From Liolophura sinensis (Eukaryota > Mollusca > Polyplacophora > Chitonida > Chitonidae): a DNA stretch of 64,000 nucleotides. The stretch spans positions 77,156,028 through 77,220,027 of the forward strand of contig NC_088295.1 in assembly GCF_032854445.1 (NCBI RefSeq), in the 5' to 3' direction. Made by a program: the position numbers and the translations under genes. Of this stretch, positions 1 to 64,000 are shown piece by piece. The notes below the pieces were generated by a model. That model was given only the letters and a program-made list of their open reading frames with translations, had not been told where the DNA came from and ran no database searches. The number at the start of each line of letters is the position of its first letter. Within the stretch, counting starts at the first letter, position 1.

Positions 1-59
1 TTAAGGAAAACACATTTTAACTAAAAAATAATAACATTTATTGTCGAAATAATATATTT

Positions 60-346
60 ATGAAATATTAAAGGGGGCCTCCGTAGCTCAGTTGGTTAGC
101 GCGCTAGCGCTGCGTAATAACCCAGAAGCCTCTCACCAATGCAATTGCTATGGCTTCAAGTCCAGCTCATGCTGGCTTCCTCTCCGGCCGTAAGTGGGAA
201 GGTCTTTCAGCAACCTGCGGATAATCGTGGGTTTCCCCCGGCTCTGTCCGGTTTCCTCCCACAATAACCGCCTATTTTCGTATAAGTGAAATATTCTTGA
301 GTGCGGCGTAAAACACCAATCAAATAAATAAATAAATGAAATATAA
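60..346 (+). mobile_element. Full-length tRNA-headed SINE with target-site duplication
   Basis: The head has box A (TAGCTCAGTTGG, 84-95) and a box B-like GCTTCAAGTCC (153-163). The body contains AGCTCATGCTGGCTTCCTCT and TGGGTTTCCCCCGGCTCTG. The end is GTGAAATATTCTTGAGTGCG, a CACCAATC-like stretch and AAATAAATAAATAAAT. ATGAAATAT at 60-68 is repeated at 336-344, a likely target-site duplication. Element body about 69-335. Confidence 0.85.
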
Positions 347-2867
347 AAAAAATCCGTTGGAACCAAAAATGTATTATCAGGAATCAACCTGTCCTACCAA
401 AATTACGAAATACATTCTTTTAGAGGCAAACAAATTACAGATTGACGAGGCAGATGATATCTTTTGTGTGCATATAACAAAGCACACAAAAGCTGGTATC
501 TACTTATCCAAATCTAAACAGCTTTATGCTTGATTTTCCAGACTAACGGCCGACTTTCTACCGGTTTCTCTGAGAGACAACCCTTTTGTCCGGAATTACT
601 CAAAAGATATAATTATCTAAAGATAAGAAACGCTGATGGCAATGACAGGCAAAATACTTTATGTACAATAATAAACGACAAAATTGTCGTGTTTTTTCAT
701 AATAACGATTTTACTGGTTAACCTGTGAAAATACCCTTAAATGATAAAGAATATCTCTTTTGTTGTAAGCTATGTGTAATTTAATTACCGGAGAATCAGG
801 TACAGCTAACGTAATAACAGAGCATGTTCTTCGTCTAGACGAAGATTGTTTGCTCGTAAATAAAGAACAATCAAACAAGACACGTGAAAGCATTTTGTTG
901 TTTATCTGGATATAAAATCTTCCCATTTGAATCAATGATGAGGTTCATAAAAAGAGCGTTCATATTGCCCTGGTTGTGTGCGCGAACCACTTATTGCCCT
1001 AAAAAATCCGACCAAATGTTTGAAGCACTTTTTAAAAGGAGTTTTAGAAAAGACTCATCATGAGTCATAAGAATGCAAGAATGATTTACATAAAATGTTC
1101 TGATTGCTCCATCTGTCTAGGTAAAAATATCATTCTTTGCTCAATGCTTTGTGATATAATCATAACAACTTTGATTTAATCTTCGGTAAGTTGCGCCAAA
1201 ATAACCCTGTTTGGACGCTCTCTTCCAGCATAGATATTCCCACTACAGCGGAATTTAGGTCGTTAATCACAGTCTTTGGCAGAGACAACGGAGAAAATCG
1301 TTCTAAATTAACTGAGCTTTTAACATTGTGGATTTTTCCTTTTTGCTGGGCCCTACAAAAAGTTCTGTTTACTTGCATACCCTTTTTGTTACATTTAACG
1401 GTACCCCAGGCATGGCGAATACGTTTGACTTCGGCTTGACATTCGACAGCTGAGAATGCACGTAAACAAGTGCCAACAGAATTACACCGAAATTTGTTCA
1501 GTCAAAATCCACGGTGTAAATTCAGCATGTCGGAGAACTATAAATTCACCATGTCGGAGAACCACAGATTCACTATTCAGGCTTTAGATACCTAATATAC
1601 GCCCTTATAAAGAAGATCTCCTAGGTGCATCAAAGACATGTCCTACAGTCAAAACATTTAATAATGCAGATCTAATACATCCTTGTCGTATGGAGTTACA
1701 CATAGACAAATATTTTGTAACATGTCCATTACATTTTATTTCATGTCTGATGTCACGGTATAAACTGCCATTGATTCATTTCTAAACGTTTATCTCAACA
1801 CAAAATTCGCACAAATCTTTTTGACTCCCCAAAAAACCCTTTCGTTACACCTTACTATTTTGTAACCTACAAAACATGTCTGAAACGACATAGAGTATCG
1901 GCTATACCACTATCAGGAAGGAATACAGCACCGTCGATTTCCGTGAACAACAAGTTCATTAACCAATCAGTGCACTTGCCATAGTGACATGTCCCTTGAG
2001 TATAAGTTACTATGGACGTTCCGCTTGGCAATTGTGACCTAGGGCTTGTTAGTCGCAACGGTGCATCAAACATATTTATGAGGTCAAGCACTCTGTGCCG
2101 GGACATGAAATCGTTCTGAATATTTACTATTTTTCTTCCGTTTTCTTGAAAGCATTTTGAAAGCTTTAAGAGGTGTAAAGGGAAAAGTTTTCACTGGATG
2201 TTGTTGAAATTTGGTGATTTTAAGATCAAGGTTATGAGGCAAATTTGGGCTGTTTTTGGTTAACTTTGGAAACGTCAAATGGCGGTCAAGACGTTGTGGT
2301 GGTCTTCAGCGCTGGACGCATTGTATATTATATCTGGTAGTGTGGGGTTCAAAACCATTTGATTATTTTTCATTTTTGTCATGCTTTTTCTGCATAAGTT
2401 GGAGGAATACTGTTACAGTTCGTACATGCATGTCGAATTTGTTGAATTGCCCATTGTCTATGTACTTCTGCCGTTAAATCGAGCTATTCGTAGTGTAGCG
2501 GTTCAGATGTTGTTGGTATTTGTCTTATGTGCTTTTGTTTCTTATGATGTCTTCTCAAGCATGCAGGTACCTATGAGTGCGACACCATTCAATCACTTTA
2601 ATCCTGTTTGATATTCAACGTGGCGAGCGAAGCTTGTTAAATGAACAAACCAATCAGGATTCTTTCCCCTGAACTCGGAGACGCCGCTACTATTTGGATC
2701 CGATTTCATAACATTCCCTGAACTCGGGCTATTATCCAGTATGACTTACGCATGAGATTTGAAATTCCTGTACGAAATGAAAGTTCTCCAACAACAGATT
2801 TTCATTGAATCAGATGATAAATATTTATTATGACGAGGGAGGAACCAGCACTTGACACAAGTACCAA
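347..2867. other. Non-coding stretch
   Basis: AT-rich DNA with only short random open frames. A small duplication of ATGTCGGAGAAC-containing sequence lies at about 1525-1565. No gene, RNA or mobile element is recognised. Confidence 0.6.
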
Positions 2868-2982
2868 ACAGTTGAGTGTCATATGGTACAGAGTCTCAGT
2901 TAAGTGTCATATGAGACAGAATCTCAGTTAAGTGTCATATGGGACAGAATCTCAGTTAAGTGTCATATGGGACAAAGTCTTA
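2868..2982. repeat. 28-bp tandem repeat, four units
   Basis: GTTAAGTGTCATATGGGACA followed by GAATCTCA recurs four times with minor changes (the first copies read GAGTGTCATATGGTACAG and ATGAGACAG). Confidence 0.85.
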
Positions 2983-4828
2983 CAAGACTCTTGTCTCAAA
3001 TTATGATGCCAAAGTTCAATTGATTTATTCTGGCATATAATCCACTGTGGTCCACTTTTGATATCTCAGATAATTTCTACTTGCATGGCACTGGAGCTGG
3101 ATTCTCAGTTATCGTGAGACTGATGAGTCCCAGAATTTTGGGACTGGGAAAATTCCCAGATTTTTGACACTGTATTCCCGGCGTCCTGGGACTGATTCCC
3201 ACCAAGTGTCAACTGTCAACTGTCTCTGAATTCTCAAACTGGATCACAAATCACTTTTGCCGATACTGGGACTATTTCCCAATTCACGGTACAAGAATTT
3301 TCCCACTCTTAATAAAATAGCTACTTACTGCGAATGCTTATCAGCAATTTGGTGACTACTCTCGGCAAATTCCAAGGCCATCTGCAGACGCTGAAAAATT
3401 CGCCTATTTATAGATTTCCACATGGTGTAGGAGGAGCCATGAACCGAATCAGGAGACTCGGATTGGTCACAAGAGACACTTTTGACAGTTTATAAACACA
3501 GATGACACGATGATCATCGCGATCGCAGCCAAGAACTCCAAAAAAATGGCTTTGTTTGGAGCCAAAATGTAAATGTCAGTGTCTGAAAAGTCCATATTTT
3601 TATCCATATTACTCAAAAAGTATAAGCAATTTCCACACAAGGGTATTAAATGATAAATTCGTTTTCAAACTGTGGTGGGAAAATCCTGGTCCGCTTTCTA
3701 AAAGCCTCTAAGTTCGGGTTCTACAGACATCCTAATGACCATAAATGTACAAAAATGGCGGCAACACAAACTTCTGCTTTCGAGGTTGAACTGAGGACAA
3801 TGCATGTCATATTTTATGTCTGAAACAAGAACGAAAATAGAAGGTAAATATTTTCCAGATAAGGCAGTGGCATAGAATTTCGTAACTTCTACATTACCAT
3901 CATTACATTGCTGAAAAATACTTATAATTATCCCAAATATGTAGGAACGCCCATAAAATAACAACATCACTCGTCCATGAAACAAATAAACGTAAGTTTA
4001 AAACTTCCCACAAGAATAAATGAACGCTATATTGTCAAAATATTGACTTTGTAAATTAATTAGTATAGCCTCAGATGACGATCTTAACAAAGCTTCCGTG
4101 AAAATTCATTAAGAAATGAATATATGAAACTTCCCTGCGTTAAATTTATTTCCTAAATCCTACTTCCTTAAATTCCGCTACAGTAGTCATCTGTTCATAA
4201 ACAGATGTTTGCCAAAGCCAAATTTCTCCGGTCGTGGCAAATTTGTTTAGTGTATTACTTTCATAGTGTTTTCTTATTTGACATTCAGTTCGGCGTTGAT
4301 GCTTTGTCACTGGTATCGCCGTAAGGAAGGTGACAGCTTTAATTACTTTTTGTTACGGTGACATAAAAAATTTAATTAGCTGATTTAAAGTGTCAATTTG
4401 TTCAATTTTTTAAATATACCAAATTATATATCCAGGCCACACGGGATGTATACATGACCATGTAAAAAGTGGCATGGGATAATGCTCTATATTTAAACAT
4501 TAGTAAAAGTCGGAGCCCCAAGCTGAATTTTATATGTTTTTGCGAGTTCATTTTTTTTAGAACAATACCGAGAGTAGGACAGTCTGTCCTGCAGCAACTG
4601 GGAGTTACGTGGTGTAAAACACGGTGGTGTAATTGGAATTGATTAAAGAAATTCTGTTTTGTGACGTACAGCTAGTTTAAGTGTCTATAGCTCGACCTAC
4701 ACCGGTCATGCGACTTTGGAACATTATATCAACATTCTGTTTAAGCACCAATGCATTGGCACGAACCGTTCAACGCAATCAAACCGCCTTTCAGATACAT
4801 GCATTGGATAGTATTTCAGGTTTCGAGT
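2983..4828. other. Non-coding stretch
   Basis: No gene is recognised. Around 3120-3170 the sequence is rich in short palindromic TCCCAG/CTGGGA motifs (see findings). The rest is plain AT-rich DNA. Confidence 0.55.
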
Positions 4829-5056
4829 TTTAACCCAGGAGCTTCTCGCCAATGCGGTCCGCACGAGTTCAAGTCCAGCTCATGCTGAATTCCTCTCCGG
4901 TCATACGTGGTAAGGTCTGTTAGCAGCCTACGGATGGCCCAGGGTGTGCCCCGCTCTCTGCTCGATTTCCTCTCACCATAATGCTCGCCGCCGTCGTATA
5001 AGTGAAATATTTCTGAGTAATGCGAAAAGCACCAAACAAATAAATAAATGAAAATA
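4829..5056 (+). mobile_element. 5'-truncated SINE
   Basis: The copy begins within the tRNA-related part (AACCCAGGAGCTTCTCGCC). It continues through AGTTCAAGTCCAGCTCATGC and CCATAATGCTCGCCGCCGTC to the AACAAATAAATAAATG tail. Many substitutions mark it as an old copy. Confidence 0.8.
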
Positions 5057-5099
5057 TTTCGAGTTTAAAGAATAATTTTGTTTTTATGCCTGCAATTTC

Positions 5100-5312
5100 T
5101 AACCCTTCATTCTGATGTCACTGATAATTGATATCTGCTTCTCTTTGCTCTCTCAGATATCATTAAAACCTTATGGCTCTTCACTTTGTTCTTTCAGATA
5201 TCATTGAAAATTGATGGCTCCCACTCCTTGTTTTCTCTAATATCACTGAAAACTTTTCTTCTTTTTCCCCAGTAAAATTCTTGAGTATGACGTTAAATAC
5301 CCAGCTGTAAAA
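5100..5312. repeat. Imperfect tandem repeat plus SINE-tail scrap
   Basis: Three imperfect copies of a TCTTTCAGATATCATTGAAA-containing unit (roughly 45-55 bp) span about 5140-5260. A short SINE 3' piece, AAAATTCTTGAGTATGACGT, follows at about 5273-5300. Confidence 0.6.
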
Positions 5313-8300
5313 GTGACATGCTGAAAAAAAAATTTGGGATAGAAAAAAAAATTATGTGGTGAAAGAACGTGGTTTTTTAACGAAAATCGAGGCCCCAAGT
5401 TTACAAGTTCACATAATTGACCAGTCATAAGGGTTACGCTATGATCTCATCTATATATAGGGGCTATACTGTTTGTGTGTCAGTGCCATTGTGCTTTTGC
5501 GAATTAACTTTTATCGTTTGCAAATTATACGTTCTCAGTCCAAAAATATTCATTTAGACGACGAGGAACGCCAACACGACTTATAGTATAACCTTCAACA
5601 ATCTGGGATTATTATTTGTAAAGTTAACCAAATAATACAATAAGATTAAAGCTACATGTATTCAAATAGTGTCTGACATATAACTGTAGCAGTTGAGATG
5701 AAAAGGGCGGGGCTGCACGCTATATTTTGTATTTCACTTTTTATTTTAACCGGTTACAGCAACCACATCTTTGATAATGGGGTCAGTAGTACCTTGAAAG
5801 AAATATAGAGAATGAAAATGTATACACTTGTACCGGTTGTTCTTTACGTAGTGAATTTAGTGAAACCACTCCATACTAGAGTTTATACGCAAAAATGTTT
5901 CACTTATACGGCGGGAAGAAATCGCGCAGGGCCCGAGGGAAACCCACAACAATCCTTAGGTTATATATGGTGTTAAAAAGAATGTTGCTCATAATTCACT
6001 GGTGTTCACATGCCACATTAGCCATCATGGTTCATAACTAACGACGCAGATACGCTAAGTCTTTATAGCTGGTTTCTATAGATGTTACCAGGTCACACGA
6101 TGTCAGAACAGATATATCAAAAATTAATCAGTTGTCTCATATAGAGTTACAATATTACAGTTGGGTGAAATATAACCTTCCTTACTTCAACAATAGTACC
6201 AGAATAGCTCAGTATATAAAGACTGCTTCCATTAGACCGTGCACATTCATCGTGGATCTGCAAGGGAAAACCGCACGTATTATCTGTGGCAGGAATTTGC
6301 GTTTGATAAGTTAACTTGTGGCGACGTAATGCCTACAATGCTGGTTGTCATGGTAGTTAAGTACTCTTAACGGTAAGAGGGTTTCTTCCAAGTGGACCCT
6401 GTTCTTTACCGTCGGAAACATGTGTTTGGCGAACCTTAAAAGTTAAAAATTGTGAATGGTTGGATAATATTAGAAGTTTGCCGATTCCAGCTACATTAAT
6501 ATGGCTACTCGTGCCTTAATCGTTGTAAACGATCTCAAAATGGTGTCTTGCTTGTAGTTACTAGTTCAAGCTTATGAGCTCTTCCTTCGTGGCGATAAAG
6601 AACACCTTGCAGCCTACTGGCATGCAGTCTAATACAGTAACGTGTCAGATATTTTTCTAAGATGGTTAACTGGAATTGAACCAACAGTTTTTTCGGTATT
6701 GCCAGTTTAATGTCACATCTTTTTGGATGAAATAACAGAAAAAAATGAAGTATGATTTTTTTGATTATTTTGAACGGTTCATTTAAATATGTTTGAACGA
6801 GGTGATGTCTCTTCCTCGGTCATAACGATCTAAAGCTATGTGCTCGCTTGCACTTTACTGTACATCCTTTATTTATTTATTTATTTGACTGGAGTTTTAT
6901 GCTGTACTCAAGAATATTTCCTGCCGTACGACAGACAAGTAAGCTGATAACACATTTATGTAGTACGCGTGTACTGCAGCTTGACAGTAATGAAAACGGT
7001 CTATTTGACCGCGATTTGGGTGTCATTGAGAGGCCCGTTAGTACGTCCACCATGCATTGTGAAACTGCAGTGGAATGGTAACAAGTTGATAACGTTGAGT
7101 AGTGTGTGCCCAGCCCTCGGCTGGGACAGGCCATCAGCTCTAAACCTGGTCACTCTAGTGTATAAGTTAATAGATCTTCTGTTCTGCGATAAGCACCAAC
7201 TGAAGTTAACGAAAATAAAGACTTTCTTACATATGAAACGACTGAAAATGGTAGCAGAAAAATAGACTACATATGTTTGCTTTTTGGTCCCATCTTGTCT
7301 TCTTCAATAAAAAATTCGTTCATGCTAAGGAAATGCATTCATGCCATGACAATTATCTTCAATTTTAGTTCTGTTCATTTCTTTAAAGCTTGATCAACAC
7401 CGACATGGTTTGATGTACCTTGTGGCAAACTCTCCAAAGCTCTGATGAAAAATAATTTCCACAGGAGCCGAATTCAGTTAGGGTAATTTACCATCTTAAC
7501 CGAGGCGTACATATCAGTCCAAAAACAACGCACTGAGGGTGAGAAAGAAATAGGCACATTGATCAACAATCTTATCTATTACCACAGCTAGCACAGCTAG
7601 TCGCCGGTACTGTCTGCACCTTTCCAGACAGTTACATTCATATGTTTAATTCCTGTATTTCGTATCCGGGTTCCGTTTTCTCTGTCCCATTGATCAGTCA
7701 AATAAAGGATAAACATATTACAGTTGGGGTTAAGTGTTAGATAGTTTAATTTTCCCTATAGCAGAGCCAGCTTGGCTCTAAAGTAAATGTCGCGAGATTT
7801 AAGTGAAATGTTCAAGAGCGTGAAATCATGGTGAGGTCATATGACCTCCTCCTGCCTCAGTCGCACTAACTAAGTCACAGTGTGAAGTTAACTTCACAGT
7901 TGGTTGTGTAAGACCTTCTGAATCTCGACAATTCACTTGACAATGCACGCATTTATATAGCACTTCATCATACAATCTACGCTGGGCTCACACAGCGAAG
8001 GGTGGCGATTAGCTTACGGCTTGAAGTGTTAAAAAGAAAGAAACCCCCGCAAGAATTTCCCTGGGTCAAGAGGCGATGAGAGCCTCTTTAAGCCTGTTTA
8101 ATTTTATGGTTAGTTGTCCCCTTCGGTTATCTCCGTCTGAGAAAGTCTCACACTGCTTCAGTTACGAACCACTGGGCACACCTCTGGAAAATGCGATAAC
8201 TGTCGTGGTTCAAATTACACACCTTAAGGCTATTTAAACGTGCTCACTAAAAACACCGTCTACTTTGTCCTGGGCCTTATTCAAAATTGAGGTATTCTTA

Positions 8301-11067
8301 CCATTCAGACTTAACGCGTGACATAATTTCTGTTCTAGAACTGGTTCATTTTAAGCTGAGCGTGCATGATGAAAACCTAGGTCAAGCCATGCGCACAAAA
8401 CACTAGTTATTTGTCTTCCGGTTTGGATATAATGCACTCAAACGCTCAGCATCAGTCTATGGTGACCTGAATGGACCATACTATAATGTTATATCGTAAA
8501 CCGAATTTTTTAACTTTTATTTTGAACTTTGGATGAAACTGCTTTTTCTACTGCCTAGTCATGTAAGTAACAGAGCTATTCTAACATCGTTTCTCCTACC
8601 ATAATGCTACCAGCTGTCGTATAGGTGAAATATTCTTGAGTTATATATATTAATATTAATATTTATTTATTTATTAAATACATTGTTATGATAAACCGTT
8701 TGTCATTGACTTTTGAAGTGCTTAAGTGGGCCCTGACCCAAAGGAAAGAAAATGAAACCAAATTGGAGAGAGTTTGTGCGAAACAATGGTGTTTTTTCTG
8801 AACTGAGTGACACCCAGACACGATGTTATTTGTTCAGCACATGTTGAGGCTGAAAACACTTTAGATAAGCTAAGCAGTGTAGTTATCACACTACCATGTG
8901 ACGTCAGATTCCTTTGGTCACTGTGTACCTATTAAGAAAAATATGACTTGTGTAATGTTATTCAACATCACGTTACGCGTGGACTACAGGTCGACAGTGT
9001 AACCTGTGTTGATGAAGTTATTAAAATATAAAGCTAAGTTACATTTTGGGCTAAATAACTATACCTGAGTCAAGGTGCGATATGAATTATAATTTAGTCC
9101 CCTTGAATTCAGAAATTACATTCTTTTGTGCCATGTAATGGCCGCCAGGTTTTGCAAGACCATGGTAACCCGATCAGATTTTGAGTACACTTACTTTCAC
9201 TCCGCAAACATCTGTGAACAGAAAATCTAAATACTGTAGGTAAATATCAACATGAATAGTCCTCCATGGCTGTACATTTCTTCGTGTAGCTGACAAAATC
9301 GCTTTGTTGGCTTTTTCATAAATGTCTACGCTTTCATTCATTCGAGTGAGAAATGCCATCACTGGATAAGAGGACAACTGCAATTTTCATCAGATTCGGA
9401 GAAGAGTACAAGCAGTGTTTGTATATAAGTGAACATATGGGAAAAAAACAAGAGTATATTATCATCTTAAGGACAATGAATATGTTTCCTTCCTTGCCAT
9501 TAAATCATAGCAACAATTCTCTGAGAATAACTTTCAATCAGTCTTTTACAGGTTAAGCGGACATGTCTCCATTCACCCTTGGAAATTTGATATTGCCGAA
9601 CACTTTCTTGAGTAGCTGCCGAGTTGTCTAAGGAAGCAACTTTTTGTCAGTTTTATCCGTTGTCTGACTTAGTAGGGGAGTTGTTAAGCAGTAGTTCATG
9701 CCGGGAATATATAAAGCAGTTTTGTTAGCAGCAATATTGTCTAAGTACATGTTTAAGCTACGATATTTGTAAGTAATGCTTACTGAATCGCTTCAACACA
9801 GTTACCTACAAACCTACAGGCCAATTCAAACAAGCATTAGACTTGATATAACGCATGCCTGCTTCAACTTATACTGGATATTAGCTAGGACGTTCAGGTC
9901 TTTATAATCATAGTTGTTGGACATAAATTGTCCATGTAGGCCTATATTGGTAGATCACTGGTATCGAATTCCCTACCGAAAAAGGTCTTCTCCGTGCTTG
10001 ACTTGTCGCTCAGCCTTCATGTCAGCGATAACCCTCGAAGCGAGACTTTGGTTTTGACATGTACATGAACGCACCGGATATACCCATAACTGTATATGAT
10101 ATCCTGTGTCATTCATTTATGTGCATATGTCACCTTCCAATCCAGAGCTAACTAGGCCAAGGCTTATTCTTCGAATCACATTTTGAATTTTGTCCGTTAA
10201 ACAACCGGAAAGGTATAACAGCATGAAAGGTAAGAAAACTACAAACAATTCATAACGCTTGTTTTAGTTGCGCCATGACATATTTTGCTGGAATGACCAA
10301 ATCCACATATAGTTATCTAAAATATTTGATTTACTCAAATGCCTGCAAATTTGCTACCTCAAATACGAACATTTAGGCATACGTGGTTTCTTATTGTTGT
10401 TATCATCTATAGGCTTTACTTACTGTAAAGACCGAGACGTTGTTCTGGTAGTGCTCATGTCTTTTTCGGTGTTTGCCTGGACGTTTTCTCACAGGTATAC
10501 ACCACATAAACGAAACTCATTGGCGTATTATTTGTAAACATCATTTGAAACATTGCTGGTAAAGAGATGAAGGATTAGCAATGTGAACTTCTTTTAGTTT
10601 TATTTTTTGTACGGAAGCACGCTTAAAATGAAACGTACAAACTGCATCTGAAGTGTACAACGAATAATAATACTGAGCTCTTATGTACAGAATTATTTCA
10701 ACGTAAATTCGCACTTCAAAAATACGAATTCACACTATTTCAAAGACTACATATATCCAATATGCTTTGTTTGTGATTTAATTCCGATCGCCGTTTCGTT
10801 ATTAATTGTTGGTGTATGTTCGTACTTCCTATAGGTGATTAGTACAAGAGCAATTATTGCTTCCATATTTGTGAAAGACGAATGGTCTTAAACTATTGAT
10901 AGATTGTGTAAATGACCAACGTCGACCGCACATTGTCACGAAGTAGTGAGACCAGTGAAATGTAAAAAAAGCCTTTGGCCAAGCCCGTTTGTTTTAATCT
11001 AACCTCAAGTGACCTAACGATGTGAACGCAAACTCTTCTAACCTTTAGCTCACGGCACACTCCATTT
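5313..11067. other. Non-coding stretch with SINE scraps
   Basis: No gene is recognised. Reversed SINE pieces lie at about 5895-5955 (TTTCACTTATACGGCGG) and 6869-6926 (TTTATTTATTTGACTGGAG, TACTCAAGAATATTTCC). A forward 3' piece lies at about 8597-8642 (CTCCTACCATAATGCTACC, GTGAAATATTCTTGAGT), followed by TATATTAATATTAATATTTA. Open stretches (for example 6969-7265) show no domain. Confidence 0.6.
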
Positions 11068-14000
11068 AGGTGAGATGTGAACAGCGGTTGTCCCTGTTGC
11101 GTTTATACCTGACTGTCAAGTGCGTACGTGTGATGTGAACAGTAGATGTGCCACTTGTTGTATGTACGTGTGATGTGACCAGTAGATATGCCGCGTTTGT
11201 CCATAACTGACTGTCATGTGTGTACGTGTGATGTAAACAGCAGTTGTGACCTTTGTATCAATAACTGACTGTCGTCTGTGTATGTGTGATGTGACCAGCA
11301 GTTGTGACACTTGTGTCTATAGCTCACTGCCATGTATGTAAGTGTGTTGTGAACAGTACATGTGGCATTTGTGTTTATAGCTAACCGCCATGTATGCACG
11401 TGTGATGTGACCAGCAGTTGTGCAACTTGTGGCTATCGTTGACTGTCACGGATGTACGTGTGATGTGATCAGCAGTTGTGACACTTGTGTCTATAGCTCA
11501 CTGCCATGTATGTAAGTGTGTTGTGAACAGTACATGTGGCATTTTTGTCTATAGCTAACCGCCATGTATGCACGTGTGATGTGACCAGCAGTTGTGCAAC
11601 TTGTGGCTATCGTTGACTGTCATGGATGTACGTGTGATGTGACCACCAGTTGTGACACTTGTGTCCATAGCTCACTGCCATGTATGTAAGTGTGTTGTGA
11701 ACAGTACATGTGGCATTTGTGTCTATAGCTGACTGTCGTCTGTGTATGTGTGATGTGACCAACAGTTGTGACACTTGTGTCTATAGCTCACTGCCGTGTA
11801 TGTAAGTGTGTTGTGAACAGTACATGTGGCATTTGTGCCTATAGCTGACTGTCGTCTGTGTATGTGTGATGTGACCAACAGTTGTGACACTTGTGTCTAT
11901 AGCTCACTGCCATGTATGTAAGTGTGTTGTGAACAGTACATGTGGCATTTGTGTCTATAGCTGACTGTCGTCTGTGTATGTGTGATGTGACCAACAGTTG
12001 TGACACTTGTGTCCATAGCTCACTGCCATGTATGTAAGTGTGTTGTGAACAGTACATGTGGCATTTGTGTCTATAGCTGACTGTCGTCTGTGTATGTGTG
12101 ATGTGACCAACAGTTGTGACACTTGTGTCTATAGCTCACTGCCGTGTATGTAAGTGTGATGTGACCAGTAGATGTGCCACATGTGTCTACAGCTGACCGC
12201 CATGTATGCACGTGTGATGTGACCAGCAGTTGTGCAACTTGTGGCTATCGTTGACTGTCACGGATATACGTGTGATGTGATCAATAGTTGTGACACTTGT
12301 GTATGTGTACGTGTGATGTGACCAGTGCGTGTGGCATTTGTGTCAATAGCTGACTATGATGTATGTACCTGTGATGTAAGCAGCAGTTGTGACACTTGTG
12401 CCTATAGCTGACTGTCGTCTGTGTATGTGTGATGTGACCAGCAGTTGTGACACTTGTGCCTATAGCTGACTGTCATGTATGTACGCGTGTTGTGACCAGT
12501 ACGTGTGGCATTTTTGTCTATAGCTGACTGTCATGTATGTTCCTGTGATGTGAACAGCAGTTGTGACCTTTGTTTCTATAGCTGATTGTCGTGTGTGTAA
12601 GTGTGATGTGACTAGCAGTTGTGACATTTGTGTCTATAGCTGACTGTCATCTATGTAGGTACGTGTGATGTGACCAGTGCGTGTGGCATTTGTGTCCATA
12701 GCTGACTATCATGTATGTACGTGTGATGTGACCAGCAGGTGTGACACTTGTGCCTATAGCTGACTGTCATGTATGTACGCGTGTTGTGACCAGTACGTGT
12801 GGCATTTTTGTCTATAGCTGACTGTCATGTATGTTCCTGTGATGTGAACAGCAGTTGTGACCTTTGTTTCTATAGCTGATTGTCGTGTGTGTAAGTGTGA
12901 TGTGACTAGCAGTTGTGACATTTGTGTCTATAGCTGACTGTCATCTATGTAGGTACGTGTGATGTGACCAGTGCGTGTGGCATTTGTGTCCATAGCTGAC
13001 TATCATGTATGCACGTGTGATGTGACCAGCAGTTGTGCAACTTGTGGCTATCGTTGACTGTCACGGATATACGTGTGATGTGATCAATAGTTGTGACACT
13101 TGTGTATGTGTACGTGTGATGTGACCAGTGCGTGTGGCATTTGTGTCAATAGCTGACTATGATGTATGTACCTGTGATGTAAGCAGCAGTTGTGACACTT
13201 GTGCCTATAGCTGACTGTCGTCTGTGTATGTGTGATGTGACCAGCAGTTGTGACACTTGTGCCTATAGCTGACTGTCATGTATGTACGCGTGTTGTGACC
13301 AGTACGTGTGGCATTTTTGTCTATAGCTGACTGTCATGTATGTTCCTGTGATGTGAACAGCAGTTGTGACCTTTGTTTCTATAGCTGATTGTCGTGTGTG
13401 TAAGTGTGATGTGACTAGCAGTTGTGACATTTGTGTCTATAGCTGACTGTCATCTATGTAGGTACGTGTGATGTGACCAGTGCGTGTGGCATTTGTGTCC
13501 ATAGCTGACTATCATGTATGTACGTGTGATGTGACCAGCAGGTGTGACACTTGTGCCTATAGCTGACTATCATGTATGTACGTGTGATGTGACCAGCAGT
13601 TGTTACACATGTCTATAGCTAACTGTCATGTGTGTACGTTTGATGTGACCATTTCCTCTGACGTTTGTGTCTATAGCTGACTGTTATGTAAGTACGCGTG
13701 ATGTGACCAGTGCATGTGACATCTGTGTCTATAGCTGACTGCCATGTATGTACGTGTGATGTGACAAGCAGTTGTGACGCTTGTGTGTATAGCTGACTGT
13801 CATATGTGTATCTGTGATGTGGCCAGTACATGTGGCATTTGTGTTCATAGCTGACTGTCTGTGTACGTGTGGTGTGAATAGCAGTTGTGACACTTTTGTC
13901 TACAGCTGACTGTTTTGTGTGTACGTGTGATGTGACCAGCATTTGTGACACTTGTGTTTATAGCTGAATGTCATCTGTGTACGTGTGATGTGACCAGCAG

Positions 14001-14515
14001 GTGTGACACTTGTGTTTATAGCTGACTATCATGTATGTACGTGTGATGTGACCAGTACGTGTTGCATTTGTGTCAACAGCTGACTATCATGTATGTACCT
14101 GTGATGTAAGCAGCAGTTGTGACACTTGTGTCTATAGCTGATTGTCATGTGTGTACGTGTGATGTGACAAGCAGTTATGACACTATTTCTATAGTTGACT
14201 GTCATGTGTGTACGTGATTTATTTATTGATTTGATTGGTGTTTTACGCCGTACTCAAGAATATTTTACTTATACGACGGCGGCCAGCATTTTGGTAGGAG
14301 GAAAGCGGACACAGCCCGGGGAAACCCACGGCCAAGCGCAGGTTGCTGGAAGGCCTTTCCACATATGGTGGGAGAGGAACCCAGCATGAGCTGGACTTGA
14401 AGTCACAGCGACCGCATTGGTCAGAGGCTCCTGGGTCATTACGCTGCGCTAGGGCGCTAACCAACTGAGCAATGGAGGCCCCTGGGTGTACGTGTGATGG
14501 GACCAGTAGATGTAC
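11068..14515. repeat. 58-bp satellite array, about 50 units, split by a SINE
   Basis: The unit is close to CTGACTGTCATGTATGTACG, TGTGATGTGACCAGCAGTTG and TGACACTTGTGTCTATAG. Variants alternate (TACATGTGGCATTTG, GTGCGTGTGGCATTT, GCAACTTGTGGCTATCG). They form higher-order blocks, the clearest repeating at 803 bp (12201 and 13004). The unit is not a multiple of three, so open stretches here are incidental. Confidence 0.92.
14217..14485 (-). mobile_element. Full-length SINE inserted in the satellite, with target-site duplication
   Basis: On the + strand the copy begins with the tail complement (ATTTATTTATTGATTTGATT), then GGTGTTTTACGCCGTACTCA. It ends with the tRNA-like head complement (GCTAACCAACTGAGCAATGG). 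GTGTACGTG, part of the satellite unit, stands on both sides (14208-14216 and 14486-14494). Confidence 0.88.
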
Positions 14516-16242
14516 CAGTGTGCTCTTGTAAAGTGTAATGTTTTGTAATGCTTAATGAAAGAGCGGGCCACTGCAGAAAGATTAAGATGTTTTTCTTCAG
14601 TTCTTCGGAAAGACGAGTCGACTGTTCGAACCGGGAATAGAACATTTTGACTTTTGTTTCTCCCGCTCTCATTCTTGACTCGGCTTTAGTGACAATAATT
14701 GCCGACATTGCTTCGTGGCCTTTTGTACAGTCATAAGGTCGCTATACACTGCGTGTTTTGCCACTCGATCCGACACGACTGTGACCGACTCAGAAATCCC
14801 TCCAAATCGACGACAAATTTCCTACTGTTTATGTCACCAGGACCATCATCGAAGAAGCCGGCTTTTGTTGACCCAGTGTAAACCGCTTCATCGAGACAAA
14901 CACGACCCAACGTGACCTGGCTCGACGTAGCAGCCAGAGTCGAATTGGGTTGGGCCAGTGTGACCGTTACGTTCATGTGTAAATGAAAAATTCTGGAATA
15001 CGATGTCAACCTACCAGATTAGATTAGTGTACCGGTTTGTGCAGCGTGATTATTAGAGGAGACGGATGTCTGGCTTGTGCACTTGTCATCTGATAGTGAT
15101 TTGTTTGTCCACAAAGTCAGATAAAATTGCTTAACGCTTTCACATTTACTATTTTCAAGGACATGCACTGAAGCCGGACAAGCCCTTTATCGCCATGTTA
15201 CAATATGACTTACAGTATTGCTTTCCGATACTGGTATAGTATCGGGGGCGATATAAAGTGACACTTAGGATTGATGAGATCATTAGAAAACATAGCTGTA
15301 TTAACCTCTATCTCTCAGTTCTTGTCGACCTCCATTGTGACACTTGCGTTGCCCCCTGACTAGTATATGATGGCGATGGAACAATCTTGCTATGTTACGA
15401 TGTTGGCTTAATCCGGCATCTGTGAACAAGACGTGTTTCGTTGAGACAAAGGATTCAAGATATGTACAGCAGTCCCTCGTCAGCAGACGCCCGTAATAAT
15501 TATGGGTAGGCTTAACCCAGTGCATTCTGTCCATCATGTAGTATGTGTTACACTGTAACTAGGCCTGACCCATGCATGTTTCTGAGCATTGCATCGAGGT
15601 GCCCATGATGTAACACACCTGTTTTTATGCGTAATCAATGTACCTTCAAATCAGTTATTTGCCTCTACCCCTCTGTCTTATCAGAGATGACCCACTGGGA
15701 AGAAAACCTTTTGTTTTCTATTGAAAACAACTGGCATTTTTACCCATAAAGCTTTATTCTCTCAACCTAGATCTTTTAATGCAAATGAATTTTTTCAAAC
15801 CTCGCAGGCACAAAACTTTACCAAAATGAATCAGTCTTCGCTATACCCATGTAAGTTTTGAAAAATTACCAATGTCAAGAGCCTATGTATTAACAAATCT
15901 GTACTACTTAAAGTACTAAAAGGCTTTTAAAATTTGAAAAACTTATCATGCGCCCCGCATTATAATATTTTAGGGACTTTTTAACCATATCTCATGCACA
16001 GGCAAGGATAATATTTTGCGAAAGGTAAGTATTTAGTCTAATGTAAGATAGTAGCAAAACTTCGATCGGATTTGTGCCGACTGCTTTTTGCCAATAATGT
16101 CCAGTATAGTATATAATGAATTCTAGGTCGCAAAAACATATATTAGATACTATATTATATGATATCCAGCGACGATGTGACATAACTGTAGTATATAGGA
16201 AGTCCACATGTACAATCGACTACAACATTCCAAATGCCTAAT
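14516..16242. other. Non-coding stretch
   Basis: No gene is recognised. Overlapping short open frames on both strands at 14699-15009 carry no motif and no splice context. There is no tandem repeat. Confidence 0.6.
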
Positions 16243-16712
16243 GAGGCATCCCATGGTATACTTCGTGGGATCAGGCCTTCCATGGTATACTTCGTGGGAT
16301 CAGGCCTTCAAGGGTATACTTCGTGGGATCAGGCCTTCCATGGTATACTTCGTGGGATCAGGCCTTCCAGGGTATACTTCGTGGGATCAGGCCTTCCAGG
16401 GTATACTTCGTGGGATCAGGCCTTCCAGGGTATACTTCGTGGGATCAGGCCTTCCATGGTATACTTCGTGGGATCAGGCCTTCCATGGTATACTTCGTGG
16501 GATCAGGCCTTCCATGGTATACTTCGTGGGATCAGGCCTTCTATGGTATACTTCATGGGATCAGGCCTCCCATGGTATACTTCGTGGGATCAGGCCTTCC
16601 ATGGTATACTTCGTGGGATCAGGCCTTCCAGGGTATACTTCGTGGGATCAGGCCTTCCATGGTATACTTCGTGGGATCAGGCCTTCCATGATATACTTCG
16701 TGGGATAAGCCT
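16243..16712. repeat. 29-bp tandem repeat, 16 units
   Basis: CATGGTATACTTCGTGGGAT plus CAGGCCTTC recurs 16 times. The only common variation is CATGG versus CAGGG at the start, with a decayed last unit (GATATAC, GGATAAGCC). Confidence 0.95.
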
Positions 16713-19700
16713 AAAACCATGCTATAAGCCAAAATGCCCCTGCACGGCACCTCGATTACAAACCTTCATCCTTTTGAGTTGAAATGCATCGAGATTTGGA
16801 AATCGTTCACAATATCGGAGAATAAGGCTCTCGATATAATTGAAATTACGAATGCAAATAAAAACATGGGACAATATCTGAACAGTAATCTAATGTTAAA
16901 TGATGTTCTCCATTTGTAAAGCTTTTGTCTTGTTAATTTGTCTTGTTAAAGGCCAACAGCCTGATCGGAAACATAGTAAACCTATCTGAGGGCATTGTTT
17001 TCACAAATATATGCACCCATCTCGAGTCAGCTGGTCTCCCACATTCGTCCTCATTGGTCAAGACTGAAGATCACGGTTTTAATTGTCTGATCCCCTGACC
17101 AACTGGTTGAAATCTACCACAGCCATTGCAAAATCCCACACAATGCGCATGGCCTTAATGGACTTCTGGAAAGCTTTGCGGCATCGAGGATAACTCTTCA
17201 AACTAAAATAACATTGTGTTGTTGTTGGTCAGTTTGCTTCTTCTCTGGAAGCTCTGGCGCGGGTATTCCCCAGGACTTTGTCTTAGATCCGCTTCTCTTT
17301 TTCTAGGATATATAAGTGACATGGATTCTTTCCATCTCTTAACATAAAATCAAAGACTTACAACGAAAAGAGTAAAAATAATGAAGCAAATGGTCACACA
17401 TGAGCGGTGAAATACGGCCCCATGTCAATGTACCTCAGTTAGGGCTTTATTCTACTGGTTCCCCTAAATGCATAAATAGTGGCAAATTGCACATCCCGTA
17501 AAAGCAGAATTAGATTTAAAAAGAGCATTGATGTTAATTGCCATTTATTAGACGTCAGTGGTTTTGAATTACTCATTTAATTACACATTCAATATACAAC
17601 AACATTAAAACAACGCAGACCAGGCCTCTGGGATGCACAGTACACCAGCAGAATCCACATTTAATGCTGTAGAAACAGAAATAATTATGGACCATGTTCT
17701 TAAAAAGCTGTCTGAATGGTCAAAGCAATTGTTCTTGAGCTAAAATCCTCTTGAGATAAAAACGTTCATCAACGCCATTACAAATCAAGTAGAAAACCTG
17801 CGCTTGATTCTGGAAGGGGGTCTCATTCCGTGAGACCCACAAACACCTTGGGCTCACGTTTCAAAGCAATCTTAAATGACGTAGCCATTAATATGAAATA
17901 CATGTACATAGCTCTGCTGGTAGAAATTCTGAGGAAATTAAAATATAATTCAGACAGAATTGTAGTATATAAAATTCGCTTCAGCTTTATTAACATAGTA
18001 GGCTACTGGAATATATAATCTGTATATCCCCAATTCTGTCTGCTTGTAATCCCCATGTGACAATAAGCTTTCGACAACACTCGTCTGACCGTTTGCGAAG
18101 TCTAACATTTGTTGCAGACAACTTGTCCTCCACCAATATAGTGCACATATCTGTACGTCACATATGGTAAAGTTCGTCAGCAACTTGTCAAAAGTCGGTG
18201 GTTTATAATGCGAAAGCCTTCCTGAAATGTTGACTTTATGATGGAGGACATTTATCGCTAAATATCTTCAAAAACAAGCTCTGCAAAGCAAAAGTTGTAC
18301 TGAGAGTCCAGAGTGTATATACGCACTCATCTAGGCCAAAGTGACCCAGTGACAAGCTCTTTCTTTTGGTGTTTAGTAAATTTTTTTTACCATATTTCAG
18401 ACCGAAGACAACAATAAAACATGTTTGGAAATACAGTATAAATGTAAAAAAGTAGTGAGGTCATTTCGCATCGCGAAGCCCGTAAATACTCTGTGGACTC
18501 CCAGTACAATTTTCACTTTGCAGCGTGGCTTATTTTCGAAGATATTTACCGACAAAGGTTCTCAATCAGGAAGTCCATATTTAGGAGGGCATTCGCATTG
18601 TAACTCTCCTGGCTGCGCCGCTCAGTAGATAGATGAATTACATAGATTGCAACTAATGTGTGAGCAAATGTGGTATAATCTCACTGTGAATATTTATACT
18701 GTGACAGTAAGGCGCGGCAAAAGACAAATGAGATCCATGCAAACAGCTTCCAAAAAGCACTGTAATATATAGGCTATAGATAATGAATATACCAAACGCT
18801 GTGAGGCGTTTGATCGTCCTAGGTCGAGTCAGAACTGCTCACAGCCTGTTTGTCGACGTCAGTGAAAAATTACTGACAGCTTATCTGACAAACTGCCATT
18901 CGAATTTCAATGCGTATATGTTAAACAGATCATGCTAGTAAATTTCTCACAAGACAAGTCTCTGGGAGTCTGATTTGGTCACATGTCGATGACCATCGAT
19001 GACAGGAATTTCAAACTAGGCGTGAGTAAAACTACTAAATACATGCAAACCTCTAACTTAATGGGGTAAATTTATTTTATGTCCAAATAATCTATTCAAG
19101 CTTTTTTTCTTGTAAAGCTGTGCACATGCCAAGCCTTCACTGCGTGTCAAATTTTCGCATTCTCTAACCAATGACTTTTTGGGGTAAATGTACATAAATC
19201 ACAATAATTGTTTACTGTAGTCTTATATACAACATGTCGGTGTAAATGAAATGTCAAACCAAAATTTAGGACCATAACGACCCATGCAGAAATTTACCAT
19301 CTTGAGACCTTTTACACAAATCATCTTTAGTTCAAAATCCTCGTTTCTCTTTCTGGTAGGACTTAGGTTATAACTCCGTTGGGTAAAATTCTAGTATGTC
19401 TTTTGGAGATGTTTAGACAATGAGGCCAAAGGTTCACATTTCACTAATGCTAAATGTTACAAATACAACTTTGTCGAAAAATTAAAACTTAGACAATGTG
19501 ACTGTTCAGCGCCTATATGCTTTTGCATTATGTCAAATCTGTACAGTTTAAATGCAATAGGGGAACCTCTGGGTGGTTAACGTGCTAGCGCAGCACAATG
19601 ACCCAGGAGACTCTCACCAATAACTATGAGTTCCAGTCTAAGTCTTCCTCTCCGGTCGTTCGTGGAAAGTTTTGGCAGCAAAATGAACCACTGATCACAT

Positions 19701-20084
19701 AAATAAATGTACTCAATGGTTTTTAGAACAAGATCACTGAGATTAGCATCTTTGGTGGAGCTGTCGAATATGGAATAACAGAAGTGTTACGTAAGCCATA
19801 AAAAAGACATCTTGACAGATTGATGTATCTTCAGCGGTAATTTTATACGGTAAATATAACCCCCCTATGGCGCGGAGAGCAGTAAATCTTCTCCTCTGTC
19901 TTCACTCACATAATATATACAGAATCCAACCGTTTTCGTTCAAAAGCTTTGGGCGTTTAATTATTGCGTTTTTCTCACAATCATATAGAGATCATGAACT
20001 GTAAGGTAATGTAAACACATTTTTGTTCCACAGGAATGAGCCGCGCACGATGTTGTTTGTATGGTAATAGTTCACTCTGAGGTA
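16713..20084. other. Non-coding stretch with an unclassified dispersed repeat
   Basis: No gene is recognised. The part at about 17385-17590 resembles 23990-24200: AAATGGTCAC, GAAATACGGCC, TACCTCAGTTA, TTTTATTCTA-like and TTATTAGACGTCA stretches occur in the same order. A decayed SINE lies at 19559-19705. Confidence 0.55.
19559..19705 (+). mobile_element. Internally deleted SINE
   Basis: The head GGTTAACGTGCTAGCGCAGC, then ATGACCCAGGAGACTCTCACC and CTTCCTCTCCGGTCGTTCGT, is followed after a deletion by ATCACATAAATAAATG. Confidence 0.72.
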
Positions 20085-21415
20085 GATATCTTCCTGTATG
20101 GTCTGTAGTAACGTACTTAATACGCTTTACAAAATGATTAGAAACCTCTCCATAGTACAGCGAATCTGTGGTAGATATCTTCCTGTATGGTCTGTAGTAA
20201 TGTGCTTAATAGGCTTTACAAAGTAATTAGAAACCTTATCTTCCCTATGGTATGTAGCAATGTACTTAGTACGCTTTACAAAGTGATTAGACACCTCTCC
20301 ATAGTAGAGCGAATCTGCGGTAGAGATCTTCCTGTATGGTCTGTAGTAATGTACTTAATACGCTTTACAAAATGATTAGAAACCTCTCCATAGTACAGCG
20401 AATCTGTGGTAGATATCTTCCTGTATGGTCTGTAGTAATGTACTTAATACGCTTTACAAAATGATTAGAAACCTCTCCATGATACAACGAATCTGTGACA
20501 GATATCTTCCTGTATGGTTTGTAGTAATGTACTTAATACTCTTTACAAAGTGATTAGACACCTCTCCATAGTACAGCGAATGCGTGGTAAATATCTTCTT
20601 GTATGATCTGTAGCAATGTGCGCTTCACAAAATGATTAGACACTATGGTATGTAGCAATGTACTTAATATGCTTTACAAAGTGATTAGACACCTCTCCAT
20701 AGTAGAGCGAATCTGCGGTAGATATTTTCCTGTATGGTCTGTATCAATGTGCTTGATACGCTTCATAAAATGATTAAAAACCTCTCCATAGGAGAGCGAA
20801 TCTGCGATAGATATCTTCCTGTATGGTCTGTAGCAGTGTACTTAATACGCTTCACAAAGTGATTAGAAACCTTTTCATAGGAGAGCGAATCTGCGATAGA
20901 TATCTTCCTGTATGGTCTGTAGCAGTGTACTTAATACGCTTCACAAAGTGATTAGAAACCTTTTCATAGGAGAGCGAATCTGCGATAGATATCTTCCTGT
21001 ATGGTCTGTAGCAGTGTACTTAATACGCTTCACGAAGTGATGAGAAACCTTTTCATAGGAGATCGAATCTGCGATAGATATCTTCCTGTATGGTCTGTAG
21101 CAGTGTACTTAATACGCTTCACGAAGTGATGAGAAACCTTTTCATAGGAGAGCGAATCTGCGATAGATATCTTCCTGTATGGTCTGTAGCAATGTACTTA
21201 ATACGCCTCACGAAGTGATGAGAAACCTTTTCATAGGAGAGCGAATCTGCGATAGATATTTTCCTGTATGGTCTGTAGCAGTGTTCTTAATACGCTTCAC
21301 GAAGTGATTAGAAACCTTTTCATAGGAGAGCGAATCTGCGATAGATATCTTCCTGTATGGTCTGTAGCAGTGTACCTAATACGCTTCACAAGTGATTAGA
21401 AACCTCACCATATTA
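20085..21415. repeat. 89-bp tandem repeat, about 15 units
   Basis: The unit includes GAGCGAATCTGCGATAGATA, TCTTCCTGTATGGTCTGTAG, a TACTTAATACGCTTCACAAA-like stretch and TGATTAGAAACC. Units in the left half are more diverged, with shortened copies near 20240 and 20645. The right half (20790-21390) is nearly uniform. Confidence 0.93.
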
Positions 21416-22474
21416 GGATATGTACTTAATAAATACTGAAATTTTGTAGACAGGATTTTAGCATAGATCGTTCAAAAATATCTCAAATACCACGGGCTAA
21501 TACCTGTTTTAATGCAAGTACCAACGCTCCCACCGGCATAATGTATTACTCAATACTACAAACAATGTTATCGTGTGAAAATTTTACTATATGTGAACTT
21601 TGGCATATCCTGTATAGTGCCTAGCATAAATGTCACGTACTTATTTTATATTACAGATAGGTGGACTTCTGAGAAGTAATCAAGGCCTAGATTTAGCACC
21701 TGAAGTGTGCAAAGTCTGCCCATGCGCAAATAACGGAATCTAAACAAGATACAAGTTACGGTGCTCTTACTGACACAGTACTAGGCTTGTACCAAAACCA
21801 ACACATTATGATTTCGATAAAGGTGAGTTATCTGCGTATTGATTAGATCGGTAATAGTTATCTCGCTCCCTGTCGAAGTTTGAGATTCAAAATTTGTCAC
21901 TCCCTTTTTTCAGTCTCGGATATTTGTCGAACACAATCCATATCTAAAACCATGACTCACTGACGTGCCAGTAATGGAGTCCTATTATATATTACAGTAC
22001 TCACCAAATGAACAGGATTGTGTTACCAACCGCTGAATTGATTCTCAGGCCACACCCAACTTCTTTTCACGTACAATTCATGATCTATGCTCGTTGTCGA
22101 ATAGAGGAGAAACCACAGTGGGTGTATATTAGAATGCAAACAAAGAACTCAGTATGAGCAGTTGTGTAATCTGATAGCCTTATACCCTGTCTACACAAGT
22201 CGATAGTTAACAGCCGTTTGTTTGACAATTCCAGGACACATGAAATACAAGTGAATAAGTCTTACAGTTTGCCCCTTGAAAAACGGCATGCTTCAAACCC
22301 TGACTGTTCATTCATGGAAGCTTTATTAAATTGAAGATCAGGTTTTTGAGGGCATGTAGCATTAGAGGAATGCTAGTCGTATACAATAGCATGTACATTC
22401 ATAAAGTAAATCGATTAATGATATAAACTAGAAGTTGTTCCGAGAGCGTAAAACAATGCCAAAGCTAAATGTGC
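21416..22474. other. Non-coding stretch
   Basis: I see no gene, array or mobile element in this AT-rich stretch. Confidence 0.6.
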
Positions 22475-22822
22475 AAATTCCCTCATTACAACTTGACCCT
22501 CATCGACCGCATGACAAATTCCCTCATTACAACTTGACCCTCATCGACCGCATGACAAATTCCCTCATTCAACCCGGCCGTCATTGACCGCATGACAAAT
22601 TCCCTCATTACACCCAGCCGTCATCGACCGCATGACAAATTCGCTCATTCAACCCGGCCGTCATCGACCGCATGACAAATTCCGTCATTACACCCAGCCG
22701 TCATCGACCGCATGACAAATTCGCTCATTCAACCCGGCCGTCATCGACCGCATGACAAATTCCCTCATTACACCCGGCCGTCATCGACCGCATGACAAAT
22801 TCCCTCATTACAACTCGGCCCT
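22475..22822. repeat. 41-bp tandem repeat, eight units
   Basis: ACAAATTCCCTCATTACA then CTCATCGACCGCATG recurs. Two alternating variants (CATTACACCCAGCC and CATTCAACCCGGCC) suggest a two-unit higher-order form in the middle. Confidence 0.92.
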
Positions 22823-25800
22823 AAAATTCGATTAAAATTCTTTAATTTTGGATCCAGATCTGGACCACCAACAAAATATAATACATTAGTACTTGACGAG
22901 GCCAAGTTTGGCACAAAATTAATTTATAGCGCATAGCGTTTTATGTAAAGTTGCCAGCAGACAGACGGACCGACAACAAATAAATGCCATTGGAAGAATA
23001 ACCTCCTGCGTGGAGGTAAGGAATGAAATATAAAATACTCGATCTTACCCCAGAAGTTATATTGTAACCATTTTATTTCTTGAAATCATTATAATTTACA
23101 AATGGATCATTGTCATTGCTGACTGACTTCCACAGGTCAGCTTCTTTATATATAAAATGTTTCTTTTCACAATTCCTACCAAATACATGCAATAAATATA
23201 TAGTCCATGTTTTGATGGTCCACAGTAGATTGATTATTACAATTATGTATAATCAAATTTTTAAGGTAGGTTCTGAGATAATTCAGTTTTGAAAGCGGGG
23301 CGCTTTTAGATGTTGAAAATCAGGCTCCGATAGAGACCAAATGAGATTTTAAAACATTTAGACTGTGTTAACTGAACATCTTTCTTTAGTGTGAAAATAA
23401 CATTCAGCGGCTTCAACTTTTATTAAAACAAAAGACAAAAAACCAATTTCACATTTTAAACGAAAACTTGAATTTTATGCAACACATCTGAAGAAATCTA
23501 AAGCCAGATTTGCTGGAAATAAGCAACATTTAATGGTTGGAATTGTTCTTCTAAAGAATCTGACTAAGTGTGCAGGATATAGTGGTATGGTGCATTGATT
23601 TGTTCTTGCTTGGTTAAATGTTCTGATTTCAAGTTGTTTTATTCGTGGTTTAGTCCAGCTTTTCGTTACCATGGCAACTTGCGTTTTCAGCAGTTTTCAC
23701 CAGTAATGTACACGTAACAAGAAAGCGCTAAAGCCCTACACGCTGCTGTATAGACTTTATGAAAGGCAGTAGGTCTAGTGTCTCTCCCTCACGTACATCC
23801 CAAGATGAAGTACGATGACTTGCTAAGAATGGACGTATTATAATGCGTATATCTAGCGGAGGTAAGCATGAATACAGAAGCCACTCATGTGCATTACAAA
23901 TGTGCGTCAGTAAATTACCGATAACACTTTATAATGTTGAAGGCTTACAGGGTAGAGTAAACCAGGGAAGCGGCGACAGTGTGATAACTAACAAATGGTC
24001 ACGCATACATGTCTCGGAAATACGGCCTCTTGGCAATTTACCTCAGTTATAGGGTTTTATTCTAAACGTTCATGTAAATGCTTACAGAGAAGAAAATTAC
24101 ACGCCTCCTAGCACCATAGCTTAAGCTGGTGTAACTTGAACTTATTAGACGTCACTAGTCCAGAAGTACTCATGATTTTTTCTAATTACATTTCGTAAGC
24201 ATCGATACGGAAAACAATGTCAAGGGACCAGCCCCCCGGGGTGCTCTATCCACCCAGTGTATGGTTTATTCACCGCCCTTGTTTATGCATGGATGCAATA
24301 TAAAAGACTTATAGGGTGGAGAGTAAAAGTGATATTACTAACAATTTATCAGCCGTCACGAGCCTAAAGTTATTCAAAATGCTGTGTGGTTACCACATTT
24401 ATTATACAATCACATTTATATATTGGAACGGTTATCCAGCAGAATCCTTGTTTCGGTGGGAATACAACATAAAGTCAGTAATTATATAACTTGTTCCTTT
24501 TTCATCTGACACTGTATTCTTGTGTTATATTGGTGAACAAAACTGAAAATGAAAAGTAATACTACAATACCTGTACCACTATTGTAAACTTATTATTATT
24601 ATTGGTCGACTCTCTCTGAACATCAGGATCTAGCATTTGTACTGTGGGATTCTTCTCCAGTACCGGCACTTTAAAGGTGAAGAAAACATAAAAATTACAT
24701 AAAATTCAGATGAAAGAGTGGAAAAAGTTAGTTGTAAATGTGGTCTACAATATTTTTTTCGATGTTTCTTTGAAGACAAAAAAGACACTTCAAAATATTT
24801 TCTGTCTGGCGGGTAGTTGGGCCACCTTGGTTTATATAGCATTTGTGTAATAATGTTAAAAATCAGTATGTAATAAATGCACTAGAATTTGGTCTTTTCA
24901 GCTAACAAATATGTTCAACCTGGATCTTTGTCATATTTATATTTTCAATATGTTCATAAATATTATCATAATTCAGCTTAAATACATATGTTTAGATATT
25001 AACAACAAATTTACATTGAAATAAATTTGTGAGAAATGCATCACATCCTTATTTAGAACATTATTACGCAATGACAAGAAATACCTAAAGGTGGTTCCAA
25101 ATACCCACTATACAAAAATATTTTCAAATACAATTTTCTCTGGGAAAAAATATAAAAAAATATTAAGAACCATATTTGCAAGTGATTTTTGACGCTCTTT
25201 CATGCTATCATTTTTGTGTATTCTTCTCCTAAAATGATTTCCGTTGATACTGATTCTGCCGAACGGAATACTTTTTACCTTACATTTACAGTCCTCAGCT
25301 TTATTTATTTAAAACACTAGGTTTAGAAATTCGCGGATCATAATTTTTAACAATGTGACGGTATATAAAGTCACACAACGTGAAATCACAGCCGTAGTCA
25401 CCCCAAATGCACACAGACTAATCGTTTCCACTTTTTTTCATAACTTCAGAGTACTTGAAATTTTTGGAAGCGCAAGGACCTTTTTGTGCTCAGTGGCTGA
25501 TGTATATAAAGCGTCACCCTTGTCATATTCATATTCATATACGATAGGCCGGTGTTCAGTGATGCCACTTACTCAAATCACTCCTCCCCCCAAAGCCAGC
25601 ATATTCCATTCAAGCTCAACGTAAGGTTTCACTTACAGCGTTAAACCCCAATAAAACAAATAAAATACAGACCTTTATCCAAATATTTTAGTATCAGGAA
25701 CAGTCAGGCTTTTCACCGAGCATAACAGGAGAATAAATTAAATCTTTGAACACGCTTTCAGAATGAGCAGGCATTTTTTTACCTATTTATTTATGTATTG

Positions 25801-26639
25801 TGAGGCATATCTGGGGTGTTTATAGGCTGTAGTGCTACCCAAATGGATGGAAATGAAAAGTGGTATTGATGGACATACAGTCACTTCTGATAATGAGTAA
25901 CCGTGATCTAGATGCCACTGTCAATCAACTGACCGTTCAACTTTCTCTTCGCTGTATCATCTTCAAAGCTAATAAAACATGATTATCCTGAACATTTCTT
26001 TACATTATTGATTGATTCTTTACATTAAAATTGAAGTGAAATACTCAATATAATATGCAATAACTGAAACTGTAATATTTGTCACATGATCATTTATTTT
26101 TAGGTTCGAGACGGAATCGGCTGGATTCACCCCCCAAGCACACGACCAGGTAATTTGCAACTTCCTGTTTTGGCAAGATAATTTTAGCCCCTCGCTCTTA
26201 TCTGGTTTGGATGCGTTGTCATGTGTTAGACCTTACACTATACAAAATATCAGTATGTATACATATACGTAATATTTTGCTGTACTTTAGGACAGGCGAA
26301 AGTATTCAAAATACTTTATGAAGACAAGACTACAAAATTACTTTGCAAATGTCACTGCCTGACGCAGATTTCCAGAAAAGGCTTACCATTTAGTTGCGCA
26401 CACTCATTTTAACTCTAGAACTCTTTGGCTAGTTCTTGCACGTTTACTCCAATTTAGCTGCGCCAAAAACAAGAGAGGATGATGTACTTTCACGACAGCC
26501 TGACTATCTAACTACGCAACAGACTGTAAATTGTATCAGAAAAGTACTGTTAATCTATGGGAAAATGCACTTTATCCCAACTAGCAGAAAATTTGACTGT
26601 AAAAATACACTGTTAGTTATAGCACATATGACATTTACA
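22823..26639. other. Non-coding stretch with the second dispersed-repeat copy
   Basis: No gene is recognised. About 23990-24200 is the diverged partner of 17385-17590. The rest is AT-rich without evident repeats. Confidence 0.55.
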
Positions 26640-28318
26640 CTTTGTGACTATGTGTAGGTATTGATCCTCTCATCTTCACAAAGATCTACAAATAATGTAG
26701 ACCTACTCTCATTCCCTATATGCACTGTTAGACATTGTGACTATGTGTGGGTATTGATCCTCTCATCTTCACAAAGATCTACAGATAATGAAGACCTACT
26801 CTCATTCCCTATATGCACTGTTAGACATTGTGACTATGTGTGGGTATTGATCCTCTCGTCTTCACAAAGATCTACAGATAATGTAGACCTACTCTCATTC
26901 CCTATACGCACTGTTAGACATTGTCACTATGTGCGGGTATTGATCCTTTCATTTTCACTAAGATCTACAGATAATGTAGACCTACTCTCATTCCCTATAT
27001 GCACTGTTATACATTGTCACTATGTGCGGGTATTAATCCTCTCGTCTTTACAAAGATCTACGGATAATGTAGACTTACTCTCATTCCATATATGCACTGT
27101 TAGACATTGTGACTATGTGTGGGTATTGATCCTCTCGTCTTTACAAAGATCTACAGATAATGTAGACCTACTCTCATTCCCTATATGCACTGTTATACAT
27201 TGTAACTAAGTGCGGGTATTGATCCCCTCATCTTCACAAAGATCTACGCATCATGTAGACCAACCCTCATTCCCTATATGCAAAGTTAGACATTGTAACT
27301 ATGTGTGGGTATTGATTCTCTTATCTTCACAAAGATCTCTGCATAATGTAGACCAACTCTCATTCCCTATATGCTATGTTAAACACTGTGACTTTGTGTA
27401 GGAACTGATCCTCTTATCTTATTCCCTACTTTGTGTAGGAACTGATCCTCTCAACTTCAACAAGATCTGCAAATAATGTAGACCTACTCTCATTCCCTAT
27501 ACGCACTGTTAGACATTGTGACTATATGTGGATATTGATCCTCTCATCTTCTTAAAGATCTGCAGATAATATAGGCCTACACTCATTCCCTATATGCACT
27601 GTTAAACATTGTGACTATATGTGGATATTGATCCTCTCATCTTCACAAAGATCTGCAGATAATAAAGGCCTACACTCATTCCCTATATGCACTGTTAGAC
27701 ATTGTAACTATGTGCCGGTATTGATCCTCTCATTTTCACTAAGATCTACAGATAATGTAGACTTCCTCTCATTCCCTATATGCACTGTTATACATTGTAA
27801 CTATGTGCGGGTATTGATCCTCTTATCTTCACAAAGATCTGCACATAATGTTTTCCTACTCTCATTCCCTATATACACTGTTAGACATTGTAACTATGTG
27901 TGGGTATTGATCCTCTCGTCTTCACAAAGATCTGCAGATAATGTAGACCTACTCTCATTCCCTATACGCACTGTTAGACATTGTAACTATGTGCCGGTAT
28001 TGATCCTCTCATCTTCACAAAGATCTGCCCATAATGTAGACCTACTCTCATTCCATATATGTACTGTTAGACATTGTGACTTTGTGTGGGTATTGACCCT
28101 CTCATCTTCACAAAGATCTGCAGATAATGTTTTCCTACTCTCATTCCCTATATGCACTGTTAGACATTGTAACTATATGCGGGTATTGATCTTCTCATCT
28201 TCACAAAGATCTGCACATAATGAAGACCCACTCTTTTTCCCTATATGTACTGTTAGACACTGTGACTATGTGTCCTCTCATCTGCAGATAACGTAGGCCC
28301 ACTCCCATTCCCTGTATG
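26640..28318. repeat. 93-bp tandem repeat, about 18 units
   Basis: The unit contains TTAGACATTGTGACTATGTG, GGTATTGATCCTCTCATCTT, CACAAAGATCTACAGATAAT and CTCTCATTCCCTATATGCAC. Because 93 is divisible by three, long frames stay open (26661-27209, 27619-28296). They are broken by stops between segments, have no ATG-led start and show no splice context, so I do not call a gene. Confidence 0.92.
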
Positions 28319-28555
28319 CAATGTTAATTACGTCAGCCCTTTTAAGTTAACTTTTGCTTGTTTTACTTTTTTTTGCTGTCTTGAAGACATAGTACATAGA
28401 TATAGCTAAAAACATAATTGTTTATATTTATTAAATATTTGACGGATATTGTTATCATTTTTGTGACATACATTGTACACCTGCCGTCTGTTTTCCCTTT
28501 TACTGCAGTTTAACTGTACCGGATCCCATATGACAGATACTTTGACAGTCATTCT

Positions 28556-28816
28556 ATTTATTGATTTATTTATTTGATTGGTGTTTTACGCCGTACTCAA
28601 GAATGCTTTACTTATGCGACGGCGGCCTGCATTATGGTGGGAGGAAACCGGGCAGTGTCAAGGGGAAATCCACGACCATCAGCAGGTTGCTGGTACGTAC
28701 GGCTGGAGAGGAAGCCAGCATGAGCTGGACTTAAACTCACAACGACAGCTTTGGTGAGAGGCTCCTGGGTCATTACTCTGCGCTAACGCCCTAGCCAAGT
28801 GAGCCATGGAGGCCCC
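28556..28816 (-). mobile_element. Full-length SINE with imperfect target-site duplication
   Basis: The + strand shows TTATTTATTTGATTGGTGTT, ACGCCGTACTCAAGAATGC and, at the end, CCAAGTGAGCCATGGAGGCC. GACAGTCATTCT before the copy matches GACAGCCACTCT after it with two changes. Confidence 0.85.
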
Positions 28817-29124
28817 CGACAGCCACTCTTGTTATTGACGTTATACACCTCCCATCCTCCAGTCGACACTTAGATGACTGTTGGGTCGAATTGTTACGAC
28901 ATATGATTCGTATTGCATGGTGTGGTAATAGGTAAATTGGTGTGAATTTCACGACAGGCCTTCGACAGTCACGAACAAGTTGCAATAACGTCACGAAACC
29001 GTTTATGACATTCTTTGAGTTTTTGAAGACCTTCCCGTTTGACAGACTTACGAATAATTAAGAGTGCGTTACCACACTGTCTATGGTAAACTGTTATTCA
29101 TTCGTAATCATTTCAAATCTATTC

Positions 29125-29335
29125 TGGCCAAACTTCTCCAGCACGGCGCAGTGACTTAGGAGCCTACCACTTATGCGCCCGCTGTGAGTTCAAATCTAGC
29201 TCATGTTGGCTTTCCATCCGGCCGTTCGTGAGAAGGTCTTCCAGCAACCTGTGGATGGCCGTGGGTTTCCCCCGCGCTCTGCCCGTTTTCCTCCCAGCAT
29301 AATAGTGGCCGCCGTCGAAGAAGTGAAGACCTTAT
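29125..29335 (+). mobile_element. SINE copy without tail
   Basis: CGGCGCAGTGACTTAGGAGCC, GTGAGTTCAAATCTAGCTCA, CCTGTGGATGGCCGTGGGTT and CATAATAGTGGCCGCCGTCG match the family. The usual AAATAAAT tail is missing. Confidence 0.8.
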
Positions 29336-30022
29336 CGAAAGTATTTATTTATGGTGGGGGGAAACCGTTTAGAGCCCGGGAGGAAAATGAAAGTAGGCCT
29401 ATCATATATACAGGTCTTTGTGAAGTTGAGAACACATTATCGCCATGTCTGTTAAACAGTCATAACTGCTATAACTAACAGTATATTTTAACTCTAAAGT
29501 TTGCTCGTAGCTTGAGAAAAAGTGCATTTTCCTGTAGGCAGCCACCACAACGCCTGCAGCAGACAGCTCAGCCAAACATAAGCGTTACTTACCCCATGTA
29601 TCTCTGTATACTTTCACTATTAAAGTAACCTTGTAAATAATAGCATAGTCCCCGTTGTCATCTACAGTTTATGTGTATCATTGTAGTTACCTACCTAAAC
29701 ACTCATTGCGCTTATGTACTGTAGTTTCTAATCTGTTATTACGAAATCCTGTGAAATAAAAATTAAAACAAATTTTTACAGCACCTAAGTTAATACCCAA
29801 TGTACACTTGTTATTCCAGTGTCAGTAAATCTCCCAGAAATGTTCAGAATATACTAAAGTCACTAAATTGTTATTGTTGTCTTAAAATATTTCTACTTAA
29901 ATTATGATGAGTTGTACCAACCGGCGTTTATTCACAAACAACAACCATAGCCAAACAAAAACATGTAATTTGAATAAGTCTACTGGCTAATCACTTATTT
30001 TACACGTGTTTTTATTTTTCAG
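29336..30022. other. Stretch upstream of the giant mucin exon
   Basis: AT-rich sequence ending in a good acceptor (TTTATTTTTCAG). The frame of the giant exon is closed by TGA at 29971-29973, and no ATG lies between that stop and the exon. I see no convincing signal-peptide exon or promoter here. The 5' exon may be further upstream or in sequence I cannot recognise. Confidence 0.6.
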
Positions 30023-33000
30023 GATTTATATCTCAGGTTGTATTCATATCAAAACTGTTAATAATACTCAGTGTAATAACAACAACTGTGGCTGACACAA
30101 CCACAAAATTAACTACACATACCACAACAACTGTGACTGAATTATCGACAAAATCAGATACAGATACCACAACAACTGTCCCTGACACATCCACAAAATC
30201 AGCTAGAGGTACCTCAACAACTGTGCCTGACACATCCACACCATCGGCTACAGATACTACAACAACTGAGCCTGACACATCCACCAAATCAGCTACAGAT
30301 ACCACAACAAGTGTGCCTGACACATCCACCAAATCAGCCACAGATACCACAACAGCTGTGCCTGATACATCCACAAAATTAGCTACAGACACGACAATAA
30401 CTGTGCCTGACACATCCACACCATCGGCTACAGATTCCACAACAACTGTGCCTGACACATCTACAAAATCAGCTACCGATACCACAACAACTGTGCCTGA
30501 CACATCCTCTAAACTAGCTACAGACACGACAACAACTGTGCCTGACACATCTACAAAATCACCTACAGATACCACAACAACTGTGCCTGCCACATCCACA
30601 AAATCAGCTACAGACACCACATCAGCTGTGCCTGACACATCCACAAAAATAGCTACAGATACCACAACAACTCTGACTGATTTATCGACAATATCAGCTA
30701 CAGATACCACAACAACTGTGCCTGACACATCCTCAATATCAGCTACAGTCACCACAACAACTGTGCCTGACACATCCACAAAAGTGGCCACAGGTACCAC
30801 AACAACTGTATCTAAAACATCCACAATATCAGCTACACATACCACAACAACTGTGCCTGACACATCCTCAATATCAGCTACGGATACCACAACAACTGTG
30901 CCTGACAAATCCACAAAACTTTCTACAGACACAACAACTACTGTGCCCGACACATCCACAAAAATAGCTACAGATACCACAACAACTGTGCCTGACACAT
31001 CCACAAAATCAGCTACAGGTACCTCAAAAACTGTGGCTGAAACATCCACATTATCAGCTACAGATACTACAACAACTGAGCCTGACACATCCACCAAATC
31101 AGCTACAGATACCACAAAAAGTGTGGCTGACACATCCAACAAATCAGCCACAGATACCACAACAGCTGTGCCTGACACATCCACAAAATCAGCTACAGAC
31201 ACGACAATAACTGTGCCTGACACATCCACAGCATCGGCTACAGATTCCACAACAACTGTGCCTGCCACATCTAGAAAATCATCTACAGACACCACAACAA
31301 CTGTGCCTGACACATCCTCAAAACTAGCTACAGACACGACAACAACTGTGCCTGACACATCAACAATATCAGCTACAGATACCACAACAACTGTGCCCGA
31401 ATCATCCACAAAATCAGCTACAGACACCACATCAACTGTGGCTAACACCACATCAACTGTGGCTGACACATCCACAAAATCAGCTACAGATACCACAACA
31501 ACTGTGCCTGACACATCCACAATATCAGCTACAGATACCACAACAACTGTGCTTGACACATCCACAAAACTGGCTACAGACACCACAACAAGTGTGGCTG
31601 ATATATCCACAAAATTAAATACAGTCACCACAACAACTTTGCCTAAAACATCCACAATATCAGCTACAGATACCACAACAACTGTGCCTGACACATCCTC
31701 AATATCAGCTACAGTCACCACAACAACTGTGCCTGACACATCCACAAAAGTGGCCACAGGTACCACAACAACTGTATCTAAAACATCCACAATATCAGCT
31801 ACACATACCACAACAACTGTGCCTGACACATCCTCAATATCAGCTACGGATACCACAACAACTGTGCCTGACAAATCCACAAAACTTTCTACATACACAA
31901 CAACTACTGTGCCCGACACATCCACAAAAATAGCTACAGATACCACAACAACTGTGCCTGACACATCCACAAAATCAGCTACAGGTACCTCAAAAACTGT
32001 GGCTAAAACATCCACATTATCAGCTACAGATACTACAACAACTGAGCCTGACACATCCACCAAATCAGCTACAGATACAACAAAAAGTGTGGCTGACACA
32101 TCCAACAAATCAGCCACAGATACCACAACAGCTGTGCCTGACACATCCACAAAATCAGCTACAGACACGACAATAACTGTGCCTGACACATCCACACCAT
32201 CGGCTACAGATTCCACAACAACTGTGCCTACCACATCTAGAAAATCATCTACAGACACCACAACAACTGTGTCTGACACATCCTCAAAACTAGCTACAGA
32301 CACGACAACAACTGTGCCTGACACATCAACAATATCAGCTACAGATACCACAACAAATGTGCCCGAATCATCCACAAAATCAGCTACAGACACCACTTCA
32401 ACTGTGGCTGACACAACATCAACTGTGGCTGACACATCCACAAAATCAGCTACAGATACCACAACAACTGTGCCTGACACATCCACAATATCAACTACAG
32501 ATACCACAACAACTGTGCTTGACACATCCACAAAACTGGCTACAGACACCACAACAAGTGTGGCTGATATATCCACAAAATTAAATACAGTCACCACAAC
32601 AACTTTGCCTGAAACATCCACAATATCAGCTACAGATACCACAACAACTGTGCCTGACACATCCATAATATCAGCTACAGTTACCACAACAACTGTGCCT
32701 GACACATCCACAAAAATAGCTACAGATACAACAACAACTGTGCCTGACAAATCCTCAATATCAGCTACGGATACCACAACAACTGTGCCTGACACATCCA
32801 CCAAACTGGCCACAGGTACCACAAAAACTGTCTCTAAAACATCCACAATATCAGCTACACATACCAAAACAACTGTGCCTGACACATCCTCAATATCAGC
32901 TACAGATACCACAACAACTCTTACTGACTTATCGACAATATCAGCTACAGATACCACAACAACTGTGCCTGACACATCCACAACATCAGCTACAGGTACC

Positions 33001-36000
33001 TCAACAACTGTGGCTGACACATCCACATTATCAGCTACAGATACTACAACAACTGTGCCTGAAACATCCACAAAATCACCTACAGATACCACAACAACTG
33101 TGCCTGACACATCAACAAAAGTGGCCACAGGTACCACAACAACTGTCTCTAAAACATTTACAATATCAGCTACACATACCACAACAACTATGCCTAACAC
33201 ATCCTCAATATCAGCTACGGATACCACAACAACTGTGGCTGACACATCCACAAAATCAGCTATAGATACCACAACAACTGTGCCTGACACATCCTCAATA
33301 TCAGCTACAGATACCACAACAACTCAGACTGACTTATCGACAATATCAGCCACAGATACCACAACAACTGTGTCTGACACATCCACGAAATCAGCTACAG
33401 GTACCTCAACAACTGTGGCTGACACATCCACATTATCAGCTACACATACTACAACAACTGAGCCTGACACATCCAAAAAATCAGCCACAGATACCACAAC
33501 AGCTATGCCTGACACATCCACAAAATCAGCTACAGACACGACAATAACTGTGCCTGACACATCCACACCATCGGCTACAGATTCCACAACAACTGTGCCT
33601 GACACATCTACAAAATCAGCTACAGATACCACAACAACTGTGCCTGACACATCCTCAAAACTAGCTACAGACACGACAACAACTGTGCCTGACACATCAA
33701 CAATATCAGCTACAGATACAACAACAACTGTGCCTGACACATCCACAAAATCAGCTACAGACACCACATCAACTGTGGCTGACACATTCACAAAATCAGC
33801 TACAGATACCACAACAACTGTGCCTGACACATCCACAATAACAGCTACAGATACCACAACATCTGTGGCTGACACATCCACAATATCAGCTACAGACACC
33901 ACAACAGCTGTGGCTGACACATCCACAATATCAGCTACACATACTACAACAACTGTGCCTGATACATCCATAAAACTGGCTACAGACACCACAACAAGTG
34001 TACCTGATATATCCACAAAATTAAATACAGTCACCACAACAACTGTGCCTTACACATCCACAATATCAACTACAGATCCCACAACAACTGTGCCTGACAC
34101 ATCCTCAATATCAGCTACACATACCACAACAACTGTGCCTGAAACATCCACAAAACTGTCTACAGATACCACAATAACTGTGCCTGACACATCCACAATA
34201 TCAGCTACACATACCACAACAACTGTGCCTGAAACATCCTCAGTATCAGCTATAGATACCACAACAACTGTGCCTGACACATCCACAAAAATAGCTACAG
34301 ATACCACAAAAACTGTGGCTGACACATCCACAATACCAGCTACAAATACCACAACAACTGTGCCTGACACATCCACAAAAATAGCTACAGATACCACAAC
34401 AACTTTGCCTGACACATACTCAATATTAGCTACGGATACTACAACAACTGTGCCTAACACATCTACAAAATCACCTACAGATACCACAACAACTGTGCCT
34501 GACACATCCACAAAATCAGCTACAGACACGACAGTAACTGTGCCTGACACATCCACACCATCGGCTACAGATTCCACAACAACTGTGCCTGACACATCTA
34601 CAAAATCAGCTACAGATACCACAACAACTGTGCCTGACACATCCTCAAAACTAGCTACAGACACGACAACAACTGAGCCTGACACATCAACAATATCAGC
34701 TACAAATACAACAAAAACTGTGCCTGACACATCCTCAATATCAACTATACAAACTACAACAATTGTGCCTGATACATCCACAAAACTGGCTACAGACACC
34801 ACAACAACTGTGGCTGATATATCCACAAAATCAGCTACAGTCACCACAACAACTGTGCCTGACACATCCACAATATCAGCTACAGATACCACAACAACTG
34901 TGCTGGACACATCCACAATATCAGCTACGGATACCATAACAACTGTGCCTGAGACATCCACAAAAGCAGCTATAGATACCACAACAACTGTTTCTGACAC
35001 ATCCACTAAATCAGCTACAAACACCACAACAACTGTGCCTGACACATCCACAAAACTAGCTATAGATACCACAACAACTGTGCCAGACACATCCACAATA
35101 TCGGCTACATATACCACAACAGCTGTGCCTGACACATCTACAAAATCAGCTACAGACACCACATCAACTGTGCCTGAAACATCCAAAAAATCAGCTACAG
35201 ACACTACATCAACTGTGCTTGACACATCCACAAAAGCGGCCACAGGTACCACAACAACTGTCTCTAAAACATCCACAATATCAGCTACACATACCACAAC
35301 AACTGTGCCTGACACATCCTCAATATCAGCTACGGATACCACAACAACTGTGGCTGACACATCCACAAAATCAGCTATAGATACCACAACAACTGTGCCT
35401 GACACATCCAGAAAATCAGCTACAGACACCACAACAACTGTGCCTGACACATCCACAAAACTAGCTACAGGGACCACAACAGCTGTGCCTGACACATCCA
35501 CAAAATCAGCTACAGATACCACAACAACTGAGCCTGACACATCCACAAAACTGTCTACAGTCACCACAACATCTGTGCCCGAAAAATCCACAAAATCAGC
35601 TACAGATACCACAACAACTGTGCCTGACACATCCACAAAATCAGCCACAGACACCACAACAACTGTTCCTGATACATCCACAAAGTTAGCTACAGATACC
35701 ACAACAACTGTGCCTGACACATCCTCAATATCAACTTCACATACCACAACAACTTTGCCTGATACATCCACAAAACTGGCTACAGACACCACAACAATTG
35801 TGGCTGATATATCCACAAAATCAGCTACAGTAACGACAACAACTGTGCCTGACACATCCACAATATCAGCTACAGGTACCACAACAACTGTGCCTGACAC
35901 ATCCACAAAACCAGCTACAGATACCACAACAACTGTGCCTGACACATCCACAATAATAGCTACAGATACCACAACAACTGTGCCTGACACATCCTCAATA

Positions 36001-39000
36001 TCAGCTACAGATACCACAACAACTGTGCCTGACACATCCACAATGTCAGTTACAGACACCACAACAACTGTGCCTGACACATCCACAAAAATAGCTACAG
36101 ATACCACAACAACTGTGCCTGACACACCCTCAATATTAGCTACAGTCACCACAACAACTGTGCCTGACACATCCACAAAAGTGGCCACAGGTACCACAAC
36201 AACTGTCTCTAAAACATCCACAACATCAGCTACACATACCGCAACAACTGTGCCTGATACATTCTCAATATCAGCTACAGATACCACAACAACTGTGCCT
36301 GACACATCCACAAAATCAGCTATAGATACCACAACAACTGTGATAGACACATCCACAAAACTAGCTACAGGGACCACAACAGCTGTGGCTGACACATCCA
36401 CAATATCAGCTACAGATACCACAACAACTGTGCCTGACACATCCACAATATCAGCTACGGATACCACAACAGCTGTGGCTAAGACATCCACAAAACCAGC
36501 TACAGATACCACAACAACTGTTCCTGATACATCCACAAAATCAGCTACAAACACCACAACAACTGTGCCTGACACATCCACAAAACTAGCTATAGATACC
36601 ACAACAACTGTGCCAGACACATCCACAATATCGGCTACATATACCACAAAAGCTGTGCCTGACACATCTACAAAATCAGCTACAGACACCACAATAGCTC
36701 CTCCTGACACATCTGCAATGTCAGCTACAGATACCACAACAACTGTGGCTGACACATCCACAATGTCAGTTACAGACACCACAACAACTGTGCCTGACAC
36801 ATCCACAAAAATAGCTACAGATACCACAACAACTGTCCCTGACACATCCACAAAATCAGGTACAGGTACCACAACATCTGTGGCTGACACATCCACAATA
36901 TCAGCTACACATACCACAACAACTGTGCCTGACACATCCACAAAACTGTCTAGAGACACCACAACATCTGTGCCCGACAAATCCACAAAATCAGCTACAG
37001 ATACCACAACAACTGTACCTGACACATCCACAAAATCAGCCACAGACACCACAACAACTTTTCCTGACACATCCACAAAATCAGCTACAGACACCACAAC
37101 AGGTCCTCCTGACACATCTGCAATGTCAGCTACAGATACCACAACAATTGTGCCTGACACATCCTCAATATCAGCTACAGTAACCACAACAACTGTGCCT
37201 GACACATCCACAAAAGTGGCCACAGGTACCACAACAACTGTCTCTAAAACATCCTCAATATCAGCTACACATACCACAACAACTGTGGCTGACACATCCA
37301 CAAAATCAGCTATAGACACCACAACAACTGTGCCTGACACATCCAAAAAATCAGCTACAGATACCACAACAACTGTGCCTGACACATTCACAATATCAGC
37401 TACAGATACCACAACAACTGTGCTTGACACATCCACAATATCGGCTACAGATACCACAACAACTGTGCCTGACACATCAACAATATCAGCTACAGATACC
37501 ACAACAACTGTGCCTGACACATCCACAATATCAGCTACGGATACCATAACAACTGTGGCTAAGACATCCACAAAAGCAGCTATAGATACCACAACAACTG
37601 TTCCTGACTCATCCACAAATCTAGCTATAGATACCACAACAACTGTGCCAGACACATCCACAATATCGGCTACATATACCACAACAGCTGTGCCTGACAC
37701 ATCTACAAAATCAGCTACAGACACCACAACAGCTCCTCCTGACACATCTGCAATGTCAGCTACAAATACCACAACAACTGTGCCTGACACATCCACAAAA
37801 TCAGCTACAGATACCACAACAACTGTGCCTGACACATCCACCAAATCAGCTTCAGATACCACAACAACTGTCCCTGACACATCCACAAAATCAGGTACAG
37901 GTACCACAACATCTGTGGCTGACACATCCACAATATCAGCTACAGATACCACAACAGTTGTGCCTGACACATCCACAAAATCAGCTATAGATACCACAAC
38001 AACTGTGCCTGACACATCCACAAAATCAGCTACAGATACCACAACAACTGTGCCATACACATCCACAAAACTAGCTACAGGGACCACAACAGCTGTGGCT
38101 GACACATCCACAATATCAGCTACAGATACCACAACAACTGTGCTGGACACATCCACAATATCAGCTACAGATACCACAACAACTGTGGCTGAGACATCCA
38201 CAAAATCAGCTACAGATACAACAACAACTGTTCCTAACACATCCACAAAATCAGCTACAGACACCACAACAACTGTGCCTGACACATCCACAAAACTAGC
38301 TATAGATACCACAACAACTGTGCCTGACACATCCACAATATCAGCTACGGATACCACAACAACTGTGGCTGAGACATCCACAAAACCAGCTACAGATACC
38401 ACAACAACTATTCCTGACACATCCACAAAATCAGCTACAGAAAACACAACAACTGTGCCTGACACATCCACAAAACTGTCTACAGACACCACAACATCTG
38501 TGCCCGACAAATCCACAAAATCAGCTACAGATACCACAACAACTCCGCCTGACACATCCACAAAATCAACTATACTTACCACAACACCTATGCCTGACAC
38601 ATCCACCAAGTTAGCAACAGGTTCCGCAACAACTGTGCCTGACACATCTACAAAACCATCTACAGATTCCACAACACCTGTAACTGAGACATCAACAAAA
38701 TTAGCTACAGATACCACAACACCTGTGGCTGAGATATCCACAAAATCAGCTGCAGATACCACACCAAGTGTGCCTGACACATCCACCAAGTTAGCTACAG
38801 GTTCCGCAACAACTGTGCCTGACACATCCCCAAAATCAGCTACAGATACCACAACCGCTGTGCCTGACACATCCACAAAATCATTCCCAGACACCACAAC
38901 AACTGTGCCTGACACATCCACAAAAATAGCTACAGATACCACAATTACTGTGCCTGACACATCCTCAAAATCAGCTACGGAAACCACAACAACTGTGCCT

Positions 39001-42000
39001 GACACATCTACAATGTCAGCTACAGACACCACACCAACTGTGCCTGACACATCCACAAAATCAGCTACAGATACCACAACAACTGTGCCTGACACATCCT
39101 CAATATCAGGTACAGTCACCACAACAACTGTGCCTGACACATCCACAAAAGTAGCCACAGGTACCACAACAACTGTCTTGAAAACATCCACAATATCAGC
39201 TACACGTACCACAACAACTGTGCCTGATACATCCACAAAACTGGCTACAGACACCACAACAACTGTGGCTGATATATCCACAAAATCAGCTACAGACACC
39301 ACAACAGCTCCTCCTGACACATCTGCAATGTCAGCTACAAATACCACAACAACTGTGCCTGACACATCCACAAAGTCAGCTACAGATACCACAACAACTG
39401 TGCCTGACACATCCACAATATCAGCTACACATACCACAACAACTGTGCCTAAAACATCCACAATATCAGCTACACATACCACAACAACTGTTCCTGAAAC
39501 ATCCACAAAATCAGCTACAGACACCACAACAGCTTCCTCTGACACATCTGCAATGTCAGCTACAGATACCACAACAACTGTGCCTGAAACATCCACAAAA
39601 ACAGGTACAGGTACCAGAACATCTGTGCCCGACACATCCACAATATCAGCTACACATACCACAACAACTGTGCCTGACACATCCACAATACTGTCTACAG
39701 ACACCACAACATCTGTGCCCGACAAATCCACAAAATCAGCTACAGATACCACACCAACTGTGCCTGACACATCCACCAAGTTAGCTATAGGTTCTGCAAC
39801 AACTGTGCCTGACACATCCGCAAAATTAGCTACAGATACCACAACAGCTGTGCCTGACATATCCACAAAATCATTCACAGATACCACAACAACTGTGCCT
39901 GACACATCCACAAAAATAGCTACAGATACCACAACAACTGTGCTTGACACATCCTCAATATCAGCTACAGTCACCACAACAACTGTGCCTGACACATCTG
40001 CAAAAATGGCCACAGGTACCACAACAACTGTCTCTAAAACATCAGCATTATCAGCTACACATACCACAACAACTGTGCCTGACACATCCTCAATATCAGC
40101 TACGGATACCACAACAACTGTGGCTGACACATCCACAAAATCAGCTATAGATACCACAACAACTGTGCCTGACACATCCAGGAAATCAGTTACAGATACC
40201 ACAACAACTGTGCCTGACACATCCACAAAACTAGCTACAGGGACCACAACAGCTGTGGCTGACACATCCACAATATCAGCTACAGATACCAAAACAACTG
40301 TGCTTGACACATCCACAATATCGGCTACAGATTCCACAACAACTGTGCCTGACACATCTACAAAATCAGCTACAGATACCACAACAACTGTGCCTGACAC
40401 ATCAACAAAATCAGCTACAGATACCACAACAACTGTGCCTGACACATCCTCAATATCAGCTACACATATTACAACAACTGTGCCTGATACATCCACAAAA
40501 CTGTCTACAGACACCACAACAACTGTGGCTAATATATTCACAAAATCATCTACGGTAACCACAACAACTGTGCCTGACACATCCACAATATCAACTACAG
40601 ATACCACAACAACTGTGCTGGACACATCCACAATACCAGCTACGGATACCATAACAACTGTGGCTGAGACATCCACAAAACCAGCTATAGATACCACAAC
40701 AACTATTCCTGACACATCCACAAAACCAGCTTCAGACACCACAACAACTGTGCCTGACACATCCACAAAACTAGCTATAGATACCACAACAACTGTGCCT
40801 GACACATCCACAATATCGGCTACATTTACCACAACAGCTGTGCCTGACACATCTACAAAATCAGCTACAGACACCACAACAGCTCCTCCTGACACATCTG
40901 CAATATCAGCTACAGATACCACAACAACTGTGCCTGACACATCCACAAAATCAGCTACAGATACCACAACAACTGTGCCGGACACATCCACAAAAATAGC
41001 TACGGATACCACAACAACTGTGCCTGACACATCCAGAAAATCAGCTACAGATACCACAACAACTGTGCCTGACACATCCACAAAACAAGCTACAGATACC
41101 ACAACAACTGTGCCTGACACATCCTCAATATCAGCAATAGATACCTCAACCACTGTGCCTGACACATCCGCAAAAGCAGCTACAGATACCACAACAACTG
41201 TTCCTGACATATCCACAAAATCAGCTACAGATACCACAACAACTGTGCCTGACACATCCACAATATCGGTTACATATACCACAACAACTGTGCCTGACAC
41301 ATCCACAAAACTAGCTATAGATACCACAACAACTGTGCCTGAGACAACCACAAAATCAGGTACAGACACCACAACAGCTCCTCCTGACACATCTGCAATG
41401 TCAGCTACACATACCACAACAACTGTGCCTGACACATCCACAAAATCAGCTACAGATACCACAACAACTGTGCCTGACACATCCACCAAATCAGCTACAG
41501 ATACCACAACAACTGTCCCTGACACATCCACAAAATCAGGTACAGGTACCACAACATCTGTGGCTGACACATCCACAATATCAGCTACAGATACCACAAC
41601 AACTGTGGCTGAGACATCCACAAAACCAGTTACAGATACCACAACAACTATTCCTGACACAACCACAAAGTTAGCTACAGATACCACAACAACTCCGCCT
41701 AACACATCTACAAAATCAACCATACTTACCACAACACCTATGCCTGACACATCCACCAAGTTAGCAACAGGTTCCGCAACAACTGTGCCTGACACATCTA
41801 CAAGATCATCTACAGATTCCACAACACCTGTGACTGAGACATCCACAAAGTTAGCTACAGATACCACAACACCTGTGGCTGAGATATCCTCAAAATCAGC
41901 TACAGATGCCACACCAACTGTGCCTGACACATCCACCAAGTTAGCTACAGGTTCCGCAACAACTGTGCCTGACACATCCCCAAAATCAGCTACAGATACC

Positions 42001-45000
42001 ACAACAGCTGTGCCTGACACATCCACAAAATCATTCTCAGATATCACAACAAATGTGCCCGACACATCCACAAAAATAGCTACAGATACCACATCTACTG
42101 TGCCTGACACATCCTCAATATCAGCTACGGATACCACAACAACTGTGCCTGACACATCTACAATGTCAGCTACAGAAACCACAACAACTGTGCCTGACAC
42201 ATCCACAAAAATAGCTACAGACACGACAATAACTGTGCATGACACATCCACACCATCGGCTACAGATTCCACAACAACTGTGCCTGACACATCTACAAAA
42301 TCAGCTACAGATACCACAACAACTGTGCCTGACTCATCCTCAAAACCAGCTACAGACACGGCAACAACTATGCCTGACACATCAACAATATCAGCTACAG
42401 ATACCACAACAACTGTGCCTGACACATCCACAAAATCAGCTACAGACACCACATCAACTGTGGCTGACACATCCACAAAATCAGCTACAGATACCACAAC
42501 AACTGTGTCTGACACATCCACAATATCAGCTACAGATACCACATCAACTGTGCCTGACACATCCACAATATCGGCTACAGATACCACAACAACTGTGACT
42601 GACAAATCAACAAAATCAGCTACAGATCCCACAACAACTGTGCCTGACACATCCTCAATATTAGCTACACATACTACAACAACTGTGCCTGATACATCCA
42701 TAAAACTGGCTACAGACACCACAACTAGTGTGGCTGATTTATCCACAAAATTAAATACAGTCACCACAACAACTGTGCCTGACACATCCACAATATCAGC
42801 TACACATACCACAACAACTGTGCCTGACACATCCACAATATCAACTACACATACCACAACAACTGTGCCTGACACATCCACAAAAATAGCTACAGATACC
42901 ACAACAACTGTGACTGACACATCCACCATATCAGCTACACATACCACAACAACTGTGCCTGACACATCAACAAAAATAGCTACAGATACCAAAACAATTG
43001 TGGCAGACACATCCACAATATCAGCTACAAATACCACAACGACTGTGCTTGACACATCCACAATATCAGCAACGGATACCACAACAACTGTGGCTGAGAC
43101 ATCCACAAAAGCAGCTAAAGATACCACAACAACTGTGGCTGACACATCCACAAAATCAGCTACAGACACCACAACAACTGTGCCTGACACATCCACAATA
43201 TCAGCTACACATACCACAACAACTGTTCCTGACACATCCACAAAATCAGCTACAGACACCACAACAGCTTCTCCTGACACATCTGCAATGTCAGCTACAG
43301 ATACCACAACAACTGTGCCTGACACATCCACAAAATCAGGTACAGGTACCACAACATCTGTGCCCGACACATCCACAATATCAGCTATAGATACCACAAC
43401 AACTGTGCCTGACACATCCACAAAACTGTCTACAGACACCACAACATCTGTGCCCGACAAATCCACAAAATCAGCTACAGATACCACAACAACTGTGCCT
43501 GACACATCCACAAAATTAGCTATAGATACCACAACAACTGTGCCTGACACATCCAGAAAATCAGCTACAGATACCACAACAACTGTGCCTGACACACCCA
43601 CAAAACTAGCTACAGATACCACAACAACTGTTCCTGACACATCCTCAATATCAGCTACAGATACCACAACAACTGTGCCTGACACATCCACAATGTCAGC
43701 TACAGACACCACATCAACTGTGCCTGACACATCCACAAAACTAGCTATAGATACCACAACAACTGTGCCTGAGACATCCACAAAATCAGGTACAGACACC
43801 ACAACAGCTCCTCCTGACACATCTGCAATGTCAGCTACAGATACCACAACAACTGTGCCTGACACATCCACAAAATTAGCTACAGATACCACAGCAACTG
43901 TGCCTGACACATCCACCAAATCAGCTACAGATACCACAACTGTCCCTGACACATCCACAAAATCAGGTACAGGTACCACAACATCTGTGGCTGACACATC
44001 CACAATATTAGCTACAGATACCACATCATCTGTGCCTGACACATCCACAAATTTGTCTACAGACACCACAACATCTGTGGCTGACAAATCCTCAAAATCA
44101 GCTACAGATACCACAACAACTGTGCCTGACACATCCACAAAATCAGCCACAGACACCACAAAAACTGTTCCTGATACATCCACAAAGTTAGCTACAGATA
44201 CCACAACAACTCCGCCTGACACATCCACAAAATCAACTATACTTACCACAACACCTATGCCGGACACATCCACCAAGGTAGCAATAGGTTCCGCAACAAC
44301 TGTGCCTGACACATCTACAAAATCATCTACAGATTCCACAACACCTGTGACTGAGACAACCACAAAATTAGCTACAGATACCACAACACCTGTGGCTGAG
44401 ATATCCTCAAAATCAGCTACAGATACCACACCAACTGTGCCTGACACATCCACCAAGTTAGCTACAGGTTCCGCAACAACTGTGCCTGACACATCCCCAA
44501 AATCAGCTACAGATACCACAACAGCTGTGCCTGACATATCCACAAAATCATTCACAGATACCACAACAACTGTGCCTGACACATCCACAAAAATAGCTAC
44601 AGATACCACAACTACTGTGCCTGACACATCCTCAATATCAGCTACAGAAACCACAACAACTGTGCCTGACACATCTACAATGTCAGCTACAGACACCACA
44701 CCAACTGTACCTGACACATCCACAAAATCAGCTACAGATACCACAACAACTGTGCCTGACACATCCTCAATATCAGCTACAGTCACCACAACAACTGTGC
44801 CTGACACATCCACAAAAGTGGCCACAGGTTCCACAACAACTGTCTCTAAAACATCCACACTATCAGCTACACATACCACAACAACTGCGCCTGATACATC
44901 CACAAAACTGGCTACAGACACCACAACAACTGTGGCTGATATATCCACAAAATCAGCTACAGTCACCACAACAACTGTGCCTGACACATCCACAATATCA

Positions 45001-48000
45001 GCTACAGTTACCACAACAACTGTTCTGGACACATCCACAATATCAGCTACGGATACCATAACAACTGTGGCTGAGACATCCACAAAAGCAGCTATAGATA
45101 CCACAACAACTGTTCCTGACACATCGACAAAATCAGTTACAGACACCACAACAACTGTGCCTGACACATCCACAAAACTAGCTATAGATACCACAACAAC
45201 TGTGCCAGACACATCCACAATATCGGCTACATATACCACAACAGCTGTGCCTGACACATCTACAAAATCAGCTATAGACACCACAGCAGCTTTTCCTGAC
45301 ACATCTGGAATGTCAGCTACGGATACCACAACAACTGTGCCTGACACATCCACAAAATCAGCTACAGATACCACAACAACTGTGCCTGACACATCCACCA
45401 AATCAGCTACAGATACCACAACAACTGTCCCTGACACATCCACAAAATCAGGTACAGGTACCACAACATCTGTGCCTGACACATCCACAATATCAGCTAC
45501 AGATACCACATCAACTCTGCCTGACACATCCACAAATTTGTCTACAGACACCACAACATCTGTGCCCGACAAATCCACAAATTCAGCTACAGATACCACA
45601 ACAACTGTGCCTGACACATCCACAAAATCAGCCACAGACACCACAACAACTGTTCCTGATACATCCACAAAGTTAGCTACAGATACCACAACAACTCCGC
45701 CTAACACATCCACAAAATCAACTATACTTACCACAACACCTATGCCTGACACATCCACCAAGTTAGCAACAGGTTCCGCAACAACTGTGCCTGACACATC
45801 TACAAAATCATCTACAGATTCCACAACACCTGTGACTGAGACATCCACAAAGTTAGCTACAGATACCACAACACCTGTGGCTGAGATATCCTCAAAATCA
45901 GCTACAGATGCCACACCAACTGTGCCTGACACATCCACCAAGTTAGCTACAGGTTCCGCAACAACTGTGCCTAACACATCCCCAAAATCAGCTACAGATA
46001 CCACAACAGCTGTGCCTGACACATCCACAAAATCATTCACAGATATCACAACAACTGTGCCCGACACATCCACAAAAATAGCTACAGATACCACATCTAC
46101 TGTGCCTGACACATCCACAATATCAGCTACGGATACCACAACAACTGTCCCTGACACATCTACAATGTCAGCTACAGACACCACAACAACTGTGCCTGAC
46201 ACATCCACAAAAATAGCTACAGACACGACAATAACTGTGCCTGACACATCCACACCATCGGCTACAGATTCCACAACAACTGTGCCTGACACATCTACAA
46301 AATCAGCTACAGATACCACAACAACTGTGCCTGACTCATCCTCAAAACCAGCTGCAGACACGACAACAACTATGCCTGACACATCAACAATATCAGCTAC
46401 ACATACCACAACAACTGTGCCTGACACATCCACAAAATCAGCTACAGACACCACATCAACTGTGGCTGACACATCAAGAAAATCAGCTACAGATACCACA
46501 ACAACTGTGCCTGACACATCCACAATATCAGCTACAGATACCACAACAACTGTGGCTGAGACATCCACAAAACCAGCTACAGATACCACAACAACTATTC
46601 CTGACACAACCACAAAATCATCTACAGACACCACAACAACTGTGCCTGACACATCCACAAAACTGTCTACAGACACCACAACATCTGTGCCCGACAAATC
46701 CACAAAATCAGCTACAGATACCACAACAACTCCGCCTGACACATCCACAAAATCAACTATACTTACCACAACACCTATGCCTGACACATCCACCAAGTTA
46801 GCAACAGGTTCCGCAACAACTGTACCTGACACATCTACAAAACCATCTACAGATTCCACAACACCTGTGATTGAGACATCCACAAAAATAGCTACATATA
46901 CCACAACACCTGTGGCTGAGATATCCACAAAATCAGCTACAGATACCACACCAAGTGTGCCTGACACATCCACCAAGTTAGCTACAGGTTCCGCAACAAC
47001 TGTGCCTGACACATCCCCAAAATCAGCTACAGATACCACAACAGCTGTGCCTGACATATCCACAAAATCATTCACAGATACCACAACAACTGTGCCTGAC
47101 ACATCCACAAAAATAGCTACAGATACCACAACTACTGTGCCTGACACATCCTCAATATCAGCTACGGAAACCACAACAACTGTGCCTGACACATCTACAA
47201 TGTCAGCTACAGACACCACACCAACGGTGACTGACACATCCACAAAATCAGCTACAAATACCACAACAACTGTGCCTGACACATCCTCAATATCAGCTAC
47301 AGTCACCACAACAACTGTGCCTGACACATCCACAAAAGTGGCCACAGGTTCCACAACAATTTTCTCTAAAACATCCACAATATCAGCTACACATACCACA
47401 ACAACTGTGCCTGATACGTCCACAAAACTGGCTACAAACACCACAACAACTGTGGCTGATATATCCACAAAATCAGCTACAGTCACCACAACAACTGTGC
47501 CTGACACATCCACAATATCAGCTACAGTTACCACAACAACTGTTCTGGACACATCCACAAAATCAGCTACGGATACCATAACAACTGAGGCTGAGACATC
47601 CACAAAAGCAGCTTTAGATACCACAACAACTGTTCCTGACACATCCACAAAATCAGTTACAGACACCACAACAGCTGTGCCTGACACATCTACAAAATCA
47701 GCTATAGACACCACAGCAGCTCCTCCTGACACATCTGGAATGTCAGCTACGGATACCACAACAACTGTGCCTGACACATCCACAAAATCAGCTACAGATA
47801 CCACAACTGTGCCTGACACATCCACCAAATCAGCTACAGATACCACAACAACTGTGCCTGACACATCCACAAAAATAGCTACAGACACGACAATAACTGT
47901 GCCTGAAACATCCACACCATCGGCTACAGATTCCACAACAACTGTGCCTGACACATCTACAAAATCAGCCACAGATACCACAACAACTGTGCCTGACTCA

Positions 48001-51000
48001 TCCTCAAAACCAGCTACAGACACGACAACAACTATGCCTGACACATCAACAATATCAGCTACAGATACCAAAACAACTGTGCCTGACACATCCATAAAAT
48101 CAGCTACAGACACTACATCAACAGTGGCTGACACATCCACAAAATCAGCTACAGATACCACAACAACTGTGCCTGACACATCCACAATATCAGCTACAGA
48201 TACCACAACAACTGTGGCTGAGACATCCACAAAACCAGTTACAGATACCACAACAACTATTCCTGACACAACCACAAAATCATCTACAGACACCACAACA
48301 ACTGTGCCTGACACATCCACAAAACTGTCTACAGACACCACAACATCTGTGCCCGACAAATCCACAAAATCAGCTATAGATACCACAACAACTCCGCCTG
48401 ACACATCCACAAAATCAACTATACTTACCACAACACCTATGCCTGACACATCCACCAAGTTAGCAACAGGTTCCGCAACAACTGTGTTTGACACATCTAC
48501 AAAACCATCTACAGGTTCCACAACACCTGTAACTGAGACATCCACAAAATTAGCTACAGATACCACAACACCTGTGGCTGAGATATCCACAAAATCAGCT
48601 ACAGATACCACACCAAGTGTGCCTGACACATCCACCAAGTTAGCTACAGGTTCCGCAACAACTGTGCCTGACACATCCCCAAAATCAGCTACAGATACCA
48701 CAACAGCTGTGAATGACATACCCACAAAATCATTCACAGATACCACAACAACTGTGCCTGACACATCCACAAAAATAGCTACAGATACCACAACTACTGT
48801 GCCTGACACATCCTCAATATCAGCTACGGAAACCACAACAACTGTGCCTGACACATCCACAATGTCAGCTACAGACACCACACCAACTGTGCCTGACACA
48901 TCCACAAAATCAGCTACAGACACCACAACAACTGTGCCTGACACATCCTCAATATCAGCTACAGTCACCACAACAACTGTGCCTGACACATCCACAAAAG
49001 TGGCCACAGGTTCCACAACAACTGTCTCTAAAACATCCACAATATCAGCTACACATACCACAACAACTCTGCCTGATACATCCACAAAACTGGCTACAGA
49101 CACCACAACAACTGTGGCTGATATATCCACAAAATCAGCTACAGTCACCACAACAACTGTGCCTGACACATCCCCAATATCAGCTACAGTTACCACAACA
49201 ACTGTTCTGGACACATCCACAATATCAGCTACGGATACCATAACAACTGTGGCTGAGACATCCACAAAAGCAGCTATAGATACCACAACAACTGTTCCTG
49301 ACACATCCACAAAATCAGTAACAGATACCACAACAACTGTGCCTGACACATCCACAAAATTAGCTACAGATACCACAGCAACTGTGCCTGACACATCCAC
49401 CAAATCAGCTACAGATACCACAACTGTCCCTGACACATCCACAAAATCAGGTACAGGTACCACAACATCTGTGGCTGACACATCCACAATATTAGCTACA
49501 GATACCACATCATCTGTGCCTGACACATCCACAAATTTGTCTACAGACACCACAACAACTGTGCCCGACAAATCCACAAATTCAGCTACAGATACCACAA
49601 CAACTGTGCCTGACACATCCACAAAATTAGCCACAGACACCACAACAACTGTGCCTGACACATCCACAATGTCAGCTACAGACACCACAACAACTGTGCC
49701 TGACACATCCACAAAACTAGCTATAGATACCACAACAACTGTGCCTGAGACATCCACAAAATCAGGTACAGACACCACAACAGCTCCTCCTGACACATCT
49801 GCAATGTCAGCTACAGATACCACAACAACTGTGCCTGACACATTCACAAAATTAGCTACAGATACCACAGCAACTGTGCCTGACACATCCACCAAATCAG
49901 CTACAGATACCACAACAACTGTCCCTGACACATCCACAAAATCAGGTACAGGTACCACAACATCTGTGGCTGACACATCCACAATATTAGCTACAGATAC
50001 CACATCATCTGTGCCTGACACATCCACAAATTTGTCTACAGACACCACAACATCTGTGGCTGACAAATCCTCAAAATCAGCTACAGATACCACAACAACT
50101 GTGCCTGACACATCCACAAAATCAGCCACAGACACCACAAAAACTGTTCCTGATACATCCACAAAGTTAGCTACAGATACCACAACAACTGTGCCTGACA
50201 CATCCACAAAATCAACTATACTTACCACAACACCTATGCCTGACACATCCACCAAGGTAGCAATAGGTTCCGCAACAACTGTGCCTGACACATCCACAAA
50301 ATTAGCTACAGATACCACAACACCTGTGGCTGAGATATCCTCAAAATCAGCTACAGATACCACACCAACTGTGCCTGACACATCCACCAAGTTAGCTACA
50401 GGTTCCGCAACAACTGTGCCTGACACATCCCCAAAATCAGCTACAGATAGCACAACAGCTTTGCCTGACACATCCACAAAATCATTCACAGATACCACAA
50501 CAACTGTGCCTGACACATCCACAAAATCAGCTACAGATACCACAACAACTGTGCCTGACACATCTACAATGTTAGCTACAGACACCACAACAACTGTGCC
50601 TGACACATCCACAAATAAAGCTACAGATACCACAACAACTGTGCCTGACACATCCACAATATCAGCTACAGTCACCACAACAACTGTGCCTGACACAACC
50701 ACAAAAGTGGGCACAGGTACCACAACTGTCTCTAAAACATCCACAATATCAGCTACACATACCACAACAACTGTGCCTGACACATCCACAAAATTAGCTA
50801 TAGATACCACAACAACTGTGCCTGACACATCCAGAAAATTAGCTACAGATACCACAACAACTGTGCCTGACACATCCACAAAACTAGCTACAGATACCAC
50901 AACAACTGTGCCTGACACATCCAAAATATCAGCTACAGATACCACAACAACTGTGCCTGACACATCCACAATGTCAGCTACAGACACCACAACAACTGTG

Positions 51001-53578
51001 CCTGACACATCCACAAGAAAAGCTACAGATACCACAACAACTGTGCCTGACACATCCTCAATATCAGCTACAGTTACCACAACAACTGTGCCTGACACAT
51101 CCACAAAAGTGGCCATAGGTACCACAACAACTGTCTCTAAAGCATCCAGAATATCAGCTACACATACCACAACAACTGTGCCTGACACATCCTCAATATT
51201 AGCTATAGATACCACAACAACTGTGCCTGACACATCCACAAAAGCAGCTACAGATACCACAACAACTGTTCCTGACATATCCACAAAATCAGCTACAGAT
51301 ACCACAACAACTGTGTCTGACACATCCACAATATCGGTTACATATACCACAACAACTGTGCCTGACACATCCACAAAACTAGCTATAGATACCACAACAA
51401 CTGTGCCTGAGACATCCACAAAATCAGGTACAGACACCACAACACCTCCTCCTGACACATCGGCAATGTCAGCTACAGATACCACAACAACTGTGCCTGA
51501 CACATCCACAAAATCAGCTACAGATACCACAACAACTGTGCCTGACACATCCACAAAATCAGCTACAGATACCAAAATATCTGTCCCTGACACATCCACA
51601 AAATCAGGTACAGGTACCACAACATCTGTTTATGACACATCCACAATATCAGCTACAGATACCACAACAACTGTGCCTGACACATCCACAAATGTGTCTA
51701 CAGACACCACAACATCTGTGCCCGACAAATCCACAAAATCAGCTACAGATACCACAACAACTGAGCCCGACACATCCACAAAATCAGCTATTGATACTAC
51801 AACAACTGTGCCTGACACATCCACCAAATCAGCTACAGATACCACAACAACTGAGGCTGACACATCCACAATATCAGCTACACATACCACAACAACTGTA
51901 CCAGACACATCCACAAAGTCAGGTACAGGTACCACAACATCTGTGGCTGACACATCCACAATATCAGCTACACATACCACATCAACTGTGCCTGACACAT
52001 CCACAAAACTGTCTACAGAGACTACAACAGTTGTGCCTGACACATCCACAAAATCAGCTACAGATACCACAACAACTGTGCCTGACACATCCACAAAATC
52101 AGCCACAGACACCACAACAACTGTTCCTGTTACATCCACAAAGTTAGCTACAGATACCACAACAACTCCGCCTGACACATCCACAAAATCAACTATACTT
52201 ACCACAACACCTATGCCTGACACATCCACCAAGTTAGCAACAGGTTCCGCAACAACTGTGCCTGACACATCTACAAAATCATCTACAGATTCCACAACAC
52301 CTGTGATTGAGACATCCACAAAATTAGCTACAGATACCACAACACCTGTGGCTGAGATATCCACAAAATCAGCTACAGATACCACAACAACTGTGCCTGA
52401 CACATCCACCAAGTTAGCTACAGGTTCCGCAACAACTGTGCGTGACACATCCCCAAAATCAGCTACAGATGCCACAACAGCTGTGCCTGACACATCCACA
52501 AAATCATTCACAGATACCACAACAACTGTGCCTGACACATCCACAAAATCCGACAACACCAGTACCACTTCAGGAATAATCACCACGAGAACTGTCGCAG
52601 AAACCACATCGACTTCTGTGGACACCACCACAATGAGAACAGTAGCCACTACAACATCAGCTCGGATAGGCAACAGCACAACTAACGCGTACACCACCAC
52701 AAAATCCGCCCCGGAAACCACCACAACCACAGCTACACCTGCGGACACCATCACAAAGACTGCTGTGGACACCACAACAACTTTCGCCGGCACCACCCAA
52801 AAATTTGTAGCAGAAACCACCTCAACGACTGTGTCAGACACAAGTGTATCTGGTGAGGACACCACAACAACTCATGTACCTGATACTGTCACAACAGCTT
52901 TGCCAGACACATCCACAACATCGGCTAGGAATACTACTGCAACGGCAGTTGCGCCCACTACTACAACACCACCTGTGTACTCCTCCGCAACAACTTCCGT
53001 GCTCAGCACCACACTTATTACCTCAATGGGTGCTGCCAAGACCACCACAGCTGCAGTGGACGTTACATCGACGGTAGCAGACACCACAGCAACAAGTGCA
53101 GGAGTCATCACTACAACGACTGCCGCCACGACGACTACTGCGGACACCACCAGGACAACAAGAGCGGACACCTCCACAACATCTGCAGCTGTCACTACTA
53201 CAACAGTTGTTCAGCCCTCCACAATAATAATAACACCTGTAGCCACCACAACAACAGGCCTTGCAGACATCACCGCAACGACTGATGCGGACACAACCGT
53301 AACTGATGAGGACACCACATCAACGACGATGGTGGACACTTCTGCAACGATTGCTGTGGATGCCACCACAACTACTGTCGTCGACACAGCAACTACCGCT
53401 GGAGAGACCACAACTACTGTGGTAGACAAAGCAAGTACTACTTTAGAGACCACACGAACAGCTGTGGCGGACATCACAACGACTGCAACTATTGTTGCAG
53501 ACACCACCAAAACGACTGCAAGAAGCACAATTACAACTGCAACAGACACCACAACAACCACTGTGGCCAACACGATAG
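30023..53578 (+). CDS. Giant mucin exon: Thr/Ser-rich repeat stalk, about 7,850 residues
   Basis: The reading frame is open from 29974 to 53589. A good acceptor (TTTATTTTTCAG) ends at 30022 and a donor (GATAG/GTTTGT) follows 53578, giving an exon of 23,556 bp entered after one base of a codon and left after one base. A second possible acceptor ends at 30036. The first residues include the hydrophobic run FISKLLIILSVI, then Thr-rich sequence. From about 30115 to 52548 lie some 498 units of 45 bp close to TVPDTSTKSATDTTT, roughly 45% Thr and 13-15% Ser, with one Pro per unit and essentially no Cys or aromatic residues. This is typical of a heavily O-glycosylated mucin PTS domain. Two 21-bp insertions and four 3-bp deletions keep the frame throughout. 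No in-frame ATG lies between the upstream stop (29971) and the repeats, so the start must be in another exon. Confidence 0.93.
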
Positions 53579-56500
53579 GTTTGTGTTGAAGTCTTTCTAA
53601 TTCTTTTTTCAAATTCATTTGACATTTCATTCATAATTAATATTTATTTATTTGCATATTTCCTTTGAGATGTCTTTAAACATTTTAAATTAGATTGTGC
53701 ATGATAATGTGAGCACCTCTGTAACGCCGTGACACCTACTTAATTATTCTATTATTGTTTTCGAAGAAAATATCACTCTATTGACCTGTAACAGAGGGTA
53801 GTTTTAGATGCAGAGTGGCGATTGTGTATTTTCCTGCTGTGTTTTCATACGTGTACATGATCTACACATGACGCTGGTTGGGCAACATAATGATGACGAC
53901 ATCGAACAGACCATGACTGAGAAGCTGATATTATGGTTGGTGGATTTACTCTGTGGGTCACAATTGGATTTAAACATGGATAGCTTGGTCCAAAATCTAG
54001 CAATCTACGCTGTGAGCTACTGTGCAATTCCCACTGGATATTAATTGTGTATGCATTGGAAAGATGATACCATTGTTACACTTGAGCAAGTGGAATACAT
54101 TTTTATTGGAATGATGCAGGAAAAAACCATCGCCGCAGTGAATGTGTCTCTGATATGATGGCAATGACACGAAAAGCATGACAACATTGGTGTTGGGCGT
54201 TCATTCATTTTTCAAGCATACTTATCCCTGGAGAAAATAGCTTACCTGACTTATGTTCTACGTACGGTACCACTACTTGAAATGAATACTAATATAATTC
54301 ACCATTGTAAAATAATGATACGTTTTATTATCAGCTGTTGTATAACTTCTAAATGTATGAAAAAAGTGCCGAAAATGCGAAATGTAAATGTGTACCAATT
54401 GTTTTAACCAGCGATTCCTCGAACCTAAAGAAGTAAGTGGAAATTATAGAGAAGGAGACATTGAATTGGTTCTGTTTATCCAGGAGCATTGCCATATAAA
54501 GTCGGGGATAATATATAACAGCTCTGAATTTTTGTATTAGGTCATGTCCATGATCTGATTAGCAAATTATCTGTCTACTTGAAACATTCATACAAGAGGT
54601 ATAGATCGAGCTGTATAAATTACACAGATGGACCGAAAAACTCGTCTTGAATTTTGCAGCCTTAAGGGCATTCGGCGTTGAAAACGGAGATGCTACCCTC
54701 ACTGGGGATGACCAACTGGCGATGGTATCCGTCAAAGACAGCTTGCCAACTTACGATTCGTCAGTTAACCGGGTGTACGTAAGTATTACAACGCCTGGCC
54801 AAGACAGCAAAAAAAAATAAGCAAACACTTTGAACCAAAGGTCGACTTAAAGTCCTTCCTTGAAGGTTTTCGTATCTTTATAAAATGTTGCCCGAATCAG
54901 GGAATTTGTGCATACCCCCGCTGTCATTGTTCGCATAAGGTGAGATGGTAACAAAAAGCGGCCGACAGCGCAAGTGTGCGTCAAGCCTTCTCGTCGCCAT
55001 AATGTTAGTGAACAATTCTTAAGTATGTTGTTAATCAACAAGCAAACGAAGTAGAACTGAAATTTTATTTCAAACGATTACCAGATATTCTTATTCTTTT
55101 CTTTTACACTGTTTGTGAAAGGCAAATAAAGATCAATCCATTCACAGTATAATTTGTATCTGTATGTTTTATCTGAACCTTTTGCCACATTACAGATCTC
55201 GACGAACGGCTATATGTCGTTGGGTACAGCGTTTAACGGCTTCACCCCTCAGCCTCTGGATACCGTTACTGCACGTGACATAATCTGCCCTTTTTGGGCG
55301 GACGCAATGACTATTCCCGAAGGCAATTCAGCCGTGTATTACAGAGTTTTAAACAAATCGTTCAAAGTGAAAGGCTACAGTTTCACTCAAGGTGACATCT
55401 TTAAATTTGTGGACAGTGAAATTAGGGCCAGGAGAAACGTGACGGATTTCGAGGCTCGATGGCTGTTAATAACAACATGGTATAGAATGATTCCATATGG
55501 AGCCACTCACCGTGTCGAGGTGAGCGATCTTTATTGTTGACATAAATGTTTTTTTTAGCAAAATACACCGTGTGTCTCATTAGGGCTGTTCCTTCAAACA
55601 ATACTGGGTGTATATGTAACTTACAGAGCTGATATACAAAGCACCTTTTGGTGAAGAGCCAAAATAAAAATTACGATTTTTTGGTTTTGTTTAAACAGTT
55701 TATTAATGTACATTTTGCTTTAAACACCGGTGTGTGGCTTTGTTTTAACAACCCATGTTTATGCTGCGTACATTGCAGACAACCACGTTTCAGTCCATGG
55801 TTGTAACAGATCATGTCAGATCGTTCGTGTTCTTTCTTTACCCTAACGGCGAGATGAAATGGCCAGAGAACAACATAGACGGCCTTCCAGTCGTCGGAAC
55901 GCGCTCATCCATCAACATTATCAAGAACTTCTATTCGCAGAAAATAAGAGCCTTGCGAATAAGCGATTATCCTGGAAACACGGGTAAGTTGTATAGCGTC
56001 AGAATTTGCCGCATTCTGATTTCAGTTGGGGACAGAAAAGATTTTACCTCATGTCACTGAACGTTAGGGACATACAGACGCCTAGATCTTTCTTATTTTC
56101 TTGTTAAATAAAAATTATTTGATATGACACAGTGGAAGCAATTTTAAGTCTTCTCACCACAGAGTTCAGTAATCGGTTAGGGCGTTTATAAAATGTTGCA
56201 TATTACCATCCGATATTTCTTTCCCTGATACGGTCAAAATGAAGCCAACAGGGAAAATGACATGGAGACAAACGTAGCTTGAGAACACAATGCCTGACTT
56301 GGGGCGAGAGTATCGTTTTGCCGACAATGCTTGCTTAGGATAGAAGAAGGAGATAAATCGGAAAAACGTTGTTGAAATATCCCAAACTTTATTCAAAGAG
56401 GTTGAATCAAACAAGCATTAATTTTTGAGTAACGGTAAATATGCAATTTACTGCGTACAGTCCTCATACAGTGTAGTTCGATATAAGACTTTAAATACCT

Positions 56501-59500
56501 ATGCTTTACTGTGGGTGTTTTAACTCGTGTTTGAACATGCATTGATCTGTTATTTCATACTGAGTGATTGCAAGTGTGTAAAAAAATTTGCGTTCAATAT
56601 GGTAAACTGGACTTAACAAATATGAGATATTTACTTTCTAATTGTGAGAGCATGCATTTTTATAGCTTCCATGTTTTCCTCATGAGTTAGCGTGATGTGA
56701 GAACTACGTGTATTTATATGGACCGCAACTTCCAGTTTATCGGTTTGTAGAAGTATCAAACTAAGTTGTTCTCCACATTATACAAACTTGCTGGTATTAG
56801 CCTGTCAGCTTATAAAGACGATAACTATGTGTGACATAATGTCTTGTTGCTTAGGTGTCATGTACAAACTTGGTGATATTAGACTGTCAGCTTATAAAGA
56901 CGATAACTAAGTGTGCCATAATGTCTTGTTGCTTAGGTATCATGTACAAACACGGTGATATTATACTGTCAGCTTATAAAGACGATAACTATGTGTGTCA
57001 TAATGTGTTGTTGCTTAGGTGTCATGTACAAACTTGTTGATATTAGACTGTCAGCTTATAAAGACGATAACTATGTGTGTCATAATGTGTTGTTGCTTAG
57101 GTGTCATGTACAAACACGGTGATATCAGCCTGTCAGCTTATAAAGACGATAACTAAGTGTGCCATAATGTCTTGTTGCTTAGGTATCATGTACAAACTTG
57201 GTGATATTAGACTGTCAGCTTACAAAGACGATAACTATGTGTGCCATAATGTCTTGTTGCTTAGGTATCATGTACAAACCCGCTGGTATTAGCCTGTCAG
57301 CTTATAAAGACGATAACTAAGTGTGCCATAATGTCTTGTTGCTTAGGTATCATGTACAAACTTGGTGATATTAGACTGTCAGCTTACAAAGACGATAACT
57401 AAGTGTGCCATAATGTCTTGTTGCTTTGGTATCATGTACAAACACGGTGATATCAGCCTGTCAGCTTATAAAGACGATAACTATGTGTGTCATAATGTCT
57501 ATTTGCTCAGGCATCAATGGGTATTACCTCCACCGCCTGGACTCCGGACAAGCCGCTGCTGTCTCCGGGCCAGCCTCGAGCTGTACGCAGTGGTACGCTA
57601 ACGAGTACCAGTACCGCGACGTGGCGATCACTCTGGACCGATTCCTACCAGTCTGCCCCTGCTCTCTGTTCATGGCTCGGAGGGACTGGCGCTTTGGGTT
57701 GGACCCCGTGCTAAGCCTGCGCAACGGTGGTGTCTGCTTTTTCACTAACTTTGCCGCTGCCGGATCTAGGGTATGGAAAGTTGCGTACCTTAATAGGGAA
57801 GATAACCCACCTGATAAAAGTCGGCCCAAGCTGTGTAAGATTTTATTCTTGCCTGCAATACGACTCAGTTTTCGTGCCCTCCTAAAACAAAGAGGTACAT
57901 GTAGTTCAAAAGCGATGCCGTGTGGCAGCAGAGAAAAGCGTGTTTTCACACAGCTTGGAATCGACTTGTTTTGGCGGGGAGTGTTCCTGTAACAACTGCG
58001 GTTTTTAAATTTGGCATCACATATATTTCATTTTTTATTTCATACTGGTGACTTACGCAATGCTCAAGACATTTCATTACTGAATTAACATGCCGATTTT
58101 CCGCCTCGCGCGGTTAGTTTACAAGAAAGAATAGAATAAGATTGATGGAACCATTGTATAACCGAGGCCATCCAAAACTCGTTTTCAGAATTTAGTGGAT
58201 AGCTTTGCCACAAATGGACAGGATTTTATTTCTTTTTACTGAAATTTTGGTACATGCCAATGTCTACAAATGTATGTATGAATGTATATCTGGATTTTTA
58301 CGTCGTGCTTTACAGTTTTTCAGTCTTATGACGATTAGATGTGTGTACATATAAGAGTCTTCTTATGGCACGGTGATGTCGCCACTGAAGTGTCATGCCG
58401 AAGACACCAGACATGACACCCCACCCAGTGAAATTATACTCACACCGGCCAACCAGTCTTGTTTCCGTGCTTTAACCTTTCAATGCTGGGAAAGGGGGTG
58501 CTCCGTGGCTCAGTTGGTTAGCGCGCTACCGTAGCGTAATGCCCCAGGAATCTTCGGGAGCGGTAGATCCAGGGCCAGCCTTGGGTCGAGTCACACCTAA
58601 GACTTTAAAAGGGCAAGTTGTAGCTTACTCGCTTGGCGTTCAGCATGAAGTTGACAGTGCAGCTACTGGTTTACCCGTATCAGTATAATGGCTCGGGCGG
58701 GGCGACTTACTTGTCTTCAGTACGGCGTCTCAGTGAAGCAGCACTAGATAAAAGAGTGTTAGAAATCCGTCCTGCAACAAGGAGGCACATTACATACACT
58801 CTAAGGACCCCTTCGTCGTCATATGACTGAAAAATTGTTAAGTACGACGTTATACCCCAAGCTCACTCACTCGAAGCAGACGCTCTAGCCATTAAGCCAA
58901 TAATCAATATATAGCCTGTTCATCACAGGTTAAATCAATCTAAAAATCAGTTTACTGTTGGAATTCAAACAGCTATTTCGTTTGTTATTATTTTTTTTAG
59001 TGATATCGATATTTTAGATTTTACAATTCAAACATTGCATGGGGGTGATTTAACGCTGACTTAGTTACAAGCCTGACCTAATACGAAATGCCATATTCCA
59101 TGCGTTCCCCCGTCTTTCATGCAGTTCGTATATTGTTTTATTGCAGAGATGCTGCTATTTCTGGAGCGGGGCTCTTGACGCCTCGCCCATATCGGGAGGC
59201 TCTGTGTCCCGCTTCCACCCCACACTCCACCCACAGATATACTACACCCAGGAAGTACTACCGAGGCTTTGGTGTTGCGAGCAATCGAATCTCTGCGATT
59301 ACTACAGGCAACTCAGGCCATCCGACAACTGCGCTTTTTACTCACCATTGGTAACAGGTGTGCTACACGAATTTCAAACTGAAATTAAATCACTTATAAA
59401 ATTCAATGAAACATATTGGAACATTGCACAAGGCCCCATTTTCTCCAGAACGCAATCTAAAAATTCCAACCCACTATATACTTTATCTGTAGTATCGTTT

Positions 59501-62500
59501 CTACATTCAGAGTTCTTGTCCCTGTCATCTAGCTTAAACGAATTAGTTATTATCCATAAATAAAGTCACGTACAGGGTCAAACAGCGTGAAGCTGCCATT
59601 TTTAAAATCAGTTGTCGCCTTTATGTCATTATTTGGATTAGGCTCACTTCCTTACACATTTTTTGCACTAGTGAAATATTTTTCAAGCAAACTCCTAGTA
59701 TAAGATTCTCCATGCTCTTGCTTCAGCTCTGTTCTGGGGCGATCCACACATACTTACCATTGACGGACTCGCCTACACGTTTAACGGTTGGGGCGAGTAC
59801 ACTCTACTGGAAATACGCAGCAAGAGCGACAACTCTCTTCAGCTTGGTGTACAAGCGCGCACTGATCGGATTATAGACAGCTCTGGCAACTATACTGAGG
59901 CCACCATTTTTACCGCGTTTGCAGCCAGAGATTTCAAGAGTAGTTCGTCAGTGCACATTGAACTAAATGGCAATAAAGACGGTAAAAAAATTCTGTTCAG
60001 TTTAAGTGGTAGATACTGAGATATTATACTGACTGTTTGGAAAGTAACTTTACAACCACATACAAATGAAAAAAATAACAGTGATATTTATTAACTCTTA
60101 AATGTGTTACTGTGTAAAGTGTGATGCGCCAGTTTGATTTATTACTTATTCGCCAGGTCATAATTTGAAGAAATGTATGACAGAAATTTGCCATCACATA
60201 AATGCATTACAAAAGCTGACCTATCCACAGGTTTGAACGTGTACGGCAATGGTGTGGATTACTCATTGGCTTACAAGGATGATTCGAGTTTTGCTGTCCC
60301 ACTTGACGGCCTAACACTCAGAAAAGTTGGAAATAACAGTCTTATTGCGTCGTTTGGCATAGGTAAAGCTTTGGAATTCTCTTTCACTATAGACAGAAAG
60401 ACCTTTAGATGATTTGCGGATGTGTCAAAAATTAGGAAACATTTGTTTTTTATTTCGTTTAAGAAATAAATGCATTCTTTCATCTGTAGTGTTACTTTGC
60501 AATATTGTATTCTTGTCTTCACTATTTACGCCCCTCAGCTATAGTTTTACTTTGCAATATTGTCTTCTTGCCTTCACTATTTATGTCCTTTAAATGTAGT
60601 TTTACTTTGAAATATTGTCTCGTTGCATTCACTCGTTCTATAGTTTTACATTACAATATTGTCTCCTTGTCTTCACTGTTTACATCCTTCAGCTTTACAT
60701 TGCCATATTGCCTCCTTGCCTTTAATGTTTACGTCCTTCAGCTGTATTTTTTACTCTGTAAAGTTGTCTCCAAGGCTTCGTCTTTTACGCCCTTCATCTA
60801 TAGTTTTACCTTGCAACATTGTCTCCGTGCCTTCACTATTTACGCCCTTCAGCTATAGTTTTACTTTACAATATTGTCATTCCGAATTCATTGTTTACTT
60901 ACGCCCTTCAGGCTATAGTGTTTCTCCACAAAACTTTCAAATTGCCTTTCCTATTTACTTTTACCCTGTAAACTGTAGTGTTAATTTACGATGTTGTCAC
61001 ATCTCCCTCTGTTCTTTCCCGCACCTGTAACTCCTTGTGTTTTACAGGATTCTGATCGTATAAGTGAAAAATTCTTGAGTGTCGCGTTTAAACAAGCACA
61101 TTTATAGGATTCTATGTCCCATGTTGTCTTGCAGGTGTCAGTCTCAATGTTACAGTAGATCAACAGCTGTTATTCGTGACGGTGGCCATCCCCCCGTCTC
61201 TCCTGGTTGAATTCCACCACCCGGGGTCTGCTGGGTGTCGTGGACAAGAACCCCTCAAATGACTTCACCGTCCCAACGGAACGGTTTTCCCAGCTAACAT
61301 GACAGAGTCTGAGATATTTCACAACTTTGGGGGTCCAGTGTGAGTACTTTTAAAAACAATAACAGTTGTCTGTGATGCAGCAATGTGACGGGGATGTTAG
61401 CGAGTGCTTGCGCCAATCATGTGGGATTAATCCACACACATTTCTCCTATCTTCTCCTACCTGTATATATGGCCACTTGTACATTTTGCAACACTTTTTT
61501 TGACTTTTCAAACTGCATATCTGGAGTTGTGATCTGATTATTTCAACCTTTTTATTAACCTTTGGTATTTTTCGCCAGGAATTTTATGCCAGGTTTTAGC
61601 CCGTTAAACATAGTCTGTTTTGTTTGTGATGTGACTTGATTTGTACCTATATATTCTGAGGATACAATACTACTTATGTGTTATTAAGATATAATGACTT
61701 TATTCATTTTAGTACGTATATTCTGGCCATGATGTATTAATATTATTCATGCGAAATTATTCATATTTATCCCTTTATTCCAAATTATTTTACTTTATAG
61801 TTAGGCCTAACTCTTGTATGGATTCCGTCATTTACATTGGTTGATTACTTGGTTTTCGTAATTAAAGACCTTGGGATACTAGAACATAAGGGAACTGTTC
61901 TGCTGGTTTTCAGTATTGAAGTTATATAAGGCCAGAATCGTCCAGTCGTGTAATCAAGTGCTGTAGCAGCAGCCTACATATCGCCATGGATACATGAAAG
62001 TGAAAACCTCTTCATCCAGTCAATCGCTTTTGATTTGTCTTCACCAGGGGCCATCGATCCGAACAGGTCGTATTTTTTCTATCGGAACGGCCAGGGACCA
62101 GCAAACTTCACCCACCCAGAATTCATTCCCATGTTCCTAACGGATTTCCCAGAAGAGCGCCAGAGAGAGGCTGAGAGGCGTTGTGGCAACAATACAGAGT
62201 GCCAGTTTGACTTCCTGGCAACCGGAAACGAACAAATCGCTCTGAACACCAAGATCGTGAAGGAAGACGAGGACGCAGTATCTGTGGTTTTAGGTAAGAC
62301 AAAGTCAATCATGAATATTCTTAGCCTTAGCCTCGGGCACGATAGAAATAGAGTACAAGTTACCCTCAACGTATTGACTGTCGTCTTGCCTGGCGTGACA
62401 TAAATATTACGTAACTACTTAAACAGTTAACCGCCCAGACGAGAATTATAAATTTAGTGTGGTTAACATGCCGTGTTATACCACTTATACGGATGGCAAG

Positions 62501-63534
62501 TCGTTGTGTCACTAATACAGAGGACATTCGATGCTGTACCATCCATACGAATGACACGTCGTTGTGTCACTAATACAGATGACATTCGGTGCAGTGCCCA
62601 CTAATACGGATTAATCGTGCCATTCATACGGCTTGCCAACTCTCATATTAGGCATATCGAATAAGGAAGCCCATCCATTTTCTCTTTCAGCTAACAACAT
62701 TCCCGTTGTGTCTGCTGACGCAGTGGTTGGAGTGACCCTCAATGAGTCAATTACAATCTCGGTAAATACCACTGATCAGGATGGTGACAATGTGACAGTG
62801 TATCTCCTGTCCGACCCAGGTACGGCTACTGTGGAGCGTGTTGGTGACAACAGGGCTGTGGTACGCTTCACACCAATATCTCTTCAGCCCAAGCCCCTCA
62901 GGTGAGATTTGCTTTTTTTTCAGTCTTACCCTCTGCTGATTTACCCTTTTGTCGATCAACTTTCGGCTTCGCTTCGTGAGTTACTTGCCATTCGTCGTTT
63001 TTCCTCGTGCACTACAGTTTAACCCATCTATAATACTTACCGACGTGACATAAGTGAACAATTCCTGATCATGGCGTTAAACAAGACTCCTTTAAATAAA
63101 GAGCAGGCGTTTCCACTTACGCATGATCTTCACAGAGACCGCAGAGAGGCTCCTGGGTCACTGCGCCGCGCTGGCGTGCTAACCCCTCTCGACCACTTAG
63201 ACCCCGAATGCGCGTAAATCACCAAATAAATAAATGGGTTTCTTCTTGCACTACATGAACCGGGGAATCTTCACAGCTGATGAAAATATTTCATTTTAAT
63301 ACATTTTCAAAAGGGTTCATAACAGTTAAGTTATTATATTTTACAGTATCGGTGCCACTGACGGGAGAGGCGGAGAAGCCCCGCCGATTGTTATCGAGAT
63401 CCATATCTGTAGTGGCTGTAGCAATCATGGCAAGTGTGATTTCACGGAAGTCCCCAGGACGGAAGTGGATGCGAACGGAAATGACACGATCAGCTACATT
63501 GAACTTCTCTGTGAATGTGACGCGGGTTGGACAG
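30023..63534 (+). CDS. MUC4-type giant mucin gene, spliced, partial at both ends
   Basis: This entry gives the overall model; each exon is listed separately. Joining 12 exons gives a secreted or membrane mucin. It has a Thr/Ser-rich stalk of about 7,850 residues, then NIDO (roughly residues 7,853-8,068), AMOP (8,069-8,224), VWD (8,225 to about 8,430), a linker, an Ig/cadherin-like segment and a partial EGF-like domain. Residues are counted from the first complete codon of the giant exon. The NIDO-AMOP-VWD-EGF order is that of MUC4 and of the mucin-like proteins of invertebrates, including one known from coral skeletal matrix. The stalk should carry dense O-glycans outside the cell, with the globular part nearer the membrane. 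Splice phases agree at every junction except at the end of 61135-61339, where three one-base disruptions occur. Start codon, signal peptide, transmembrane segment and stop codon are not in the window or not found. No gene symbol is given because orthology to vertebrate MUC4 is not shown. Confidence 0.92.
30115..52548 (+). repeat. 45-bp in-frame coding minisatellite, about 498 units
   Basis: The unit CCTGACACATCCACAAAATC plus 25 further bases recurs without a break. Positions vary by single substitutions (KSA, ISA, KLA, KIA, MSA and similar variants). Extra 7-residue insertions lie near 31441 and 32410. One Thr codon is missing near 43939, 47804, 49422 and 50724. Higher-order blocks of tens of units are visible, including a 966-bp tandem duplication and a recurring block marked by KSTILTTTPMP. 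Confidence 0.95.
30721..32652 (+). repeat. 966-bp higher-order tandem duplication inside the mucin array
   Basis: The segment 30721-31686 (21 units plus a 7-residue insertion) is followed directly by a near-identical copy at 31687-32652. The same order of unit variants is found in both: SSISATV, KVATGTTTTVSKT, DKSTKLST, TGTSKTV, TSNKSAT, TSRKSST, ESSTKS, then the inserted heptad, then STKLNTV. Only scattered substitutions separate the copies. Confidence 0.85.
52549..53578 (+). repeat. Degenerate Thr-rich shoulder at the 3' end of the giant exon
   Basis: The strict 45-bp period ends near 52548. The frame continues with about 343 residues that are still Thr-rich, but with varied codons, frequent Val, Ala and Ile, and only a weak spacing of about 14-15 residues (for example ADTTTT-like and VDTTTT-like segments). 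This looks like old, diverged repeats outside the homogenised core. It runs straight into the donor before the NIDO exons and would form the stalk next to the globular domains. Confidence 0.75.
53579..54659 (+). other. Intron between giant exon and NIDO
   Basis: AT-rich sequence bounded by GTTTGT and TTTTGCAG. Short open stretches (for example 53808-54044) show no domain, no compatible splice signals and no similarity I recognise. No repeat of note is seen. Confidence 0.8.
54660..54778 (+). CDS. Mucin exon 2 of the visible model: N-terminal NIDO
   Basis: The acceptor TTTTGCAG ends at 54659 and the donor TAC/GTAAGT follows 54778. The first two bases complete the codon begun at 53578. The encoded 39 residues include RAFGVENGDATLTGDD, matching the FG-x-x-NGD-x-x-L-x-x-GDD start typical of NIDO domains in nidogen, tectorin and MUC4. 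The exon leaves in phase 0, which fits the next exon. It is too short to have stood out as an open frame on its own. Confidence 0.88.
54779..55195 (+). other. Intron in NIDO, with a possible decayed SINE tail
   Basis: The intron contains CATAATGTTAG followed by a stretch near AACAATTCTTAAGTATG (about 54998-55035). This resembles the 3' part of the SINE family seen elsewhere in the window, strongly decayed. Nothing else is seen. Confidence 0.5.
55196..55519 (+). CDS. Mucin exon 3: central NIDO
   Basis: The acceptor ACATTACAG ends at 55195 and the donor GAG/GTGAGC follows 55519, both in phase 0. The 108 residues begin ISTNGYMSLG, the conserved V-x-TNG-x-x-SF-like strand of NIDO. They continue with CPFWADAM, AVYYRV and the aromatic LLITTWYRM segment, all typical of the domain. 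One N-glycosylation sequon (NVT) is visible. The open frame extends 14 codons upstream of the acceptor but has no ATG there. Confidence 0.9.
55779..55983 (+). CDS. Mucin exon 4: C-terminal NIDO
   Basis: The acceptor ACATTGCAG ends at 55778 and the donor ACGG/GTAAGT follows 55983. The exon enters in phase 0 and leaves after one base. The sequence has TTTFQSMVVTDHVRSFVFF followed by LYPNGEMKW. This is the NTFQ-x-x-L-x-TDG-x-x-SF-x-x-F-x-Y-x-x-I-x-W block that ends most NIDO domains. Together with the two preceding exons it makes a complete NIDO module bounded by phase 1 introns. Confidence 0.9.
56771..57520 (+). repeat. 82-bp tandem repeat, nine units, last one holds the AMOP splice acceptor
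   Basis: Units contain CTGTCAGCTTATAAAGACG, then CATAATGTCTTGTTGCTTAG followed by a GTATCATGTACAAA-like stretch. CATAATGT recurs nine times at about 82 bp. The ninth copy, CATAATGTCTATTTGCTCAG then GCATCAA, is the real acceptor and first exon bases of exon 5. The preceding part of the intron (55984-56770) is unremarkable AT-rich DNA. Confidence 0.9.
57511..57770 (+). CDS. Mucin exon 5: N-terminal AMOP
   Basis: The acceptor ATTTGCTCAG ends at 57510 and the donor AGG/GTATGG follows 57770. The first two bases complete a Gly codon. The exon encodes INGYYLHRLD, then SSCTQWYANEY, PVCPCSLFMARRDWRF and NGGVCFF, which give the C-W and C-P-C-x-x-x-x-x-x-x-D pattern of the AMOP adhesion domain. The open frame runs on to 57992 past the donor, but that extension has no AMOP similarity. 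The domain continues instead in the exon at 59147. The acceptor sits in the last unit of an intronic tandem array. Confidence 0.9.
57771..59146 (+). other. Intron within AMOP, hosting a SINE
   Basis: The intron is bounded by GTATGG and TTATTGCAG. It has a 58495-58873 SINE copy (listed separately) and otherwise plain AT-rich sequence. The open stretch running on from exon 5 to 57992 is intronic. Confidence 0.8.
58495..58873 (+). mobile_element. tRNA-headed SINE, second family, in intron
   Basis: The head GTGGCTCAGTTGGTTAGCGC carries a tRNA box A. A GGTCGAGTCACACC-like stretch and GCATGAAGTTGACAGTGC follow. The tail has TTGTTAAGTACGACGTTATA and CTCACTCACTC. Body and tail differ from the AAATAAATAAAT family elsewhere in the window, while the tRNA-like head is shared. 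Confidence 0.75.
59147..59357 (+). CDS. Mucin exon 6: C-terminal AMOP
   Basis: The acceptor TTATTGCAG ends at 59146. The exon gives RCCYFWSGALD, then GGSVSRFHP, LPRLWCCEQSNLCDYY and RPSDNCAFYSP. These are the CCY, GG-x-x, CC-x-x-x-x-x-C-x-x-Y and RP-x-x-x-C-x-x-Y motifs of AMOP, and with exon 5 they supply ten cysteines. Two donors are possible. TTG/GTAACA after 59350 would leave phase 0. ACAG/GTGTGC after 59357 leaves one base and matches the VWD exon, so I chose 59357. Confidence 0.9.
59358..59726 (+). other. Intron between AMOP and VWD
   Basis: Plain AT-rich intron bounded by GTGTGC and GCTTCAG. I see no repeat, no further exon and no regulatory signal that I can support. Confidence 0.8.
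59727..59981 (+). CDS. Mucin exon 7: N-terminal VWD with GDPH motif
   Basis: The acceptor CTTGCTTCAG ends at 59726 and the donor GACG/GTAAAA follows 59981. The exon enters and leaves after one codon base. It encodes ALFWGDPHILTIDG, then YTFNGWGEYTLLEI, the diagnostic GDPH-x-x-T-x-DG-x-x-Y-x-FNG-x-G-E/D-Y start of the VWD domains of MUC4-type mucins. A sequon (NYT) and VHIELNG follow. The domain carries the autoproteolytic GDPH site known from MUC4 and gel-forming mucins. Confidence 0.92.
59738..59749 (+). other. GDPH autocleavage motif codons
   Basis: Codons GGC GAT CCA CAC encode Gly-Asp-Pro-His at the start of VWD. In MUC4, MUC2 and MUC5AC this motif undergoes acid-favoured cleavage between Asp and Pro. 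By analogy the protein may be cut into a huge glycosylated chain and a C-terminal chain; this is an inference. Confidence 0.8.
60231..60362 (+). CDS. Mucin exon 8: middle of VWD
   Basis: The acceptor TATCCACAG ends at 60230 and the donor ATAG/GTAAAG follows 60362, both in phase 1. The exon encodes GLNVYGNGVDYSLAY, LDGLTLRKVG and SLIASFGIG, which match the strand pattern of the VWD middle section in MUC4-like proteins (N-G-x-x-V-D, then L-x-x-V-x-V-x-R, then S-V-V-A-S-F). It joins in frame to exon 9, which begins VSLNVTVDQQ. Confidence 0.88.
60363..61134 (+). other. Intron within VWD, largely tandem repeat
   Basis: The intron is bounded by GTAAAG and GTCTTGCAG. Most of it is a decayed array of about 55-bp units (listed separately). 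A short SINE-tail-like piece (TCGTATAAGTGAAAAATTCTT) lies at about 61048-61085. Confidence 0.8.
60483..60990 (+). repeat. About 55-bp decayed tandem repeat, roughly nine units
   Basis: Units run close to CTATAGTTTTACTTTGCAAT, then ATTGTCTTCTTGCCTTCACT and ATTTACGCCCTTCAG. Copies differ by substitutions and small indels. Each unit ends in a pyrimidine-rich TTCAG that resembles a 3' splice site. Open stretches here follow the repeat and are not coding. Confidence 0.82.
61135..61339 (+). CDS. Mucin exon 9: C-terminal VWD, frame disrupted three times
   Basis: The acceptor GTCTTGCAG ends at 61134 and the donor GTGAGT begins at 61340. Frame 1 reads VSLNVTVDQQLLFVTVAIPP and LLVEF. The conserved RGLLGVVDKNPSNDF then appears one base later. 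From about 61275 NGTVFPANMTESEIFHNFG is back in the first frame. The exon end needs one base fewer to join the next exon in phase. The apparent changes are an extra C near 61214, a missing C near 61272-61274 and an extra G in the G run at 61329-61333. Read literally, frame 1 stops at TGA 61260-61262. All three sites are short homopolymers, so consensus error is the simplest explanation; a damaged allele or pseudogene cannot be excluded. Confidence 0.82.
61340..62047 (+). other. Intron after VWD
   Basis: AT-rich intron starting GTGAGT and ending CTTCACCAG. I see no tandem array, mobile element or further exon. Confidence 0.75.
62048..62293 (+). CDS. Mucin exon 10: post-VWD linker
   Basis: The acceptor TTCACCAG ends at 62047 and the donor TTAG/GTAAGA follows 62293, both in phase 1. 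The encoded AIDPNRSYFFYRNGQG, then HPEFIPMFL, CGNNTECQFDFLATGN and VVL, match the segment that follows VWD in MUC4 and related mucins: S-L-F-x-Y, then the F-x-P-x-F and C-x-x-x-x-x-C-x-FD-x-x-x-TG motifs. The first two bases, GG, would complete a Trp codon if the preceding exon ended in T, as expected for the conserved FG-x-x-W end of VWD. Confidence 0.88.
62294..62690 (+). other. Intron with a short tandem repeat
   Basis: The intron is bounded by GTAAGA and TCTCTTTCAG. From about 62465 to 62632 it holds two to three imperfect units of about 58 bp containing GTCGTTGTGTCACTAATACAG and GACATTCG. Confidence 0.75.
62691..62901 (+). CDS. Mucin exon 11: Ig/cadherin-like segment
   Basis: The acceptor TCTCTTTCAG ends at 62690 and the donor CTCAG/GTGAGA follows 62901. 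The exon enters in phase 1 and leaves in phase 2. The sequence ANNIPVVSADAVVGVTLNES, then ITISVNTTDQDGDNVTVYLL and VVRFTP, has the NN-x-P-V, T/V-x-V-x-x-x-D-x-DGD-x-V-T-x-x-L pattern of the Ig- or cadherin-like fold. That fold follows VWD in MUC4- and SUSD2-like proteins. Sequons (NES, NTT, NVT) suggest N-glycosylation. Confidence 0.87.
62902..63346 (+). other. Intron with two SINE fragments
   Basis: The intron is bounded by GTGAGA and TATTTTACAG. At 63030-63090 lies a decayed + strand tail (ATAAGTGAACAATTCCTGAT). At about 63131-63200 there is a reversed head part (AGAGGCTCCTGGGTCACTGC, GCTGGCGTGCTAACC). A TAAATAAATAAATG run follows at about 63225-63236. Confidence 0.65.
63347..63534 (+). CDS. 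Mucin exon 12: end of Ig-like segment and start of EGF-like domain
   Basis: The acceptor TATTTTACAG ends at 63346 and the donor ACAG/GTACTA follows 63534. The single T at 63347 completes the Ser codon begun at 62900. The encoded IGATDGRGGEAPPIVIEIHI closes the Ig-like fold. ICSGCSNHGKCDF and LLCECDAGWTG then supply five EGF-type cysteines. The sixth must lie in an exon beyond the window, so the protein continues past 64000. Confidence 0.86.
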
Positions 63535-64000
63535 GTACTACTAAACTTAGAGTTTGATGATGTCACTGACACATTATTGGCACTCAATTCAGAAGTTGCC
63601 ATTATCGTATTTTGATTTTTGCGGGCAGATGACATATTAATATAATGTCACACAGCGCTTATTTAAAAACACTCAATTCATTGGACTCATTATGTTTTGT
63701 AGCGTCTAGACCAGATATTGTTATAATGATGCGCTAAGCCACAGTCGTACTTTCCTTTACTGGCTCAGATCGTGTGGCGTCTTCGATACATTTACAGTGT
63801 GTATTAACAACGCTCGGTTTTCTCCTACACTGTAAAATCTACCGTCAAAGGGAACACAACACAAAAAATCCCATGTCACAGATAAAATTAACAGAGTGGA
63901 TAGATATGTATGGTGGGTTGAAATTTCTTCTCGATTCCGTTCTTAACCTCATTCATTAGCTACTTTCGCAAAACGCCTGAAGTCAATTTTTTTCAAGGAA
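63535..64000 (+). other. Start of the intron after the EGF exon
   Basis: The sequence begins GTACTA. No exon completing the EGF-like domain is seen before the window ends, so the intron probably continues. Confidence 0.65.

What the first reader, a model, noticed from the sequence alone, without database searches (positions are those of the whole stretch)
30023..53578. A single coding exon of about 23.6 kb
One uninterrupted frame, from a plausible acceptor to a plausible donor, encodes some 7,850 residues. This is longer than the largest human mucin exon I know of (the MUC16 exon of roughly 21-22 kb), so it may rank among the largest animal coding exons.
Basis: partly seen in the sequence, partly recalled or inferred. 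Interest (0 to 1): 0.85.

Follow-up and report, generated by a model that had tools for sequence, protein, structure and literature searches.

The report
Giant repeat exon of MUC4-like mucin
The stretch looks like one real, very long protein-coding exon for the sugar-carrying repeat part of a MUC4-like mucin in an unnamed animal, but it is not a size record, because human MUC4 and MUC12 exons can be longer.

Summary
The frame is real: + strand 29974-53589 has 7,871 codons before its stop; the proposed exon 30023-53578 is 23,556 nt, phase 1 at both ends. It holds about 500 units of 15 residues (494 of 500 exactly 45 bp), 54.5% Thr+Ser. It lies in phase with exons for NIDO and VWD with GDPH; C8-3 of MUC4 type and EGF exons follow. 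A gene 75 kb upstream has a 1,218-nt exon in the same place and phase: the best evidence for a single exon. None of 1,032 AG sites scanned inside reaches acceptor score 2, though one model acceptor scores -1.2. The size claim fails: reported human MUC4 VNTR alleles reach 27,843 bp and MUC12 proteins 23,080 residues (PMC13345508). Open points: a stronger in-phase donor at 52853 would give 22,830 nt; first exon and membrane anchor are not fixed; downstream exon 61135-61339 has two frame breaks against both neighbours, from assembly error or recent damage; expression is untested. Large, but a new member of a known kind.

The parts
30023..53578 (+). giant PTS (mucin-type repeat) exon, 23,556 nt, phase 1-1; could end at 52852 by the alternative donor
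30023..30093 (+). hydrophobic, signal-peptide-like start (FISQVVFISKLLIILSVITTTVA); no Met in it, so a start codon must come from an upstream exon
30073..52602 (+). array of about 500 units (494 of 500 are 45 bp, two 66, four 42), consensus DTTTTVPDTSTKSAT; TRF gives 30079-52550, 499.7 copies
52603..53578 (+). degenerate Thr-rich end of the exon, open in only one of the three + frames
54660..54778 (+). exon, start of the NIDO region, phase 1 in, 0 out
55196..55519 (+). exon, NIDO
55779..55983 (+). exon, NIDO end
57511..57770 (+). exon, AMOP-like cysteine region (below the Pfam cut-off)
59147..59357 (+). exon, second half of the AMOP-like region
59727..59981 (+). exon, VWD with GDPH motif
60231..60362 (+). 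exon, VWD continued (weak acceptor score, -1.2)
61135..61339 (+). exon, VWD end; two frame breaks relative to both neighbouring genes and an in-frame stop as assembled
62048..62293 (+). exon, MUC4-type C8-3 domain (PF23263)
62692..62900 (+). exon (approximate ends), Big_9 / cadherin-like domain
63347..63535 (+). exon (approximate ends), cysteine-rich EGF-like stretch by eye; EGF exons continue beyond the window in L001

Best explanation
This is the single PTS exon (exon 2 in MUC4 terms) of a MUC4-like NIDO-VWD mucin gene. Shown: the open frame, the 15-residue Thr/Ser-rich repeat, phase-compatible exons for NIDO and VWD with GDPH downstream, C8-3 and EGF exons after them, and a like-placed exon in a neighbouring gene. 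Inferred: an upstream exon supplies the start of a signal peptide; the repeat becomes densely O-glycosylated and forms a long stiff brush; the chain is cut at GDPH as proposed for MUC4, leaving the giant mucin part held to an EGF-rich part at or near the cell surface, where it lubricates and shields epithelium. The array grew by in-register duplication of 45-bp units and of blocks near 1 kb, which cannot shift the frame because unit lengths are multiples of three.
For: Frame and phases; NIDO E 1.2e-23, C8-3_MUC4 E 2.9e-11, EGF_CA E 9.1e-40; VWD segment alone 25.9 bits over the 22.9 cut-off. Gene 1 upstream: a 1,218-nt PTS exon, phase 1-1, 406 codons without a stop, then a NIDO exon entering in phase 1, a signal-peptide exon candidate (one of 8 listed) and a transmembrane segment at its end. 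The first NIDO exon of gene 3 also enters in phase 1 (phase read by eye). Inside the exon 0 of 1,032 AG sites reach score 2, against 9.7% of 2,004 AG sites outside; seven of nine model acceptors score 3.0 or more. All 301-mers of the array are unique and the longest exact repeat is 276 nt, so long reads should size it; this is inference, no reads were seen.
Against: No transcript. The donor at 53579 is weak (4.1) and 52853 is better. Two of nine model acceptors score below 3.0, one at -1.2, below the best AG sites inside the array, so the score does not exclude internal acceptors. Exon 61135-61339 has two frame breaks and its exit phase (2) does not fit the next exon as I read it. AMOP does not reach its cut-off (13.9 against 25 bits), and VWD is just under it in the longer protein (22.2 against 22.9). 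The genome-wide AMOP and VWD lists do not include this gene. A transmembrane exon for this gene is not fixed: one search lists two weak hydrophobic stretches, and the gene 1 and gene 3 transmembrane exons find nothing better than E 0.41 in its tail. Replacement and silent changes occur in the neutral ratio (0.998), so the repeat itself shows no constraint beyond the lack of stops.
Confidence: 0.85

Rival explanations
1. The exon is genuine but ends at 52852, not 53578, so it is 22,830 nt; the next 242 residues are intron or alternatively used.
For: Donor score 8.8 against 4.1, and exon end in the same phase 1, so it also joins the NIDO exon in frame.
Against: The frame stays open and Thr/Ser-rich (48.3%) for another 242 residues; 0 of 5,000 Markov copies of 52603-53578 were open in any + frame. 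Within 53000-54300 only two GT sites score better than 53579, and both lie beyond the stop.
Confidence: 0.25
2. The gene is recently inactivated or truncated: the frame breaks in the VWD exon are real, and the open array is a fresh relic or makes a shortened secreted mucin.
For: Two frame breaks near 61209-61218 and 61271 against both gene 1 and gene 3, none in the two control alignments; an in-frame stop as assembled.
Against: The eight model exons before it, and the later ones that I read, are open; the array has no stop; breaks next to short C runs also fit consensus errors.
Confidence: 0.15
3. A non-coding satellite that happens to be open in one frame.
For: The reverse strand also has a 17.6 kb stop-free frame; a 463-bp array in the same window is open over its whole length; neutral N/S ratio; no third-position excess.
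Against: In-phase acceptor and NIDO exon, the like-placed exon in gene 1, mucin-type composition. Seven of the eight other arrays that I tested are not open throughout, a weak control: they are 347-3,058 bp long and only the two 93-bp ones have a unit divisible by three.
Confidence: 0.04

Closest known systems
Human MUC4 exon 2
   Same: Signal-peptide exon, then a largest exon E2 of short tandem repeats (48 bp there, 45 bp here) (PMC2360313 passages); NIDO, AMOP, VWD with GDPH and EGF regions in the protein (PMC8660890 passages)
   Different: More EGF domains here (three in MUC4; many exons here); AMOP match below cut-off; no transmembrane exon fixed for this gene; tandem cluster
MUC4-like genes of sea anemones (PMC9080433, passages)
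   Same: Invertebrate NIDO-AMOP-VWD mucins with PTS-rich parts of very variable length
   Different: The word exon does not occur in that main text, so exon size cannot be compared
Drosophila Muc14A (passages of PMC7108745, PMC10355832, PMC2515642)
   Same: Very large invertebrate mucin with coding tandem repeats; gene of 52.6 kb
   Different: Repeats of about 271-300 nt; no MUC4-type domains mentioned in the passages I saw
Human MUC12 and MUC16 VNTR exons (PMC13345508)
   Same: Giant PTS exon of a membrane-tethered mucin
   Different: Other domains after the repeat, without NIDO/AMOP/VWD (recalled)

Membership tests
MUC4-type mucin | NIDO domain after the PTS region | tested here: met
   PF06119 E 1.2e-23, 84.6 bits over 25
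MUC4-type mucin | AMOP domain | tested here: inconclusive
   PF03782 E 0.061, 13.9 bits under 25; gene 1 14 bits, gene 3 no hit; not in the genome list of 8 AMOP matches
MUC4-type mucin | VWD domain with GDPH | tested here: met
   25.9 bits over 22.9 for the segment alone, but 22.2, just under, in the longer protein, and not in the genome list; GDPH encoded at 59738
MUC4-type mucin | C8-3 domain of MUC4 type | tested here: met
   PF23263 E 2.9e-11, 42.9 bits over 25
MUC4-type mucin | EGF domains | tested here: met
   EGF_CA E 9.1e-40 and 8.9e-26 in joined exon translations of L001 and L002
MUC4-type mucin | one large repeat exon directly after the signal-peptide exon | tested here: inconclusive
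   Large exon met; 10 first-exon candidates in 10000-30010, six open through the join, none singled out
MUC4-type mucin | transmembrane segment | tested here: inconclusive
   Found at the ends of gene 1 and gene 3; for this gene only two weak hydrophobic stretches, L002:2617-2835 and 8250-8336, untested as exons
mucin in general | tandemly repeated Thr/Ser/Pro-rich domain | tested here: met
   54.5% Thr+Ser, 6.2% Pro, no Cys in 7,852 residues
mucin in general | dense O-glycosylation and expression in epithelium | not testable with these tools
   needs protein and RNA

The most novel reading that the evidence does not exclude
Gene 2 and gene 3 are one transcription unit: giant PTS, NIDO-VWD-EGF, a second PTS exon (starting at L002:5805, frame open to 8109), an ephrin-receptor-like exon and a second NIDO-VWD-EGF block before the transmembrane segment at 77257029, a double-module membrane mucin well over 10,000 residues. 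The phases at the EGF-like/second-PTS junction (2/2) and, with the GTATGT donor, at the ephrin-like/NIDO junction (1/1), read by eye from the sequence printed, allow it. Against it: one search shows a hydrophobic stretch at L002:8250-8336 between the second PTS frame and the ephrin-like exon that could be a separate membrane anchor.
Probability: 0.15. Interest if true: 0.5.

Novelty: new member of a known kind. Interest (0 to 1): 0.33.

Why it matters
It suggests that the MUC4 plan of one giant repeat exon ahead of a NIDO exon also exists in a gene cluster of another animal, with only weak AMOP resemblance, and that such an exon can be about 19 times as long as its neighbour's (23,556 against 1,218 nt) while staying in one frame. 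It is a clean test case for how PTS arrays expand.

Tried and rejected
Openness as proof of coding: weak alone, because frame -2 is nearly as empty of stops; distinct unit types give 0 against 30.2 expected, but the three stop-making changes are each unremarkable. Third-position excess: none (0.108, 0.098, 0.109). The array elsewhere in the genome: the protein search gave 83 matches, 64 by my count in this array and 19 elsewhere, those at 36% identity or less with open frames of at most 695 residues; 150 of 1,655 candidates were scored. The same search by DNA could not be scored. AMOP (8 matches) and VWD (72 matches) genome lists do not include this gene. SEA domain: the exons named sea1/sea2 in my scripts gave no Pfam SEA match, so none is claimed. 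First exon: 10 candidates in 10000-30010 with donor score 6 or more, four with a stop at the join, six open, not resolved. Solved structures: the AMOP-like to VWD part matches VWD parts of Fc-gamma binding protein (2.8e-10 for the whole chain, no stretch passing alone) and mucin-5AC (2.9e-5), which adds nothing beyond VWD. Literature: searches. I saw their listings and abstract starts; passages of PMC13345508, PMC10355832, PMC7108745, PMC2360313, PMC13336835, PMC10475054, PMC2515642, PMC9080433 and PMC8660890; and section 6 of PMC13345508. The two gastropod papers had nothing on exon size. I claim nothing about what is not in print. Organism: not identified.

Full report
Observation. The + strand of the window is open from 29974 to 53589, 7,871 codons and a stop, the longest stop-free run on either strand. 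The proposed exon 30023-53578 is 23,556 nt, preceded by a T-rich tract and AG and followed by GT, phase 1 at both ends. The array 30073-52602 was cut into 500 units; 494 are exactly 45 bp, two are 66 and four 42; TRF gives 499.7 copies over 30079-52550. The consensus is DTTTTVPDTSTKSAT. The exon's protein is 54.5% Thr+Ser, has no cysteine and a backbone of about 789 kDa.

Is openness more than chance? Partly. Independent substitution at the observed rates predicts about 41 stops in the + frame; 0 are seen. But frame -2 shows 3 against 39, so relatedness of the units and uneven sites explain much of such a deficit. Counting distinct unit types, 0 stops against 30.2 expected, yet each stop-making change has neighbours of the same kind that are equally rare. 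The ratio of replacement to silent change is 0.998 of the neutral one. Seven of eight other arrays that I tested in the window are not open throughout; one, 463 bp long, is; they are short and mostly not multiples of three, so this control is weak. The degenerate tail 52603-53578 is open where 0 of 5,000 Markov copies were.

Context. Eight further model exons follow within 54660-61339. They encode NIDO (1.2e-23), an AMOP-like region below cut-off (0.061), and VWD with GDPH (25.9 bits over 22.9 for the segment alone; 22.2, just under, in the longer protein). Then come a MUC4-type C8-3 domain (2.9e-11) and many EGF exons in the next 10 kb. The window is G000:C1:77156028-77220027 of a 609 Mb genome in 632 contigs.

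Neighbours. Gene 1, upstream, has a PTS exon 77110921-77112138 of 1,218 nt, phase 1-1, 406 codons without a stop, NIDO next, and a transmembrane segment near 77149800. A signal-peptide exon candidate lies at 77108965-77109004, chosen by eye for hydrophobicity among 8 listed (coordinates counted from 77100000). Gene 3, downstream, has NIDO, AMOP-like, VWD and EGF exons and a transmembrane segment near 77257029; its first NIDO exon also enters in phase 1 (sequence, phase read by eye). This shared plan is the main evidence that the giant stretch is one exon, about 19 times as long as gene 1's.

Splicing inside. Of 1,032 AG sites in 30100-53560 none reaches 2 on a simple acceptor score; outside the exon 9.7% of 2,004 do. 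The nine model acceptors range from -1.2 to 7.6; seven are 3.0 or more. Because one model acceptor scores -1.2, the score cannot exclude an internal site. Of 683 GT sites 59 score 4 or more and seven 5 or more; the best, 52853 (8.8), is in the same phase as 53579 (4.1). The exon may therefore end at 52852. The score tables are general values recalled by me, not trained on this genome.

Assembly. All 301-mers of the array are unique and the longest exact repeat is 276 nt; 900-nt blocks match elsewhere in the array at up to 97.6%, so part of the growth was by block duplication. This is no read-level test.

Against the gene. Exon 61135-61339 shows two frame breaks against the homologous exons of gene 1 and gene 3, at about 61209-61218 and 61271, with none in the two control alignments. 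As assembled it holds a stop, and its exit phase is 2, which does not fit the next exon as I read it. Assembly error and recent damage both remain possible. The membrane anchor of this gene is open: one search lists two weak hydrophobic stretches in L002 (2617-2835 and 8250-8336), and the transmembrane exons of genes 1 and 3 find nothing better than E 0.41 in its tail.

Known kinds. Human MUC4 has a signal-peptide exon and a largest exon E2 with a 48-bp repeat, exons up to 22 kb (PMC2360313, passages), and is putatively cut at GDPH in VWD (PMC8660890, passages). Its longest VNTR allele in a 2026 preprint is 27,843 bp, and MUC12 is said there to hold the largest human coding exon, predicted proteins up to 23,080 residues (PMC13345508). 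Drosophila mucin-like proteins range to 23,000 residues (PMC2515642 abstract). The exon is thus large but within the known range.

Verdict. Real, MUC4-like, a new member of a known kind; the record claim is not supported.

Noticed in passing
window 34050-51629, - strand: A 17.6 kb stop-free frame opposite the array, probably a by-product of the repeat.
   Followed up: partly
window 61135-61339: VWD exon with two frame breaks against both neighbouring genes.
   Followed up: partly
window 31378 and 32344: Two 66-bp units 966 bp apart; 900-nt blocks around there match at about 94-97% at that distance.
   Followed up: partly
L003-L005, L008-L009 (77107001-77156027): A MUC4-like gene upstream with a short PTS exon and a transmembrane end.
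   Followed up: partly
L002:5791-8109: A second PTS-rich open frame of 773 codons between gene 2 and the NIDO exons of gene 3.
   Followed up: partly
L002:8250-8336 and 2617-2835: Two weak hydrophobic stretches that could be membrane anchors; splice sites not tested.
   Followed up: no
L002:9444-9600: The second NIDO exon of gene 3 seems, by eye, to change frame near its start (sequence).
   Followed up: no
window 11159-14216, 20087-21405, 26635-28273, 56781-57516: Other minisatellite arrays outside the model exons, units near 58, 89, 93 and 82 bp.
   Followed up: partly
window 16244-16706: A 29-bp array within long open runs of all three + frames.
   Followed up: no
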